From NCBI GenBank assembly GCA_003226295.1, contig CP029803.1, positions 354,226 to 418,225 on the forward strand: DNA of 64,000 nucleotides, written 5' to 3'. Under the pieces are notes generated by a model. The model was not told the origin of the DNA. It searched no databases and worked only from the letters and a program-made list of their open reading frames with translations. This stretch comes from Candidatus Moanabacter tarae. Lineage in GTDB: Bacteria > Verrucomicrobiota > Verrucomicrobiia > Opitutales > UBA2987. Of this stretch, positions 1 through 64,000 are shown in pieces; positions within the stretch are counted from its first letter, which is position 1; every line of letters starts with the position of its first letter. Made by a program: the position numbers and the translations under genes.

Positions 1-1
1 C

Positions 2-790
2 GATCTCGAAAAGACAAAAGAACTCATTCGCCGTCACAAACCAACTGTCGTGACGGTTGGTTCTGGTATCTTTCTTTTTCCCCAACCGGTGCGGGAGATC
101 CGGGAAGAAATGGATCGTTCGGCTCCGGATTCGACCCTAATCTATGATGCTGCCCATGTTATGGGTCTAATTGCGGGAAAACGGTTTCAAGATCCATTGC
201 GAGAAGGGGCGGATATCGTTGTCTCAAGTACCCATAAAACTTTAGCAGGTCCGCAGGGAGGAATGATTCTAACAAATGACCGGAATCTAGCTGAGCGTAT
301 CGGTAATGCTATTGCACCGTTGCTGGAGAGTAATCACCATCTCGGGCGTCTTCCTGCTCTGGCGGCAACGTTTCAGGAATGGCTTGCTTGTGGTGAGGAG
401 CATGCAAGTAGCATCATAGAGAATGCTCGGGCCCTGGGGAAGGAATTACAAGTCCGGGGTTTACCGATGGTTGGTGAATCCTGTGGAATTACAAACTCTC
501 ATACTTTACACCTTATCACTGATGCCTACGGAGCAGATAAGGTGATAGAAGATCGTTTGGAAACTTGCGGTATTATTGTGGGGGCGGTAGGAGCACCCGA
601 AGAGTTGGGAAAGTTCGGGTTGAGACTGGGAGTACAGGAAGTGACTCGCAAGGGTATGACCCTGGTGCACGCTCCGGCTATCGCTGACTGTATTATCGAT
701 GCAATGAACGGCGTGAACCCGGAAAGCGTTTTGAATCGGGTAAGGAATATGGCACAGAAGTTTAATCAGGTTCGGTTTACGTTGGAGTAG
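2..790 (+). CDS. Serine hydroxymethyltransferase-like PLP enzyme, 3' part
   Basis: C-terminal part of a fold-type I PLP enzyme of the serine hydroxymethyltransferase (SHMT) family. The reading frame is already open at base 2, so the true start lies outside the window. Visible hallmarks are the Asp/His cofactor segment YDAAHVMGLIAG and the lysine-bearing motif SSTHKTLAGPQGG, whose Lys codon (236-238) would form the Schiff base with PLP. In the family this chemistry interconverts serine and glycine using tetrahydrofolate. The C-terminal half is more divergent than housekeeping GlyA, so a side-branch member (an SHMT-like aldolase or transaldolase) is possible. It ends shortly before a weak hairpin and T-tract at 910-935. 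Family confident, exact substrate not. Confidence 0.75.
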   Translation, partial: DLEKTKELIRRHKPTVVTVGSGIFLFPQPVREIREEMDRSAPDSTLIYDAAHVMGLIAGKRFQDPLREGADIVVSSTHKTLAGPQGGMILTNDRNLAERIGNAIAPLLESNHHLGRLPALAATFQEWLACGEEHASSIIENARALGKELQVRGLPMVGESCGITNSHTLHLITDAYGADKVIEDRLETCGIIVGAVGAPEELGKFGLRLGVQEVTRKGMTLVHAPAIADCIIDAMNGVNPESVLNRVRNMAQKFNQVRFTLE

Positions 791-909
791 CTATCATTTG
801 GATCATATGTTTGTTTAGGTTTGGGTGTCCTGAAACTCTGTCATGATCCTCTAATAAGTATCGAAATCCAAGTGTCTTGCAACAGGAGAGCAATTGAGCA
901 GGCAATAGT

Positions 910-935
910 CCGAAAGTCTTGGAATTTCGGTTTTC
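910..935 (+). terminator. Weak Rho-independent terminator after the SHMT-like gene
   Basis: A 6-bp inverted repeat (ccgaaa at 910-915, tttcgg at 925-930) is followed by ttttc. It sits about 120 bases downstream of the SHMT-like stop codon in a convergent gap. The stem is short, so this is tentative. Confidence 0.35.
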
Positions 936-980
936 TAATTTCCTCTCCGTTTTCAACTACGCGCAATACACAGCTTATTT

Positions 981-1010
981 AAAAAAGGCAGTATGAGATG
1001 CATACGGCCT
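981..1010 (-). terminator. Rho-independent terminator of the M20 peptidase gene
   Basis: Read on the minus strand, immediately after the M20 stop codon: AGGC, one mismatch, GTATG, a five-base loop, CATAC, GCCT, then six T. The roughly 10-bp stem with one mismatch plus a U-tract directly behind the stop codon is a classic intrinsic terminator. Confidence 0.75.
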
Positions 1011-2153
1011 TCAGGCCTCAATATTTACACAAAAATAATCAATAAAGCGACTGTAGATATCGACGGCTTTATGAAGTTGCTTGACCTCAATCCACTCATC
1101 CACGGTGTGAGCCTGAGAGATACTTCCGGGTCCCAGTACAATCAGTCGTTTCATTTTAGTTGAGTAAGCAACACCGTCAGTCCCGTAAGGAACTGTTTTG
1201 GGCTTACGGGTTCCTGTAAGTTTCAGGGCAGTTTGGACGAGGGGCGAATCCGGGGGAGTGTAGAGTGGCTTATGTTGTTTTAAAATTCTGCACTTGAGTC
1301 CGTTTTTTGCCGCACAACTTTTTGTCCTGTCGATCAGTGGTGCAGCATTCACACCGGGCATTAGCCGGTAAGCGAGTTGACAGATGCTTTGAACGGGAGA
1401 GACATTCATAGCTGGGTTGTGGTCGTTGATGCCGATACACCATTCCGAACTAGGTGGATCAAACTCTTCGTTACGATACTGTTTTGATGACAGCACTAAC
1501 TTATTGATTTTCGTCATCTCCCCCAAAAACGGGATCATTTTCAGATTAGCATTGGATCCCTTTAACGTACTCGTGTGTGCCGCCCGACCTTTAGATTCGA
1601 TACGAATCGATAGTCCGCCCTTATGGGCATATACGACTCGAAGACCTGTAGGCTCACAGATCAGGCCACTCCCATCCTTCGCTTCCTTAAAAAAGTCCGA
1701 GTGATTCGTGATGTCGTAGGCACCCCGAGCGTTAACTTCTTCATCAGCCGCGACAACGATGTAGACCGGCGCATTGAGTTTTTTAGCTTTAAAATGGGCT
1801 GCGGCACAAATGGAGGCAGCGAGTGGGCCCTTCATATCCGCTGCCCCTCTACCGTACAATCTGCCATCAGAAAGTCGGGCACTAAAAGGACTGCCAGTCC
1901 AGTCTTCGGCGTTGACGGCCGGGACGACATCGTTGTGGCTCATCAAGGTCAACCCTCCTGTCCCCTTGCCTAATTTCCCTATGATGGAAAGCTTATCTAC
2001 CCCATTAGCATCCTTATAGGGAAGTTCCTCTACTTTGAAACCGATCGACTTAAGGACATTCGACACATGATTGGTTATCGGCACATTTGTTAGGTGGCTT
2101 ACCGAATTATAGCTGATGAGCTCCTTTGTAAGTTTTACTGGATCAGGTGTCAT
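1011..2153 (-). CDS. M20 family metallopeptidase (ArgE/DapE-like deacylase)
   Basis: A 380-residue cytosolic zinc hydrolase of the M20 family (acetylornithine deacetylase / succinyl-diaminopimelate desuccinylase / carboxypeptidase G2 group), which hydrolyses N-acyl or peptide bonds. Metal-site motifs are in order: SHNDVVP (His73; the family usually has GHxDVVP), GRGAADMKG (Asp106), the catalytic pair in ADEEVNARGA (Glu138/Glu139), an EPT segment, and a C-terminal histidine in SQAHTVDEW. Length is normal. It is monocistronic, with a strong terminator right after the stop and a roughly 280-bp divergent region shared with the quinone reductase gene. Whether the substrate is acetylornithine, succinyl-DAP or a dipeptide cannot be told from sequence alone; there are no arg or dap neighbours. 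Confidence 0.85.
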   Translation of the reverse strand: MTPDPVKLTKELISYNSVSHLTNVPITNHVSNVLKSIGFKVEELPYKDANGVDKLSIIGKLGKGTGGLTLMSHNDVVPAVNAEDWTGSPFSARLSDGRLYGRGAADMKGPLAASICAAAHFKAKKLNAPVYIVVAADEEVNARGAYDITNHSDFFKEAKDGSGLICEPTGLRVVYAHKGGLSIRIESKGRAAHTSTLKGSNANLKMIPFLGEMTKINKLVLSSKQYRNEEFDPPSSEWCIGINDHNPAMNVSPVQSICQLAYRLMPGVNAAPLIDRTKSCAAKNGLKCRILKQHKPLYTPPDSPLVQTALKLTGTRKPKTVPYGTDGVAYSTKMKRLIVLGPGSISQAHTVDEWIEVKQLHKAVDIYSRFIDYFCVNIEA

Positions 2154-2434
2154 AGTGTGAAAGCTTTCATTTATCTAGGATTTGTGATCACAGTCGATCA
2201 GAAAGAAGATTTTAAAGTGCCAAACTAAGGGTAGTCTCGCATTTTCAACGGCGCGTAATCTGGAATCGGATAACAAAGGGGATGATCCCATCCCGCATCC
2301 ACAGTAAATCGAGACAATTTTAGGCGAGGATTGCAAGATTAGCATTCAGAGTAAAAAGCCTAGAACCTTTTAATTTTCTGATGTTTTTTTGTTTTCTCGC
2401 CTGTAAAAACGGTATCGAATGCTTGTAATAAAAC

Positions 2435-3397
2435 ATGAAAGCAATAATAGTAGAAGAATTTGGCGAAGCGAATGTTTTGAAGCTTCGGGAGACCCAGAAC
2501 CTAAATCCTGGAGAAGGTGAAGTCTTGATTCGAACTGAGGCGACTGGAGTGAATCCAGTAGAGACCTACATCAGGAGCGGAACCCATGCCCTAAAGCCGG
2601 ATCTCCCTTACACGCCGGGTTCCGACGCCAGCGGGACGGTAGATGCGGTTGGAACGGGAGTCAATGACCTGAGTGTTGGAGAGAGAGTCTACACGGCAGG
2701 GACAATATCGGGTGCCTATGCCGAACAGATTCTTTGTCAGCGTAGTCAGGTACATGCTCTTCCAGAATCAGTGAGTTTTAACCAGGGGTCGGCAATAAAT
2801 ATACCCTATGGCACGGCCTTTCGAGGTCTCCATCAGAGAGGGGAGGCAAAACCTGGAGAGACCCTTTTAATTCACGGTGCCAGTGGGTCTGTGGGAAGCG
2901 CTGCGGCCCAGATGGGAGTTGCTCACGGCATGAAGGTAATCGGTACAGTTGGAACAGAGCGTGGCGCTGAAATGGTTCGGAGTCAGGGTGTAGAACACGT
3001 CTTTAATCACAATAGCGAAGGATATCTCGAGCAGATCCGTGAAGTAACCTGTGGGAGTGGAGTGGATCTGATTCTTGAAATGCTAGCCAATGTGAATCTG
3101 GCAAATGATCTTTCAATTATTGCTAATAAAGGAAGGATTGTTGTAATCGGCTGTCGAGGAACAATCGAGATTAACCCTCGGGAAGCGATGATGAAAGAAG
3201 CGGATATAAGAGGCTTGGTGCTTTTTGGCGCTTCACCGGAGGAAATAGCGAGCATTCACTCCGAGATTGGAAGCGGACTTCGAAATGGTACTTTATCCCC
3301 GATCGTCGGTAAAGAAATGTCCCTAAGTGAAGCGGCCGCGGCCCACGGAGCGGTTCTTGAGGCTGGGGCTTACGGGAAGATTGTTCTCGTCCCATAG
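2435..3397 (+). CDS. NAD(P)H:quinone oxidoreductase, zinc-independent MDR family
   Basis: A 320-residue medium-chain dehydrogenase/reductase of the quinone oxidoreductase (QOR) type, which reduces quinones or enones with NADPH. It has the N-terminal GroES-like domain (around 1-125, with GVNPVETYIRSG typical of QOR) and a Rossmann domain with the nucleotide motif HGASGSVGSAAAQMG (about 147-161). The catalytic and structural zinc cysteines of alcohol dehydrogenases are absent, as expected for QOR. The ATG start follows an AT-rich leader. It is probably transcribed alone, divergent from the M20 gene. The physiological substrate is unknown. Confidence 0.88.
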   Translation: MKAIIVEEFGEANVLKLRETQNLNPGEGEVLIRTEATGVNPVETYIRSGTHALKPDLPYTPGSDASGTVDAVGTGVNDLSVGERVYTAGTISGAYAEQILCQRSQVHALPESVSFNQGSAINIPYGTAFRGLHQRGEAKPGETLLIHGASGSVGSAAAQMGVAHGMKVIGTVGTERGAEMVRSQGVEHVFNHNSEGYLEQIREVTCGSGVDLILEMLANVNLANDLSIIANKGRIVVIGCRGTIEINPREAMMKEADIRGLVLFGASPEEIASIHSEIGSGLRNGTLSPIVGKEMSLSEAAAAHGAVLEAGAYGKIVLVP

Positions 3398-3452
3398 ATT
3401 TTCTTTTCTCTGTTTGTACCGGAGATTCAAACGTGGAGTTAGGCTACCGGTA

Positions 3453-4172
3453 TTACCAAATCCCTAGTCCCTTAAGTTCTGTCGTCACCTCTCTAGCCCA
3501 ACCGGAATTAGCCCGAGGATTAGCGGGACTGGGGTGGATGATTCTCGAAATCTTAACTTGTAATCCAGCAAGAGCGAGAGCGGCGCGTTTTTCAGCAAAA
3601 GTTCCGATGGCGATGAGCCATTCCGGTTCAAGGGTTTCAACTAAACTTCGGAGGTGAGCGTCGCATGCGAAATATAGTGGATCTGACTCTTTGGAGGGTA
3701 ATTTGTCTGGCGTTCTGTTTCGTCCGCTTGCTTCCATGAATACGAGTGGACAGTAGTTGGCGACATAATGGTGGGTGAAGAACCGATCGGCAGACCCAAA
3801 TTTCTCGGAGAAAAGACCCCAGAGCCTAGTTCCACTTACCTCAGAGCGATTGCATTGAAAACCTTCGATGGGTCTTCGGGGATGCTCTGTGTCGGGCTTT
3901 CCGACGGAGACCGCGATCCCCAGCCAATCCTTCACCATTTTTACCTCTCCAAATGGGATCCCTGTTTGGGCCATTCCCCAGGGTCCGGGATTCATCCCCA
4001 AAAAAATGATGTCCTTTTTTGTCGAGGCATATTTTTCAGCGTAGATGGAAAAAGACCGCCATGCGTACACGAGAGGGTTATAAACGTGGGTGACAGGCTT
4101 GGAAAACGACAGTTTCCCTACAGTATCACGATTGGCCTTGGCCAATTCCAGAATTTGTGAAGAGAGCGGCAT
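3453..4172 (-). CDS. SMUG1-type uracil-DNA glycosylase
   Basis: Family 3 uracil-DNA glycosylase, which removes uracil and oxidised pyrimidines from DNA as the first step of base excision repair. Both signature motifs are intact: GMNPGPWGMAQTG near the N-terminus, and HPSPANPRANSGW close to the C-terminus, which holds the catalytic/base-flipping loop. Length (about 240 residues) matches bacterial SMUG1. The frame extends to a TTG at 4211, but neither that nor the ATG at 4172 has a clear ribosome-binding site; I prefer the ATG. It is convergent with the quinone reductase gene. SMUG1 is common in animals and patchy in bacteria (known in Opitutus-like Verrucomicrobia and Geobacter), a mild lineage hint. 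Confidence 0.92.
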   Translation of the reverse strand: MPLSSQILELAKANRDTVGKLSFSKPVTHVYNPLVYAWRSFSIYAEKYASTKKDIIFLGMNPGPWGMAQTGIPFGEVKMVKDWLGIAVSVGKPDTEHPRRPIEGFQCNRSEVSGTRLWGLFSEKFGSADRFFTHHYVANYCPLVFMEASGRNRTPDKLPSKESDPLYFACDAHLRSLVETLEPEWLIAIGTFAEKRAALALAGLQVKISRIIHPSPANPRANSGWAREVTTELKGLGIW

Positions 4173-4211
4173 GAAGCTAGTGGATGGGCTGATTCGACAG
4201 TTAAGATACAA

Positions 4212-4602
4212 GTTGCATAAGTCGAACTTCGCGGCACTCTCGTAATCATCAGCCTAAACTCTGTTATTTCAATCTCGAATCAAAGTTTCCTTCTGTTGAT
4301 TATCCTCTGTGCCGTGGATTATTTCGGACCTTTTTCTCTAGGGTACAAAGAGGATAAGATCTAACCTATTAGTAGAATGGGGATTAACGGTGACATGCTG
4401 GATGAATGTACGAATCCCTGGGGAAAGAAAGCTATCGGGAGGTTTTAGGAAAGGGATCGATGAAACTGTTTTCTTTAAATTCGAAATGGTGTTGAATCTA
4501 AAAGGTTCATTACTGAACCCGAGGGAAAAATTTCGTGTTGTGAAAAACGTTCCTCCAATTTGGGTGGTTTCAAATCTTTTAAATTTCCAGAGGTAATTAA
4601 AG
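4212..4602. other. Divergent intergenic region, no supported gene
   Basis: About 390 bases between the divergent SMUG1 and metallophosphoesterase genes. A short open frame at 4390-4596 has no ribosome-binding site and no recognisable features, so I do not call it. The region presumably holds both promoters; no clear -35/-10 pair was seen. Confidence 0.5.
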
Positions 4603-5463
4603 ATGCAGATATACGCTACTTCTGACCTGCATGTTGACTTCAATGAGAATATGCAGTGGGTCGAGGGACTCTCTTTCTCCGAATATGTCGATGGTATTCT
4701 CATCGTGGCGGGAGATCTGAGCGATAACACTGATGATATAAAGCGATCGCTTTCAATCCTAAGGGGTAAGTTTCAAAATGTTTTCTTTGTCCCAGGGAAC
4801 CATGATCTGTGGACAGTCCGGGATAGACCTTTAAACTCTCTATCCAAGTTCCGGCGAATCCTCAAAATCTGTCGAGAACTCGATATTGAAACTGAACCAC
4901 GATTGCTATCAGATAAGTCGACTGCCTCACCTCTTTGGATTGTCCCCCTTTTTTCCTGGTATGTTAAGCCGGAAGAGGGGATGGATAGTCTTTATGTACC
5001 CAAGCAGGGTGAGGATCCTTCGCTTCGGATGTGGGGAGATAATCGGTTTGTTACTTGGCCCAATTCGATCAGTTCACCTTCCGATTATTTTCTTTCTATC
5101 AACGAAAAGAGATTTAGCGCCTTAAGGCAGAGTCCGGTCATTTCTTTTAGTCATTTCCTGCCTCGTGGTGAATTGATCTTCGCCACGAAGGAAGAAAGAA
5201 CGAATATGGAAATAAGGAATGATGCTCATCCGACGTTCAATTTTAGCCGGGTTGCTGGCAGCTGGGGCTTGGATCGACAGATTAGGAAAATAGGTTCCTC
5301 GATTCATGTTTATGGCCATCAGCATCGGAACCGGCGACGCAGTATTGATGGTGTCGTATACATTTCCCATTGCTTAGGATATCAGAGGGAACGCGATAGG
5401 CGACTAATCAAGACCGTGAAGGAAGGACCATTGCTGATCTGGAACAACGGGAGGGTGAATTAA
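4603..5463 (+). CDS. Calcineurin-like metallophosphoesterase
   Basis: A 286-residue dimetal phosphoesterase. The five motif blocks are all present and ordered: SDLHVD (Asp8, His10), VAGDLSDN (Asp38), PGNHDLW (Asn66-His67), a later SFSHFLPR histidine, and YGHQHRN near the C-terminus. These ligate two divalent metals in the family. Substrates in the family range from cyclic nucleotides to phosphoproteins and nucleic acids, and nothing here narrows that. No signal peptide, so cytosolic. Monocistronic, with tRNA-Tyr on the opposite strand downstream. Confidence 0.88.
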   Translation: MQIYATSDLHVDFNENMQWVEGLSFSEYVDGILIVAGDLSDNTDDIKRSLSILRGKFQNVFFVPGNHDLWTVRDRPLNSLSKFRRILKICRELDIETEPRLLSDKSTASPLWIVPLFSWYVKPEEGMDSLYVPKQGEDPSLRMWGDNRFVTWPNSISSPSDYFLSINEKRFSALRQSPVISFSHFLPRGELIFATKEERTNMEIRNDAHPTFNFSRVAGSWGLDRQIRKIGSSIHVYGHQHRNRRRSIDGVVYISHCLGYQRERDRRLIKTVKEGPLLIWNNGRVN

Positions 5464-5694
5464 CGCCTATGCATGGCATGCCTAATGAATTGTGACACAC
5501 TATTTGTGTAAGGACTCAAGGAAATCTTCGATTTCATCGAGAGTATTGCCAAGGATGTGTTTTCACATCGGTTCCTCAAACGAAAAATTGGAACAATAGA
5601 TTGCATAGAGGAAAGAGTATGTCTTTGGCTCAAGCCCTCTTTATGAAGCGACGACTTGTCTCATAGTTTTCCGAATCGGAGTGAATGGCCTAAC

Positions 5695-5780
5695 TGGTGG
5701 TGGGAGAAGGATTCGAACCTTCGAAGCGTTACCGCAGCAGATTTACAGTCTGCCCCCTTTGACCACTTGGGTATCCCACC
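5695..5780 (-). tRNA. tRNA-Tyr (anticodon GTA)
   Basis: Read on the minus strand, an 86-base class II tRNA. It has a 7-bp acceptor stem (GGTGGGA/TCCCACC), a perfect 5-bp anticodon stem GCAGA/TCTGC around the loop CTGTAAA, a long variable arm, a T-arm AAGG-TTCGAAT-CCTT, discriminator A and an encoded CCA. The long variable arm fits bacterial tyrosine tRNA. Confidence 0.97.
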
Positions 5781-5805
5781 AAATTCCCGAGAGAAGGAGT
5801 AAATT

Positions 5806-5865
5806 ATGGGAGGAAGACCATTTGCCAAGGACAAATTGGAGAGGATTGGCGAAATTTTTCTTTAG
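5806..5865 (+). CDS. Possible 19-residue micro-ORF with a strong ribosome-binding site
   Basis: The sequence aaggag lies six bases before an ATG that opens 19 codons and stops at 5863-5865. The peptide (begins MGGRPFAKDK) is basic with no membrane segment. It lies just outside the tRNA-Tyr gene on the opposite strand. A chance occurrence is quite possible; only the spacing and quality of the ribosome-binding site support it. Confidence 0.15.
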   Translation: MGGRPFAKDKLERIGEIFL

Positions 5866-6100
5866 TCAGCAGACTGGATTCGGGAAAACTGGGAAAATTT
5901 TGGCCTAATAGGTCAGAAAGTGCAAGTCCACGATTATGGGGATGAGGAGCTTTATGTCGAAAGCCTTAGAGGTCTCGCTTAATTGTGGGATGACATGCAT
6001 CTTGGCTTTGAGTGGGAAAGGTTTCTGCTGTGAGTATTACTAGATTAAGTGACGGCTAAGGATTTGCGACGGGTGGCCGGAGAATTTGTTCCTAGCTAGA

Positions 6101-7093
6101 TCAAAAAAACCTAACATAAGAATCCTTCCGAAGGCGCTTCATCCAGCTATCCCGGGCTTTTTTAGCAATCTGGCCAGCAAGGATATTCTCAATGGTATCA
6201 CGCACTTCGGACAAGACCTGAATCCCTTCATCCATTTTATCCTCAAGGTAGAGGATAAAGATCTGTTCACCAAGTTCAATCGGTTGACTGTACTGATGTG
6301 GATCGAGGGCAAAAGCGGCTTTACTGAGTTCCGGGCGAAGATCCGCTCGATTAATCCAACCCCAGTCTCCACCTTTTTTGCCGCGGGAGTCCTGGCTCTC
6401 TTCTCTGGCGATTTCAGAAAATTCAACACCCTTATTTAGTTTTTGTATGATTCTCTCGGCATTTTGGCGGAGTAAGTCTTTGGGTTCATCCGCTAGGGGT
6501 TTTAGCATAATGAGTCGGAGGTGGACGCTCTCTTCTTGGAAGAAATGAATCTTATTCGCATTGTAGAAGTTCTCTATTTTTTCAGGACTGATCTCGGAGA
6601 GAGACTTCCGCATTTCGCCGCGCATCACACTAACGATTATGCTCTCTTTGAGATCGCTGCGGAATTCACTCACCGTCTTGCCTTGTTCCTGGAGACTCTC
6701 GAGAAATTTTCTTCGATCATCGTTAAAGTCTTCAATCAGTATCCGATCATATTCGTTTTCGATTATCGTTTGCGGAATGTTGTATTCTTTTTTATTGAAT
6801 TCCTTTACAATCAGCACTCGGTCTATCAGGTCCTGAAGGACATCGAAATAAAGTTGCGACATTAGTTGCTCGAATTCCATCGAGCTCCTTGCCTTCTGAC
6901 GGATCTGGCCAATTAGTGGCGCCATTTCGCGTCGGAGCTCCTCATACGTTATAATGCGCTCCTCGGCAACAGCCGCAATGCCATGTTTGAAGGGAGGTTC
7001 CCAGATCCGATTGGCCTCTTGGGCAACTAGGACGAGTCCTGCCAGTTGCAAGATAAGCCATGTAGCGATAGACCTTACGATCATTGGGTACAT
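6101..7093 (-). CDS. SurA-like periplasmic peptidyl-prolyl isomerase
   Basis: A 330-residue exported foldase of the parvulin/SurA type, likely a chaperone for outer-membrane proteins in the periplasm. The N-terminal 24 residues form a signal peptide (hydrophobic stretch ending LVLVAQ); an alternative start at Met4 would keep it. Residues about 36-165 resemble the SurA N-terminal chaperone helices, and residues 189-286 form one parvulin domain with the conserved GGDWGWI segment and a FALD turn. E. coli SurA has two parvulin domains; this has one. It follows mfd by 67 bases on the same strand and is probably the last gene of an rnc-mfd-surA transcription unit. Residual function could be PpiC/PrsA-like. 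Confidence 0.85.
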   Translation of the reverse strand: MYPMIVRSIATWLILQLAGLVLVAQEANRIWEPPFKHGIAAVAEERIITYEELRREMAPLIGQIRQKARSSMEFEQLMSQLYFDVLQDLIDRVLIVKEFNKKEYNIPQTIIENEYDRILIEDFNDDRRKFLESLQEQGKTVSEFRSDLKESIIVSVMRGEMRKSLSEISPEKIENFYNANKIHFFQEESVHLRLIMLKPLADEPKDLLRQNAERIIQKLNKGVEFSEIAREESQDSRGKKGGDWGWINRADLRPELSKAAFALDPHQYSQPIELGEQIFILYLEDKMDEGIQVLSEVRDTIENILAGQIAKKARDSWMKRLRKDSYVRFF

Positions 7094-7160
7094 AAGCTCT
7101 TGATCAGATGAAAAATAGAGAACCTTCTTAGTCGTGATCTTCCTAGTTGTAAAGATCAGA

Positions 7161-10100
7161 TTATAGCCGCAGTTTAGACAGAAAGGTTCGAATTTCTCGA
7201 AGTCTTGGGAGGGGTGAGTTTTTAGTCAGTCGAGGAAACCTCCCGTTGATTTTGATGAAAGTCTCGCGTTGAATTGAGGATCTGTGACACTTTAGCCGGT
7301 CCCCTTCTGTTTCGACGGTAAGGATGCCATTAAGTTCTGCCAGACAACGAATTTCTGTAACTAAAAGAAGGGCCTTGATCGGCTTGGGAATGGGACCAAA
7401 TCGATCTACGAGAGCCTCCTGTATTTCTTTGATATCGGACGGGTTGACAGAAATAGCGAGTTGCCGGTAAAAATCGATACGGAGGCGGGTCTCAGGAACA
7501 TAGGTCGAAGGGATATAAGCCTCAATATTTCCAATTCGGGAATCCCCCAATTCCTCCTCCTTTATTACAGCAAAACCTGGGGATAGGTTGCCTTTTTCTT
7601 TCTTTTCGTCTGTCCCAACATTTATGAAGTCAAGACGAAGGTTTGTGCGGATGATCTTGGCAGATTTTTTCCCTTTTAGTCGGGCGATACTCTGTCTTAA
7701 TAGGTGACAGTAAAGTTCGAAACCGACGCCGGAGATGTGGCCGCTCTGTTGGGCCCCCAGTAGATTTCCGGCCCCACGGAGTTCTAAATCCCGCATCGCG
7801 ATTTTATAACCAGCACCTAGCTGGGTGTATTGTCGGAGAGCGGAAAGACGCTTCCGAGCTTGGTCGATCAACTCGGTATGCCGGTGTAGGAGGAGGTAGG
7901 CATAAGCCTGCTTCTTGAAGCGACCTACTCTGCCTCGAAGCTGGTAGAGCTGGGAGAGCCCGAAACGATCTGCGCCTTCGATGATAATTGTATTGCAGTT
8001 TGGAATATCAAGACCGGACTCGATGATAGTGGTACAAACCAGGACATCAAATTCTCCTGCCACGAAACGAGTCATGATGTTTTCCAAATCTCGTTCTTCC
8101 ATTTGGCCGTGGCCCACCGCGATACGTAAATCGGGGAGCAGTTCTCTGAGATGATTAGCAACGGAATCAATTGAATCTACTCGGTTGTGGAGGTAGAAGA
8201 CTTGTCCACCACGGGCTACTTCAAAGGAGATTGACTTCTTGACGATCTCAACGCTGTAGCTCTTGACATCTGTCTTGATAGGAAGCCGATCTGAAGGCGG
8301 GGTTTCGATAACACTGAGATCGCGGGCACCCATGAGGGCGAGATAAAGAGTCCGGGGGATGGGTGTCGCACTCATTGTCATAACATCCACATTATGTTTA
8401 AGTCGCTTGAGCTTTTCCTTGTGTCGTACCCCGAATCGGTGCTCCTCGTCGATCACAAGGAGTCCGAGATTGTTGAAATGGATATCTCGTCCGAGAAGAC
8501 GATGGGTGCCGATAATCACATCGACACCTCCTGAGCGCATTTGAGATAAGATTGCTTTTTGTTGGTTCCTGGTCCGAAAACGGCTGATCATTTCAACGAC
8601 AATGGGAAAATCTGCCATACGCTCGCGAAAAGTATTAAAATGCTGTTGGGCCAAAACAGTTGTTGGGACGAGTATCGCTACTTGCCGTCCATCCATTACC
8701 ATTTTAAATGCGGCTCTAATGGCGACTTCTGTCTTCCCGAAACCGACATCGCCACAGATTAGCCGGTCAACCGGTTTAGGGAGTTCAAGATCGTGCTTTA
8801 TATCTTCGATCGCTCTAAGCTGATCTGGAGTCTCTCGGTAAATGAATGCATGCTCAAATTCCTTTTGCCAGTTAGTGTCGGGACTACAGGCATGCCCCTT
8901 AATGAGATTTCTTTGAGCTTGAAGGTTGAGAAGTTTGGCTGCGAAATCGAGAGTCGCTTTCTCTGCCGCACGACGGGTCTTGTCCCAAATATTGGTCCCA
9001 AGCCGAGCCAGTTTTGGCCTGACCTTAGTTAAGCCGACATAACGGGTAAGTAGGTGAGACTCGCTCAGAGGAAGATGCAGGGTAATCCCTCCATCAAACT
9101 CAAGTGAGAGGACTTCTTCTTCTATACCTTTAAGCTTCATTTTAGAGAGGCCCCGATAAGCGCATATGCCGTGCTGTATATGAACGATCATATCGCCCTC
9201 TACGAGTTCAGAGAAGTCGAGTAACTGGTCTACTTGAGAGCGATTGGGGAGTGCTCTGTTCGTCGATCCAGTCAAATGTTTCCTATAACGCCCGAAGATT
9301 TCAGAGTCGCTGACGACAACAAGACCGATTTTATCATTATCCTGGGACCACGCGATTGTATCAGCAGAATCCCGAAAACTAATGCGGAACCCTTTCCTCA
9401 GATTTCCTCTCCGAAAAATAGGAGAAATATTTTGTAGGTGTTCATTCTTAGCGATGATTTCAGTTAGGCGTTCTTCGACGCCTCGGTTTGGAGTAACAAG
9501 GAAAACAACGTAACCTTCATTCTTCCACTGAAGGATTTTTCCTAAAAATTGACTCCTCGCTTCTTGTTCAGAATGCAACCGATCGACTCCAATCTCCCAC
9601 TCGAAATTATAGGTCCGATAGCCGGTTAATGGTTCCGTGCAGAAAACTTCCTTTTTGCCCTTGGTCGCTAAAACAGGATTCGTAATTTCGAATTCCGACA
9701 CTGCGTACCAAAGATCATTACGTTGCGACCTAGAATCGAGTAGATCCTGAAAATTAGGTACTGCGGAATGGTTTCCCTCGGAGGAGCTAAAAAACGAGGG
9801 AAATTCCGAGAAGAGATGTTCTGGTTCCCATAGTATCCAATTAATCGAATCCCCCAGGTAATCATAAATATTTTGTTCCCGGGTCTGTGAACGCCCGTAA
9901 GGGACGGACATTATTGTGAGGCTTTCAACCTCACTAAGAGAGCGTTGAGTTGTTGGATCATAGGTCCTTATGGATTCGATTTGATCGCCAAAAAAATCGA
10001 TACGGTAAGGCTGATTAGCATTAACCGGGTAGAGATCGATTAATCCACCACGAATGGCAAATTGGCCCGGTGTCTCACAGATCGCCTCGGAGTCGTATTT

Positions 10101-10577
10101 CAGTTCTGAGGCCAGTTTTTCGACTAGGTCTCCAAAAGGGAATTCAGAACCTGAAGAGAGGATGATCTCGTCAGCAAGGAGTTTTGTTAATGGAGGTACG
10201 GGATGTATTAGGCCCCTTGGTGTGGAGACTATTACAAGTCTACAATCATTTGTTTTCAGTTCACGGAAATCCTTGAGCCGAGTTAATGTTGAGAGACGAT
10301 CGCATTCCGAATCAAATAATGCCTGACTATCGGTTTCCAGGGATGGAAGATCTGGGAGAATTCTAGCTTCGACCTGATTTGTGTTCATGATACTGGAAGA
10401 TATGAACTCGATATCTTCCATCCACTGTTCCGCTAATGCATGATTTATGGTGAGCAAAATCGAGACGGGCGCCGATTCTCCAGTAATAATCTGGCTGCAG
10501 ATTGCGGGGGCTGCAGCCAGATTCACTCCCGTTAGAAAGTGGTTAATTCGATTCCGTACTCTGGTGGCTGCTCGCAC
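7161..10577 (-). CDS. mfd: Transcription-repair coupling factor Mfd
   Basis: An 1138-residue DNA translocase (E. coli Mfd is 1148) that displaces RNA polymerase stalled at lesions and recruits UvrA. Domains in order: a UvrB-like N-terminal module (about 1-330), the RNA-polymerase-interacting domain (455-520, with EGDMIVHIQHGI), the RecG-like helicase with Walker A GDVGFGKT (609-616) and DEEH box (710-713), the TATPIPRTLY segment, and a C-terminal TRCF domain (about 1010-1100). The start is GTG at 10577, two bases after the rnc stop, so translation is probably coupled to rnc. It works in the same pathway as UvrB, encoded at 49-51 kb. Confidence 0.97.
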   Translation of the reverse strand: MRAATRVRNRINHFLTGVNLAAAPAICSQIITGESAPVSILLTINHALAEQWMEDIEFISSSIMNTNQVEARILPDLPSLETDSQALFDSECDRLSTLTRLKDFRELKTNDCRLVIVSTPRGLIHPVPPLTKLLADEIILSSGSEFPFGDLVEKLASELKYDSEAICETPGQFAIRGGLIDLYPVNANQPYRIDFFGDQIESIRTYDPTTQRSLSEVESLTIMSVPYGRSQTREQNIYDYLGDSINWILWEPEHLFSEFPSFFSSSEGNHSAVPNFQDLLDSRSQRNDLWYAVSEFEITNPVLATKGKKEVFCTEPLTGYRTYNFEWEIGVDRLHSEQEARSQFLGKILQWKNEGYVVFLVTPNRGVEERLTEIIAKNEHLQNISPIFRRGNLRKGFRISFRDSADTIAWSQDNDKIGLVVVSDSEIFGRYRKHLTGSTNRALPNRSQVDQLLDFSELVEGDMIVHIQHGICAYRGLSKMKLKGIEEEVLSLEFDGGITLHLPLSESHLLTRYVGLTKVRPKLARLGTNIWDKTRRAAEKATLDFAAKLLNLQAQRNLIKGHACSPDTNWQKEFEHAFIYRETPDQLRAIEDIKHDLELPKPVDRLICGDVGFGKTEVAIRAAFKMVMDGRQVAILVPTTVLAQQHFNTFRERMADFPIVVEMISRFRTRNQQKAILSQMRSGGVDVIIGTHRLLGRDIHFNNLGLLVIDEEHRFGVRHKEKLKRLKHNVDVMTMSATPIPRTLYLALMGARDLSVIETPPSDRLPIKTDVKSYSVEIVKKSISFEVARGGQVFYLHNRVDSIDSVANHLRELLPDLRIAVGHGQMEERDLENIMTRFVAGEFDVLVCTTIIESGLDIPNCNTIIIEGADRFGLSQLYQLRGRVGRFKKQAYAYLLLHRHTELIDQARKRLSALRQYTQLGAGYKIAMRDLELRGAGNLLGAQQSGHISGVGFELYCHLLRQSIARLKGKKSAKIIRTNLRLDFINVGTDEKKEKGNLSPGFAVIKEEELGDSRIGNIEAYIPSTYVPETRLRIDFYRQLAISVNPSDIKEIQEALVDRFGPIPKPIKALLLVTEIRCLAELNGILTVETEGDRLKCHRSSIQRETFIKINGRFPRLTKNSPLPRLREIRTFLSKLRL

Positions 10578-10579
10578 AG

Positions 10580-11335
10580 TCAGTTCTCGGCGAATTCAAT
10601 TTGATTCCAATTCAAGAGTGCGACTCTAGCTGCTTCCTCTTCGGCTTCCTTCTTACTCGATCCTTCACCCATTCCCACTCTTTGGCCAGCTACTGATACT
10701 TCCACTTGGAAATTTTTTTCATGAGCTGGTCCAGACTCGGCAGTCACTGCGTATATGAGGGCGTTATTGCCAAATATCGGTTGAACTAATTCCTGCAGAC
10801 TCCCCTTTGGATTCTGTTCCTGATGAATGAAATTGGCCAAATGTCCTTGTATGTTACCGTACCACGGAAGGATTATTTTTCGGACAGTTTCCCAATCGCT
10901 ATCCAGATATATTGCACCGATGATAGCTTCAAGCACATCTTCGAGAATTGAATCACGGGTTCTGCCTCCTTGGTGTTCCTCGCTTGTGCTCATCCGGATG
11001 TAGGAACCGAGCCCCAGCTTGCGAGCTAGTTCGGCAAGATGAGTACCTCGAGAAAGAGCTGATCGCGCCTGGCTCAGCACGCCTTCCCGTTCCAAAGGCA
11101 TTAGCTTTAAAAGTTGCTCCGCGAGAATTGCTGAAAGAATCGCATCTCCGAGAAACTCAAGACGTTGATTATGCTGCCTATGACCTATTGAATGGGATCT
11201 TTTTTGGAAAAATGAGGGATGCGTTACGCTTCGTTCCAGAAGCTCTTTGTCTCTAAATTGGTAGCCGATAGCCTTTTGGAGCGCTTCGATACTGAGTTCT
11301 CTACCGGAAAGTTTTCTGCTTCTATGTTCCAACAT
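10580..11335 (-). CDS. rnc: Ribonuclease III
   Basis: A 251-residue double-strand-specific endoribonuclease that processes rRNA precursors and structured mRNAs. The catalytic RNase III domain has the family signature HNQRLEFLGD (55-64; Glu60, Asp64 metal ligands) and the second acidic pair in EDVLEAIIGAIY (Asp133, Glu136). A double-stranded RNA-binding domain follows (about 175-245, ending in the Lys-rich SSKKEAEEEAA helix). It lies between parA and mfd on the minus strand, with 176 bases after parA and two bases before mfd, so rnc and mfd are very likely one operon. Confidence 0.96.
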   Translation of the reverse strand: MLEHRSRKLSGRELSIEALQKAIGYQFRDKELLERSVTHPSFFQKRSHSIGHRQHNQRLEFLGDAILSAILAEQLLKLMPLEREGVLSQARSALSRGTHLAELARKLGLGSYIRMSTSEEHQGGRTRDSILEDVLEAIIGAIYLDSDWETVRKIILPWYGNIQGHLANFIHQEQNPKGSLQELVQPIFGNNALIYAVTAESGPAHEKNFQVEVSVAGQRVGMGEGSSKKEAEEEAARVALLNWNQIEFAEN

Positions 11336-11511
11336 GTTCTTTCGAAATTGCGGCTAAATATAGATCATATAACGATGGTTGGAATCCGTAACCAGGATGT
11401 AACAAAGAGATTAAGAAAATCATCCCTCGCCTAGGGTTTGTGATCAAAAGGCTTGGGGCAGCTTAGAATTGTACTCGGATAAATCGACCTCGAGATTCTA
11501 TTAGTTGTTCC

Positions 11512-12291
11512 CTAATCAAGATTAAATCGATCGATTACTTCCAGTGAGAGGTGTTTGTAGGCTATAGCTCCAGCGCTAAGTTTGTCGTACTGAAAAATAG
11601 AATCACCAAAACTTGGGGCCTCGCTTAGTCTGGTCGATCTTGGGATAACGGTTCTAAAAACCAAATCTTTGAAGTGACTCCTCACCTCATCGGCGACTTG
11701 TCGGCATAGATTAGTCCGTGAATCGTACATGGTCATAATTATCCCTCCAATGTCGAGTTTTGCATTTACCCCAGCATCGCGGAGCCGTTCGACAACACTC
11801 AGAATCTGGCCTAGACCCTCCATCGCCAGATATTCACACTGCAAGGTTATAAGGAGATGGTCAGCTGTTGCGAGTCCATTCATAGAGAGCAAACCCAGAG
11901 CTGGCGGACAGTCAATTATGATGACTGAATATTGATCTGAATCTTTTAAAGGCTGCAAGCATCGCGTTAGTTGGGCGAGATAGTCATCTTTCTGGGACAA
12001 CTCGATTTCTGCCGCCGCCAGATCCACTTCAGAAGGGATAAGAGCCAGATGATCAAGGGAGGTTGGGACAACCTTCTGCTCCGAAGATCCTTCCCCACTA
12101 AGGGGGCCGTAGAGGCTAGCCCCTTTAGATTTTTTGATCCCGAGTCCACTGGTAGCATTGGCTTGAGGATCGATATCAATGATCAAAGTCTCAATTCCCC
12201 TACTAGCCAAAGCGGCACCAAGATTGATTGCTGTTGTTGTCTTTCCAACTCCGCCTTTCTGATTTGCAACGGTAAAAACGGTTGATGCCAT
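11512..12291 (-). CDS. parA: ParA/Soj chromosome-partitioning ATPase
   Basis: A 259-residue Walker-type ATPase of the ParA/Soj family, which binds nucleoid DNA cooperatively with ATP and drives segregation together with ParB. The deviant Walker A motif KGGVGKT with the signature lysine (residues 12-18), the IDIDPQANAT Walker A' segment and the IIDCPPALG Walker B are intact. Length is typical of Soj. No parB lies beside it, and I found no parS-like palindrome near it, so either parB is elsewhere or this is an orphan ParA/MinD-like positioning ATPase. It heads a minus-strand run parA, rnc, mfd, surA-like. Confidence 0.9.
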   Translation of the reverse strand: MASTVFTVANQKGGVGKTTTAINLGAALASRGIETLIIDIDPQANATSGLGIKKSKGASLYGPLSGEGSSEQKVVPTSLDHLALIPSEVDLAAAEIELSQKDDYLAQLTRCLQPLKDSDQYSVIIIDCPPALGLLSMNGLATADHLLITLQCEYLAMEGLGQILSVVERLRDAGVNAKLDIGGIIMTMYDSRTNLCRQVADEVRSHFKDLVFRTVIPRSTRLSEAPSFGDSIFQYDKLSAGAIAYKHLSLEVIDRFNLD

Positions 12292-12702
12292 TTGTGGACA
12301 GTATGCGATAGGGTTACGATCCGAGTCTAGCTCAAAGATTTTGAAACTTCCACAAGGGTGTTAATCCTAAGGCTTCCCGTACTAACCTTCGGTGTATTTA
12401 AGGAGAAGCTTATCGTTAGAAAGGTCTCTGGTTCCGAGTGATTTTTCGATTTTAAGGTTCGAATAAAGGCGTAATTACCAAGTATGTACAGAAATATTTT
12501 AATGCAGTGACTTAACGAATGTCTCACAGCAACTTAGAGTTCCCTTTAATTTATCTAACAGGGTCCCTATAAAAACAGTTTGAAATCTACGCGATTTTCT
12601 GGCAGACAGATTCCTGAACCACTTTTTGGGAGGATTGACTGTTTGGGGTTAAGACCCTTGTTCGGTTCAAGGATCTGTTCAAATCTTTGGAGCACTTCCT
12701 CT
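12292..12702. other. Intergenic region upstream of parA and tRNA-Cys
   Basis: About 410 bases between the divergent parA and tRNA-Cys genes. No ORF with a credible ribosome-binding site, no repeat, and no obvious promoter pair was found. It should contain the promoters of both flanking genes. Confidence 0.5.
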
Positions 12703-12777
12703 GGCGCGGTAGCCAAGTGGTAAGGCCGGAGTCTGCAAAACTCCTATTCGCCGGTTCGATTCCGGCCCGCGCCTCCA
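12703..12777 (+). tRNA. tRNA-Cys (anticodon GCA)
   Basis: A complete 75-base cloverleaf: acceptor GGCGCGG/CCGCGCC, anticodon stem GGAGT/ACTCC around CTGCAAA, T-arm CCGG-TTCGATT-CCGG, discriminator T (U73, a cysteine identity element) and encoded CCA at 12775-12777. Confidence 0.97.
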
Positions 12778-12996
12778 TAAATGATCGCTAGATTTAGATT
12801 GCGAGTTACCCGTACTGGATAGGAGCTACTTTTCTGCCTGATTATTGTTTTTAGGGGTCGGATTAACGATCTGAGGATAGCTTTATATCCGTTCTCCGGA
12901 AATCACAGACACCTGTCATGTCCTCATGGTAGCTCATCCGTTTTTTTATTAACCAGAGGCGGAAAGTGATTTGACGGACTCGTATATATCTTAACT

Positions 12997-14385
12997 CTAT
13001 TTCTTTTCAGATAGAATCCTTTGAAGTGTTTTCATCCCGCTAGGGAGATCAGTGAATTCACCGTCAAGTTGAGCTTCGTAGCACTGCGCGAGCAGAGGCC
13101 CAAAGGAAGGTCCCGGTTCTTGACCGAGTTTAATTAGGTGGCGGCCTAAAACGATGGGTTTGGGGGCGGAATCAATCACTGCGAGTGCCTCAGCTCGGCT
13201 GATCAACCATTCGCCCGCATCGAATCTGTCTACTTTGAGAGGAGGGCGGCCTTTCATGTCAGCTTGCGCCACTCTTACAAGACGGTCGATCCGTTTTACT
13301 TTTCGCGCTAGTCTTCGGATGGCGGAGTCGCCCGCTTTCGATCTGTAAAGTTCGAGAGGACGCAGGTGTGTAGATACTAGGGGAATGACAGAGTCGATTA
13401 GTTCCTTATGTTGAGTCATCCTCTGGAGAAATGAACGGGTTGGTACTTCACCGGCACTTTCATGGCGAGGGGAGCGGATACGTCCTGATTCGAATACAGT
13501 GGTCAAAGGTTTACCAAGATCATGGCAGAGGGTAGCAAAACCGACGACGAGATCTTCCCAATCATCCCCAGTTCTTTCTTCAGCAAAGGCATCCATACAA
13601 TGAAGTGTGTGTGTCCACACATCGCCTTCAGGATGCCATTCAGGTTCCTGCTTGCACCCAACGAGAAGATTAAGTTCAGGGAAGTCCTTCAGCCAGTCAC
13701 AGGATCTAAGGAAATCCAAACCCGTAGAAATTTCCCGACCCTTCAGGAGAAGTTTTCTGAATTCCTCGAATACCCTTTCTGGCGGTAGATCCTCGGGTTC
13801 GATATGCCGACAGAGTTCGACTGTATCAGCGGAAACCTGGAAACGGAATCTTGCCGCTAATTGCATGGCTCGCAGTACCCTAAGAGGATCTTCTACGAAT
13901 TTCTCCGTTGTATGACGCAAAATACCCATTTCCAGATCTTTAAGTCCGTCAAAGGGATCGAAGATTCTATTCTCTATCGGATCCCAGGATATTGCATTTA
14001 CCGTAAAATCTCTCCGGCCAGCTGCTTCTTTTGGACCCATATTGGGGTCACCTTCTATTTCGAATCCCTTATGTCCTTTCCCGGATTTAGACTCACGTCT
14101 AGGAAGGGAGATGTCTATTGCGATTCCTCGAATCTTGAACACGGAGAAAGCTTTACCGACCTCGTCGACTGAATAGTGATCAGACAGGAGATTCTCTAGT
14201 TTCCTAATTTCGAGACCAAAAACTTCAATATCGACGTCTTTGACTGGTTCTCCCAAGAGCGCATCGCGGACGCTGCCTCCCACCAAATGAGGTTTCCCTC
14301 CGGCATCTTTAATGAGCTTGAACAAGTGAAGACATTTGTCCTTGAAAGAGGCGGGAAGAAAAACAGGCTCTTTCTCAAGCTTCAT
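12997..14385 (-). CDS. tRNA nucleotidyltransferase / poly(A) polymerase family protein with HD domain
   Basis: A 462-residue class II nucleotidyltransferase, probably adding or repairing the CCA end of tRNAs. The head domain has GGSVRD (36-41) and the metal-binding DVD (50-52), followed by RRDFTVNAI (124-132) and the neck motif EDPLRVLRAMQLAARF (165-180). A C-terminal HD phosphohydrolase domain is visible as HPEGDVWTHTLHCMD (251-265) and CHDLGK (287-292), the arrangement of E. coli Cca. All three tRNAs in this window encode their CCA, which points to a repair or quality-control role. Poly(A) polymerase and A- or CC-adding variants share the same head, so nucleotide specificity is not certain. 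Confidence 0.88.
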   Translation of the reverse strand: MKLEKEPVFLPASFKDKCLHLFKLIKDAGGKPHLVGGSVRDALLGEPVKDVDIEVFGLEIRKLENLLSDHYSVDEVGKAFSVFKIRGIAIDISLPRRESKSGKGHKGFEIEGDPNMGPKEAAGRRDFTVNAISWDPIENRIFDPFDGLKDLEMGILRHTTEKFVEDPLRVLRAMQLAARFRFQVSADTVELCRHIEPEDLPPERVFEEFRKLLLKGREISTGLDFLRSCDWLKDFPELNLLVGCKQEPEWHPEGDVWTHTLHCMDAFAEERTGDDWEDLVVGFATLCHDLGKPLTTVFESGRIRSPRHESAGEVPTRSFLQRMTQHKELIDSVIPLVSTHLRPLELYRSKAGDSAIRRLARKVKRIDRLVRVAQADMKGRPPLKVDRFDAGEWLISRAEALAVIDSAPKPIVLGRHLIKLGQEPGPSFGPLLAQCYEAQLDGEFTDLPSGMKTLQRILSEKK

Positions 14386-14663
14386 GGGGAACGATGTTCA
14401 TTGGAATCCGAATTCCTTTCTAAGACCTGTTGGAGGCTTTGTCGAAGTTAATCCGGTCGGATTGGCGAGTGCACCTTTCTGGTTCGTGGAAGTTTGATCG
14501 ATTTTAAGGCTCCACTTTTTTCGCCTCAAAAGGGAGATTCTGGTTCTTTCCAAAGACAAATAACCGAGGTCGGGCATAAAGGCGAGACCCCTAGTTTCAT
14601 GTAAGTGTTACCTCTATGACGAGAACGGTTGAAGATTTACGGAAATTTTGTCTTAGTCATAAC

Positions 14664-15533
14664 ATGATAAATTCGAAGAAACAGACTTTTTTTCAGATTG
14701 GGGCTGTCCTATTAGTAACGGGAATGTTAATGGGTTGTCTCCAAGCGCCAGATGAAAAACACTACGAGATTAAGGGCGAGGTAATCTCGATTTATTCGCT
14801 AAACAATGAGATTACGATTAGGCACGAGGAAATTCCCGGATTTATGCCGGCTATGACAATGCCGTTCAAAGTTAAAAATGTGCGGATCCTGGAAGGTCTA
14901 ATCCCGGGGGACAGAGTGCGCGGAACATTTGTCGTTGCAGCCCATGAGAGTTATCTGACTGATTTGACCCGTGAAGGATCAGATGGAGCAGACCTGCCCG
15001 CAATTGTATTACCTAATGGAGTAAGACTGATTCAAAAAGGAGATACGATTCCGGAAATAGCATTTCTGGATGATAATAATCGGCAAACAAAACTCTCGGA
15101 CTTCTTGGGAAGTCCGCTGGCCTTGACCTTCATCTACACACGTTGCCCCATCCCTAATTTCTGTCCATTGATGGATAGAAATTTTATTAAGGTACAAGCA
15201 GCAATCAAGGAGGGTGTTCAACTTTCTCGAGATACTCAGTTGCTCTCGATTACATTTGATCCAGAACATGACACGGTGGAGGTCTTGCGAAGGCATTCGG
15301 CGAAGCTTGGAGCAGATGTGAAAATTTGGCGATTTTTAACCGGGGACAAGGAAGCAATTACCCATTTGGGAGAGCAGTTAGGTATCACAATTGTTAGAGA
15401 TAGCATGGGAACATCGGAGATCACTCATTCGCTCCGCACTATTGTCGTCGACCGGGAAGGGAAAGTAGCAAGAAACTTTCGAGGTAACGACTGGACCCCA
15501 GATGAGTTGATTAAGGAGCTTAGCAAATTATAG
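14664..15533 (+). CDS. SCO1/SenC copper chaperone lipoprotein with N-terminal CusF-like domain
   Basis: A membrane-anchored copper chaperone predicted to help assemble the CuA site of cytochrome c oxidase. Counting from the upstream ATG at 14616, a lipobox (GMLMGC) puts the lipidated Cys at 41. I prefer the ATG at 14664, which places a basic-hydrophobic 24-residue signal just before it. A small copper-binding domain follows, with methionine-rich MPAMTMPF, as in CusF-like domains fused to SCO. The thioredoxin-like SCO domain has YTRCPIPNFC (Cys177/Cys183, a CX5C spacing instead of the usual CX3C) and the distal ligand His271. It is separated from the cox operon by about 14 kb, but the function fits. 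Confidence 0.88.
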   Translation: MINSKKQTFFQIGAVLLVTGMLMGCLQAPDEKHYEIKGEVISIYSLNNEITIRHEEIPGFMPAMTMPFKVKNVRILEGLIPGDRVRGTFVVAAHESYLTDLTREGSDGADLPAIVLPNGVRLIQKGDTIPEIAFLDDNNRQTKLSDFLGSPLALTFIYTRCPIPNFCPLMDRNFIKVQAAIKEGVQLSRDTQLLSITFDPEHDTVEVLRRHSAKLGADVKIWRFLTGDKEAITHLGEQLGITIVRDSMGTSEITHSLRTIVVDREGKVARNFRGNDWTPDELIKELSKL

Positions 15534-15643
15534 GTGAGAGATCGGGTCAGAAAGCCACTAATATTGAGATAAGAGTTTATTATTTGTGAATACCCAGGAT
15601 TGAGCTGTAAGCCTCACCCTTTAAAGAGTACTGGGAAACTGAA

Positions 15644-15985
15644 TTATCCTGGCTTAAGGATAGCGAGAAATGTTGCTCCTGAGACAACGAGTAGGACAAT
15701 TAGATAAAATACCGTTGGGAGTCGCAGTTTTTTTGCTGAGACGAAGAGTACAGCAATTGTAAGAAGGAGCCAGATAGCGAGTTTTACTTGTACCCAGAAG
15801 GGGAATCCGATGTGGAGTAAGACCGTGAGTGCCAAACCTGTGATCAGAATAACAAACATGGCTACATTGCCCGTCACCCTAGCAACGAAGCGATTTGAGT
15901 CGGAGTAACATATTATCACAATTGAACTGATTAACATAAAGACGCCAACAATGTGTAGAGTCTTAACTAAGCTGTAGTTTAGCAT
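15644..15985 (-). CDS. Small four-helix membrane protein
   Basis: A 113-residue protein that is almost entirely hydrophobic, with four predicted transmembrane helices (about 7-27, 38-58, 65-84, 90-110) and a conserved-looking histidine in the first (KTLHIVGVFML). The size, topology and early His resemble SirB2- or CopD-like small membrane proteins of respiratory and copper loci, but I cannot assign a family. It is convergent with the SCO1 gene and divergent from the Mrp-like gene. No function is claimed. Confidence 0.6.
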   Translation of the reverse strand: MLNYSLVKTLHIVGVFMLISSIVIICYSDSNRFVARVTGNVAMFVILITGLALTVLLHIGFPFWVQVKLAIWLLLTIAVLFVSAKKLRLPTVFYLIVLLVVSGATFLAILKPG

Positions 15986-16078
15986 TTGATTAGGCTGAAG
16001 ATGCGGATGGTCTTTACAAGACAGATCTCGTGAGGATACTTTCTATCCTACGGTAATGCTAATTGCTAAAATGAAAAT

Positions 16079-16942
16079 ATGAAATCCTATTTTGACCTAG
16101 AAGGCGACGGGGGCTCAGATGTGATTGGTCAAGTGGTTTCTCAAAAAGAGAAAATTGCCGACCGTCTCTCAGGTGTGAGCAACCTTCTGCCGATTGCTTC
16201 GGGGAAGGGCGGTGTCGGGAAGAGCACTATAAGTATGCAATTAGCGGCCTCCCTAAATCAATTGGGAAAGAAGGTTTCATTGCTGGACGCCGACCTTAAT
16301 GGACCTACCCTTGCTCGTTTATCGGGACTTCGTGAGGTGGCATTGGTTCCCGGTAAGACCGGATTAATTGTGCCGGAAACCAAATCGGGAATTGGTGTCA
16401 TTTCCCTCGGTTCAGTTATTCCTGAGACCGACATGGTTGAATTCGAGAGTGTGGCGCAAGGGGATTCACATGTCTGGAGGGCAGCAAAAGAATTTGCCAC
16501 ACTAGCTGATATAATTGGAGCTACAGACTGGGGATGTTTAGACTTTCTCTTGGTAGACCTTCCTCCCGGGCCTGAGCGGTGTTTCCAATTTGCAGAATTC
16601 TTTGAAAATAAAGCTTCTTTTGTAATGGTCTCAATTCCTTCAGAGATTTCTCAGGGAGTTGTAAATCGTTCCGTAGCGGCGATACGACAAGCTGGATCAT
16701 CGATTACAGGTTATATTGAAAACATGTCCGGGTACTACTGCGCTGAAACGGAAGAGATGAAGCCACTTTTCCCGGCAGGTAATTTCCCAATTGATGTTCC
16801 TTTGTTGGGCAAAATTCCATTTGATCCCGAACTGGCTCAGTGTTGTGATAAGGGAATGACAGTTTCAGATATTCCCGACTCCCGAACTGCTAAAGTGCTA
16901 CGCGATATTGCGGTTCTAATTGTCAACGAAATGGATAAATAA
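16079..16942 (+). CDS. Mrp/NBP35-like P-loop ATPase
   Basis: A 287-residue SIMIBI-class ATPase of the Mrp/NifH/MinD superfamily. The deviant Walker A SGKGGVGKST spans 41-50, the Walker A' region is LLDADLNGPTLAR, and Walker B is FLLVDLPPG (156-164). Mrp proteins normally act as Fe-S cluster carriers. Here the usual PPGTGD is replaced by PPGPERC, and ENMSGYYC keeps only one cysteine of the family's CxxC. Cysteines 153, 168, 221, 255 and 256 remain available. No N-terminal MIP18/FeS-assembly domain is present. It is followed after 17 bases by a zinc-ribbon/PCP_red protein and heads a four-gene cluster. Family clear, role uncertain. Confidence 0.85.
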   Translation: MKSYFDLEGDGGSDVIGQVVSQKEKIADRLSGVSNLLPIASGKGGVGKSTISMQLAASLNQLGKKVSLLDADLNGPTLARLSGLREVALVPGKTGLIVPETKSGIGVISLGSVIPETDMVEFESVAQGDSHVWRAAKEFATLADIIGATDWGCLDFLLVDLPPGPERCFQFAEFFENKASFVMVSIPSEISQGVVNRSVAAIRQAGSSITGYIENMSGYYCAETEEMKPLFPAGNFPIDVPLLGKIPFDPELAQCCDKGMTVSDIPDSRTAKVLRDIAVLIVNEMDK

Positions 16943-16959
16943 CGCGAAGGGTTTAAAGT

Positions 16960-17478
16960 ATGAGATTCCTCTGTGTCAGTTGCGATACCCAAATGAACCT
17001 GCTCAAGAATGATGAAGGAGTGGTTCCAGATGAACGTGGTTCTCTTTCCTTGCAATACGAGTGTCCCGATTGTTTGGTCCAGATCGCTATGTTGACGAAT
17101 CCCTTTGAGACTCAGATGGTCTCTTCCCTGGGTGTTGAGATTGGCGGGAAAACTCTTTCTGAAGGCGAGGGTATCGTAATTGACGAAACGGGAGAGGCGG
17201 TTGGAGTTAAGCCGGTTTCAGCTTCCGAAGAGTCGGGTAAATGTCCCTTTTCTCAGGAAGCGAGAAGAGCACTCGGTGCGTCTTCCGAAAGAACGGAATC
17301 CTCTCAGGTGAATGCTGAGATAAAGTGGACTGCGCAAGCTCTGGTGCGTCTTAAAAATATCCCAGAGTTTGTCAGACCTATGGCAAAGCAGGGAATCGAA
17401 AGGTACGCAATTGAGCAAGGCTATACCCAGGTTAACGAGGAATGCTTGGCATCAGCAAAGGAGCATTTTGGGATGTGA
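16960..17478 (+). CDS. Zinc-ribbon protein with C-terminal PCP_red domain
   Basis: A 172-residue protein in two parts. The N-terminus has a treble-cysteine ribbon (Cys5-x2-Cys8 and Cys35-x2-Cys38) likely to bind zinc or iron. Residues 121-169 match the PCP_red domain (begins IKWTAQALVRL, with IPEFVRP and the later IERYA), the module at the C-terminus of the BchB/ChlB subunit of dark protochlorophyllide reductase. The linker has one more Cys (GKCPF, 95). It lies 17 bases behind the Mrp-like gene, so they are probably co-transcribed. Two hairpins follow its stop (17503-17556). The reaction is unknown; the PCP_red match is by recognition of the conserved pattern. Confidence 0.8.
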   Translation: MRFLCVSCDTQMNLLKNDEGVVPDERGSLSLQYECPDCLVQIAMLTNPFETQMVSSLGVEIGGKTLSEGEGIVIDETGEAVGVKPVSASEESGKCPFSQEARRALGASSERTESSQVNAEIKWTAQALVRLKNIPEFVRPMAKQGIERYAIEQGYTQVNEECLASAKEHFGM

Positions 17479-17502
17479 TTCTAAGAATCTGAAGGAAGTT
17501 TC

Positions 17503-17525
17503 AGGTGTGTAAGATGTAGACACCT
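17503..17525 (+). other. Inverted repeat after the zinc-ribbon/PCP_red gene
   Basis: A perfect 6-bp stem (aggtgt at 17503-17508, acacct at 17520-17525) with an 11-base loop, a few bases upstream of a second, terminator-like hairpin. Together they sit between the second and third genes of the PCP_red cluster. Confidence 0.4.
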
Positions 17526-17531
17526 CCGACA

Positions 17532-17556
17532 GCTCCTTCCCCGGAGCACTTTTTTT
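17532..17556 (+). terminator. Terminator-like hairpin inside the PCP_red cluster
   Basis: A 5-bp GC-rich stem (gctcc 17532-17536, ggagc 17543-17547) is followed by seven T at 17550-17556. It stands 22 bases before the radical SAM start codon, so it may separate or attenuate transcription between the Mrp pair and the radical SAM gene. Confidence 0.5.
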
Positions 17557-17577
17557 CAAAGAAAAGATTTTTGAATA

Positions 17578-18978
17578 ATGAGATCTCTCCCTGGAAATGC
17601 GCACGTCCCTGACGATTGTGAGCAAACCGATTCAATCGGGGAAAAGGAATCTAAACCCTTTGCCTATTCCCGCCCTTACGTTATTTCCTGGAATTTGACG
17701 AATCGCTGCAATTTGAAATGTCAACACTGTTACCTGGATGCAGGAGCAAAAAGCGTTCAGCGTCTGAAAGAGGGAGGTTTTGCCGATCGTACTGAAATGG
17801 GGACGGAAGATTGTTTTCAAGTAATTGATCAGATTGCCTCATTTGCACCAGAAGCGCTCACCATTTTGACAGGTGGAGAGCCATTGTTACGCCCGGATAT
17901 CTTAGATATCATTCGATATGCAAAAGAGCATGATCTGTGGACAGTATGCGGGACCAACGGAGTTCTAATCACTGAAAACCTGGCAGGGCTTTTACAGGAA
18001 AATGGGTTACGGGGACTGTCCCTTTCCCTGGATTCACTAGATCCATCTGGCCACGACCGCTTTCGTGGTGTTAAGGGCGCGTGGAAGAACACGGTAAATG
18101 GTGCCAAGATACTTAACAAAACCGGACTCTCATTCATCGTTCAGACAACTGTGGGTAAACATAATCTTGGCGAAATTTCTTCTATTGCCGATTTTGCTCA
18201 TTCCGAAATGGGAGCAAAGGTTTTTAACCTTTATTTTCTAGTATCCACAGGTCGCGGTCAGTTTGTTTCCGACATTTCAAGTGAAGAATACAAACGGGTG
18301 TTGGTCGAGCTCTCTCAGATTCAGCGAAAGTTTGATGGCGAAATGGTAACCAATGCCAAGTGCGCTCCTCACTACTTCAGGCATCTTTTTGAAGAAGAAC
18401 CGGGTTCTAAATTCTTGAAATCGTTTTCCGGTGGTGCAGGAGGGTGTCCGGCTGGAACCCATTACATGGGAATTCGTCCTAATGGTGACATGACTCCTTG
18501 TCCTTATCTGCCCCTCTATGGAGGCAATCTGAGAGAAAAACCAATGCTCGAAATTTGGAACGAATCGGATCTTTTCCGGACTATTCGTAAACGGAATCAG
18601 TTGGGGGATCGATGCGGTGAATGTGAGTTTAATCCGCGGTGTGGGGGATGTCGAGCGAGGGCTTTCGGTAGTAATGGTGACTTCATGGCAGAAGACCCCC
18701 TTTGCGATTATTCTCCAGGGAAGTATTCTCAGGATCAGATAGGAGTTGGGTCAGGGATTGAATATGGCCTTCCTTTTTCATTTAGTGAATCGGATGAGGT
18801 TCAATGGGAACTAGCTGCTCAGGAACGAATGAAACGCATTCCTGCCTTTGTCCGAGGGATGGTGAAACGATCGGTCGAGAAATACTGTCGCGAGCATGGG
18901 TTGAGTAGGGTAACGCCCGACGTGTTGACGGATATTCGAAAACGGATGCCGACGCCGAAGATTTTTGGGGAGCGATAG
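17578..18978 (+). CDS. Radical SAM/SPASM enzyme with C-terminal PCP_red domain
   Basis: A 466-residue radical S-adenosylmethionine enzyme. The [4Fe-4S] motif is Cys44-x3-Cys48-x2-Cys51 in NRCNLKCQHC, followed by the SAM-binding GGEP segment (LTGGEPLLR). A SPASM-type auxiliary cluster domain is seen in CPAGTHYMGIRPNGD, TPCPYLP and CGECEFNPRCGGC. This layout resembles haem-pathway enzymes AhbD/NirJ, which modify propionates of tetrapyrroles, but also peptide-maturing SPASM enzymes. Residues 408-457 add a PCP_red domain (VQWELAAQERM, IPAFVRG, VEKYC). It lies between two other PCP_red proteins. Radical SAM chemistry is confident; a tetrapyrrole substrate is inference from the PCP_red partner and the respiratory neighbours. 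Confidence 0.88.
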   Translation: MRSLPGNAHVPDDCEQTDSIGEKESKPFAYSRPYVISWNLTNRCNLKCQHCYLDAGAKSVQRLKEGGFADRTEMGTEDCFQVIDQIASFAPEALTILTGGEPLLRPDILDIIRYAKEHDLWTVCGTNGVLITENLAGLLQENGLRGLSLSLDSLDPSGHDRFRGVKGAWKNTVNGAKILNKTGLSFIVQTTVGKHNLGEISSIADFAHSEMGAKVFNLYFLVSTGRGQFVSDISSEEYKRVLVELSQIQRKFDGEMVTNAKCAPHYFRHLFEEEPGSKFLKSFSGGAGGCPAGTHYMGIRPNGDMTPCPYLPLYGGNLREKPMLEIWNESDLFRTIRKRNQLGDRCGECEFNPRCGGCRARAFGSNGDFMAEDPLCDYSPGKYSQDQIGVGSGIEYGLPFSFSESDEVQWELAAQERMKRIPAFVRGMVKRSVEKYCREHGLSRVTPDVLTDIRKRMPTPKIFGER

Positions 18979-19298
18979 GCCCCAATAGGTATAGGAATGA
19001 ATGAAATTACAATCTCCCATCAGTGGGACTATAACTAATCCGACGGGTGTGTTGATGGAAGGAGAGTGGCCGAGACTGTTTTATAGGGATTCTCTCTTGA
19101 TATGTTCAATGCATTTTATCTAACAATTGATCGTAGAAGGAGGCGATGCTCTTCGCTACGAAAATTGCAGGCTTCATAAAATTAGACGAATACGCGGAAA
19201 ATTCCTCGACGTAGCGCTGACCATTTGCCAGATTCGCCCAGTGAAGGCTCTTATAAACAGTTAGGGGTATTAAAACCGAAGAATCCTAAATTTACAGT
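18979..19298. other. Intergenic region before the Usp/PCP_red gene
   Basis: About 320 bases with no credible ORF. A 14-base stretch at 19061-19074 resembles the 5' end of tRNA-Ser, but no cloverleaf follows. No clear promoter was identified, though the length suggests the Usp/PCP_red gene has its own. Confidence 0.4.
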
Positions 19299-21395
19299 AT
19301 GTACAAAAAAATACTTGTCCCAGTAGATAACTCTGAATTCTCGAATCACGCTATTCAGGTAGGAATTGAGATTGGCAAGAGGTATGACTCTGAATTAACA
19401 GGCAATCATGTTTATGCGGCGAAGATGCATGATTACCGGTTCAAGCAAATGGAGTTCACGTTACCGGACGAATATTTGCAGGAAACGGAGTTAGAGAGGC
19501 AAAGGAAAATTCATGATAGTCTCATAACGATGGGACTTAAGCTGATTTCCGATTGCTATCTTAACGAGATGGACGAGCAATGTCGTGATGCCGGCTTGTC
19601 TTTAGAAAAGAAGATGATGGATGGGAAGCACCATGTGGAAATCCTTAAGGACATGGCGGCTTCTTGTTACGATCTAACAGTCATAGGCATAAAGGGTATT
19701 GGTAAGACAAAAGACAGTCAGATCGGATCTGTCTGTCAGCAGGTGGCAACAAATGCAAAGGGCGATGTTTGGGTCGTAAAGCATGTTGAAGGGGAGAATG
19801 GGTCGGTAAGGGATTCCATCCTGGTAGGAATCGATGGAAGTCCTCAGTCCTTTGGCGGTCTAATGACGGCGATTGATCTTGCGAAGAAGATGGGCAAAAA
19901 GCTGACACTGATCAGTGTATATGATCCCTATCTTCACTATATGGTATTCAACGGCATCGTCGATGTTTTGACTGAAAAAGCGGCAAAAGTATTCCGATTC
20001 GAAGAACAGAATCAACTTCACGAGGAGATAATCGATACTGGCTTGGCGCAGATTTACCAGTCCCATCTGGATGTTGCTGGAAGTATGGCGAAAGATGAAG
20101 GATTGGAAGTAGAAAAGGTTCTTCTTGACGGAAAGGCTTATCAAAAAATTCTGGATCATATACGTAAAAATCCACCCTGGGTTTTGGTTATGGGCCGGAT
20201 AGGGGTCCACGCAGAGAATGAGACGGCGGGCCTCGGTAGTAATTCTGAAAATCTATTGAGGATGGCTCCTTGCGATGTGCTGCTTACTTCTAAACAGGTG
20301 TATCCAAAACTGGATGTGAAGGCTGAGGAGAGCATCTCTTGGACTCCGGAGGCGGAAAACAGGATGACGCGAGTCCCTCGGCTAGTTAAAGGGATTGCTC
20401 GCACGGCCATACTACGTCTTGCGGTAGAGCAGGGCCATAGCGTTGTCACTAATTCGTTAATCGATGAAGCGATGGATCGGTTTATGCCAAAGTCGGCGGC
20501 CGAAGCCACGAAAGATCTGGCAGAGACGATTGCTTTTGAAAAAGCAAGTAAGGGGGATGCTGCTATCTGCAACCATTGTGGTACAACCGCTTCGGAGGAG
20601 GACCCTGTGAAATGTGCTATTTGCGGAGAGCGCGATTTTCAGAAAGTCACGGTCGAAATGGTTGACAAAATCATCGCTTCAGAGGGGGGATCTAAGGAGG
20701 AATCCTCATATGATGGCCGCAAGCTTAGGTGGACCAGTGATGCGAGAGGGCTTCTTCCGGCAATACAGGACAATTATCAGAAGCGGCGGGCAAAGGCCTA
20801 TATAGAAAAAGCGGCAAGGATGCGTAAACTCAATGCTGTGACATTAGAATTCGCTGAAAAAATCCTCACCGAACTAGGCCATGAAGAGAGTATAGCCGAG
20901 TATGCAGAGAAGAATGATCGGGACGGTGGAACGGTAGAGGAAGAGGAAATTCACGATTCAGGATTGAAGTTAATTGTAAGAGACAAGGGTAATGTACCGT
21001 TGAGATCTGTGTTTTCCTGGACCGATGATGCTGCAGAGCGGATTTTGCGAGTGCCGGCTGGTTTCATGCGGGACAGAGTTCAGGGGAAAGTAGAAAATAT
21101 GGCCCTCGATGAAAAGATTTTAGAGATCAATCTAGAACTTGTGGAAAAGGGTATATCGGCCGGAAGGCAAATGATGGAAGAGATGCTTGCTTCTGCGGGT
21201 CTTTCGAAAGATTCGAATGGAGTAGATAGTAGTAACGGATCGAACTATAAAAATGGTTCTGATGATAAAGTGGATGCAACACCGGTTTACGCTGATATCA
21301 GTATTAACGACTACCCTACGAATTCTCCACCAAAACGGATGATGAATGAGGAGGGAGTGATGAGCGAGCTCGACAAGAAGAGATCTGCACTATAG
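19299..21395 (+). CDS. Tandem universal stress protein with three PCP_red domains and a zinc ribbon
   Basis: A 698-residue multidomain protein. Two universal stress protein domains (about 1-165 and 172-335; the second keeps a glycine-rich MGRIGVHAENETAGLGSNS nucleotide-loop-like segment) are followed by PCP_red copy 1 (346-396, ISWTPEAENRM), a zinc ribbon (Cys424, 427, 439, 442), PCP_red copy 2 (476-525, LRWTSDARG, the most degenerate) and copy 3 (571-620, FSWTDDAAERI). The tail (around 635-655) is rich in Ser, Asn and Gly. Usp domains bind ATP or small ligands; PCP_red is otherwise known from BchB/ChlB. No transmembrane segment, so cytosolic. It closes the PCP_red cluster. The combination suggests a scaffold or sensor; no specific activity is claimed. 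Confidence 0.85.
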   Translation: MYKKILVPVDNSEFSNHAIQVGIEIGKRYDSELTGNHVYAAKMHDYRFKQMEFTLPDEYLQETELERQRKIHDSLITMGLKLISDCYLNEMDEQCRDAGLSLEKKMMDGKHHVEILKDMAASCYDLTVIGIKGIGKTKDSQIGSVCQQVATNAKGDVWVVKHVEGENGSVRDSILVGIDGSPQSFGGLMTAIDLAKKMGKKLTLISVYDPYLHYMVFNGIVDVLTEKAAKVFRFEEQNQLHEEIIDTGLAQIYQSHLDVAGSMAKDEGLEVEKVLLDGKAYQKILDHIRKNPPWVLVMGRIGVHAENETAGLGSNSENLLRMAPCDVLLTSKQVYPKLDVKAEESISWTPEAENRMTRVPRLVKGIARTAILRLAVEQGHSVVTNSLIDEAMDRFMPKSAAEATKDLAETIAFEKASKGDAAICNHCGTTASEEDPVKCAICGERDFQKVTVEMVDKIIASEGGSKEESSYDGRKLRWTSDARGLLPAIQDNYQKRRAKAYIEKAARMRKLNAVTLEFAEKILTELGHEESIAEYAEKNDRDGGTVEEEEIHDSGLKLIVRDKGNVPLRSVFSWTDDAAERILRVPAGFMRDRVQGKVENMALDEKILEINLELVEKGISAGRQMMEEMLASAGLSKDSNGVDSSNGSNYKNGSDDKVDATPVYADISINDYPTNSPPKRMMNEEGVMSELDKKRSAL

Positions 21396-21658
21396 CGCGG
21401 TTCGGCCGTATCGATTGTTGCGCATCTTTTGGAAAATTAGCCGGTTTGAAGTACTCCAGGATTAGGTTGGGGAAGGTTCGAATTTCGATTACTTATTACG
21501 GCTCTTAGAGTCTGCATCGATATTTGACCACCCGAATGAATTTCGAGAAATCGCGTTCGCTTTGAATTGCGCGCTTCGATTGATTGGAGCTGGCATTCTA
21601 CCCGTTAGAAATCAGCTCAAAATTAAAAGGATAACCAAAATCGGTTAATAGGTTTTAT

Positions 21659-21664
21659 TATAAT
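21659..21664 (+). promoter_or_regulatory. Possible -10 element for the GNAT gene
   Basis: A perfect TATAAT lies 28 bases before the acetyltransferase start codon in an AT-rich run. No good -35 hexamer is present at 16-18 bases upstream, so this is weak. Confidence 0.3.
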
Positions 21665-21692
21665 ATTGGTGCCCGCGTTTTAAAACTTTCTC

Positions 21693-22580
21693 ATGCCTTC
21701 ATTCCGCTTCTGCCGTCCTGATGACTCGTCTCTTCTTATTGAGGCGACTAATCAGGCTTTCAATATCCACTTCCCGAGGCTTGTCCCTATCACAGAGGAA
21801 AAGTTCAAACGTGAAATCAAAGAGCTCGATCTGTGGACGAGTTCTTGTGTATTGGCTTCTGAAGATGGAAAACCGATCGGTGTTTTGATCGCAGCCAAGA
21901 GAGAGGAAGCAGCAACGATCCTGAGGTTGGGGGTTGTTCCGAGATTCCAGGGACATGGCTATGGGAGTCACTTGGTAGCTTCTTTGAAAGACAAGATGAG
22001 TGTATTGGGGCCAGCACTTCTGACGGTTGAAATTACGGAAAACCAGGCTGGACTTATTACTTTCTTCCAGAAGCTCGGGTTCGAGTTGGAAGATGAATAT
22101 TATGATTTTATGTTTCAATCTGAACTTGAAGAATCTTCATTACCAGAGCTTGTTTCAGAAATAGGAGTTGACGATTTAGGAAGTCGTTTTCTCCATAGCT
22201 CTGACGGAGAATTCCAAGTAGGAGAGGGATTTTTAGCGTGGATGCGACAGACCCAGACCATCATTAATCAAAAAAATTCTGTTCGAGGCCTTGGTATCCC
22301 TGATCTCGATGGATTCGCAGCCTATCTTTACTATCGGGAAATTCAGGGATCAGGTGCATGTGAGGGTGGGAGCTACGTTGAGATCGTAGCAATTGGTTGT
22401 CGTATAAGGGAGAAAGCAACAATCCTCTGTGGGATTTTAATTCGTTACCTATTGTCACAAATCCAATCCAGGATCTTAGTACCCAGACTATCTAAATCAG
22501 AGATTTCATATGATATTTTAGAAGAAATTGGATTCGTTCGGGGCGCAAGAATACTCAGGTATGGTGTTGGTATCCAGTAA
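21693..22580 (+). CDS. GNAT family N-acetyltransferase
   Basis: A 295-residue protein with a GNAT domain in its first half (about 1-150). The acetyl-CoA pyrophosphate loop is recognisable as VVPRFQGHGYGSHL, and the downstream FFQKLGF helix-strand is typical. The second half has no recognised family; it may be a degenerate second GNAT copy, as in tandem GNAT proteins (EIGFVRGARI near the end resembles the motif B region). The acceptor substrate is unknown. The preceding 300 bases hold no gene. Confidence 0.8.
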   Translation: MPSFRFCRPDDSSLLIEATNQAFNIHFPRLVPITEEKFKREIKELDLWTSSCVLASEDGKPIGVLIAAKREEAATILRLGVVPRFQGHGYGSHLVASLKDKMSVLGPALLTVEITENQAGLITFFQKLGFELEDEYYDFMFQSELEESSLPELVSEIGVDDLGSRFLHSSDGEFQVGEGFLAWMRQTQTIINQKNSVRGLGIPDLDGFAAYLYYREIQGSGACEGGSYVEIVAIGCRIREKATILCGILIRYLLSQIQSRILVPRLSKSEISYDILEEIGFVRGARILRYGVGIQ

Positions 22581-22753
22581 GAGGTGCGTGTGAAGTAAAA
22601 TGAAGAGTTGGTTTTGAATTATGTATATTCGCTATTTACCTTCGTATGAACTAAGTGAACGAACTTTCCTATCTAATTCTGAGAATCATTAATCCTTGAT
22701 TTTTAAGCATTGAATATTCGGAATTATGTGTCCCAAGATTACTACCTAATGGA

Positions 22754-23197
22754 GTGTCTGTATCACCAATTGTGAGCTCTTACATGTCGAATTTCCTGAC
22801 AGAATGGATCCTTCCAACCGCTCGAGGTGACCCTTACCGGCGGGCTGCAATTATGTATCTAATTTATGGAATCGTTTATCTTCTAGGTGCTATCTTGCAG
22901 ATTACTCCGGAGCGGATGGGGGTTTTTTTCGGCTTTGTCCCTTGGTGGGCTTTCTATTTACTCGGAATGCTTTCCGTCGTTTTCCTGCCTTTCCTCGTTT
23001 GGTGCCGTTTGAAATGGTTTACTCGTGTTCTTGCATTCGGGCCTGCTATCAAATCGATCAGTCTAGTTTTTAAACAGTATCGGATCCTTGTCACAGGGGA
23101 AACACCGCTATTCTATAATTGGCTTTTCATCTTTGTGGCTCTTTTTGCCGCAATTCATCTGTTTCAGGCAGGATGGGGTTGTTGTCGACAAACTTAA
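22754..23197 (+). CDS. Small integral membrane protein
   Basis: A 147-residue hydrophobic protein with about four transmembrane helices (33-48, 60-80, 83-100 and 121-140) rich in aromatic residues. It starts with GTG at 22754 preceded by a weak ggag. An alternative ATG lies 10 codons in (MSNFL). I do not recognise the family. It is convergent with the respiratory block. Confidence 0.55.
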   Translation: MSVSPIVSSYMSNFLTEWILPTARGDPYRRAAIMYLIYGIVYLLGAILQITPERMGVFFGFVPWWAFYLLGMLSVVFLPFLVWCRLKWFTRVLAFGPAIKSISLVFKQYRILVTGETPLFYNWLFIFVALFAAIHLFQAGWGCCRQT

Positions 23198-23277
23198 GAG
23201 CTAATCAGACAGCAAGTGGTTATTAAATAGAAATCAGATACTTTTCGAATCTCTCGGGCCAGGTCAGGTTTCCTTAG

Positions 23278-23310
23278 AGTTGCCAGGTCTGGCCGACCCT
23301 TCCGGCAACT
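23278..23310. repeat. Nested hairpin in the convergent gap
   Basis: A perfect 7-bp outer stem (agttgcc 23278-23284, ggcaact 23304-23310) encloses a 4-bp inner stem (ggtc/gacc) with a five-base loop. It lies between the convergent membrane protein gene and the last cytochrome c gene and could act as a bidirectional terminator, although no T-tract follows. Confidence 0.4.
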
Positions 23311-23426
23311 TTAACTGGCGGAACTAGCTGATGCCATCATCCCTACCATTCCGTTTGCTGGACTGAGCCAACCGCTAAAGCCGACAGCGGTACTTTGAAG
23401 ACCAATAAATATAAGGAATTCTGAAA

Positions 23427-25268
23427 TCAAACTGTTTGGGGAGTAGCGAGATCTTCGGATCGAGCGCGCCAGCGGATGAAGGCGATAAGGATGATTTCTA
23501 TAATGACTGTTAAAATTGCGTATTTAGCCATTGGCACGATAGGAGAGACAGTTTGTTTTGGTTTGAGGAAAATGGAGTACCACGAGGAAAGTCCCGTTTT
23601 GATTCCATGTTCACGATTAAAGCCGTCCCAAACAAAGAAGGAAATTGGAATAAATACGCCTTCTGCAAATGACAGGCCATCGGGTTGTTCTCGTTTTTGT
23701 TTGAAGGTTACGGCCCATTCTCCGGCATCGTAGGTAGCAGTCATGGAAGTTCCGGTTAATTCCTTTGCCTGAATGCCGGCGTAGCCATTGCCAATGAACT
23801 GTCTAAGTTCGCCGTTACCGGCCAAATCAGCGTACCAAAGATCAACTGATCTTTGAGGATCGCCAAAAACGAAAAAGGGTTTTTTGAAGCCCTCAGGCAT
23901 AGCGGTGGGCCATTGAATGGCAACCGCATCGGAGTATTGCTCTGAGGTTTCGTCATGATGCGCAACACTTTGGGGAACGGTGTCTTCCACAGGCAGACCA
24001 GGGGCGTTGCTACCTGAGCGATCGGCCGACATGTCATTCCAGGTCACAAGAATAGCTATTTCATCTGTATTGTAAATGGCTCGCACTTCGATGGAATTGG
24101 TAGCCGGGAAATACTCGCGTCCCGGCTCGATGAGCTGACCCACTATGGGAATGTGGGCAGTTAGAGCATTCCCAAAGAGGGACTGGTCATTGGAAATATC
24201 AAAATCCCTTTCGACGTAATCCGCCACGATAGTGGTAGAGAAATCAGAGTCGACGCGTTTTGAGAGAGAAACGATATAATTGACTAAGTCCCAGCGGTCT
24301 TGTTCAGACATGGAGTCCTGATATGAGGGCATAGGAGTTCCGTTGATTCCAGTTGTAACGGTGCGATAAATGTCTTCGCGGGTGGATCCACCTCGAAAGG
24401 CCCAGCGCTTGGTCAGGTCGGCGGGCCGTATGGGGTTCTTTTCATCTCCAAAATCGTCTTCCAGAGTCGGTGCAGAAACGCCGTCAGTTCGTCCAAGGTC
24501 CCCATGGCATGTATAGCACTCATTCTGGACATAAATTTCACGTCCTCTCAGGGCTGATTCCTCAGAAAATTCAGGAGCCTTTCCCAATGTTAAAGGTATT
24601 GGGCTGAAGTCTGGATCTGCGAAGTCAGCATTAAAGGTCTTTAGGTAATAGGCAAGATTTGTGATCTCTTCATCACTAAGATTGGTAAAAGGAGGCATCC
24701 CAGTGAAAGGCATCCCTTTCTGGATAATATGCTTAATATCTTCCGTCGTCGGCAGTTCTCCGCTCGGCGTAGTCCGGATTTTGTACTTTCCACTAGTAAA
24801 GTCCCTTGGTTTAGGTCGGAAAAAGGCTTCTGCTGAACCTTTCCCGTCTCCTTCATTGCCGTGACAGTGAGCACAGTAATTTTGATAGAGTTCTTTTCCT
24901 TCAGCCCGTTGGGTCTCGGAGCCGAGATCAAGGGATTGAGCTAGAAGGGAAGAGGAAGTGAGACACAGAGTGCTGAATTGCCAAACAAGAAACTTTCGGA
25001 ACAAAAGCTGGAAGGAGTAGAAAATGGGAATATGATGGAACCAGATTTTTAATTTACCACCTCGATTATCTCGAAGAGTTTTAGGTAAAGAAAAAAGATA
25101 ACGGAAGAATGCGAATATAAACAAGTTAGAGTTAAACCCCTCGCCTGTGTTACCCTGATCTGAAGGAATACCAGGACCCTGACAGGCAGCTTTGGTAATC
25201 TCAAAGTTACAGATCCGCCGTAAGCGTCCCGCCAGCTGACGGTGAAACGAATTCAGTCTCTCTCTCAT
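23427..25268 (-). CDS. Dihaem cytochrome c fused to ethylbenzene-dehydrogenase-type haem domain
   Basis: A 613-residue exported electron-transfer protein. Two class I cytochrome c modules carry CAHCH (Cys132/135, His136) and CYTCH (Cys251/254, His255), each followed by a late methionine ligand region. Residues about 345-590 resemble the EB_dh haem-b-binding domain of the ethylbenzene dehydrogenase gamma subunit (FGDPQRSVDLWYADL). A C-terminal transmembrane helix (about 585-605) anchors it. The ATG at 25268 is two bases after the upstream stop with AAGG before it, but the first 88 residues look unlike the family. A TTG at 25004 would place a normal signal peptide (FRKFLVWQFSTLCLTSSS) at the start. 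It is the last gene of the block. Confidence 0.82.
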   Translation of the reverse strand: MRERLNSFHRQLAGRLRRICNFEITKAACQGPGIPSDQGNTGEGFNSNLFIFAFFRYLFSLPKTLRDNRGGKLKIWFHHIPIFYSFQLLFRKFLVWQFSTLCLTSSSLLAQSLDLGSETQRAEGKELYQNYCAHCHGNEGDGKGSAEAFFRPKPRDFTSGKYKIRTTPSGELPTTEDIKHIIQKGMPFTGMPPFTNLSDEEITNLAYYLKTFNADFADPDFSPIPLTLGKAPEFSEESALRGREIYVQNECYTCHGDLGRTDGVSAPTLEDDFGDEKNPIRPADLTKRWAFRGGSTREDIYRTVTTGINGTPMPSYQDSMSEQDRWDLVNYIVSLSKRVDSDFSTTIVADYVERDFDISNDQSLFGNALTAHIPIVGQLIEPGREYFPATNSIEVRAIYNTDEIAILVTWNDMSADRSGSNAPGLPVEDTVPQSVAHHDETSEQYSDAVAIQWPTAMPEGFKKPFFVFGDPQRSVDLWYADLAGNGELRQFIGNGYAGIQAKELTGTSMTATYDAGEWAVTFKQKREQPDGLSFAEGVFIPISFFVWDGFNREHGIKTGLSSWYSIFLKPKQTVSPIVPMAKYAILTVIIEIILIAFIRWRARSEDLATPQTV

Positions 25269-25270
25269 CC

Positions 25271-26110
25271 TTAGTGGGCCATATGCATGTCAGCCCTAGG
25301 GCTTGAATTAGTGAAATGGTAGATAAACATAATTACATCCCAGATCTCCTCTTCGGTGAGGAATTTTTCCCAGGCAGGCATGGCAGAACTCCAAGGGCCA
25401 GATTCGTCGGGGAGATCAGGCCCTCCTTTAGCTACTCGCCAGAATACGTAGTTCTCCTGGAGTTGGGAGATAGTTCCAGAATCGGCAAGATTGGCTGGGA
25501 TGGGATTGAAACCGTGAGCATAGATGCCATTACCTTCAAGTGTGTCACCGTGGCAGAATACGCAGTTGTCATAGTAGATCCTACGCCCGTTTTCGACGTG
25601 CTGAAGGAAAGCTTTGGGGTCTTCGGTTTCAAGTTTTCGATAGGGATTCTCCAACTTGGCAAGATCTACAGATTTCCCTTCATAGGAGAACTTTGATGGT
25701 GGTGCAGGATGGATGGATCGGCCAAAAACAGGAGCTACAATGTCGGTCTGCATATCCAGATAGACCTTCCATGCAACGAGTAAAGGAATTAGAAGAGTTA
25801 CTGCGATGAGGGGGATCTTAAATTTCTGGTCAACGAGGAAGCGAACAATTGGCCCCGTAGTTTCTCTGAGCTTCTGAGAGTCGGCTCCGATGTAGAAAAG
25901 TAGCGCAATAGTAATGATCCCCATAAACATCTGAATGATTGATACAGGCAGGGGAGGGGTGATAGCGTATCTGAGGATTAAAAGCATCCCGATCCACCAT
26001 ATAACGACCCAGAAGAGAGTATTCATCCATGAAAGGTTTCTCCATCTGCTGACCAAATACAGAATCAACATGGCTGAAAAAACGAGAGGGATAAATAGAA
26101 TGGTGGGCAT
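25271..26110 (-). CDS. Membrane-anchored monohaem cytochrome c
   Basis: A 279-residue protein with four N-terminal transmembrane helices (about 3-20, 31-47, 57-74, 99-117) and a periplasmic cytochrome c domain with one haem site, CVFCH (Cys183/186, His187), and a candidate axial Met in SSAMPAW. It lies six bases after the preceding cytochrome gene, with an AGGA ribosome-binding site overlapping that gap, and its stop is two bases before the next start. It probably passes electrons to or from the bd-like membrane protein encoded upstream. Confidence 0.85.
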   Translation of the reverse strand: MPTILFIPLVFSAMLILYLVSRWRNLSWMNTLFWVVIWWIGMLLILRYAITPPLPVSIIQMFMGIITIALLFYIGADSQKLRETTGPIVRFLVDQKFKIPLIAVTLLIPLLVAWKVYLDMQTDIVAPVFGRSIHPAPPSKFSYEGKSVDLAKLENPYRKLETEDPKAFLQHVENGRRIYYDNCVFCHGDTLEGNGIYAHGFNPIPANLADSGTISQLQENYVFWRVAKGGPDLPDESGPWSSAMPAWEKFLTEEEIWDVIMFIYHFTNSSPRADMHMAH

Positions 26111-26116
26111 AGGATC

Positions 26117-26953
26117 CTAATTTCCTTTTTTATCGGAGAGATAGTCCACCAGTTCTTTGAGCTGAGTTGGATTAACTTGTTCGTAGAATCCTGTTCCTCC
26201 CAAGGTGGCCATCATGAGGCCTTTCTGAAAGCCTTCGGCGATGGTAGCATCAGGATCAAGGAGGGATTCGTAGATTTCAGCTTTTGTGAGACGTGCACCT
26301 ACGTCATGTAGGGGAGGTCCAAGGAGCGTAATGTCTTGATCGAAATTATGGCAAGCTATGCATGCGTACTTCGTCAGCATTTCCTCTGCACCCAGAACAG
26401 CTGTCCCGTCCCCTGTAGTAGGATCAGCGGGGGCAGCAGCGGCTAGTGTTGGGTCAACAGCTGCAGGTTCGACGCCCCCACTTTCAAAGTACTTAAGCTT
26501 TGTATTTGGAGAAACCGAAGGAGACCCGCCCAGGCTTTGCAAGTAAGCGATGACGGCTAGGATTTCCTGTTCAGTCAGATTGATGGGAGCCTTGTTGGCC
26601 GGAGTCATGATTGGATTGTAGCCCTCTACAACGTACTTCATCGGTTCGTAAAGAGATTCAGCAAGGTACTCTACATCGTTTAAACTATCAATACGTTCGG
26701 CGGCACGTTGACCGATACCGGCTAAGTCTGGAGCACGGGCCCCGTGCGAACCAACCGTGTGACAGAGGAAGCAAGTACCCTTACCAGAAGCAATTTCGCT
26801 TCCAGCTTCTACCATCTCTTGCATACTCATGTCGGAGCGGATTTCGGTACTCTCCGGGGGATAGGTTTCTTTCTGAGGAACCTGTTGGCCAACATACCAA
26901 TAGAAGAGAGTGGTTAATACGGTGAGAGCAATGATTTTTAGAAGATTAATCAT
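26117..26953 (-). CDS. Dihaem cytochrome c with N-terminal membrane anchor
   Basis: A 278-residue protein: one N-terminal transmembrane helix (about 4-20), then two cytochrome c domains with CFLCH (Cys61/64, His65) and CIACH (Cys198/201, His202), joined by an Ala/Pro-rich linker (about 160-180). Its ATG overlaps the stop codon of the bd-like gene (ATGA, 26950-26953), so translation is coupled. It is the likely immediate redox partner of the bd-like protein. Confidence 0.87.
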   Translation of the reverse strand: MINLLKIIALTVLTTLFYWYVGQQVPQKETYPPESTEIRSDMSMQEMVEAGSEIASGKGTCFLCHTVGSHGARAPDLAGIGQRAAERIDSLNDVEYLAESLYEPMKYVVEGYNPIMTPANKAPINLTEQEILAVIAYLQSLGGSPSVSPNTKLKYFESGGVEPAAVDPTLAAAAPADPTTGDGTAVLGAEEMLTKYACIACHNFDQDITLLGPPLHDVGARLTKAEIYESLLDPDATIAEGFQKGLMMATLGGTGFYEQVNPTQLKELVDYLSDKKGN

Positions 26954-28821
26954 GCTGCTTTAGGAGGCTCCCAGTCTCGTTTATTGTGGAGGTCTGCAAG
27001 CCAGAAATTAACCATAATAAACGCAAAAAAGATCAAAACAATGATGGAAACGATGGTGCTGGCAAATCCCAGGGTCGGAGTAAAAGCATCTACTGAAGTG
27101 TCTTGCATAACTTCGTAGACATGCCAGTGAAGCCGCAGGCCCGAGCGCACATATCCCATCAAACCCATGAGCCAGGTAAAAGTTACAGCGAGAAAGAAAA
27201 GCATATATTGTGCACGATTTGAAATCCTTCCCCAGCGAATTTTCCCTACTTCAGGAGCTTTTCTAAATATAACAATATCCATCGCGGTAGCCATAAGCAA
27301 AACCATAAATACGGAGGAGACCTGAAGAACGGAATAGCCAATTCGCACTGTTGCTTCAACAAAGTAACCGTCGATTCCATACCAAATAACGATTGCTGCC
27401 GAGAGAGCAAAAAGGAGGATCTGGCCAATTATTCCACGGCTCCGGAAGGTCAGAGCCAAAGCGACAAATATACCTACCGCACTAACAAGGAACAGTATCA
27501 TATGACCGCGAGCTGCTTGTAGAGCATAAAGTAGAACAAGTGTAAAAACAGCTACGATTGGAAGCGAAAGTTGCGCAAGACTGCTCTGTTGGTAGAAGGG
27601 GATGGGGGTTCCCTTGTTGCCTCGACGGTAGAGGAGGAAGCTCAAATAGGTAGTGAGAATCAAAATATTAACAGCCGTATTTTTAGCTGACATCACTCCA
27701 AGGATACCTAGGACTGGATGGTGCGCTCCTCCCATTTGTCTTTGTTCCTGAACTGAGGCAACAAGGGAGTGGGGGGTGGCCCATACTATGAAGCAGATGG
27801 TAACCAGGGCCAGAAGGTACTTGATGTATTTATTATAGCGTTCGGCACCCTCAATTCGCTCCATCCCCAGCCAGAGATAAAAATTTGCACCGAGAAAAAG
27901 CATTCCGATCAAAACCGCTTGGATAATAAAGAGCCAGGAGAAGGCGCCACCCATTAGGACCATTCCCATTTGGGCACGGAATGCATATATTTCGCTTCCC
28001 AGCCAATAACCGGCAAAGGGAAGTGGGAGAAGGGCGCAGATGGCGATAAAATTTCCGATATAGCCCATCCAGTCATAATGAGCCCTCTCCTCTTCGGTAC
28101 GGGAGCTAAGAAATTTGAACCCAGCGTAAGCGGCTGCGATCGATCCTCCAAGGCAAAGGTTGGCGATCAATCGATGAATGTTAATTGGCATCCAGGTGTA
28201 ATTATTTACTGCTTGCCAGGTGCTGACAAGGTTCCCCGATTCATCGATGCCGCTGGGCGACATCATAAATGAGAGCCAGGCATTTGCGATGAACATGATG
28301 ATAGTGCCGACAATATTGAGACATAGCCCAAGGAAGAGATGCACACGGGGCGAGAATTTGCCCCAGCCGTAGTAGTAGCTGTAAAGGAAGGCAGCTTCGG
28401 CGAAAAAGAGAAGACCATAAGGCCAGAAAGTTGAATCGAATATAGTAACAAGGTAGTTGGTGAATCTCGGATAGAGGATCATCAACATGAAGGTGAGCAG
28501 GGCACCTAACGTGGCCGTAAAAGAAAATGAAACTGTTAGGAGACTAGTAAACTCGTGAGCGAGTTTGTCGTAGCGTTTATCACCCGTTTTGTAACCGATG
28601 AATTCGATTAGGAGAGCGAACATAGGAACTGCTAGGACAAAGGCGGCGTACATCAAGTGAAGTTCGCCAATTGCCCATATCGCGACGCGGCTGCCGATTT
28701 TCGGGAAAGCTCGATAATCGACGTTAGTAGCTTCCTCCGATTGCCCAAGTAAGTCACTCGCAGCAAGAAGAAGAGCAATTAGGGGAAGCCAGCGGATGAG
28801 AAATTGAAAAGGTCGGCTCAA
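26950..28821 (-). CDS. Cytochrome bd-like integral membrane protein
   Basis: A 623-residue protein with an N-terminal hydrophobic leader and some 14 transmembrane helices. The first part resembles cytochrome bd oxidase subunit I: an early histidine in GELHLMYAAF and a later haem-b-like histidine in MPINIHRLIANLCLGGS. It is longer than CydA, and no CydB follows; three cytochromes c follow instead. This matches the putative bd-like oxidases described from Nitrospira genomes (established knowledge), which are proposed to take electrons from cytochrome c. The start is TTG at 28821; an in-frame stop lies five codons upstream, and no ATG fits. The activity (oxygen reduction or another quinol/cytochrome reaction) is not settled. 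Confidence 0.8.
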   Translation of the reverse strand: MSRPFQFLIRWLPLIALLLAASDLLGQSEEATNVDYRAFPKIGSRVAIWAIGELHLMYAAFVLAVPMFALLIEFIGYKTGDKRYDKLAHEFTSLLTVSFSFTATLGALLTFMLMILYPRFTNYLVTIFDSTFWPYGLLFFAEAAFLYSYYYGWGKFSPRVHLFLGLCLNIVGTIIMFIANAWLSFMMSPSGIDESGNLVSTWQAVNNYTWMPINIHRLIANLCLGGSIAAAYAGFKFLSSRTEEERAHYDWMGYIGNFIAICALLPLPFAGYWLGSEIYAFRAQMGMVLMGGAFSWLFIIQAVLIGMLFLGANFYLWLGMERIEGAERYNKYIKYLLALVTICFIVWATPHSLVASVQEQRQMGGAHHPVLGILGVMSAKNTAVNILILTTYLSFLLYRRGNKGTPIPFYQQSSLAQLSLPIVAVFTLVLLYALQAARGHMILFLVSAVGIFVALALTFRSRGIIGQILLFALSAAIVIWYGIDGYFVEATVRIGYSVLQVSSVFMVLLMATAMDIVIFRKAPEVGKIRWGRISNRAQYMLFFLAVTFTWLMGLMGYVRSGLRLHWHVYEVMQDTSVDAFTPTLGFASTIVSIIVLIFFAFIMVNFWLADLHNKRDWEPPKAA

Positions 28822-29023
28822 TTTCAGTACAATTTAGATTTTGTCGGAGGACTGACTTCTGTCAGGTTTTTCGGAGACTTGAAGAGGTGCTTAACTCTCA
28901 ATTTCGGGAAAGTCTTTCCGTCGCTATTATGGCAAAAGGGGATTGAAGCGGAAAGATCAAATCGGGAGTAAATGTATAAAGTTCGGTCGACTTAAGAAAG
29001 TAGCTGTCGCTGTCTTATGGGCC

Positions 29024-29812
29024 TTACCAAGAATCGTCGGCATCTCCAGCGGTGAGTGATTTAGCAACTTCTTTGGCCATCCAACTAGCGAAACTATTCT
29101 CCGACTGTACTTCTATAAACCCCCGCATTGTAGAGTGCCCGTTCCCACACAGTTGACTGCAGGCAATAAGATACTTGCCTTCTTTGACGGCCTTAAAGGT
29201 AACGGGAATAGTTACCCCAGGAATAGCGTCTTGTTTTACCCGCATGGCTGGTATACCAAGGCTATGAATGACATCCTTCGACGAGAGGTGTACGATCACA
29301 TCATTATCGACAGGAAGATAAAGTCTTTTTGCTATCACATCATCTTTCCCGTTGGGATCATCAGGATCTAGTCCTAAGATGTTGGTCTCAAGATCGATAA
29401 GCTCTGGTTTGGTGCCACCAAACACCCCGTCAGTTCCCGGGTAATGGTAACTCCAGGTGAATTGTTCTGCCACCATCCGCACAACCACAGAATCCGCTTC
29501 TTCAGGGAAATCGTCAGTCCACTGGGCCCAAAGAGGAATAGAGAACCCGGCGAGGAGAATAACTTCTGCAACGATCACCCCGACCTCAGTGAGAGAACTC
29601 AATTTGGTCTTAGTCCCTTCGTAACTAGCCTTTGGGTTTCTGGACCTATGAAACCGGAATAGGACGAAGATAAAGTAGATACTCCACCCTACAAAGAGTA
29701 GCAGTGCAAGTAGGTGAAGAAGCCAATTTAGGTGGTCCAGGGCGGCTCCGTGCTCCGAGACATCAATGGGCATCCAAGGAAACCCAAAGAAACGCATCAT
29801 CGGTTGTTCCAT
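29024..29812 (-). CDS. coxB: Cytochrome c oxidase subunit II (CuA)
   Basis: A 262-residue subunit that accepts electrons from cytochrome c at the binuclear CuA centre. Two transmembrane helices (about 28-53, 75-97) precede the periplasmic cupredoxin domain. CuA ligands are His183, Cys218, Cys222, His226 and Met229 in CSQLCGNGHSTM; the usual glutamate between the cysteines is Gln220 here. The aromatic patch FTWSYHYPG is near the family's WxWxFxYP. No cytochrome c domain is fused. Its ATG overlaps the stop of the preceding small gene by one base (TAATG). About 200 bases separate it from the bd-like gene. Confidence 0.94.
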   Translation of the reverse strand: MEQPMMRFFGFPWMPIDVSEHGAALDHLNWLLHLLALLLFVGWSIYFIFVLFRFHRSRNPKASYEGTKTKLSSLTEVGVIVAEVILLAGFSIPLWAQWTDDFPEEADSVVVRMVAEQFTWSYHYPGTDGVFGGTKPELIDLETNILGLDPDDPNGKDDVIAKRLYLPVDNDVIVHLSSKDVIHSLGIPAMRVKQDAIPGVTIPVTFKAVKEGKYLIACSQLCGNGHSTMRGFIEVQSENSFASWMAKEVAKSLTAGDADDSW

Positions 29813-30099
29813 TACAGTTCTCCTGATGGTTGGGTGTTCTTTACGTCAATTCTTGTAATTGGATTAGAGATTTTGACGAGTTTTGATTGTCGCCAAAGAT
29901 AGATGAAGAAAGAGGCGAAGCCAGCCAGCACAGCAGCAGTTACGCATAGAAGAAAGATAAGAGCCATATTCAAGCCATTGGCGAGATTTCCGGTTACCTT
30001 CCCAAAGCAGCTGGTACAGGCAGCAAGAGAATTTACTGATAGAAACAGAAAGGCAATAGGAAGAAACCGCATTGAGATTCTCGAATAAAAGAGGCTCAT
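29812..30099 (-). CDS. Small membrane protein of the cox operon
   Basis: A 95-residue protein with an N-terminal signal-like hydrophobic segment (RFLPIAFLFLSVNSLAACTSC) and a second transmembrane helix (about 45-70). Cysteines in ACTSC could be a lipobox or a metal site. It is embedded between coxD/60-aa and coxB with overlapping stop/start, so it is surely part of the operon. I do not recognise a named family; an oxidase accessory or copper-related subunit is a guess from position. Confidence 0.65.
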   Translation of the reverse strand: MSLFYSRISMRFLPIAFLFLSVNSLAACTSCFGKVTGNLANGLNMALIFLLCVTAAVLAGFASFFIYLWRQSKLVKISNPITRIDVKNTQPSGEL

Positions 30100-30278
30100 A
30101 GATTCTGTATCTTTTTGAGGAAGTAATTACCGTAAAAGAAAAGACCAAGACCGGCTGCGAAAGAGGCGAAGCCAAGAATGAGGTAGGGGCCCGCCTGTTT
30201 AACAGACCACCAGCCAAATACGAAGCAGAGAACCACTGCTAGGGTGATAAAGCAAACATGGAAAATCTTAAGTGACAT
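30096..30278 (-). CDS. 60-residue membrane protein of the cox operon
   Basis: Two transmembrane helices (about 5-22, 30-53) in a 60-residue protein starting MSLKIFHVCF. A longer frame to 30401 would overlap coxD, so I use the ATG at 30278, which follows the coxD stop by 20 bases. Its 3' end overlaps the start of the next small gene by four bases. It is probably a small oxidase-associated subunit; family not recognised. Confidence 0.6.
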   Translation of the reverse strand: MSLKIFHVCFITLAVVLCFVFGWWSVKQAGPYLILGFASFAAGLGLFFYGNYFLKKIQNL

Positions 30279-30298
30279 TGTGAAGAAGTTACTCTGTC

Positions 30299-30616
30299 TT
30301 AATGGCTGAGCTCGATCGTTTGGGTCACGATATCTAGATTCGTAGCGATGGGAATAACCATGAGGATAAGAAAAAACGCGGCAGTGATTCCAAGTGTCCA
30401 ATAAACCAAGCTTTTTTCAGATATCAAGTGCATGAAGTACGATATGACGATGGATGCTTTCACGAAGGCAATGCTTAGCGCAATGCTGATAGTTGCTGGC
30501 GGGGGATAATCCAGATAGGAAACTGCAACTGTTAGAACAGTGAGGCATAACAGTGCAACGAAAACACCGATACAGGTACGCACGTGTTGATTCAATTCTT
30601 CAATATTATCGGCCAT
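30299..30616 (-). CDS. coxD: Cytochrome c oxidase subunit IV (prokaryotic, CyoD/CtaF-like)
   Basis: A 105-residue protein with three transmembrane helices. The second helix with FVKASIVISYFMHL is the hallmark of the CyoD/CtaF-type subunit IV, which supports assembly of subunits I and III. It follows coxC after 66 bases in the same operon. The symbol follows the common convention; CtaF would be equivalent. Confidence 0.85.
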   Translation of the reverse strand: MADNIEELNQHVRTCIGVFVALLCLTVLTVAVSYLDYPPPATISIALSIAFVKASIVISYFMHLISEKSLVYWTLGITAAFFLILMVIPIATNLDIVTQTIELSH

Positions 30617-30682
30617 GTTTTGTCCTACTCTGGATTGTATGAATTTGCCTCTAGTCGAGGTTTAGCGACTTCTACCTGTAGT

Positions 30683-31282
30683 TTACATTAAATAAAGGAC
30701 GGGGAAAAGGAAGATCCAGACCAGGTCGACAAGGTGCCAGAATAGCCCAGCGCATTCAACACGACCGGTAAATCTTGCGGGTTGTGAATCCCACATCTTG
30801 GACCCGATAAATTGGAGATAAGCTAGAGCACCCATGCCCCCCACTACGTGGAGACCGTGGAGACCAGTCAGCGCAAAGTAGATCGCCATAAAGGTACTTT
30901 CAGATGGAAAGAGACCATGATGGAACTTGGAGCTGTACTCTATATATTTGATTATCAGGAATATCAGACCGCATAACAACGTTCCATAGTTGTAGAGGCG
31001 GTATTTGTTAGTTTGCCCGCGAACCAGGGAAGCCCAGGCCAGAACCATCGTTATACTTGAAGTTATAAGAACGAAGGTATTCAAAGTGGCGAGGGGGACA
31101 TTGAGGATGTCCCTTCCTTCGGGCCAGACATCAGCCCCAACTCGGAGCAGGATGTAGGCTGAAAAAAGCCCCCCGAAGAGCATTATCTCGGAGGCGAGGA
31201 AAAGCCAAATACCCAGCTTGGCATTAGTTAGACCGGTATCCGGTCTGGGAGTATCAGTATATGGAATCTCGATGGCGGACAC
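30683..31282 (-). CDS. coxC: Cytochrome c oxidase subunit III
   Basis: A 199-residue subunit III of the short, five-helix type found in bo3/caa3-like haem-copper oxidases. Typical patches are KLGIWLFLASEIMLFGG near the start, TGLHGLHVVGG in the middle, and ECAGLFWHLVDLVWIFLFPVLYL at the C-terminus (quoted in parts). It starts with GTG at 31282 directly after the coxA stop codon, so translation is coupled. Confidence 0.93.
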   Translation of the reverse strand: MSAIEIPYTDTPRPDTGLTNAKLGIWLFLASEIMLFGGLFSAYILLRVGADVWPEGRDILNVPLATLNTFVLITSSITMVLAWASLVRGQTNKYRLYNYGTLLCGLIFLIIKYIEYSSKFHHGLFPSESTFMAIYFALTGLHGLHVVGGMGALAYLQFIGSKMWDSQPARFTGRVECAGLFWHLVDLVWIFLFPVLYLM

Positions 31283-33082
31283 TCAGGAACCCTCCTTTTC
31301 TTCAAATTGTGGACTGAAATCACGCGAGGCGCCGGGGACGCTGTACTCATAAGGATCTTTGTAAACCTTAATTGGAGAGTCGAAATTCCCATGCCCGAGT
31401 GGGGGTGATGGTGCAGCCCATTCAAGAGTGGTAGCCTCCCAAGGATTGCGACCCACTTTTTTGCCTTTCCTAATGCTCCATATGAGGTTGATAACAAAAA
31501 GGATCTGAAAGAGACCGAGGAGCCATGCGGAGTGCGACATGATTTTGTTGAGGTGAAGGAAGTTGGCGGCGTGAGAATAGAAACCAGGGTCAATAACAGC
31601 AGCTTGATCAGCGTAGGCTGCTCCCCCGTCATAGAGACGTCTGTTGATGCCGGCCAGACCTTGAATCAGCATTGGGAAGAAGACTAGATTCATACAGATA
31701 AGGGAACCGAAAAAATGGATCTTCCCCATTAATTCATTCATCGTTCTACCGGTAATTTTTGGAAACCAATGATAGATTCCAGCGAAGAGGGCAAAAAGAG
31801 TTCCAGGTGCTACCACGTAGTGAAAGTGACCGATAACATAGTAGGTATCGTGTAGGTGGATATCTGAAGCACTGAGGCCTAAGGGAAGTCCCGTGAGTCC
31901 CCCAATTCCAAACATGGGAAGAAATCCCAATGCAAATAACATGGGGGTATTAAAACGCATTGAGCCACCCCACAAGCTGAGGAAGAGACAGGAGAGGATG
32001 ATCACAGAGGGAACAGAGATGATCATCGTCGTAGTTTGGAAGAAGGCGTTCATGGTAGTTCCCATTCCGGTCATAAACATGTGGTGCGCCCATACCGCAA
32101 AGGACATGAAGCCGAGGAAAACGAGGGAGTAAATCAGCGCCTTGTAACCATACAAGGGTTTGCGGGAGTTACAGGTGATTACTTCTGTGGCAATTGCAAA
32201 TCCAGGTAGGATTAGAACGTAGACTTCGGGGTGGGCGAGGAACCAGAAGAGGTGTTGCCAGAGAATCGGGCTGCCTCCTCCACTAATGTCGGCTACCTCT
32301 CCACTCACAACGAGACCGGTTGGGAGGAAAAAGCTGGTTCCAACAACGCGATCCATAAACTGGAGAAAGGCGGCTGCTTCGAGAGGGGGAAATGCTAGTA
32401 GAAGCAGAAAGGCAATCACAAGCTGGGACCAGACGAAAAAGGGCATGCGCATGTACGTCATTCCCTCTGCACGGAGCTGAATGGTGGTGACGATAATATT
32501 AATGGCACTAAGCAGGGAGGAGGTAATGAGAAAGACCATACCCACGAGCCAGAAAGTCTGCCCATGTCCCGCTGTGATATCAGCCAGAGGAGGGTAAGAT
32601 GTCCAGCCTGATTGGGCTGCACCCTCGGGAAGGAAAAAACTTGCGACCATGATAACGCTGCCTACGAAAAGACACCAATAACTAGCGGCGTTTATCTTTG
32701 GGAAGGCCATATCGATAGCGCCAATTTGAAGTGGTACCACGTAGTTGGCAAATGCGCCCACGGCAAGGGGCACTACCCCCATAAACACCATGATAGTCCC
32801 ATGCATGGCACCCATGATATTGTAGTGGTCCGGTGAAATGATTCCCCCGGTGCTTGGAAAAAGAAATCCGACGACCGGAATTGGTTGATCCGGATAGGCC
32901 ATGCTCCAGCGCATCAGCATCATGAGGCAGAAGCCGAAGAGGAGGAAGAAGCCTCCCGTTAACCCATACTGAAGCCCGATGACCTTGTGGTCAGTCGAGA
33001 TGATATATTTCTGCCAGAATGGCAGTTCTTCGCTATGGTTTACTTCGTGAGTTTCGGTGGGGGTAGCTGTGTGGTCGGGCAT
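31283..33082 (-). CDS. coxA: Cytochrome c oxidase subunit I (haem a/a3-CuB)
   Basis: A 599-residue catalytic subunit of an A-type haem-copper oxidase that reduces O2 to water and pumps protons. The low-spin haem ligand His94 (GAMHGTIMVF), the CuB His284 and cross-linked Tyr288 (AHPEVYVLILPGF), the two CuB histidines in WAHHMFMTGM, and the a3 and a ligands in IGHFHYVVAPG are present. The His-Tyr motif and the PLQIGAIDMAFPKIN loop fit the A family. An N-terminal tail precedes helix 1; no fused cytochrome. It follows the cupredoxin gene by 109 bases and is followed by coxC without a gap. Confidence 0.97.
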   Translation of the reverse strand: MPDHTATPTETHEVNHSEELPFWQKYIISTDHKVIGLQYGLTGGFFLLFGFCLMMLMRWSMAYPDQPIPVVGFLFPSTGGIISPDHYNIMGAMHGTIMVFMGVVPLAVGAFANYVVPLQIGAIDMAFPKINAASYWCLFVGSVIMVASFFLPEGAAQSGWTSYPPLADITAGHGQTFWLVGMVFLITSSLLSAINIIVTTIQLRAEGMTYMRMPFFVWSQLVIAFLLLLAFPPLEAAAFLQFMDRVVGTSFFLPTGLVVSGEVADISGGGSPILWQHLFWFLAHPEVYVLILPGFAIATEVITCNSRKPLYGYKALIYSLVFLGFMSFAVWAHHMFMTGMGTTMNAFFQTTTMIISVPSVIILSCLFLSLWGGSMRFNTPMLFALGFLPMFGIGGLTGLPLGLSASDIHLHDTYYVIGHFHYVVAPGTLFALFAGIYHWFPKITGRTMNELMGKIHFFGSLICMNLVFFPMLIQGLAGINRRLYDGGAAYADQAAVIDPGFYSHAANFLHLNKIMSHSAWLLGLFQILFVINLIWSIRKGKKVGRNPWEATTLEWAAPSPPLGHGNFDSPIKVYKDPYEYSVPGASRDFSPQFEEKEGS

Positions 33083-33191
33083 AGATTGCAGCTAAACAGA
33101 CTCCCTATCTCGGATCGAGGCGGTGGAGTCTGTTTATTCTCAAGGGTTGCTTCATCAAGAAGAGTAAAGTGATAAATTTTCCAAGGGGGTG

Positions 33192-34016
33192 TCACTTGGA
33201 AAACGTAAAGTCGACAGTCTGAGTTTCATTCGCCGCCACCGTAACGGAGGAAGAGCGGCTACCCATTCTCTCATGCCAGGCTTCGATTTCATAAGTCCCA
33301 GCAGGGAGCCCTTTGATCTCGTAATTGCCGTCCTCACCCGTGACATCAAAGAAGGGATGGTCTAAAACCGCTGCATAGGAGCTCATCCATGGATGTTTGT
33401 CACACTTGATTTTAAACATTCCTTCAGTCTTTTTGAAGGATCGTGGCTTTGCAACCTTCATGCTTCCAGGCATCGCCAAGTTGAACTCCCGGTTCTTATT
33501 GGGGAGTGCATGAACGTTGTGGAGTACCCCGTCGGAGTTTGTAAAGATTACATCTTGGCCTTTCATGACCGCAAATACGTGTGGGCTGTACTTACAACCC
33601 TTTTGATCAACTTCCACCGGCACGGCTGAAGGCGCATAGGGACCACCACTTGGGCCGCCTGTGATGGAAAGAAAAACGTTAGCTATTGCATTATTCGATC
33701 CCAACACGAGGGCTTCAGACACCGGGGATTGGTTCTGATCGCTCCAATGCTTTGAACACACTGGCTCGTCAGCCATATCTATTTCCTTCAAGTTGGGTAT
33801 GGAGCCTTCAAATTTAACCGAACCGACGATCTTCGATCCGCTTGTTGGAATTGGAATACCACCCTTCGCTCCTCCAGTCGGAGCTGGCGGTGCAGATTCA
33901 GCCTTGGGTGTTTCAGAAGTTTGACTGCCGCCTCCGCAGCCTGAAAATATCAAAGAAACACCTAATAGCAGTGATGCGACACAGACGCGGACGTGTTTTT
34001 TCGAACTCATGCGCAA
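33192..34016 (-). CDS. Cupredoxin lipoprotein with carboxypeptidase-regulatory-like domain
   Basis: A 274-residue exported lipoprotein (lipobox LIFSGC, Cys27) with a Pro/Gly-rich linker, then a plastocyanin-like domain whose type 1 copper ligands can be read as His166 or His169 (GVLHNVHALPN), Cys205, His208 and Met211 (KCDKHPWM). The C-terminal 50 residues are a beta-sandwich of the carboxypeptidase regulatory type (GNYEIKGLPAGTYEIEAWH). A strong ribosome-binding site (ggaggag) fits a TTG start at 34016; the ATG two codons later (34010) is the alternative. It lies directly upstream of coxA and may carry electrons or copper to the oxidase. Confidence 0.85.
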   Translation of the reverse strand: MRMSSKKHVRVCVASLLLGVSLIFSGCGGGSQTSETPKAESAPPAPTGGAKGGIPIPTSGSKIVGSVKFEGSIPNLKEIDMADEPVCSKHWSDQNQSPVSEALVLGSNNAIANVFLSITGGPSGGPYAPSAVPVEVDQKGCKYSPHVFAVMKGQDVIFTNSDGVLHNVHALPNKNREFNLAMPGSMKVAKPRSFKKTEGMFKIKCDKHPWMSSYAAVLDHPFFDVTGEDGNYEIKGLPAGTYEIEAWHERMGSRSSSVTVAANETQTVDFTFSK

Positions 34017-34102
34017 TAAACTCCTCCAGCTTAAGATTAACTAACTTTCTAAACGATGAACCGATCAAATTTAAAGAATAAAAAAGGGTTACGCGTTTTT
34101 AC

Positions 34103-34138
34103 TCACGCTAGAAACCTCACAAGAGGTATAAAGCGTGA
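34103..34138 (-). promoter_or_regulatory. Nested hairpin in the leader of the respiratory operon
   Basis: Outer 7-bp perfect stem (tcacgct 34103-34109, agcgtga 34132-34138), a symmetric four-base internal loop, inner 5-bp perfect stem (acctc/gaggt) and a four-base loop. It falls about 90 bases before the cupredoxin start, close to where transcription would begin from the candidate promoter. It could be an operator or a 5'-UTR element. Confidence 0.45.
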
Positions 34139-34147
34139 TGTTGTGGC

Positions 34148-34177
34148 TATCTATGATTCGCGGTAATGCTCTGTCAA
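34148..34177 (-). promoter_or_regulatory. Possible promoter of the cupredoxin-cox operon
   Basis: Minus strand: a perfect TTGACA (34177-34172), an 18-base spacer and TAGATA (34153-34148). The -10 is poor, so this is tentative; position upstream of the large operon supports it. Confidence 0.3.
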
Positions 34178-34714
34178 TCAAGAATAGTTCTTTAATAGGA
34201 TAGCGTTATTGCGAACAAGTGGAGAACGACAGGGCAAATAACTGCTGAGACCCAAGATGGGGAAAGGATTCGACCCATTTGATCGATCTTTTAAGAGGAT
34301 AAAGACCTTGAAGAAGCAAATCTTCACTCTGCTCTTGGTTTGCGATGCCAGTCTCGCTTAAGTCTAACGCGATAATTGCCAATTCCATAGTTGTCACTCA
34401 ACCGCGGAATTGATTTGATTAAAAATCCTGTTGGTGCAGCGCACTGTTTCCATTGGGGGAATGTTCGGCGAAAATTCCAAAATCGATTTTAGTCATCCCA
34501 ATCTGGGTCGAAAATTTGCTAAGAAAACCGATAAGTTTTGTTTCAACATGATCTTTTCTTTAAGGGACAGAGATGGTGTTGTTGGTATGGGTTTCTTTCG
34601 GCTTTGGAGTGGTTTTGGTAGCCATTGGTTTAAAATCTTAGGTATCGGCTTTGAGCCTTGATTGTACAATTCGTAAGCTTAAATCCTATTCTAGGAGGAT
34701 CTAAGGATATTTTC

Positions 34715-36265
34715 ATGGCAAATAGGCTAGCTAACATCTCTATCGTCGCGGCGGCGACATTTGTTTCCCGGATTCTGGGTCTCTTGAGGGATGTTATCAT
34801 CTTTGCCAGTCTTGGAGCGACTGCTTTAAGCTCCGCCTTCCTAATAGCGTTTGCCATACCGAATTTGTTCCGAAGACTACTTGGGGAAGGGGCTCTTACA
34901 TCGGCTTTCGTGCCGATATATTCGGAGGAGTTGGAGAAGAGAAGTCGGGAGGAAGCTCATCAATTTCTTAATAAAGTTCTGACGAGGTTAGCAGTTCTGC
35001 TGCTAGTTTTAGTTCCCATTGGATCTTTCCTTGCTCTCCAAGTGATGCGGTATCCAGGGTTAGCAGAACGCTGGTATCTGTCGGCTGAGCTGACCATTCT
35101 TTTGCTCCCCTATTTGTTATTTGTGTGTGTGGCCGCGATTCTGGGCGCTGCTCTCAATATTCTCCGACGTTTCACGGTAGCTGCACTTTCTCAGGTTTGG
35201 CTCAACCTTTCTATGATTATCGCGATTGGATTCTTCGGCTACTTTCTAGCCGGAAATTCCCATGAGAGAATTCTCTATCTGTGCACAGGGGTGCTTTTCG
35301 GAGGGTTTATTCAGATCGTTATCCCCACCTTTGCGTTGCGGCGAGAGGGGGTGCGTCTCCGTTTCGATCTGAGAGGGTCCGATCGTTTGAAGGAGATGAT
35401 GAGTCTGTTCCTCCCAGGGGTGCTGGGTGCGGCTATCATCCAGATTAATTTTTTGGTCTCACGCTTGATCGCCTTTTGGCTGAGCGATGAAGCGGTTGCA
35501 ATCCTCTATCTTGCTAATCGGTTGATTGAACTGCCATTAGGTATGTTTGTGATCGCGGTTACCACTGTATGCTTTCCTGATTTAGTCCGAAACGCTGTGA
35601 AGGGAGATTTTATGAGGTTTTCAGAAACTTTCCATCAGAGTATCCGTCTGATCCTTGCTATTACTTTCCCAGCCGCCCTCGGTCTATTTCTGCTGCGAGA
35701 TCCTATTCTTCAGCTCTTTTTCCAGTGGGGAGCATTTGAAAGAAGCGACGTGCTAAAGACGGCACCAGTTCTTGCTGCTTATTGCGGGGGGCTTCCATTC
35801 TTCGCTTTTGCTGCCCTTTCAACTCGGGGGTTTCATGCCATCAAGGATATGCGCACCCCAGTCATTCTGGCCTTTGTAAATTTCATTCTCAATCTCATCC
35901 TCAGCCTGATTCTAGTGAGGCCATTAGGGATGATCGGTTTGGCTTTAGCTAATGTCTTTGCTATGGTGTTTCATGCGTTGGCCATGCATAATCTTCTTAG
36001 TCGGAAGGTGTCTTTATTAGGAAATTCATTTTCTTTTCTCGCAGTGATGAAGATCGTTGTCGCCACATTAGGAATGGGAATCCTAGTTGCTATCGCATGG
36101 ATGTGGATTTCCTCTCAGTTCGTCTCACTGAAATTCGCTTCTCTTGTTGCGGTATTTTTCATTATTCCCGCCTCGGTCCTGGCTTACTTTTTCTTGTTGC
36201 GGTTAGTGCGTCTGGAAGAGGCGAGTGAGATTGGGCTGATGATGCGCAGGTTACTGCGATACTGA
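34715..36265 (+). CDS. murJ: Lipid II flippase MurJ
   Basis: A 516-residue integral membrane protein of the MVF/MOP family that flips lipid II across the inner membrane for peptidoglycan synthesis. It has about 13-14 transmembrane helices. The N-terminal signature SRILGLLRDVIIF and the segment NLFRRLLGEGALTSAFVPIY (essential arginines of MurJ) are intact. I choose the ATG at 34715, which has aagg eight bases upstream, over a TTG 19 codons earlier. Monocistronic. Confidence 0.94.
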   Translation: MANRLANISIVAAATFVSRILGLLRDVIIFASLGATALSSAFLIAFAIPNLFRRLLGEGALTSAFVPIYSEELEKRSREEAHQFLNKVLTRLAVLLLVLVPIGSFLALQVMRYPGLAERWYLSAELTILLLPYLLFVCVAAILGAALNILRRFTVAALSQVWLNLSMIIAIGFFGYFLAGNSHERILYLCTGVLFGGFIQIVIPTFALRREGVRLRFDLRGSDRLKEMMSLFLPGVLGAAIIQINFLVSRLIAFWLSDEAVAILYLANRLIELPLGMFVIAVTTVCFPDLVRNAVKGDFMRFSETFHQSIRLILAITFPAALGLFLLRDPILQLFFQWGAFERSDVLKTAPVLAAYCGGLPFFAFAALSTRGFHAIKDMRTPVILAFVNFILNLILSLILVRPLGMIGLALANVFAMVFHALAMHNLLSRKVSLLGNSFSFLAVMKIVVATLGMGILVAIAWMWISSQFVSLKFASLVAVFFIIPASVLAYFFLLRLVRLEEASEIGLMMRRLLRY

Positions 36266-36734
36266 TTACAGCCCGATCCTAATGGGTTGTTATTGATAGA
36301 AAACAGGGGCGGAAGGTTCAGAGCTTCAAGTTAGCAGGAAGGTGGGAAGCGTTGATATGAGTATTAGAGAAATTAATTTTCTAGATTTCAGGGTAGGGTC
36401 GGGTTTGGGGCGATAACGGTTGTAAATTTGTCCGTGGATAAAGGAAGAACAGTCCTGTTTTTGAGTGAGCCAGAACTTATGGGTTGGAGAACGCTAGGGT
36501 GGTTCTCAGGACTATGTGGCAATTCCCGTCGGGGTATTCTAAGATAATTCCGGTGTTAAAGTTCAAAACGATCTCTTCTTCGCCCCTAGTTTTGGTCAAT
36601 GGCACTGAGGGATTGGCGAAATGCGCTTCTGTTCGAGCGGTTGGTGATTAGCTCTAATTAGGCCTCAGAGTGGGTTAGCCTGTATCTCTCTGCTGCATTC
36701 GTACGAAAACCATCGCAGCTAGTAGATTACAAAT
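36266..36734. other. Intergenic region after murJ, no supported gene
   Basis: About 470 bases between murJ and tRNA-Arg. Only very short open frames, no convincing ribosome-binding site and no repeat. It forms part of a 1.45-kb stretch with low protein-coding potential. Confidence 0.45.
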
Positions 36735-36811
36735 TGGCACACCCGGAGGGACTCGAACCCCCAACCTCCTGGTCCGTAGCCAGGCGCTCTGTCCAATTGA
36801 GCTACGGGTGC
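36735..36811 (-). tRNA. tRNA-Arg (anticodon ACG)
   Basis: A complete 77-base cloverleaf on the minus strand: acceptor GCACCCG/CGGGTGT (with a terminal G-U), D-arm GCTC/GAGC, anticodon stem CCTGG/CCAGG around CTACGGA, T-arm with TTCGAGT, discriminator G and encoded CCA. The ACG anticodon is normally edited to ICG by TadA. Confidence 0.97.
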
Positions 36812-37040
36812 ATCCGGAACGGAACCCCGAAAAATTCTTTGATGTAAGTTATCTCTATTCCTTGTATCAGCGCGTCCGGTTACCGAAATTGAAGCCTCCG
36901 AGCCTTTAGTGGAACTCAGATACCGTCAGCCTTAGAGAAGGTAAGCGGACTATGGTCACTGGAGCGGGAAAATCAAGCATAACAAGGATCCGTTTAAACA
37001 CTTCCAACGATCGACTACCTTAGTAGTTGTAAAATGGTGA

Positions 37041-37121
37041 CCGCCCAAAAGAGCCTGCAATATCCATGGGTTTCCTGGGTCCTAGAACTTATACTATCCA
37101 AAATCGTGGGCGGCTTTTGGG
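37041..37121. repeat. Two mutually exclusive inverted repeats
   Basis: ccgccc (37041-37046) can pair with gggcgg (37108-37113), and cccaaaag (37044-37051) can pair with cttttggg (37114-37121). The two helices share three bases on the 5' side, so only one can form fully. The enclosed segment is about 60 bases. This is an RNA-switch-like arrangement, or just an imperfect repeat. Confidence 0.4.
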
Positions 37122-37365
37122 AATTTAATCGAGTTTCAGAATAAGGGTTATCCTTTCTGCAGCAGTAAATATAGAAGGTGCATTAACTACGAATATCTTA
37201 TTCTGAGTACGTTCTATGAATCCAAAGTAACCTCCGTGATGATCGAAAACCGATTGGTACCTGTATATTTTAGATCTTGTCGCAAAAGAGTTTCTCGAAT
37301 TTTATTTAACCGTCTCCTTAGCCTTAGGAGCAGATCAGAAGGGATTCGGCGACATGGTAATTTTT

Positions 37366-37416
37366 CAGGAGGAGTTATTTGTTGATCGTGTTTGCTGTTT
37401 TAGTTTCGATCGTGAA
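37366..37416 (+). promoter_or_regulatory. Hairpin that would hide a ribosome-binding site
   Basis: The Shine-Dalgarno-containing ggagtt can pair with aactcc about 40 bases downstream, and inside this gatcg pairs with cgatc. In the folded form the ribosome-binding site of the small ORF at 37382 is closed. Confidence 0.35.
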
Positions 37417-37459
37417 CTCCTTCGGCCCCCTTGGATTTTTGGATGAGGCATTTTTATGA
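37382..37459 (+). CDS. Possible 25-residue hydrophobic small protein
   Basis: A TTG codon preceded at about nine bases by ggagg (within aggagg) opens 25 codons that encode a mostly hydrophobic peptide (starts MIVFAVLVSIVNSFG), long enough for one membrane helix, and stops at 37457-37459. A GTG two codons later is an alternative start. Too short for homology; the ribosome-binding site and the hydrophobic profile are the only support. Confidence 0.28.
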   Translation: MIVFAVLVSIVNSFGPLGFLDEAFL

Positions 37460-37735
37460 AACTGTGCGGTTTGAAAAAAGGCGGTAGGGTTGGAATTGGG
37501 ATCGGCCTGATTCCCTACACCTTACGATGTTAGCTTAACTTTGGGAAAAGTTTTTTGAAATCGTGCATTTTAACGGAACACGATCTCTCTTTTAGTGGAG
37601 CGAGAAGTGTTCGGTAGATATCAACTTCAAAATTTGCTAATGGGTGCCGAAACTTCCGGGAATTATAATCTAAAGGTGGTTTTTATTTAAGGGGAGAAGC
37701 GGCACAAATTCTAGATATTGTCAGAAAATCGAACG

Positions 37736-38548
37736 ATGGATGTAGGGGGATTTGGACCAACGCCGGAGCTCATTGATCTCAAGGATTTTCGTGCGTGGAT
37801 ATTAGAGGAGGATGCTGAGATTCTCGCGATAGATAAGCCCGGATGGATCGTCTGCCATCCTTCCAAAAGGGGACCTCTTTCAAGTCTGATAGGGGCAAGC
37901 CGAATTTATACAGGGATCGAGAATCTTCACCTTATAAGTCGTCTGGATCGAGAAACTAGTGGTGTTGTACTTCTCGCCAAGAGTCGTCCTGTTGCTCGTC
38001 GTTTTCAGATGGCGCTTCAGAACCGATGTGTGGATAAGGTCTATTTCGTTGTATTGGAAGGAAGTCTACATGAGCCTATTAGGGTAAATCAGCCGATCGG
38101 CCGCGATCCTTGCAGTAGGGTGGCGATTAGGCAGACAGTTCGTCGTTCAAGATCGACACGAAGAGCGGTTAGTCTATTCGAGCCTTTGATCAATCGGAAC
38201 GGTTACTGTCTAGCGAAGGTTAAGTTAGAGACAGGGCGCAAGCATCAGATTCGTGTTCACGCTTTCTGGATGGATCATGGGGTTGTTGGCGATAAGATCT
38301 ATGGCCCAGATGAAACGCTTTATCTCGAATTTATCGAGAAGGGGTGGACAGTCAGGTTGGAGAAAACGCTTCCTCTGATAAGGCAGGCTGTTCATGCAGC
38401 CAGACTACGGTTCAATTTTCCCGAAGGTGAACGCGTATTCCAATCCCCCTTTCCTTCGGACTTGCGGAGGTTTTGTTGTCAGACTATGGGGATTGATAAG
38501 GATGAACTAGAGGAAAATTTAGCTGATAAGTATAAGATTGATCAATAG
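37736..38548 (+). CDS. RluA-family RNA pseudouridine synthase
   Basis: A roughly 270-residue enzyme that isomerises uridine to pseudouridine in rRNA or tRNA. The catalytic motif SRLDRETSG with the nucleophilic aspartate is intact (codons around 37940-37965). The preceding AIDKPGWIVCHPS and the later ETGRKHQIRVHAFWMDHGVVGD segments are conserved in the family (quoted in parts). No N-terminal S4 domain is present, which is unlike RluC/RluD and more like RluA/TruC. I take the ATG at 37736; a TTG six codons earlier is possible. The 0.9-kb upstream region is unusual. Confidence 0.88.
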   Translation: MDVGGFGPTPELIDLKDFRAWILEEDAEILAIDKPGWIVCHPSKRGPLSSLIGASRIYTGIENLHLISRLDRETSGVVLLAKSRPVARRFQMALQNRCVDKVYFVVLEGSLHEPIRVNQPIGRDPCSRVAIRQTVRRSRSTRRAVSLFEPLINRNGYCLAKVKLETGRKHQIRVHAFWMDHGVVGDKIYGPDETLYLEFIEKGWTVRLEKTLPLIRQAVHAARLRFNFPEGERVFQSPFPSDLRRFCCQTMGIDKDELEENLADKYKIDQ

Positions 38549-38596
38549 GTAAGATGAGTGTGTTCCTGGAGAAATACAATATTCAGTCATCACTTT

Positions 38597-39358
38597 CTAC
38601 CCTCGGTAATTCTCCAATATCCTGACCGCGGCTTTGACCGCTTCGATATGGGCCTCGATTCGAGTTTCAACGGTGCAATTGGTGGGACACTCAAAAGTGT
38701 AAACAAGGTTGCCACCGTGAGCAAGAAGGTAACACGACTCCGGCCACTGGGGACGGAGTGCCAAGTCTAAAGGTGGATGGAGGACGCTCTCCGCAGCCGG
38801 ATACCCTTCGATCACGTTGGAATGATCTATTCCAACTATGGGGGAAACGGAACTGAGGATGGACTGGGCTGGAGATGGGACCTTGTGGCGATTGAGCTCA
38901 TAAAGGTAATAGCCTGCTGCTTCGCAGTCTTCGTGAAGAGCGATTAGAAGTGAAAAACAAGCTACATTTTGAGAGAGCCATTGAGAGTGATATTTGGCCT
39001 CCGGAGTTTCTAGTTCGAGGTAATCACGATTAATGTCGAGACCCTGTCCATTCTCACGCGTTCCAGCTCTTATCCCTGTCGGGTTGAGAAGGGGGCATAG
39101 ACAAAGACGGAGCGATCTGGGGAAAGCTCCCTCTTTAAGTAATCGCAAAAGAGCCAGCGGGCCGGCTGGCTCGTTACCGTGAATTCCAGCTGATAGGTAG
39201 AGGGATGTATTTGAAGAGGTTCCATCTCTTACCAACGCCAAGAGTGGATCGCTCCCGATCCATCCCATTTCGTGAATTGTAAATTCACACCGGTTTGCTT
39301 CCCTCTGGAGATCCTTCAAGTATTGACGAACGTCGAATTGTGAGATTTCGCTTTCCAA
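38597..39358 (-). CDS. M14-family zinc carboxypeptidase / succinylglutamate desuccinylase-like
   Basis: A 253-residue zinc hydrolase. The ligands are His60 and Glu63 (AGIHGNEPAG) and His142 (ALHEDCEA), with the catalytic glutamate Glu223 (VYTFECPT). The substrate-binding NPTGIRAGTRENGQGLDINR segment (quoted as two adjoining parts, around 92-111) is typical of M14. No signal peptide, so cytosolic. The compact size is close to AstE/aspartoacylase and MpaA-like murein tripeptide amidases; the exact substrate is unresolved. It is convergent with the pseudouridine synthase gene. Confidence 0.82.
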   Translation of the reverse strand: MESEISQFDVRQYLKDLQREANRCEFTIHEMGWIGSDPLLALVRDGTSSNTSLYLSAGIHGNEPAGPLALLRLLKEGAFPRSLRLCLCPLLNPTGIRAGTRENGQGLDINRDYLELETPEAKYHSQWLSQNVACFSLLIALHEDCEAAGYYLYELNRHKVPSPAQSILSSVSPIVGIDHSNVIEGYPAAESVLHPPLDLALRPQWPESCYLLAHGGNLVYTFECPTNCTVETRIEAHIEAVKAAVRILENYRG

Positions 39359-39484
39359 TCCGATCGATTCCTACAAATAAGATAAAACTGAAATTTGAAG
39401 CATAAGCTCGTATATATTGGTGTCTTGTCTCCAAACCTGGTCTGAGAGTTAAGGTCTTTCAGACATAATTATCCGTTTGACGCA

Positions 39485-40804
39485 ATGATTAGAGTTCGAT
39501 TCGCGCCGAGTCCCACCGGGCATTTTCATATAGGAAATGCTCGCACTGCTCTTTTTAACTGGCTTTATGCACGCCACACCGGAGGGGTGTTTGTCCTGAG
39601 AATAGAGGACACAGACCGTGAGCGTAATTCCCCTGAGGCACTCGAAAAAGTGCTTACCAGTTTGCGATGGCTGGGCTTAAATTGGGATGAAGGCCCTGAG
39701 GTCGGAGGGAATGCAGGTCCTTACTTTCAGAGTCAGCGTGAAGCAATTTACAAGGATTTTCTGGAAAAATTGAGGGATAGTGGCAGGGCTTATAACAAGG
39801 AAGGAGCGGTTTACTTCAGAGTATCGGGAGAGGACCAAGTAATAGAGGACGCGATTCGGGGAAAGGTTGTACGACGGGAGGAAAAAGACTTTGTTATTTT
39901 TCGCTCCGACGGTACGCCGATCTATCACTTCGTGGTAGTTGTCGATGATATATCGATGGGAATTACGCACGTGATTCGTGGTGAGGATCATCTTTCGAAT
40001 ACGAGTAAGCATACCGAATTGTTTGCAGCGTTGGGAGCCGAAATTCCTGTCTTTGCTCACATCCCTCTCATTCTTAAACCCCACGGGCCCGGGAAGATGA
40101 GCAAGCGTGATTGGGGTTTCCAGGTTGGTGATTACGAAAGCCGGCTGTTTTTAGCCTCCGCGGTCCGAAATTATCTTTGTTTACTCGGGTGGTCTCCCAA
40201 AGACGACCGTGAGGTTCTTTCAATAGAAGAGATGATTGAACTTTTTGACTTCCCTGGTATCAACAAAGATGGGGCGCGATTTGATGAAGGAAAACTTTCC
40301 TTCATTAACTCGGTGCATTTACGAGATCTTCCCTTGGAGACTTTCGTTAGTATCTCTCGACCGATTCTCGTTCAGAGTGGGACTGTTGAGGAGGGAACTG
40401 ACGAAGACTACCTAAGGATAGTCCTTCAGTTATGTCAGGAAAAAATACGGACATTCGAGGAACTTCCAACTTATGTTTTCCCCTTCTTTAGGGAGGATTT
40501 CTCATTTCAGGAAAAGGCAGAAAAGAAAATCATGAGGAAGAAAGGATCTCTTTCTCGTTTGCGCGAATTGCTGGCTGTTTTTGAGGCGATGGATGAATTT
40601 GGTGAGGAGGTTCTCGAGAACAGGCTGAACCAATTAGCTGAGAGCAAAGGATTCTACACAGGAGACTACATCCACCCGACTCGATTGGCCCTTTCTGGAA
40701 CTAATGCCGGTCCCGGAATCTATGCCTTGATTCGAGTTTTGGGACGAGAAAGAACTTTAGCACGAATCCGGCGATATCTTGACATGCGCTCCCAGGAGAG
40801 ATGA
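39485..40804 (+). CDS. gltX: Glutamyl-tRNA synthetase
   Basis: A 439-residue class I aminoacyl-tRNA synthetase. The HIGH motif reads HIGN (15-18) after FAPSPTG, and KMSKR is at 204-208. The protein is about 30 residues shorter than typical GltX, the loss being in the anticodon-binding C-terminal region. Because a GlnRS gene follows directly, this enzyme is likely discriminating (charging only tRNA-Glu), although that cannot be read from sequence with certainty. It is followed after 50 bases by glnS. Confidence 0.95.
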   Translation: MIRVRFAPSPTGHFHIGNARTALFNWLYARHTGGVFVLRIEDTDRERNSPEALEKVLTSLRWLGLNWDEGPEVGGNAGPYFQSQREAIYKDFLEKLRDSGRAYNKEGAVYFRVSGEDQVIEDAIRGKVVRREEKDFVIFRSDGTPIYHFVVVVDDISMGITHVIRGEDHLSNTSKHTELFAALGAEIPVFAHIPLILKPHGPGKMSKRDWGFQVGDYESRLFLASAVRNYLCLLGWSPKDDREVLSIEEMIELFDFPGINKDGARFDEGKLSFINSVHLRDLPLETFVSISRPILVQSGTVEEGTDEDYLRIVLQLCQEKIRTFEELPTYVFPFFREDFSFQEKAEKKIMRKKGSLSRLRELLAVFEAMDEFGEEVLENRLNQLAESKGFYTGDYIHPTRLALSGTNAGPGIYALIRVLGRERTLARIRRYLDMRSQER

Positions 40805-40854
40805 TTGATGAGTGAGAGATTTTATTGTAGGATTTTATATACAACTTTAAAGTA

Positions 40855-42546
40855 ATGAGCAGAATCGATTCCAGTACTGCTTCGGATTTCATCCGTCAAA
40901 TCGTGACGGATGACATGGGTACCGGTAAGTGGGACGGACGGGTTGTGACACGGTTTCCACCAGAGCCGAATGGGTACCTTCACATTGGGCATGCCAAATC
41001 AATTTGCTTAAATTTTGGGGTGGCAAGAGAGTTCGGTGGTGTCTGCCACCTTAGATTCGATGACACCAACCCAGAGAAGGAGGAAACAAAGTATGTTGAA
41101 AGTATCGAGGAAGATATTGAGTGGCTAGGCTGGGATTGGGGGGAGCACCTCTACTTTGCCTCCGATTACTTTGAGACCCTTTACCAATATGCTCTTAAGC
41201 TTGTTCGGGCAAATAAGGCCTATGTTTGTGATCTGGGCCAGGAAGAGATTCGAAGATACAGGGGCACCTTAACTGAACCAGGGAAAGAGAGTCCCTTCCG
41301 GAACCGGACGGTAGAGGAAAATCTCGATCTTTTTGGACGGATGAAGACGGGTGAGTTTGAAGAAGGCTCTCGGGTTTTAAGGGCAAAAATCGACATGGCT
41401 GCCTCAAACTTAAATCTTCGCGATCCGGTCATCTATCGTATTTTGTATAAGAGCCACCATCGGACAGGCGACAGCTGGTGTATTTATCCCCTGTATGACT
41501 TCACACATGGCCAGAGTGATTCAATTGAGAAGGTTACTCATTCAATCTGTTCCCTGGAGTTCGAGGATCATAGGCCGCTCTATGACTGGTTTTTAGATGC
41601 CCTAGAAATCTATCATCCGCAACAAATCGAATTCGCCCGGCTTAATCTCACTTATACAGTAATGAGTAAACGAAGGCTTCTAAAACTTGTAGAGGAAGGT
41701 CATGTTGACGGATGGGATGACCCCAGGATGCCGACTCTTACCGGAATGAGGCGCCGTGGCTATCAGCCGGAAGCAATTCGCGATTTTTGTGATAGAGTCG
41801 GGGTGGCAAAACGACACAATATAGTCGAATTTTCGCTTTTGGAGCATTGTGTGCGCGAAGACCTGAACAAGATTGCACCTCGTGTGATGGCAGTTCTTAG
41901 ACCTCTTAGGGTCGTGATTGAGAATTTTCCCGAAGATGAAGTGATCGAGTTAGAGGCGATAAACAATCCTGAGGATCCTACTGCAGGAGTCCGAATGGTG
42001 CCCTTCTCACGGACCCTTTATATCGAGCGGGATGATTTTAGAGAAGATCCTCCGAAAAAGTACTTTCGACTCTCCCCTGGGCGTGAAGTGCGTCTACGTT
42101 ATGGGTACTTCATCACATGTACCGGAGTGGTAAAAAACGATATAACTGGAGATATCGAGGAGGTTCGCTGCCGATATGATCCCGAGACTAAAGGAGGCCA
42201 GTCACCAGATGGTCGGAAAGTAAGAGGAACTATTCATTGGGTTTCAACGGACCACGCCTTGGATGCTGAAGTAAGGTTATATGACCGACTTTTCAACAGT
42301 GAAAATCCGGAATCAAAGAAGGCTAATGGGGATTTTATTTCTGACCTGAATTCGGGATCGCTTGAAGTTGTCGATTGTAAAGTCGAACCTAGTCTCGCAA
42401 AGGCTGCACCTGGGGGTGTTTTTCAGTTTGAGCGAATTGGCTACTTTTGTGTGGACCAGAGAGATTCAAGCGAAAAAAATCTTGTTTTTAATCGAACTGT
42501 CCTACTGCGTGATTCATGGAAGAAGATAGACAAAAAAAAGAATTAG
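40855..42546 (+). CDS. glnS: Glutaminyl-tRNA synthetase
   Basis: A 563-residue class Ic synthetase that charges tRNA-Gln directly. Motifs: [15 protein letters not shown] (HIGH at 43-46) and VMSKR (269-273), followed by the two beta-barrel anticodon-binding domains. GlnRS spread to bacteria by transfer from eukaryotes and is patchily distributed; its presence makes the GatCAB amidation route for Gln unnecessary here. It lies just behind gltX, presumably in one transcript. Confidence 0.96.
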
Positions 42547-42601
42547 GACTCGATGTTGTGTCACAATTCCCTTTCTAATCCTCGTGTACTCTAAATGATC
42601 G

Positions 42602-44008
42602 ATGGCCTCTAATCTTTTCCAGAAGGTATGGGATACGCATTCGTTAAGGCAGTTCGCCAACGGCCAGGACCAGCTGTTTGTCGGAACCCATCTTATTCAC
42701 GAAGTCACCAGTCCTCAGGCGTTTGGCATGCTCCGGGAGCTAGATCTGCCGGTACGTTTTCCCCATAGGACTTTTGCCACCGTTGATCACATTGTGCCGA
42801 CGGATGAGAGCTCTGAGCCATTTTCGGACGTATTGGCTGATCAGATGATTAAAGAACTAAGGCGAAATTGTGATGAGTTTGGAATCACCTTTTTTGACCT
42901 ACGATCTGGAGGACAAGGGATCATTCATGTAATCGGACCCGAACAAGGGATAACGCAGCCCGGCATGACGATTGCCTGTGGTGATTCACATACTTCGACC
43001 CACGGTGCGTTTGGGGCAATTGCGTTCGGCGTCGGCACAACTCAGATTCGTGATATCTTGGCCACCCAAACACTTATGATGGGAAAGCTGAAAGTACGTC
43101 GAATTAATGTCGATGGGTTGCTTGGGCCAGGAGTTTATGCAAAAGATGTTATTTTACATATTATTAGAACCCTTGGCGTGAATGGTGGACTCGGGTACGC
43201 CTATGAGTACGGCGGTGATGTAATCGATCGGTTTAGTATGGATGAACGTATGACTGTATGTAACATGACCATCGAAGGAGGGGCCCGATGCGGGTACATG
43301 AATCCAGATAAGACTACGTTCAAATACTTAGAGAAACGGCCCTATTCTCCCGGCGTTGAAGACTGGGATAAGGCGAAGGATCAATGGTTAAGTCTCTCAT
43401 CTGATCCGAATTGTGACTATGATGATGTCGTTTATGTTAGGGGGGAAGATATTAGTCCCACCGTGACTTGGGGGTTTAATCCAGGACAGTCGATGTTCAT
43501 CGATGAACAAATACCAAACCCTCAAGCCCTGCCAGAGGGAGAACGGTCGACTGCCGAGGAAGCACTCAACCATATGAAGTTGAAACCTGGCAGTCCTATT
43601 GAGGGGACACGGATAGATGTAGCCTTCATTGGGAGTTGTACGAATAGCAGGCTGTCGGATCTCAAGGAAGTGGCCCAGTACCTGAAGGGGAAAAAAGTGG
43701 CGTCTAAGGTACGGGCCTTGGTAGTTCCAGGTTCGGAAGGAGTGAATGTAGTGGCTGAGGAACTAGGCATTGCTGATGTATTTCGGGAAGCGGGCTTCGA
43801 ATGGCGTGGGGCAGGATGTTCAATGTGTCTCGGGATGAATCCTGACAAACTGGTGGGTGATCAAATCTGTGCCAGTTCGAGCAATAGAAACTTCAAAGGC
43901 CGCCAAGGAAGCCCGGACGGGAGAACCATATTAATGAGTCCGATCATGGTAGCGGCTGCAGCTGTAACTGGCCAAGTTAATGATGCTAGAAAAATTTTCA
44001 GCCTCTAG
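42602..44008 (+). CDS. leuC: 3-Isopropylmalate dehydratase, large subunit
   Basis: A 468-residue aconitase-family subunit that, with LeuD, isomerises 2- to 3-isopropylmalate in leucine synthesis. The [4Fe-4S] ligands are Cys346 (GSCTNSR), Cys406 and Cys409 ([11 protein letters not shown]). The substrate loop [14 protein letters not shown] is intact. It starts 55 bases after glnS and is followed by leuD after 190 bases. Confidence 0.97.
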
Positions 44009-44197
44009 CTTGGAAGCGCAAGGCGATTCCCAAGGAAATAAAAGGAAGATTAAGATTATCCCATACTGGTGATGATAGATCAAAGGCATTTTCAATCGAT
44101 TAGGGAGATCGGTTGTATCAGCTACCCGAAATACGACCTTAGACTAATGGGAGTCTAAGATTTATGAAACTTATCGAAATTAAGAAACGATGTAAAA

Positions 44198-44791
44198 ATG
44201 CCTCTAGAAAAGATTACCAAGATTAGCGGTTGTGGTATTTCCATACCGGGAGATGACATTGACACTGACCGAATAATACCAGCTCGGTTTATGAAATGCA
44301 TTACATTTGATGGTCTCGGAGAATATGCATTTTACGATGAACGAATGAGAAAGGATGGGACTGAGAAAGCCCATGCCATGAATGATTCCCGTTTTAAAGG
44401 TGCTTCGATTTTACTTTGTGGCGCGAATTTCGGTTGCGGAAGTTCAAGGGAGCACGCTCCACAGTCCCTCTATCGATTTGGAATCCGAGCTCTTGTCGGG
44501 GTTAGTTTCGCCGAGATTTTCTATGGTAATGCTCTAAATTTGGGAATTCCTTGCTTGGACGCTGATCGGGAAGCGATTTTGAGGCTTGCGGCTGTAATTG
44601 AAAAGGATCCTCTGCTTGAAATCACTATCGATCTCACTGATGATCGAGTTTCCTATGGAGAAAAAGGATTTTTCGCTACGGTTACTCCCGGTGCGAAGAA
44701 AAGCTTACTCGAGGGAAAGTGGGACCCGATTGGCGAGTTGCTAGAAGGACTCGACAAAGCGGATGAACTCGAATCTATGTTGCCCTATTAG
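44198..44791 (+). CDS. leuD: 3-Isopropylmalate dehydratase, small subunit
   Basis: A 197-residue swivel domain of isopropylmalate isomerase; DDIDTDRIIPARF at the start and NFGCGSSREHAPQSL in the middle are the family's signatures. It pairs with LeuC. The length is typical. A 190-base gap with no terminator separates it from leuC, so co-transcription is likely. Confidence 0.96.
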   Translation: MPLEKITKISGCGISIPGDDIDTDRIIPARFMKCITFDGLGEYAFYDERMRKDGTEKAHAMNDSRFKGASILLCGANFGCGSSREHAPQSLYRFGIRALVGVSFAEIFYGNALNLGIPCLDADREAILRLAAVIEKDPLLEITIDLTDDRVSYGEKGFFATVTPGAKKSLLEGKWDPIGELLEGLDKADELESMLPY

Positions 44792-44840
44792 GAATCCGTT
44801 GCAGTAATTTTAGTTGAAATCTTTAGTGCTTAAGGCATCA

Positions 44841-44990
44841 ATGAAACATCGACGATTTTGCTTATCAGCGTTGGCCACTGCTTCCACTCTGGAATCGGAT
44901 CAATGGTGGATTCAAACCGTCGCTAGCGATTCCCTGTTCTTCCTATTGACTGGATCTTCGAATGGACCTGATGCCCGAAAAAGGTATTGA
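44841..44990 (+). CDS. Possible 49-residue small protein between leuD and exbB
   Basis: An ATG with aagg five bases upstream opens 49 codons and stops at 44990, 40 bases before exbB. The first residues (MKHRRFCLSALATAS) resemble a short signal peptide, but the rest is nondescript. Low support. Confidence 0.22.
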   Translation: MKHRRFCLSALATASTLESDQWWIQTVASDSLFFLLTGSSNGPDARKRY

Positions 44991-45029
44991 ATTTAAGATC
45001 ATACAGAACGACGGAATTTTGATAAACAG

Positions 45030-45602
45030 ATGATCAATATCGTTGACGGGGCTGGGATTTTTATCTGGCCGCTTGGTTTGTGTTCTTTCCTATCAATATT
45101 TGTCATTGTGGAGAGGTTGATTGCACTTAGAAACAGCAATGTAATCCCAACGGAGCTGGTCGATAGTTTCGTTGAAGGTAAAATCCCTGAGGCCCTCGAC
45201 GAATCGGTAGCAGGGCGCATTTTACGATTTTACGACAGGAATGATCCGGACCAGGATCAACTCAAGGCTTTTGCTCGGTTAGAAATCTCGCGAATGGAGC
45301 GGGGGATGTTCATCCTTGAGATTATAGTAAGCGCTGCTCCCCTGATCGGGCTTTTGGGGACCGTTACCGGTCTCGTGAAAGTATTTGCTAACATATCCTA
45401 CGAAACCGGAATGCCCGATCCATCTTCCTTTGTTGAAGGTATAGCGCTGGCATTGACTACCACGATGTTAGGGCTCTCCATTGCCATTCCATCATTGGTC
45501 GGAAATAGCTTTCTGACTAGACGGGTGGATACATTAGCGGTTCGTTTGAGTGTTGGGGTTGAACGCCTAATCGACATCAGTAGGTCGCCGCGACGGGGAT
45601 GA
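45030..45602 (+). CDS. exbB: ExbB/TolQ-type proton channel protein
   Basis: A 190-residue MotA/TolQ/ExbB family protein that forms a proton-driven stator with ExbD in the inner membrane, energising TonB or Tol systems. Three transmembrane helices, with the family segment APLIGLLGTVTGLVKVF and the third helix ALALTTTMLGLSIAIPSLV. It is followed after 15 bases by exbD. No tonB, tolA or tolB is nearby, so which outer-membrane machine it drives is open. Confidence 0.88.
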   Translation: MINIVDGAGIFIWPLGLCSFLSIFVIVERLIALRNSNVIPTELVDSFVEGKIPEALDESVAGRILRFYDRNDPDQDQLKAFARLEISRMERGMFILEIIVSAAPLIGLLGTVTGLVKVFANISYETGMPDPSSFVEGIALALTTTMLGLSIAIPSLVGNSFLTRRVDTLAVRLSVGVERLIDISRSPRRG

Positions 45603-45617
45603 GATTGGGGTTTTGCT

Positions 45618-46016
45618 ATGGAACTTATTGAAACCCATAGGCGTCGAAAAGTGGAAATCAATATTGTGCCGCTAGTCGATGTTTTAATTGTGTTAATCTT
45701 TTTTTTCCTTGTTTCAATGCAGTTTCGAAATATGACGACTCTCAATCTTGTTTTACCCAAAATCGAAACCGCAGGAAAAAACAAGAATGTCGAACAACTC
45801 GAGATTGCAATCGACGCTGCGGGCCAATTCTTTCTCAGTGGAGTCCCAATTTCCAAGGATGAACTTGAGTTTTCGCTGAATTTACAGGGAGAATTAAATA
45901 GAGAGATTCCAGTCCTCGTTATGGCCGATGAGGAGACTTACCTCAAGAGAGTTACCTATATCATGGATGTTTGCCGGGAAGCAGGATTGGAGAAAATCAG
46001 GCTTCAGTCGCGGTAG
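45618..46016 (+). CDS. exbD: ExbD/TolR-type stator protein
   Basis: A 132-residue partner of ExbB: a short basic N-terminus, one transmembrane helix with the proton-carrying Asp21 (IVPLVDVLIVLIFFF), and a periplasmic domain. It follows exbB and ends 33 bases before the convergent fabV. Confidence 0.87.
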   Translation: MELIETHRRRKVEINIVPLVDVLIVLIFFFLVSMQFRNMTTLNLVLPKIETAGKNKNVEQLEIAIDAAGQFFLSGVPISKDELEFSLNLQGELNREIPVLVMADEETYLKRVTYIMDVCREAGLEKIRLQSR

Positions 46017-46049
46017 AATTTCCATCCATCCTAATCCTCAGGGATTGAT

Positions 46050-47237
46050 CTAAGTCGAAAATTCCACCACCGGATCGACATCAGCTTCGTAATCCACGCC
46101 AGATATTCCAAATCCGAACAGTTTTAGGAAGTCGGAGCGATAGCCGGCGAAGTCGGAAATCTCATCCAAGTTTTCAGTTGTAACCTGGTTCCAAAGTTCT
46201 GTTGCGGTTTTTTGGATGTCGGATCGCATCTCAAGATCGTCGATGCGCACCCTTCCTTCTTTGTCAAAGAGAGTTTCTCCTTCCCCGTATATGTGAGTAC
46301 TGAAAAGTCGATAAATTTGTTCAACACACTCCTCATGGATTCCCTTTTCCTTCATTACTTTGAAAAGGATAGAGATGTATAAAGGGACTACGGGTATAGC
46401 AGAACTGGCATGGGAGACGAAGGCTTTGTTTACCGAGGTAAAAGCTCTACCGCCGATTGATTTAAGCGACTGGTTGATTTCCTGCGCTGTATCCTCAATG
46501 TGTTTTTTTGCAATTCCAATGGTGCCGTTTCGATAGACAGGCCAGGTAACTTCAGGACCAATATAGGAATAGGCGCAGGTTGAGCATCCTTTCGCAAGCA
46601 GATCCTCCCTTCTTAGAGACTCAATCCATAATTTCCAATCTTCGCCTCCCATAACCTTGGTGGTACCTTCAATTTCTTCCTCTGTTGCAGGTTCGAAAGT
46701 GACCTCCTTAACCTCTCCCCGGTCTGTATCGAGACCCTTACTAGTAAAAGCCCTGCCGACTGGCTTTAGGGCCGACCTATAAACTTCTCCTGTATACGGA
46801 TCGGTTCTCCGCGGCGCGGCCAAACTGTATACAAGGAGGTCGATTTTGCCTAATTCTAGCTTAATCAGATCTATCGTTTTTTCTTTAATTTCATTACTAA
46901 ATGCGTCGCCATTGATGTTGCATGCCACAAGACCTTCTTCTCTGGCCGCATTCTCGAATGCGACCGAATTATACCAGCCGGCTTCGGCGGTTCTCCCTCG
47001 TTCAGAGCCCCGGTGCATAAAAACCCCAAGAGTAGCGGAACCGCATGCGAAGGCGCTGACAATACGGGTGGCTAGTCCGTATCCGGTAGATGCTCCAATG
47101 ATAAGGACATTCTTTGGTCCATTCCTGATCTTGCCACGGGATTGGACAGTCTCGATTTGTGCTCGTATATTCGCTGCACATCCAGTCGGATGAGCTGTTA
47201 TACAGATAAATCCTCGAGTCCTTGGTTTGATGATCAT
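46050..47237 (-). CDS. fabV: Trans-2-enoyl-ACP/CoA reductase FabV
   Basis: A 395-residue NADH-dependent enoyl reductase, catalysing the last step of each fatty-acid elongation cycle. The N-terminal IIKPRTRGFICITAHPTGC and the nucleotide loop NVLIIGASTGYGLATRI are typical, and the catalytic Tyr235-x8-Lys244 is exactly at the family positions. FabV replaces or backs up FabI and is naturally insensitive to triclosan. Monocistronic. Confidence 0.95.
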   Translation of the reverse strand: MIIKPRTRGFICITAHPTGCAANIRAQIETVQSRGKIRNGPKNVLIIGASTGYGLATRIVSAFACGSATLGVFMHRGSERGRTAEAGWYNSVAFENAAREEGLVACNINGDAFSNEIKEKTIDLIKLELGKIDLLVYSLAAPRRTDPYTGEVYRSALKPVGRAFTSKGLDTDRGEVKEVTFEPATEEEIEGTTKVMGGEDWKLWIESLRREDLLAKGCSTCAYSYIGPEVTWPVYRNGTIGIAKKHIEDTAQEINQSLKSIGGRAFTSVNKAFVSHASSAIPVVPLYISILFKVMKEKGIHEECVEQIYRLFSTHIYGEGETLFDKEGRVRIDDLEMRSDIQKTATELWNQVTTENLDEISDFAGYRSDFLKLFGFGISGVDYEADVDPVVEFST

Positions 47238-47522
47238 ATGGGATTTAACTTGGGGATTTCCGAAATAGGAGCAATGGAAAACATTTTTAGTTAAGGTGAT
47301 AGGCTGGTCAAAATCAGTTGGGGTTTGATGGATAAAATTTGTGAGTGTCTAAGATGTCGGAAATAGTTGCTTATTTACTGAATTAGATTCTGTTTTTGCA
47401 ATGGATTGCGAGAGTGGACACGCAAAGCGAAATCTGATTTTCTCATTGCTAGGAGTCCGGCGGTTAAGCTTTGCTACAGCTGTTTGAGTCAATTGGTAAA
47501 AAAGAATGGATAATCTAACCTA

Positions 47523-48827
47523 ATGAATCCCTTTAGATGGAGACTTCACTGGCAGATCCTGTTGGCCCTCGGGTTAGCCACTGTTTGTGTTGTAATTGTA
47601 AGGGCATTGGGGATCGAGAATACCGATTTCTCTAGAGGATTGGAGGCATCTTGCCGTTTTGGGGGTGATCTATTTAAGAATGCCCTGAAGATGATCGTAG
47701 TTCCGTTGATCATCTCTTCTATCATCAGCGGCATGATGAGTCTGGGAGCGGACCGTAATGTGGGTCGGATCGGGTTCAAGGTACTTATTTACTATGGTAT
47801 AACCGGCCTACTTGCGATACTTATCGGTCTCTTCTTGGTTAATACCATACGTCCGGGTGTAGTCGACGAAAGTCTATCCGAACTCATTAAAGGGCAAGCA
47901 CAAGATGCGGACGAATTCATCGGAAAAATAGAGGGTCGTGGTCCCGCAGATATCGTAGGCATCGTACACCGAATGTTTCCTCCCAATATTTTTCAGGCGG
48001 CAACCGACAATGGGCAACTTTTGGGAATTATCACCTTCAGTCTCTTTTTTGGATTCTTCATCAGTAAACTTCCCGAGCGTCCACGGCAGTTTCAATTCGA
48101 ATTATGGAAAAGCATTCAGCAAGTGATGATGTTGATCACGAATCTGATCATTAAATTTGCACCTATCGGCGTCTTTGGACTTGTAACCCCTATTATCCTG
48201 AGAACCGGCTTCGATGCTATTTTACCACTTTTTAAGTTTTTTCTCACAGTCTTGCTGGGACTTTCGATTCATTTTTTTGTTACTCTAGGAGTGCTCCTAA
48301 AGCTGGTTGGTCGAGTACAGCCATTTCAGCATTTTCGCACAATGGTGCCTGCCTTGTTAACTGCATTTTCCACAGCATCTTCTGCTTCAACCTTACCGGT
48401 CACCATGGAGACCGTTGAAAAACAGGCAGGAGTCTCTCCTAGAACAGCTAGTTTCACTCTTCCTCTTGGTGCTACCGTAAACATGGATGGAACAGCACTC
48501 TATGAGTGTGTTGTGGTGATCTTTATTGGACAGATATATGGGTTTGAAATGGGGTTTTCAACTCAACTTACGATTCTTGTGCTGGCTCTAGTGACCTCAG
48601 TTGGAGTGGCCGGCATCCCAGCCGCGAGTCTAGTTGCAATAACCCTTATTCTTGGGGTGGTAGGTTTACCTATTGAGGCTGTTGGATTAGTTTGGGTGAC
48701 TGATCGATTGCTCGACATGTGTCGTACCTCTGTAAATGTGTTTAGCGACACTTGCGGAGCCGTTATCATCGCAAAATCAGAGGGAGAAAAGGGGATTTAT
48801 GGAGATGAAAAAGTAGCACCTAAATGA
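47523..48827 (+). CDS. Dicarboxylate/amino acid:cation symporter (DAACS family)
   Basis: A 434-residue transporter of the GltP/DctA type. The reentrant serine-rich loop AFSTASSAST (281-290) and NMDGT (320-324) are the substrate- and cation-binding motifs of the family. About eight helices plus two hairpins. Substrate (glutamate, aspartate, C4-dicarboxylate) and coupling ion (Na or H) are unresolved. Preceded by a 285-base region without a gene. Confidence 0.9.
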   Translation: MNPFRWRLHWQILLALGLATVCVVIVRALGIENTDFSRGLEASCRFGGDLFKNALKMIVVPLIISSIISGMMSLGADRNVGRIGFKVLIYYGITGLLAILIGLFLVNTIRPGVVDESLSELIKGQAQDADEFIGKIEGRGPADIVGIVHRMFPPNIFQAATDNGQLLGIITFSLFFGFFISKLPERPRQFQFELWKSIQQVMMLITNLIIKFAPIGVFGLVTPIILRTGFDAILPLFKFFLTVLLGLSIHFFVTLGVLLKLVGRVQPFQHFRTMVPALLTAFSTASSASTLPVTMETVEKQAGVSPRTASFTLPLGATVNMDGTALYECVVVIFIGQIYGFEMGFSTQLTILVLALVTSVGVAGIPAASLVAITLILGVVGLPIEAVGLVWVTDRLLDMCRTSVNVFSDTCGAVIIAKSEGEKGIYGDEKVAPK

Positions 48828-48951
48828 GGCGCTGACCTTTTATGGTTTGTTCATTTCTTGATCACTAGTATTCGATCACAGAATTCTATCGTGTCCTGAA
48901 CGATCTTTGGCCCTGAATAAACAAAATGTTGCCTCATGATTCTTGTGTTAG

Positions 48952-50958
48952 ATGAAATTTCAACTCCAAGCAGACTATCAGCCAACAGGTGATCAACCCC
49001 AGGCAATCGATGCGCTTGTCCGATCTGTGGGTGAGGGTAACCGTTATCAGACTCTTCTTGGAGTGACGGGATCTGGCAAGACATTCACAATGGCGAATGT
49101 GATCGAGGCACTCCAGCGTCCGACGTTGATTATTTCTCACAACAAGACGCTTGCGGCACAATTGTATTCGGAATTTAAAGGGTTTTTTCCCAATAACGCA
49201 GTCGAGTATTTTGTCAGTTATTACGACTACTATCAGCCAGAGGCTTACATTCCCCAAACAGACACTTACATCGAAAAGGATTCATCGATCAATGACGAGA
49301 TTGAAAGACTTCGCATTTCTGCCACAAGTTCTCTTATCAGTCGTCAGGATGTGATCGTGGTGGCTAGTGTGTCTTGTATTTATGGCCTGGGCTCTCCGGA
49401 GGATTTTTCGGAACTGATGATTCCTATTCAGGTGGAGGAAAAATTTGGGAGGGATCAATTTCTAGAACGGCTGGTTGACAACCTTTATGAGCGAAACGAC
49501 ATCAAATTTGCCCGGGGGGGGTTTCGAGTCCGGGGTGATACAATTGATGTTTTCCCAGCCTATATGGAAACGGCTGTTAGAATCGAATTTTGGGCTGACA
49601 CAGTTGAGAGCATTAAGGAATTGGATCCTCTGACTGGAAAGACTGGGCAGCATTTTAACGGGTTCCACCTCTATCCGGCAAATCAGTTTATAACTCCAAA
49701 GCACAAGATCGAACAGGCCAAGGAAGGAATTCGAAAAGAGCTGGAAGATAGAGTTGCTGAATTCGAAAAAAACAATCGTTTATTGGAGGCGCAGCGCCTT
49801 CGAATGCGGACTGAGTATGATCTTGAAATGCTGGGAGAGATGGGATTTTGCAGCGGAATTGAAAACTATTCCCGCCATCTCTCAGGCCGTAAGGCAGGTG
49901 AGAGACCGTGGTGCCTGATCGACTTTTTCCCGAAGGAATTTATCCTTATTATTGATGAGAGCCATGCTACTGTCCCGCAAATAGGAGCGATGTATCGAGG
50001 AGACCGATCTCGAAAAGAAAAGCTTGTCGAATATGGCTTTCGTCTTCCCAGTGCACTCGACAATCGTCCTCTCAAAGTAGAAGAATTCAACAAAATGACA
50101 GGGTTAACGATCTTTGTTTCTGCAACACCCGCAGCCTTTGAAATGCAGGTCTCAAACACTGTCGTAGAGCAGATCATTCGCCCCACGGGTTTACTAGATC
50201 CTCTCATAGAGGTGCGGGAGGCTCAGGGGCAGGTAGAAGATCTGATTGAAGAAATACACCATGCTGTTAAAGAAGGGGAAAGAGTTCTAGTTACAACTTT
50301 GACTAAAAGGATGTCTGAAGACTTAACTGCTTATTTGCGCGAAAGGGCGATTAGGGTGGAGTATCTTCATAGTGACATCGATGCAATTGAGCGAATAGAG
50401 ATTCTGCGTAATTTGCGTCGCGGAGACTTTGATGTGTTGGTGGGGATAAATCTTTTAAGGGAAGGATTGGACTTACCAGAGGTAGCTTTGGTAGCCATTC
50501 TGGATGCTGATAAGGAAGGTTTCCTTCGCAATCGAACCAGCCTGATACAGACGGCAGGGAGGGCGGCCAGACATGAAAGGGGACGAGTTATTCTGTATGC
50601 CGATGACTTAACTGAGTCGGTCAGGCAAACTCTTGAAATCACGAATGATCGTCGAAAAAAACAGACGGAGTACAATGAAAGGCACGGAATTATTCCCCAG
50701 AGTGTCAAGAGAGGCGATCAGGCAAGTCTTCATGTCAACGACCGAGTTGAAGATGGTGATCCGGTAAGTGTAAAAAAAGCCGGGGGGGATAAAGAAGTGG
50801 CCGCCGTAATTGCTGAAACTGAGTCAGAAATGCTTGAGGCAGCTGATGCCCTGGAGTTCGAGCGAGCCGCTCTTTTACGGGATCAAATTGATCTTTTGAG
50901 GAAGGGAAGGACCGACAAGTCGCGCAAGGCTTTACGGCCGAGTAGATATCGGAGATAG
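48952..50958 (+). CDS. uvrB: Excinuclease ABC subunit B
   Basis: A 668-residue helicase-like damage-verification subunit of nucleotide excision repair. Walker A GVTGSGKT (37-44), the beta-hairpin [16 protein letters not shown], and the C-terminal UVR/UvrC-binding motif ([20 protein letters not shown], about 625-645) are intact. It acts with UvrA and with Mfd (7-10 kb). A weak terminator follows. Confidence 0.97.
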
Positions 50959-50991
50959 AGTTACAGCAGCAACTAGGTAATCCAGTAGATG

Positions 50992-51015
50992 AGCGTGCGA
51001 GAGACGGGCTTTTTT
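50992..51015 (+). terminator. Possible terminator after uvrB
   Basis: A short imperfect hairpin (agcgt...acgggct, with a two-base bulge) is followed by six T at 51010-51015, about 35 bases after the uvrB stop in a convergent gap. Confidence 0.4.
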
Positions 51016-51186
51016 AATAAAAACATGGGTCTAATATGGTTCCGTTCCTAGGTCTCCCTTCTTCAGTGTAATAGCCTTCACGGTGAAACGTAATTACTGC
51101 AGAGCAGATGTCTATATTCCCCCTGGACAATAAGGCTACGGGATCTTCAACGGTTGCTTTTTCACCTAAATCCACTGGTTCAGAGG

Positions 51187-52872
51187 CTATAAAACTTTTT
51201 GATTAGGGACCCATGCCTGAGGAGCAATTCCTTCAAGGTGGGTTTTGACATCAACGACAACCGGTCGGTTGCTATTAAACGCTCTATCGAGAGCACTCGA
51301 AAGATCACCCGGTTTTCGGACGGTAATTCCAACACAGCCCATGGATTCGGCAATCGCGGCGAAGTCGTTTTCGCCGAAGAGCCAGAGCTCATCGGAACCG
51401 AAGGTTTGACCTCCATAAATAGCCTCATTCCCGTGTTTCTCCTGATTCAAAGAATGGTTATTGTTGACCACCGTGACTGTGTTGATACCGCACCTAACAG
51501 CTGTTTCCAGTTCCGACAGATGGTACCAGATACCTCCGTCACCTGTGAAACAAAGTACCGGGCGATCAGGACTGGCGCATTTGGCTCCCATTGCTGCGGG
51601 CAGACCCCAGCCCAGCGAACCGGCACAACGTATATAGAGTTGGTTGGAGTGCCTAAGGTCAAGCATAGTACCGGTCCAGATTCCTGAATGGCCCGTGTCC
51701 GATACCAGGATCGTGTCAGAAGGAAGAGATTCGCTCAATTCCCGGCAAAGTCGTTCTGGCCGTATCGGAATAACATCTGAATTGTACAAATTACTGATAC
51801 TTTCTTTCCATGTTTTGACCAAGGCCTGGACTCGTTTGACCCAGTCGGTTCTGGGTTCAGTGGTCTCCGTATGGGTAATCATCCTCCGGAGAGTATTTCG
51901 GACGTCTCCATGAAGCCCAACTTTGATAGGGTAGTTACGTCCCAGTTCTTCCGGATTGATGTCGAGTTGGATAATGGGAGTGCCTTGGGGTGGAATGGTA
52001 TAACCGTTTGTTACCTGTCCTCCGGTGTGGCTACCGATGAAAAAGACCAGGTCTGCTTCGCACAGAACTTGGTTGGCACAGGCGCGTGAGTAGGAACCGG
52101 GGACGCCTACGGCTAGTGGATGGTCGCACGGAAACATTGCCTTGGCATTTAGAGAAGTAGCTACTGGTATAGAAAGCTTTTGTGCAAGCTCTACAAGCTC
52201 GGCGCTGGAACCGGATGCAGTCACTCCGCCTCCGGCTACAATGACCGGTCGCATGGCTCGGATCAGCAATTGAAGAGCTTTCTCGATACTCTCGATCTGT
52301 GCTTCTGGCCGTAAAGGAGGAACATGGGAGAACATCTCCTCGATTATGACCTCAAGATCCGCTTTTTCTTCGACGACCGCTTGTCCGGCAAGACCTTCCA
52401 TATCCAAATGGACCGGACCTGGAGTTCCTGAAGTAGCGGAACGGAATGCCTGGCGCAGATAAAAAGGTAGTTGCTCCAGATGGGAGACAAAGGCACTGTA
52501 TTTAGTTACAGCTGAAAACGGACCGACATGATCGACTTCCTGGTAAGCGTGACGTTTTTGACTGATCTGATTTTCGCGGCCTGTCAGGGCAACGACAGGG
52601 GAACACGCGAGGTAGGCATCTTGTAGACCGGCCGCTAGATTAACAGCTCCTACCGACTGGGCCATGCAGAGCCCTGGTCCACGACGTACTCTCGCGTAAG
52701 CATCAGCCATATAGGCAGCGGGCTTTTCTCCGTGAGTTTGGACGCGGGTAATTCCCAGTCTCTCCATTTCCATAAGCGCCCTCGGAGCGATATAGGGCAT
52801 GAAAAAAACGTGGCTTATTCCTATTTTTTGGATCGTTTCAGCTATGAATCGAGCCCCTGTTATTTTAGCCAT
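51187..52872 (-). CDS. TPP-dependent acetolactate synthase-like enzyme
   Basis: A 561-residue thiamine pyrophosphate enzyme with the three-domain fold of acetohydroxyacid synthases. The cofactor-activating Glu49 lies in THGEKPAAYMADAYA, and the C-terminal TPP/Mg site in FTGDGGIWYHLSELE with an Asn pair (VNNNHSL). Family members decarboxylate 2-oxo acids or perform carboligation; the absence of a regulatory subunit gene and the catabolic context argue against a biosynthetic IlvB. It ends the minus arm of the catabolic island, 330 bases after the aldolase gene. Confidence 0.85.
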   Translation of the reverse strand: MAKITGARFIAETIQKIGISHVFFMPYIAPRALMEMERLGITRVQTHGEKPAAYMADAYARVRRGPGLCMAQSVGAVNLAAGLQDAYLACSPVVALTGRENQISQKRHAYQEVDHVGPFSAVTKYSAFVSHLEQLPFYLRQAFRSATSGTPGPVHLDMEGLAGQAVVEEKADLEVIIEEMFSHVPPLRPEAQIESIEKALQLLIRAMRPVIVAGGGVTASGSSAELVELAQKLSIPVATSLNAKAMFPCDHPLAVGVPGSYSRACANQVLCEADLVFFIGSHTGGQVTNGYTIPPQGTPIIQLDINPEELGRNYPIKVGLHGDVRNTLRRMITHTETTEPRTDWVKRVQALVKTWKESISNLYNSDVIPIRPERLCRELSESLPSDTILVSDTGHSGIWTGTMLDLRHSNQLYIRCAGSLGWGLPAAMGAKCASPDRPVLCFTGDGGIWYHLSELETAVRCGINTVTVVNNNHSLNQEKHGNEAIYGGQTFGSDELWLFGENDFAAIAESMGCVGITVRKPGDLSSALDRAFNSNRPVVVDVKTHLEGIAPQAWVPNQKVL

Positions 52873-53204
52873 GCTTAATTTTTAGAAGTTATGGTTTTGT
52901 CAATGATTGTACAGACTTAGTTTAGATTGTTAAGTTGAAACTAGGTCGTACAATTTAATTTGGCAACGGTATCTAGGACTTTGAGGATGGTACCTCGGGA
53001 TGGGGTGAGGTCTTTTCGCTAGCAACATAGTGAAAGATGATGCAGACCTTGTGATTTGTGTGGTGCAAGGGTCATTGAGGGTTAAATTTTCTATTTTCAA
53101 AATACGACTTATAATTCTGACCCTACCTAAAGCCACCTATGGGACTTTTTTCAAAAAGACTTTATCTGTTTTCTTCAGAATAAGCGAGGAACTCATGGAC
53201 ATCC
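52873..53204. other. Intergenic region between TPP enzyme and aldolase genes
   Basis: About 330 bases on the minus arm of the catabolic island. No supported ORF. The gap suggests a separate promoter for the TPP enzyme gene; none could be pinned down. Confidence 0.4.
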
Positions 53205-53969
53205 TCAAAGGCGCTTAAAACAATCTACACCGGCGCGGGCTGAGTTTCCCAACAACATGTAATCGGTCCCGTAGGTTTGAAAGGTAAAGCCTTGCTCATG
53301 TCGCTGGCGCAGTTCCTCAGGTGATCCGGCTCCTATCCCAATTGCTACTTTGTTCTTACGACATAGGGCAAGTGCTTCTGCAATCGCTTCATCAACCTCT
53401 TCGAATGGCTGGTACATTGGGTTCAAACCAAGGGACAAACAGAGATCGTAGGCCCCGACTAATAGAGCGTCGATTCCAGGTACAGCTGTAATCTCCTCGA
53501 GGTTCTGCAGCGCCTCTTTGGTCTCGAGGATCAGTGCAATCAAAATGTTCCCATTAGCATTAGAAAAGTAGTCCAGGTTATCCATCGTGTAGTGCGACGC
53601 ACGTAGAGGACCAAATCCCCGTGAGCCTTCGGGCGGATACCGAGTAGCATCGACAATAGTTTTGGCTTCAGCGGCAGTTTTTACCATTGGAACTAGGATG
53701 CCCATGCTCCCAGCATCAAGGACTCGCTGAATAAAGATTGCATCGCTGTTCGGTACGCGGACTATGGGGATGGTATCGGTTCCGTTCATCGCCATCAACA
53801 TGTGTTCAACCCTGCCCATATCTATGGGGTTGTGTTCGGTCTCAATGGCAAGCCAGTCGTAGCCGGCGTGCGCCATCAATTCTGCCACGTTGGGGCTGCC
53901 CAAACCAAGTAGTGCTCCTAGAGTTGGCTGTCCCGCCTTCAGTTTTTCGCGAACCCAATTTTTACGCAT
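53205..53969 (-). CDS. HpcH/HpaI-type class II aldolase
   Basis: A 254-residue metal-dependent aldolase that cleaves or makes 4-hydroxy-2-oxo acids, releasing pyruvate. Catalytic residues line up with E. coli HpaI numbering almost exactly: His46, Arg71, metal ligands Glu149 and Asp175; the HpaI Asp42 is Glu43 here (IETEHNPID). In this cluster it could split a 2-oxo-3-deoxy-sugar acid produced by the UxuA-like dehydratase. Cytosolic. It follows phyH after 174 bases on the minus strand. Confidence 0.9.
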   Translation of the reverse strand: MRKNWVREKLKAGQPTLGALLGLGSPNVAELMAHAGYDWLAIETEHNPIDMGRVEHMLMAMNGTDTIPIVRVPNSDAIFIQRVLDAGSMGILVPMVKTAAEAKTIVDATRYPPEGSRGFGPLRASHYTMDNLDYFSNANGNILIALILETKEALQNLEEITAVPGIDALLVGAYDLCLSLGLNPMYQPFEEVDEAIAEALALCRKNKVAIGIGAGSPEELRQRHEQGFTFQTYGTDYMLLGNSARAGVDCFKRL

Positions 53970-54111
53970 CGCTTATATTTATTTGTAGAGACTATTCGAA
54001 AAGACGATATCCAGAGAACCTTTACTCCTCCAAGTAGCCTATAAGTTGAGCCTTGTTTGGCTTGTAATATACCAAGAGAGGACGTTTGTCTTTGCGGATG
54101 ACGGTAAGTCA

Positions 54112-54138
54112 CCCTCTTCCACACTACTAGGTGGAGGG
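54112..54138 (-). other. Stable hairpin directly after the phyH stop codon
   Basis: ccctc-tt-ccac (54112-54122) pairs with gtggaggg (54131-54138) with a two-base bulge and an eight-base loop. It starts six bases after the stop codon of the dioxygenase gene. No T-tract, so it may protect the 3' end or attenuate rather than terminate. Confidence 0.45.
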
Positions 54139-54143
54139 TTTCC

Positions 54144-54950
54144 TCAGTTCAACAACTCGAAGTAACCGAGTTCAGCCATTCGGTTCAACCAGCGCTGCCG
54201 CTTGGGGTTTCCTTCTGGGTTCGCGAGCCATTCTTGTGGATAACCACATCCATACCCTTCTTGGGTCCTTCCGAATCGGACCGTTGCTCCTCTATTAGCT
54301 TCGGCGCGTTTGCGCAATGCAGCTTCTTCTTTTTCTCCCTGCGGATTATTGTAGTAAACGCATGTGGACATTCTTCTTCCAGCGGTACCACCACTACTTG
54401 CGTGCCAGCAACGCATATCAAATGCGACAACATCACCAGGATCTGACTTGCAAACATAGGCTGGAACCTCGGGTATTTCCAATTCGAGTGTAGGCAAGGT
54501 TAGGCGCACCCTGTCATGAAAGGCTCGATTGTGAGAGCCAGGAATGAGCCGGAGAGCACCCGAGTTGGCGTCTACTGGGTCGAGATAGAATGCGAACTTA
54601 ACTCCAAAGGAATCCTCGTGGGGATCAGCATGGTGATCCGGATGCCATCGGGTATCACCCACATACCGATTAGCGTCTGTCCCGATGCCAATCACATCAT
54701 CTCCGTAGAGCTGCTCGGCAACGTTGCAAAAGCGTGGGTCTTCCAGCAAACTGGCATAAAATGGCGTTCTCGGGTTCATCATATACGTCCAATAGCGCTC
54801 TTCACCAGTAAAGGGTTTATCTGAATAGACGAGGTTGAGTTCGGACTCATATTCATTTCTCAAAGTCTCAATTTCTTCAGGCGCAAAGAGGTCTCGAAGA
54901 ACAAGGAACCCGAAAGTTTTGTAATGCCTAATTTTCTGGTCTGTTAGCAT
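54144..54950 (-). CDS. Phytanoyl-CoA dioxygenase family protein
   Basis: A 268-residue Fe(II)/2-oxoglutarate-dependent oxygenase (PhyH family). The iron triad is His103-x-Asp105 (RWHPDHHAD) and His183 (CWHASSGG), with a likely 2-oxoglutarate-binding arginine at 192-193. Bacterial PhyH enzymes hydroxylate or demethylate many small molecules and rarely phytanoyl-CoA. It is first in the minus arm of the divergent island. A second family member begins at 63630. Confidence 0.9.
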   Translation of the reverse strand: MLTDQKIRHYKTFGFLVLRDLFAPEEIETLRNEYESELNLVYSDKPFTGEERYWTYMMNPRTPFYASLLEDPRFCNVAEQLYGDDVIGIGTDANRYVGDTRWHPDHHADPHEDSFGVKFAFYLDPVDANSGALRLIPGSHNRAFHDRVRLTLPTLELEIPEVPAYVCKSDPGDVVAFDMRCWHASSGGTAGRRMSTCVYYNNPQGEKEEAALRKRAEANRGATVRFGRTQEGYGCGYPQEWLANPEGNPKRQRWLNRMAELGYFELLN

Positions 54951-55246
54951 ACTCGATATAAGTGGTTAAAAATCCGAAGTTGCCAAGTGGATTTTTTGAG
55001 TAAAATTGCTGCGTGAGGATTTAGTTTTAGTGGGTATAATTTAGAAACCTCGACTTTCATTCGGGGTTTCAGAAAACGGTTCCTACATTTTCAGGATCGA
55101 ACCTACTGGTTTACTTCTGTCTATCTGCGAATCGATCGGCTATTCCCAGTGTATTTTTTGAGAGTGACAGAATACATCCAATGTAGAATTCTCTTTTCTC
55201 ATCCTTCATCATTCTCTTATGATTTTCCTGAAACTAAAAATTAATC
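54951..55246. promoter_or_regulatory. Divergent control region of the catabolic island
   Basis: A 296-base region between divergent phyH and UxuA-like genes. It contains a perfect TATAAT (55035-55040) and, overlapping the expected start of transcription, an imperfect palindrome (55044-55070). No ORF. This is the natural place for an operator of a cluster regulator. Confidence 0.5.
55044..55070. promoter_or_regulatory. Imperfect palindrome, candidate operator
   Basis: gaaacctcg (55044-55052) and cggggtttc (55062-55070) are inverted repeats with one G-T mismatch, nine-base arms and a nine-base spacer, just downstream of TATAAT (55035-55040). The geometry fits a dimeric repressor of the LacI/GntR type or an RNA hairpin. 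Confidence 0.4.
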
Positions 55247-56332
55247 ATGGAATTAACAGCAGCTATTGAAAAGGGTATTGAGTCTGGCGAACAGAAAATT
55301 GCAGAAAACTGGCGACCATCTGAGAATGGCGGTGGTCCTCCTCTAATGCACGTGGGTACTCAACAGTTCACTACCTCGCAAGAAGACCTTGAGTATCTTG
55401 TCCGCCATGGGTGTTTTTCTAAGAATGAAAACAACATCACTTTTCACCGTGAATACGGATGGGACGTCCAGGAGTTAGCTGAAAAGAAGGAGAAGTGCAG
55501 TCGTTTTGGGCTCGATATGGAGATGGTAGCCCTACCTATGTCAAATTTCAACATTGATGGCAGTTACGTTCCTAATTTCATGCTGGGCAACTATGAGGAG
55601 GGAGATAAGGAACTTGATTTGATCTGCAATATGATCCGTCAGGCGGCAGAAGCGGGAATCCCAGCTATCAAGTATTTCCTCTGCGAGATGGAGAACCAAC
55701 GAACAGAAAGCTATCCACCTGGGCGTGGAAATTCCCGGTTGAGTACTTGGAATTTAGAAAAAGCGCAAGACCGTCATCAGCGTTTTGATGAAGTCTTAAC
55801 CGCGGAAACTAATTGGGAGCGGATCACTTACGCACTCGATCGTATTATTCCTGTGGCCACCGAGTGCAGGGTCCGCATGGCATGCCATCCCTGTGACCCT
55901 TGGCTGCCTCCTGGGTACTGTGGGGTCGATCGAGTATTAGGTGGATTCGAGGGGTTTAAACGCTTTATCGAAATAAACCCTAGCCCTTACCATGGCCTGA
56001 ACTTGTGTCTTGGATGCATGGCAGAGAGCGTCGAAGATCCGCGGGGAGAGGTTCCCGAAATTATCCGGTATTTTGGGGAACGAAAGAAAATCCATCATAT
56101 TCACTTCCGTAATATCATCGGGAAGCGTAACAATTTCCAGGAGGTGTGGCCAGATGAGGGAGTGATGAATATGTGGGAGAATATGAAGGCTCTTAAAGAG
56201 GTCGGATATCCTCATATGATCGTGCCTGATCATGCGCCAGGTCACGATGAACCCGGTGCTAACCGCCAAGCTTGGGCTTATGAATTCGGTTACATCAGGG
56301 CCATGATACAGGCTGTGAACGATGGAGAATAG
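55247..56332 (+). CDS. Mannonate dehydratase (UxuA)-like enzyme
   Basis: A 361-residue TIM-barrel enzyme of the UxuA/xylose-isomerase-like superfamily. Candidate metal and catalytic residues: His214 in CHPCDPW (the E. coli UxuA equivalent reads HPDDP, so an Asp is Cys216 here), Cys257 in CLGCMAE, His286 in IHFRN, and Asp328-His329 in VPDHA. UxuA dehydrates D-mannonate to 2-keto-3-deoxygluconate. The Asp-to-Cys change and divergent N-terminus suggest another sugar acid. First gene of the plus arm; a 50-base hairpin follows its stop. Confidence 0.8.
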   Translation: MELTAAIEKGIESGEQKIAENWRPSENGGGPPLMHVGTQQFTTSQEDLEYLVRHGCFSKNENNITFHREYGWDVQELAEKKEKCSRFGLDMEMVALPMSNFNIDGSYVPNFMLGNYEEGDKELDLICNMIRQAAEAGIPAIKYFLCEMENQRTESYPPGRGNSRLSTWNLEKAQDRHQRFDEVLTAETNWERITYALDRIIPVATECRVRMACHPCDPWLPPGYCGVDRVLGGFEGFKRFIEINPSPYHGLNLCLGCMAESVEDPRGEVPEIIRYFGERKKIHHIHFRNIIGKRNNFQEVWPDEGVMNMWENMKALKEVGYPHMIVPDHAPGHDEPGANRQAWAYEFGYIRAMIQAVNDGE

Positions 56333-56382
56333 AGACTCTATTGAGTTCGGTTCCAATTCCTAGTAACTCAGCTATAGAGTCT
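56333..56382 (+). other. Long hairpin directly after the UxuA-like stop codon
   Basis: agactctat (56333-56341) pairs with atagagtct (56374-56382), nine perfect base pairs; inside, tgagtt (56342-56347) pairs with aactca (56365-56370), six perfect pairs, leaving a 3-base bulge and a 17-base loop. It begins at the base after the stop codon. No T-run follows, so an mRNA-stabilising or partial terminator role is more likely than full termination. Confidence 0.6.
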
Positions 56383-56500
56383 GAGAGCTCTGCTATGTAG
56401 CCGAATTGTCCTCGGGTAAAGGGTCATAGGGATGAAACTGTATAACAAAACCCCATGGCAATTTTCAAACAATAGGCAATAGTATGAAACAATAACCGTT

Positions 56501-58141
56501 ATGACGGGTGGTGAAGCAGTCGTCCGATCATTAGAAGCACACAAGATTGAAGTGGTATTTGGTATTCCGGGTACTCACAACCTAGCTATATACGACGCGC
56601 TCACCCATTCTGAAAAAATTCGACACATTGTTGCTCGTCACGAGCAGGGCGCGGCATCTATGGCCGATGGCTACGCAAGAGCCAGCGGACATCCAGGAGT
56701 CTGCATCACGACGACGGGACCGGCGGCCTTGAACGCAGTCTCGTCATTGGGTACTGCCTATGCAGATTCATCACAAGTCTTACTAATCGCCAGCCAGAAC
56801 CCGGTTGCAACCTTTGGTTTAGAGAAAGGTCTAATCCACGAGTGCCCAAAGCAGCTTGAGGCCCTGCAAACGGTCGTCGGAGAGGCTCTAAGACCGGAGT
56901 CTACCGGTGCGATTTCCAAAACTATTTTTAATGCTTTTGGATCGATGTCGGTCGGTCGTGCAAGACCATCTGCTATCGAAATTCCTATCGATTTACTGAA
57001 TGACGAGGACTCCATTGATATTCTATTTCCGGAAACGGAAAGACCAGCTGCATTCCCAGTCTCCAAGTTGATTCCGTCGCTGGACCTCATCAAGTCTTCC
57101 ATTCGTCCTGCTGTTTGGGCTGGGGGAGGAGTGATAACTGCCAACGCTTCAGAAGCGCTGGTGAGGTTTGCCGAAAAGCTGAAGGCTCCGGTCTTCACTA
57201 CGGTAATGGGTAAGGGCGCGATACCGGGCTCTCATTCACTTTCCGCGGGTAGCGCTCTAAATCACTGGTCGGGGCGAAGCTATCTAGAGACTTGTGACTT
57301 GCTTATTGCTGTTGGTACCCGATTTACGGATGAGGAAACAGATAGCTGGACACTCAAATTGCCGGAAAAGGTTATTCACATCGACATCGATCCACAGTCA
57401 ATCGGACCCATCTACGTGCCAACCATTAGCTTGATCGCCGATGCGAAACTTAGTCTTGGGATTCTCGATGAGCATCTATTGGACCATGTAGTGGATAATG
57501 GCAGTAATCGCGTCATGGAGGTTAAAAAGCTCCGGAAGGAGCTCCGGGAGGATTGCCTAAAAAAAGCTCCTGAAGGTGTCCATTTGGTTGATTCGATACA
57601 GGCCGGACTTCCGAGCGATGCGATTGTTGTAAGCGACCTCACTCTTATGGCCTATTGGTGTCGGAGGTTGCTAGATTTCTACGAGCCACGTTCGAACCTC
57701 TATCCGTGGGGTTTCGGCACTCTAGGGTTTGCTTTGCCTGCAGCGATAGGTGCCAAACTAGCGCGACCGGAAAGACCGGTAGTTGCGATTTGTGGAGATG
57801 GCGGATTTATGTTTAACCTTCAGGAACTGGCGACGGCGATCCAACATGAAGTGCCTATCGTTTTGCTTGTCTTCAATGACAATTCTTATGGGGTTTTGGA
57901 AAAGCAGCAGGAAGTTTTGTTCGGCAGGAAGATTGGTGTTAATCTTTACAATCCGGATTTTATCGCCTTGGCAAAGTCGTTTGGAATTAAAGGCGAGCGC
58001 GTCGATACAATCGATGCGCTTGAAGATTCTTTATCCAGGGCTGTTTGCTACAACGATACTTACTTGATTGAAATTACGGTTCCTGTCCCCTGGCCAGTAA
58101 TGGAGCCTTCAGTGCGGATTTTCGAGGAGAGAGAGGAATAA
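56501..58141 (+). CDS. TPP-dependent acetolactate synthase/benzoylformate decarboxylase-like enzyme
   Basis: A 546-residue thiamine pyrophosphate enzyme. Glu48 in ARHEQGAASMADGYA activates the cofactor; the TPP/Mg motif is ICGDGGFMFNLQEL with NDNSYG. It is a second, only distantly similar TPP enzyme in the island. In this context decarboxylation of a 2-oxo sugar acid or ligation to an aldehyde is plausible. It ends 82 bases before the oxidoreductase gene. Confidence 0.87.
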   Translation: MTGGEAVVRSLEAHKIEVVFGIPGTHNLAIYDALTHSEKIRHIVARHEQGAASMADGYARASGHPGVCITTTGPAALNAVSSLGTAYADSSQVLLIASQNPVATFGLEKGLIHECPKQLEALQTVVGEALRPESTGAISKTIFNAFGSMSVGRARPSAIEIPIDLLNDEDSIDILFPETERPAAFPVSKLIPSLDLIKSSIRPAVWAGGGVITANASEALVRFAEKLKAPVFTTVMGKGAIPGSHSLSAGSALNHWSGRSYLETCDLLIAVGTRFTDEETDSWTLKLPEKVIHIDIDPQSIGPIYVPTISLIADAKLSLGILDEHLLDHVVDNGSNRVMEVKKLRKELREDCLKKAPEGVHLVDSIQAGLPSDAIVVSDLTLMAYWCRRLLDFYEPRSNLYPWGFGTLGFALPAAIGAKLARPERPVVAICGDGGFMFNLQELATAIQHEVPIVLLVFNDNSYGVLEKQQEVLFGRKIGVNLYNPDFIALAKSFGIKGERVDTIDALEDSLSRAVCYNDTYLIEITVPVPWPVMEPSVRIFEEREE

Positions 58142-58223
58142 GACGGGGCAAAAACCTGATATCTGTGGTTGCTAAGGTACAGTTAAGACTCAAGTTGGGA
58201 AATATTTAGTAAGGGTACGTTTG

Positions 58224-59294
58224 ATGGAAAGAGTTCGTGTTGGCCTAATTGGGGTAGGCAATGTTTCGCGACGTCATGCCAGTGCATATGCTAAAATCGC
58301 GAATGCGGAGGTCTATGCAGTCTGTGATATTAATGAGGACCGGGCCCGGGAGCGGGCTGAAGAGTGGGGAGCTACTAAGATATATACGGATTATCGGAAG
58401 ATGCTGGATGATTCAGATATTGATGCAGTTGAGATCCTCACGCCTCATTACCTACATCTTACTATGGGTCTTGATGCGATTGCTTCGGGAAAGCATGTTT
58501 CGATTCAGAAGCCGATGGCAACGACCATCAAGGAATGCGATCAGCTTATCGCTGCCGCAGCAGAGGGGAACGGTATGTTCCGAACCTTCGAGAATTTCCA
58601 GTATTACCCTCCCATCGTTCGGGCCAAAGAATTGCTCGATTCGGGTGTTATCGGCAAGCCCATATCTCTACGGATAAAAACACTAATGGGTTCAGATACG
58701 GAATTCGAAATACCTTTCGAAAGATGGGCCTGGCGCTTTGATCCTGAAAAGGGTGGGGGAGGCAGAGTTATGCTTGATTACGGTTCTCATGTTTTCGCTG
58801 TAGCCCTCTATCTTATGGGTGATATTGAGAAGGTTTTCTCTTGGATCAGCTACAAAACGATTCAACATGGCTGGAAGCTGGATTGTCCGGCGGTCGCAAT
58901 TTGGAAATACAGGGATTCAGATCGCTATGGTACTTTTGAGGTTGTGCATTCGGATGAATTAAAGATCAGGACGGAACACGTTCCTGAAGACGAATGGTTC
59001 GAGATTACCGGAAGCCGAGGAGTGATTTGGGTTAACCGTTGCAGTGCTAACATGTTGGACAAGCCTCCACTCACAGTGTATCTGGACGGCGTTACAACGG
59101 ACTACTCAGACATTGATTCCAGTTTTTGGGCGAGCTTTGACGCCGGATGTAGAGAGTTTGTCGATGCGATTGTCGCAGGACGCCAGGCTAGACTTACTGC
59201 AGTAGAAGGGAAAAAGGTCGTTAGGATGTGTCGGGCAATTGAAGTATCCGCGCGTGAGAATCGCGAAGTTTTGCTTGACGATAACGTGGTGTAA
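58224..59294 (+). CDS. Gfo/Idh/MocA-family NAD(P)-dependent oxidoreductase
   Basis: A 356-residue sugar or polyol dehydrogenase. The N-terminal Rossmann fold has VGLIGVGNVSRRH; the usual catalytic EKP motif reads QKP (SIQKPMA) with the lysine retained. The C-terminal alpha/beta domain carries a likely catalytic His in YGSHVF. ATG at 58224 has aaggg eight bases upstream and is preferred to the TTG directly before it. Likely oxidises a sugar or inositol derivative in this pathway. Confidence 0.9.
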   Translation: MERVRVGLIGVGNVSRRHASAYAKIANAEVYAVCDINEDRARERAEEWGATKIYTDYRKMLDDSDIDAVEILTPHYLHLTMGLDAIASGKHVSIQKPMATTIKECDQLIAAAAEGNGMFRTFENFQYYPPIVRAKELLDSGVIGKPISLRIKTLMGSDTEFEIPFERWAWRFDPEKGGGGRVMLDYGSHVFAVALYLMGDIEKVFSWISYKTIQHGWKLDCPAVAIWKYRDSDRYGTFEVVHSDELKIRTEHVPEDEWFEITGSRGVIWVNRCSANMLDKPPLTVYLDGVTTDYSDIDSSFWASFDAGCREFVDAIVAGRQARLTAVEGKKVVRMCRAIEVSARENREVLLDDNVV

Positions 59295-59518
59295 CTCGAT
59301 CGACCTGAGGGTCAAGGAGTGTTGCTGCTTTACGGGTTCTGAGGCTGTCTTGCTATATCTCTTTCGAGATACTTGTGTTGTTAAACCTGTTTCTTAGCTT
59401 CCGTCTTGTAAAATATGAAATGTCAGAAATCTTGAGAGATATTCTTATAGGCATTGTTATTGTCCGAACCTTGGACAGTTAGAATCTAGAAATCATTTAT
59501 TGGAGGGAACTAAAAATC

Positions 59519-59905
59519 ATGTTTAAAGCGACCAGTTCATTTGCCAGCCATGTCAAAGATGCCCAGTGGGTGAAGGAGGGACTACGACCCTATTTCAAGT
59601 ATCGAGATCTTGGCATTAAAGAGGCCACGGATGGAAAAGTGTTAGCCCATGTCATTCGTGCCAATCAGCCATGTTCTCGCCCTATGGGATACCATTCTCA
59701 CGATCTTGATTTCCAGATGGTCTATCTAATCAAAGGGTGGGCCCGGATTTACTTTGAAGATGTTGGTGAGATCAGAGTGGAAACGGGCGATGCTTGGTAT
59801 CAGCCTCCGGGCATAAAGCATGAAGTATTGGATTACTCCGATGACTGGGAGGTTATCGAGATTACCATGCCTGCCGTGTTCGATACCCATCAAGAAATCC
59901 GGTAG
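59519..59905 (+). CDS. Single-domain cupin protein
   Basis: A 128-residue beta-barrel protein. Metal-binding cupin motif 1 (GYHSHDLDFQMVYLIKG) gives two histidines and a Gln in place of the usual Glu; motif 2 (PPGIKHEVLDYS) gives a His. It has a clear ggagg ribosome-binding site. Cupins in sugar-acid clusters are often isomerases or small-molecule sensors; the function is not assigned. Confidence 0.82.
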   Translation: MFKATSSFASHVKDAQWVKEGLRPYFKYRDLGIKEATDGKVLAHVIRANQPCSRPMGYHSHDLDFQMVYLIKGWARIYFEDVGEIRVETGDAWYQPPGIKHEVLDYSDDWEVIEITMPAVFDTHQEIR

Positions 59906-60252
59906 GATATAGACTGCTTTCATGGAGTGGATAATTGGATCGTCGACGAGATGATTATTGTAACATGTTGAATCAGTTGTGATTCAAGCTGACCCGTGGA
60001 GAGATTCGATCGGAATACAAGATCAAACGAATAGCGGAAATTAAGATTTCCGAGAAAATTATATCTGTATTCTATTGCATCCTTAACTTAAGTCTTTCAT
60101 AATCGGTTCAGCTTGTGGTTTGTTTCAACAAATTGTTTGCTCCGGTCAATCTTTGACCTCGCATTCAACCTTCATAAAAAGAACATTCCAGATAATCGGA
60201 TTTAATAAAACCTGAAAAACAGAATACAACTGCATCAAGAAAGAACATTTCT
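59906..60252. other. Intergenic region, no supported gene
   Basis: About 350 bases between the cupin and the 639-residue protein. AT-rich, with no ORF of credible quality or repeat. It probably carries a promoter for the downstream gene, but none was identified. Confidence 0.45.
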
Positions 60253-62172
60253 ATGGTTACCCTAGAAGCAAATCTACCATTTGTTGATGCTCCTGAGTGG
60301 GCTGTTCTCCAACGCGGCCTCATCGACCTCTTGAACGGTTCGGTTGATCCTGTGATGGAACGATACATCGGGAAAGATGATTCAGTTCTCTGGCCAACCA
60401 CCGAAACGTTTACTGGCATTGACGGCCTCGATGACGCCTATGAGAGCTTTCATAACTGGCCTGTATTATACCTGCTTGGCGGTGACGAGAGTATATTAGA
60501 TTTATCGCACCGTATGTACGACGGAATTACTAGGCAGTTTTCGAAATACAGTAGTGGCCATGGACACCCGATGGTTGTGAAAGAATACGAACAGGGTTAC
60601 GATTGGATGCATCAGGGCGAGGGATATGTGTTTTTCTACAATCTTTGCTTAGCTGACCCGGCCAATAGGAAAAATATTGAACGCGCCCAGCGATATGCAG
60701 GGTTCTACCTAAATGAGGACCCGGAAGCGCCCAATTACGATCCAGTAAACAAACTCATTCGTTGCGCTCACAATGGTAGCATGGGTCCTGCACATCGGAA
60801 CTTTGAGAAATTATTCCAAAAAGTATGTGACCGCACCTCATCTTACGGGTACGATTTTTGGCATGTATACCCTTTGCCTTTCCTCGATGTTCCAGGGATC
60901 GAATCGGTGGAAGACTTACTAAAGCCCGGGATGGGAGAAGTGATGGCGAAGGCGATGAGAGACCGCATGTCTCGCGGCGACGTTGCTTGCAACCTCGCAG
61001 CTACCACCATGGTTACTAATGCCTATCTCTGCACTGGCGATGAAAATTACAGATCGTGGGTCAAAGAGTACGTCGATGCGTGGATCGAACGGACCCAGAA
61101 AAACAATGGCATCCTCCCGGACAATATTGGTCTTTCGGGCGAAATAGGGGAATATATTGACGGTAAATGGTATGGTGGTTACTACGGCTGGACCTGGCCT
61201 CATGGCTGGGAAACGCTCGGTGATGCCTGCATCAGCGCGGCCGAGAACGCGGCCTTGCTTCATAGCGATCCAAGTTACATCAACTTTCCGCGTTCTCAAG
61301 TTGATGTAATGATGGAAAACGGACACTTACGGGATAAAACCTTACATGTTCCACAATGCTATAACGATAAGGGATGGTCGCGTTACCTTCCAATGCGAGG
61401 CGATACTATGGCTCATATTTGGGGTATGAGCATGGCCGAAGAAGACATGGAACGTATAAAGAAATTACGCAATTACGATGAGCGCGACTTTACCAGGGTA
61501 AAGTCCCATGGGTCGAAACACGGCGGTGGGCACGAAGCGGCATGGATTGCATATCTTCAGGGGGAATATCCGAACTATCCCTCGGACATTCTACGTCACA
61601 ATTATTCTCAAGTCTATCAACGACTCGACTATATGCGATGCGATCAACAGGACCCTAGTACCTACAGTGATGCGTATTTGCAGGCACGCAATCCAATTAC
61701 TGTCGAAGGACTGATCCAACTGACTATGGGTGGGCCTCTCTTCATGTACAACGGAGGATTACTTATGGTGCGGCTGCGTTATTTTGATGTTGAGCGGCGC
61801 CGGCCGGGCTTGCCCAGAGATGTTGCGGCATTAATCGAGAAGCTGGAAGATAGTAGCGCCATACTGTATTTGGTAAACCTCAATCCGACTAAGGATCGTG
61901 AACTAATCGTGCAAGGCGGAGCCTTTGCCGAGCATCGGTTTACACATGTGTCTTTTCAACGGCGTCAAAATCTTACCGCAGAACAGGCGGAAGCGATATC
62001 TACGCACCCCGAAGCCTACAAAAAGATTATAGAGGGCCAAACAGAAAGTGCTTCAGAAGAAGTGAACTCAGCCCATTTTAAAATTTGTATGCTCCCTGGC
62101 TCGATGGTGCGGCTTGAACTTGGAATGGAACGTTATGTTGAGAATCCTTCCTATTCAGAACCCTGGTCTTGA
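60253..62172 (+). CDS. Large conserved-looking protein of unknown function, probable alpha/alpha-barrel
   Basis: A 639-residue cytosolic protein (no signal peptide or membrane helix) rich in Trp, Tyr and His. Recurrent helix-turn patterns with aromatic, glycine and acidic clusters (YYGWTWPHGWETLGD, HGHPMVVKEYEQGYDWMHQG) recall (alpha/alpha)6-barrel enzymes such as glycoside hydrolases of the six-hairpin type or heparinase-like lyases. I do not recognise the family. It lies in the plus arm between cupin and oxidoreductase genes, so it may act on a glycoside or polysaccharide-derived substrate. Confidence 0.7.
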   Translation: MVTLEANLPFVDAPEWAVLQRGLIDLLNGSVDPVMERYIGKDDSVLWPTTETFTGIDGLDDAYESFHNWPVLYLLGGDESILDLSHRMYDGITRQFSKYSSGHGHPMVVKEYEQGYDWMHQGEGYVFFYNLCLADPANRKNIERAQRYAGFYLNEDPEAPNYDPVNKLIRCAHNGSMGPAHRNFEKLFQKVCDRTSSYGYDFWHVYPLPFLDVPGIESVEDLLKPGMGEVMAKAMRDRMSRGDVACNLAATTMVTNAYLCTGDENYRSWVKEYVDAWIERTQKNNGILPDNIGLSGEIGEYIDGKWYGGYYGWTWPHGWETLGDACISAAENAALLHSDPSYINFPRSQVDVMMENGHLRDKTLHVPQCYNDKGWSRYLPMRGDTMAHIWGMSMAEEDMERIKKLRNYDERDFTRVKSHGSKHGGGHEAAWIAYLQGEYPNYPSDILRHNYSQVYQRLDYMRCDQQDPSTYSDAYLQARNPITVEGLIQLTMGGPLFMYNGGLLMVRLRYFDVERRRPGLPRDVAALIEKLEDSSAILYLVNLNPTKDRELIVQGGAFAEHRFTHVSFQRRQNLTAEQAEAISTHPEAYKKIIEGQTESASEEVNSAHFKICMLPGSMVRLELGMERYVENPSYSEPWS

Positions 62173-62479
62173 TTTGATATCTTCGCAATATCCAACGGCT
62201 TTCTTGCGTAGCTACGAATCTTAACCAAATATTTCTGGTCTCAACTAGAGAATTTGTTTGGTAGAGACATAGTGCAAAGAATCCCAGTTTCCAAATTAGG
62301 GAAAAGACTAAGCACGCCTGGGTTCATGCCAAATTCTAGCATCAATGCTCAACTTTCCGTTTCCAACTTTAAATCTCTAAAATTGTATCTCGGATAGAAT
62401 GATGTGAGTAAGATAATCGGAGTTTTTCAACTTACTAATTATTAATCATTTATAGTATAACAATATCAATAAACCTAGT
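62173..62479. other. Intergenic region, no supported gene
   Basis: About 300 bases, AT-rich near its 3' end (62440-62475, with tatagtataac), which could be a -10 region for the next gene. No credible ORF. Confidence 0.4.
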
Positions 62480-63553
62480 ATGTCTCATAAGACTATCCGT
62501 TTCGCTCAGATTAGTTTCTGGTTTGGCCACGCCAACGGTATTTGTGCCGCCGCCCAACGCCACCCGAACGTAGAATTAGTTTGCATTTGGGATGATGAGC
62601 CGGAACGTGGTCGCCGGGCAGCCGCCAAATTCGGGGTAGGATACATTGATTCGTTGAGTGAATTACTACAACGGGAAGATATCGATGCGGTTGGGATCTG
62701 TTCCCCCACTCATGAGCATGCGGAGCACATCATTGCTGCTGCTGAGTCTGGCAAGCACTGTTTGGTGGAGAAGCCCTTCACTCGAACTTTGGCTGAGGCT
62801 GATAGTGCCATCCAGGTCGCCGAGACCCACCAAGTCCAGGTCATGCCTGTTTACAACCTTCAGTTTACGCCGGCAAACCAGAAGATGAAGGAGTTTGTCG
62901 AGAACGACACCCTCGGACCCATATATCAGGTACGTCGTCGCCACGGCCATCGCGAATACACAAAGAATGGGTTCGATGCTCAACGTGTTATGAATGACTC
63001 GGATTGGCCTTGGAAGGACGGTGATGTCGAAGGGAGACGCTCCCTTTATCACGCAGGTTCCCACACGGTTTACTGGATGCTGTGGATGTTTGGCGTCCCA
63101 GAAGTTGTGGTCTCCCTAGGTGGTACGCGTTTGGCTGGGATGCCTGAAGAAGACAACAATGTAGCAGTCTTTCGCTATGACAACGGAATGCTGGTTACAC
63201 TCCACACGAGTGAGACCGAAACCGCTGCGTTACTCGCCACGGAGCTCTATGGTCAGAAAGGAGCTCTGATTCAGACGCGTGGGGATGGTCCTTCTACCTG
63301 GGCTAACCAGGGTGAAGCTGGGGCCTTAATGCACTACGAGGAAGCGATTCGTCGGTGGTTGCCTGTCCCAGGGATATCACGCCAGTTCCAGCCTGAAGGT
63401 TCCTGTCCTAACATCCGCTTCTTCGACTCCCTAGTTACCGGGACTCCGACCCCTATAACAATGTATGACGGTCGCCGTTGCATGCGGGTGCTGGCTGCTG
63501 CAGAAAGGGCCGATCGGGAGAAACGCCAAGTGGAACTAGTGGAGATCGAATAA
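62480..63553 (+). CDS. Gfo/Idh/MocA-family oxidoreductase, second copy
   Basis: A 357-residue dehydrogenase with the canonical EKP motif (CLVEKPFT, Glu97-Lys98-Pro99). The N-terminal glycine-rich loop is atypical: FAQISFWFGHANG instead of GxGxxG, so cofactor binding may differ or be weak. A catalytic-type His occurs in HAGSHTVYWML. It is clearly a paralogue at family level of the gene at 58224 but not a recent duplicate. Confidence 0.87.
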   Translation: MSHKTIRFAQISFWFGHANGICAAAQRHPNVELVCIWDDEPERGRRAAAKFGVGYIDSLSELLQREDIDAVGICSPTHEHAEHIIAAAESGKHCLVEKPFTRTLAEADSAIQVAETHQVQVMPVYNLQFTPANQKMKEFVENDTLGPIYQVRRRHGHREYTKNGFDAQRVMNDSDWPWKDGDVEGRRSLYHAGSHTVYWMLWMFGVPEVVVSLGGTRLAGMPEEDNNVAVFRYDNGMLVTLHTSETETAALLATELYGQKGALIQTRGDGPSTWANQGEAGALMHYEEAIRRWLPVPGISRQFQPEGSCPNIRFFDSLVTGTPTPITMYDGRRCMRVLAAAERADREKRQVELVEIE

Positions 63554-63629
63554 GGATTTACAGGTGATCATAGATACGTTTTTCTAGTCCCCTAAAGACC
63601 CTCTTTAGTCTGAGTAAGAAAGCAATTTG

Positions 63630-64000
63630 ATGAGTGGAACTATTCCAGACCATCCTAGTGTTTCTGAACGTTTCTTTTTCGACAATTATGGCTATTTATT
63701 ATTAGAGGATTTTCTGTCCAATGATTTGGTTGCGACGCTGATTCAAGCTTTGGAAAAGACCATTTCAAAGCGCCGTACGCCGGGGTTTAAGCGAGATATT
63801 GAACCTGCCTTTCCGGATCAGCTGGACAGTAATAATAGTCGAGTTTTCCACTTGCTTGATGAGGACCCGGTCTTCTTACAAATGCTCGATTATCAACCTA
63901 TGTTAGAATATGTTCATGGGTTGTTTAATGAGATGCCTCATCTTCACAGTACCGACGCCTTTTACGAGGTGGTGCCGGGCAAACACCACGGAAGAGGTTG
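63630..64000 (+). CDS. Phytanoyl-CoA dioxygenase family protein, 5' part
   Basis: The first about 123 codons of a gene that runs off the window. It starts at ATG 63630 with aagaaag upstream, and the N-terminus (FFFDNYGYLLLEDF) is typical of PhyH-family Fe(II)/2-oxoglutarate oxygenases, which begin with a pathway-entry loop of this kind. A possible iron-binding His and Asp appear in HSTDAFYEV, but the complete triad lies beyond the end. It belongs to the plus arm of the island, 76 bases after the oxidoreductase gene. Confidence 0.78.
   Translation, partial: MSGTIPDHPSVSERFFFDNYGYLLLEDFLSNDLVATLIQALEKTISKRRTPGFKRDIEPAFPDQLDSNNSRVFHLLDEDPVFLQMLDYQPMLEYVHGLFNEMPHLHSTDAFYEVVPGKHHGRG

Follow-up and report, generated by a model that had tools for sequence, protein, structure and literature searches.

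We identified a cluster of four genes, three of which encode proteins that carry the PCP_red domain (PF08369), in the window (the whole analysed stretch of 64,000 nucleotides of a verrucomicrobial genome). With a probability of about 0.42, we tentatively read these genes as a kit that acts in the cytoplasm to mature the bd-like cytochrome complex encoded nearby, probably directed at haem. As the set travels with the bd-like complex in three phyla, its probable task is to help specifically in the assembly or modification of this complex, and the link offers a way to ask which cofactor such complexes hold and how they are made. The features are as follows, with positions in the window.

14616..15533, + strand, CusF and SCO1 copper-assembly protein
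16079..16942, + strand, Mrp/NUBPL-type P-loop ATPase of the Fe-S carrier family (PF10609, 171 bits)
16960..17478, + strand, ZnR-PCP, a zinc-ribbon protein with PCP_red at its C-terminus
17326..17460, + strand, PCP_red domain of ZnR-PCP (residues 123-167; contig 371551-371685 minus the offset of 354225)
17578..18978, + strand, rSAM-PCP, a radical SAM/SPASM enzyme placed by profile in the AhbD/NirJ2 haem group, with a C-terminal PCP_red
18805..18936, + strand, PCP_red domain of rSAM-PCP (residues 410-453)
19299..21395, + strand, Usp-PCP, with a double Usp (126.8 bits), PCP_red, a CxxC zinc-ribbon/rubredoxin-like piece and 2 further PCP_red
20340..20471, + strand, PCP_red copy 1 of Usp-PCP (43 bits)
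20724..20873, + strand, PCP_red copy 2 of Usp-PCP, degenerate
21018..21146, + strand, PCP_red copy 3 of Usp-PCP (35.4 bits)
21693..22580, + strand, GNAT acetyltransferase
23427..25268, - strand, cytochrome c with an EB_dh domain, alt-NxrC-like
25271..26110, - strand, cytochrome c (cytc2) of the bd-like block
26117..26953, - strand, cytochrome c (cytc3) of the bd-like block
26950..28821, - strand, divergent cytochrome bd-like subunit
29024..33082, - strand, cytochrome c oxidase genes (COX2 29024-29812, COX3 30683-31282, COX1 31283-33082)

PF08369 exceeded its Pfam cut-off of 32.5 bits in each of the three proteins in which the original prediction had placed the domain, with 54.6 bits in ZnR-PCP, 53.5 in rSAM-PCP and 76.3 in Usp-PCP, the last over three stretches with the best at residues 348-391. 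Of the five copies predicted, four are clear and one is degenerate, because the middle copy of Usp-PCP (residues ~476-525) is weak and lacks the P-x-F motif, with W-T-x-x-A present; by itself, this copy stayed below the cut-off in a six-frame search of the 2.63 Mb genome. The same search detected four stretches over the cut-off, all inside the cluster, and no BchB-type copy, in agreement with the proposal that the domain has been reused outside BchB. Profile matches also bore out the Mrp-like ATPase ahead of the PCP_red genes (a ParA/NUBPL, Mrp-type domain) and the Radical_SAM plus SPASM and double Usp architectures. PCP_red was found in one of 14 control genomes, that of the cyanobacterium Synechococcus elongatus, and in none of 200 genomes of one archaeal phylum.

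The best-known carrier of PCP_red is BchB/ChlB of the dark-operative protochlorophyllide reductase. The solved BchB C-terminal domains align with the domain of the cluster, but the nitrogenase-like core (Oxidored_nitro) is absent from all four cluster proteins, which, with no other PCP_red detected in the genome, places them outside that reductase. Further carriers with a link to tetrapyrroles are a HutW-type haem degradation enzyme, siroheme domains of the sulfite-reductase type and a protein resembling haem oxygenase; another fusion partner of the domain is an MFS transporter. HutW/ChuW likewise joins PCP_red to radical SAM on a haem enzyme, but belongs to another radical SAM family and has PCP_red at its N-terminus. 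This distribution raises the question of why proteins linked to protochlorophyllide or siroheme, haem-degrading enzymes and radical SAM proteins of the haem type all share this one small domain. Since no His, Cys or Met able to ligate haem iron is conserved among 143 PCP_red copies, and since the MFS transporter fusion exists, tetrapyrrole binding is not demanded by the pattern. A bolder reading, in which PCP_red would serve generally to hand over tetrapyrroles and rSAM-PCP would make a new modified haem for the window-type bd-like/EB_dh-cytochrome complex only, is improbable.

The order of the cluster is kept in a second verrucomicrobial genome, from another family of the same order, at 59-70% identity and with syntenic flanks on both sides, including the CusF/SCO1 and GNAT genes. 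Usp and radical SAM genes bearing PCP_red recur in Chloroflexota and Desulfobacterota, mostly adjoining a divergent bd-like subunit, and the pair of Mrp and ZnR-PCP was found again in both phyla. Orthologs of ZnR-PCP are present in L013, L016/L028, L117, L118 and L125. Chance clustering of the four genes was rejected because the arrangement is conserved in other genomes. The four-gene set is not described in the literature searched, mainly open, on PCP_red and on radical SAM with cytochrome bd-like proteins and Nitrospira.

Among Chloroflexota, a divergent bd-like gene was present in 27 of the 28 genomes with non-phototrophic PCP_red versus 0 of the 20 without any PCP_red (p ~1e-12); among Desulfobacterota, it was present in 16/18 genomes with Usp- or rSAM-type PCP_red versus 2/32 others (p ~4e-9). 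These counts come from sampled genomes, some of them related, and are thus not independent samples; the evidence as a whole is of neighbourhood and co-occurrence, not biochemistry. At 20 loci and in the second Verrucomicrobium, Usp-PCP or rSAM-PCP lies 0-7.5 kb from the bd-like gene. When the genome collection was searched with the alignment of the radical SAM protein, only four loci were returned, owing to the use of two peptide patterns. The expected recurrence of the PCP_red genes in further genomes and phyla, next to genes for bd-like proteins and cytochromes, was observed, and domain reuse, co-occurrence and cytochrome adjacency stand from the earlier interpretation. Its tie to the adjacent oxidase block, in contrast, shifts to the divergent bd-like complex. 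Heme-copper cox genes adjoin the cluster in the two Verrucomicrobiota and on one Chloroflexota contig.

In the bd-like subunit, PF01654 matched with 88.5 bits over profile positions 12-237 of 418 only, so that the resemblance to CydA is confined to the N-terminal half and falls short of a full-length, canonical CydA. The N-terminal half and the haem-ligand His positions agree with canonical cytochrome bd CydA and with the OR-N type CydA/CydA' (PMC12342949), and H55 and H216 are invariant in 8 aligned proteins, whereas the C-terminal half is divergent. By gene content, the membrane and periplasmic part of the block is of a similar kind to the cluster of alt_NxrC_2, two cytochromes c and bd-like_3 in Nitrospira, Nitrospina and anammox bacteria, as far as passages of PMC6606698 and PMC3578206 describe it; common to both are a half-CydA bd-like protein, a pair of cytochromes c and a cytochrome of the NxrC/EB_dh kind. 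According to these papers, nitrite oxidisers and anammox bacteria have conserved bd-like complexes, which in Nitrospira show strong transcription, and their role is called enigmatic or undetermined; the passages searched make no mention of PCP_red or radical SAM partners. Homologs of the EB_dh cytochrome were found at most of the loci L108-L116 and at L120 and L125.

Where neighbourhoods were readable, rSAM-PCP was confined to the window-type bd-like subunit. It was present at 12 of the 13 loci at which the best bd-like score to the window protein was 296-966 bits, the 13th genome having it on a different contig, and at none of the 8 loci with scores of 72-121 bits. Since these eight bd-like clusters have Usp-PCP without rSAM-PCP, bd-like proteins do not in general come with the radical chemistry. 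Usp-PCP was found with all the bd-like subtypes sampled, whether or not rSAM-PCP was there too. This, together with its intact ATP motifs, would suit a sensing or regulatory kit in which an ATP-type Usp-PCP tunes the bd-like respiratory branch to oxygen or to the energy state, with no part played by tetrapyrroles; four UspA proteins of Nitrospira marina, encoded next to induced operons of which some are for electron transport, rise at low oxygen (PMC8115632), a comparison made at the level of UspA only. However, such a kit is unlikely, as it leaves unexplained the haem-type radical SAM enzyme, the Mrp and the zinc-ribbon partner, two of which share PCP_red.

By profile, NirJ2 (TIGR04055, 293 bits) and AhbD (TIGR04545, 289 bits) are the highest-scoring families for rSAM-PCP and the top family matches in 4/4 members scanned. 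Both scores are under the 500-bit equivalog cut-offs, and for NirJ2 a homolog of rSAM-PCP reaches up to 361.5 bits. The SPASM layout is shared (41.8 bits; CxxxCxxC plus SPASM Cys), but rSAM-PCP carries PCP_red, forms its own group in the tree apart from AhbD, and has an ortholog at L108 that coexists with an adjoining AhbD candidate (493.5 bits). On these scores and this tree, rSAM-PCP is assigned to the AhbD/NirJ haem group as a separate clade.

SPASM enzymes often have peptides as their substrates. A protein-modifying kit, in which rSAM-PCP alters a side chain of a bd-like or cytochrome subunit and PCP_red serves for protein docking only, would fit its SPASM architecture with 11 invariant Cys (21 homologs), its best solved-structure matches, PqqE and RiPP maturases, and PCP_red copies that have no haem-ligand residue. 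Yet it appears improbable, as PqqE and other peptide maturase profiles reached ~130 bits or less versus ~290 for NirJ2/AhbD, and no gene for a small precursor peptide stood out among those of the cluster, albeit without a dedicated search. The AlphaFold model of rSAM-PCP (mean pLDDT 52) retrieved RiPP maturases, viperin and PqqE and was not discriminating. Far less credible is that rSAM-PCP, for all its similarity to AhbD, replaces it as a haem b synthase that feeds the cytochromes. The host encodes HemF, HemE, a HemY-like candidate (amine-oxidase family) and HemH in one run, and ferrochelatase was present in 8/10 and HemQ in 6/10 genomes checked. Given these other haem genes, ordinary haem b supply by the cluster is unlikely, and with the AhbD at L108 and the separation in the tree, haem b synthesis was rejected as the main reading.

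In the maturation-kit reading, for which we infer the substrate, the chemistry, the Usp and Mrp roles and any PCP_red binding, including that of tetrapyrrole, rSAM-PCP would modify a haem or porphyrin that goes into the window-type bd-like/EB_dh-cytochrome complex; a protein of that complex that bears haem is a less likely substrate. Fe-S clusters would reach rSAM-PCP from the Mrp ATPase, the ATP-type double-Usp protein may carry or release the substrate, and PCP_red could be a common docking piece gathering the cluster proteins and perhaps also tetrapyrrole. Points against this reading are the peptide habit of SPASM enzymes and the PqqE/RiPP structural matches, the Mrp without CxxC, PCP_red without conserved His, Cys or Met, and the eight bd-like clusters without rSAM-PCP.

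Fe-S carriers of the Mrp/ApbC family have a Walker A and a CxxC motif. The cluster Mrp has the Walker A (SGKGGVGKS) and misses the second Cys of CxxC, a motif absent in both Verrucomicrobiota and present in the Desulfobacterota relatives. The AlphaFold model of Usp-PCP (pLDDT 38) was unusable. In Usp-PCP, CxxC motifs lie at residues 424 and 439, and the ATP motif G-2x-G-9x-G(S/T) was identified in both Usp halves, with a spacing one residue longer in the second, and in most Usp-PCP homologs.

In a profile search, PCP_red (PF08369) scored over its threshold in each of the three proteins for which it had been claimed, the zinc-ribbon protein ZnR-PCP, the radical SAM/SPASM enzyme rSAM-PCP and the double-Usp protein Usp-PCP, and the four ORFs, with the Mrp-type ATPase, were as predicted; of the five copies in the original prediction, the middle one of the Usp protein is degenerate. 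The PCP_red stretches detected in the 2.63 Mb genome were confined to this cluster. The host genome is verrucomicrobial, and its closest named relative with the cluster, Verrucomicrobia bacterium Opi.OSU.00C (PNEW01000010.1), belongs to the same order and a different family. There the gene order is kept: SCO1-CusF, small membrane protein, Mrp, ZnR-PCP, rSAM-PCP, Usp-PCP, GNAT, cytochromes c, bd-like, COX2 and COX3. PCP_red was found in 4/145 sampled genomes of the host phylum (the host, two HutW fusions and one sub-threshold match). The second Cys of CxxC is missing from the Mrp ATPase in both Verrucomicrobiota (window 16079-16942), while it is kept by the Desulfobacterota relatives compared (loci L118 and L125).

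The proposed neighbourhood survey bore out recurrence elsewhere, as Usp-PCP/rSAM-PCP genes occur in Chloroflexota and Desulfobacterota, usually beside a divergent cytochrome bd-like gene. PF08369 was detected in 65/350 Chloroflexota genomes, many with the strong BchB-like match of ~550 residues expected of phototrophs, in 89/297 genomes of the phylum containing a Desulfuromonadales record, and in 0/200 genomes of one archaeal phylum. One Chloroflexota contig carries the end of a Mrp gene, ZnR-PCP and an rSAM-PCP gene with 52% identity across the matched part, then COX2-COX1-COX3-SCO1, with a Usp protein bearing three PCP_red on a separate contig. Desulfobacterota loci typically pair Usp-PCP and rSAM-PCP, next to genes for the bd-like protein, cytc3, cytc2 and the EB_dh-cytochrome c; L125 holds bd-like, cytc3, cytc2, EB_dh-cytochrome, Usp (PCP_red undetected), Mrp, ZnR-PCP and rSAM (cut by the contig end) in a single run.

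For co-occurrence, genomes were hand-picked by PCP_red status from the 350-genome Chloroflexota and the 297-genome lists, excluding Chloroflexota with only BchB-like matches or only single weak ~500-residue matches, and a divergent bd-like gene was defined as a partial PF01654 match well under canonical CydA (30–105 bits in Chloroflexota, 40–105 in Desulfobacterota). It was present in 27/28 Chloroflexota genomes with non-phototrophic PCP_red (exception G357) against 0/20 without any, and in 16/18 Desulfobacterota genomes with Usp/rSAM-PCP (exceptions G616 and G735) against 2/32 others. The p-values overstate the evidence because genomes within each phylum are kin. A few Desulfobacterota genomes without the Usp/rSAM type show weaker partial PF01654 matches. 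In the fetched loci, the bd-like gene lies 0 to 7.5 kb from the nearest PCP_red gene; several loci without it are short contigs, while L111, L115, L121 and L059 are not short. We regard the association of the gene set with the bd-like complex as firm.

The bd-like subtype split cleanly, as the neighbour scored 296–966 bits against the window protein in 13 loci of rSAM-PCP type and 72–121 bits in 8 Usp-only loci. For L116, rSAM-PCP sits on a different contig of the same genome (L115). EB_dh, cytc2 and cytc3 were found in Desulfobacterota and verrucomicrobial loci of rSAM-PCP type, and were unrecognised in the three Chloroflexota loci of that type. In one scanned Usp-only Chloroflexota locus (L068), cytochrome b and a Rieske protein adjoin its two bd-like genes.

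According to PMC3578206 and PMC6606698, Nitrospina and Nitrospira carry a bd-like protein, conserved in anammox bacteria and given there as of unknown role, that aligns with CydA only in its N-terminal part and whose gene shares a cluster with those for an alternative NxrC and a pair of cytochromes c. Such proteins were classed as OR-N type CydA/CydA' in a 2025 survey (PMC12342949). The window block resembles the cluster so described in gene content and half-length CydA match, and is putatively identified with it on those two grounds.

The top families of rSAM-PCP were NirJ2 and AhbD, at about 290–360 bits and under the 500-bit cut-offs (four members scanned). In a maximum-likelihood tree, the PCP-fused enzymes group together (support 87/90, branch not starred) with AhbD outside, the only unfused row among them being truncated where its contig stops. 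The window rSAM-PCP groups with Chloroflexota sequences, a placement compatible with lateral transfer.

Conservation across 143 PCP_red copies is almost complete for W (100%), P (97%) and A (96%). His, Cys and Met together reach at most 34% in any column, and thus iron ligation by a conserved PCP_red residue is unlikely. Judged by the families that its proteins resemble and by the carriers that share its domain, the four-gene kit may act in maturation of the bd-like complex, with a haem as its putative target; predicted structures were too poor to inform mechanism.

Other PCP_red carriers and neighbours of the gene set were as follows.
L005:473-2005 (+) and L006:1426-2979 (+), Verrucomicrobiota HutW-type haem-degradation radical SAM enzymes, N-terminal PCP_red
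L122:7549-8334 (-) and L066:9691-10662 (+), NIR_SIR + ferredoxin proteins of about 260–325 residues, N-terminal PCP_red; many Desulfobacterota matches are similar in length
L124:1455-3185 and 6144-7910 (+), two BchB-like nitrogenase-family proteins on a Desulfobacterota contig, C-terminal PCP_red
L123:7976-9523 (-), MFS transporter, C-terminal PCP_red barely over the cut-off (33.3 bits)
L108:7079-8287 (-), protein scoring 493.5 bits against the model for the haem b synthase AhbD (500-bit cut-off), directly adjoining rSAM-PCP and Usp-PCP
L059:2396-5851 (+) and L062:41-3511 (-), large protein of ~1150 residues adjoining rSAM-PCP and Usp-PCP, with a Molybdopterin oxidoreductase match in the L059 copy and a similar start in the L062 copy
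L119:7762-9312 (-), haem-oxygenase-like domain fused to PCP_red, rubredoxin-like, PCP_red and PCP_red, the cassette order of the Usp protein
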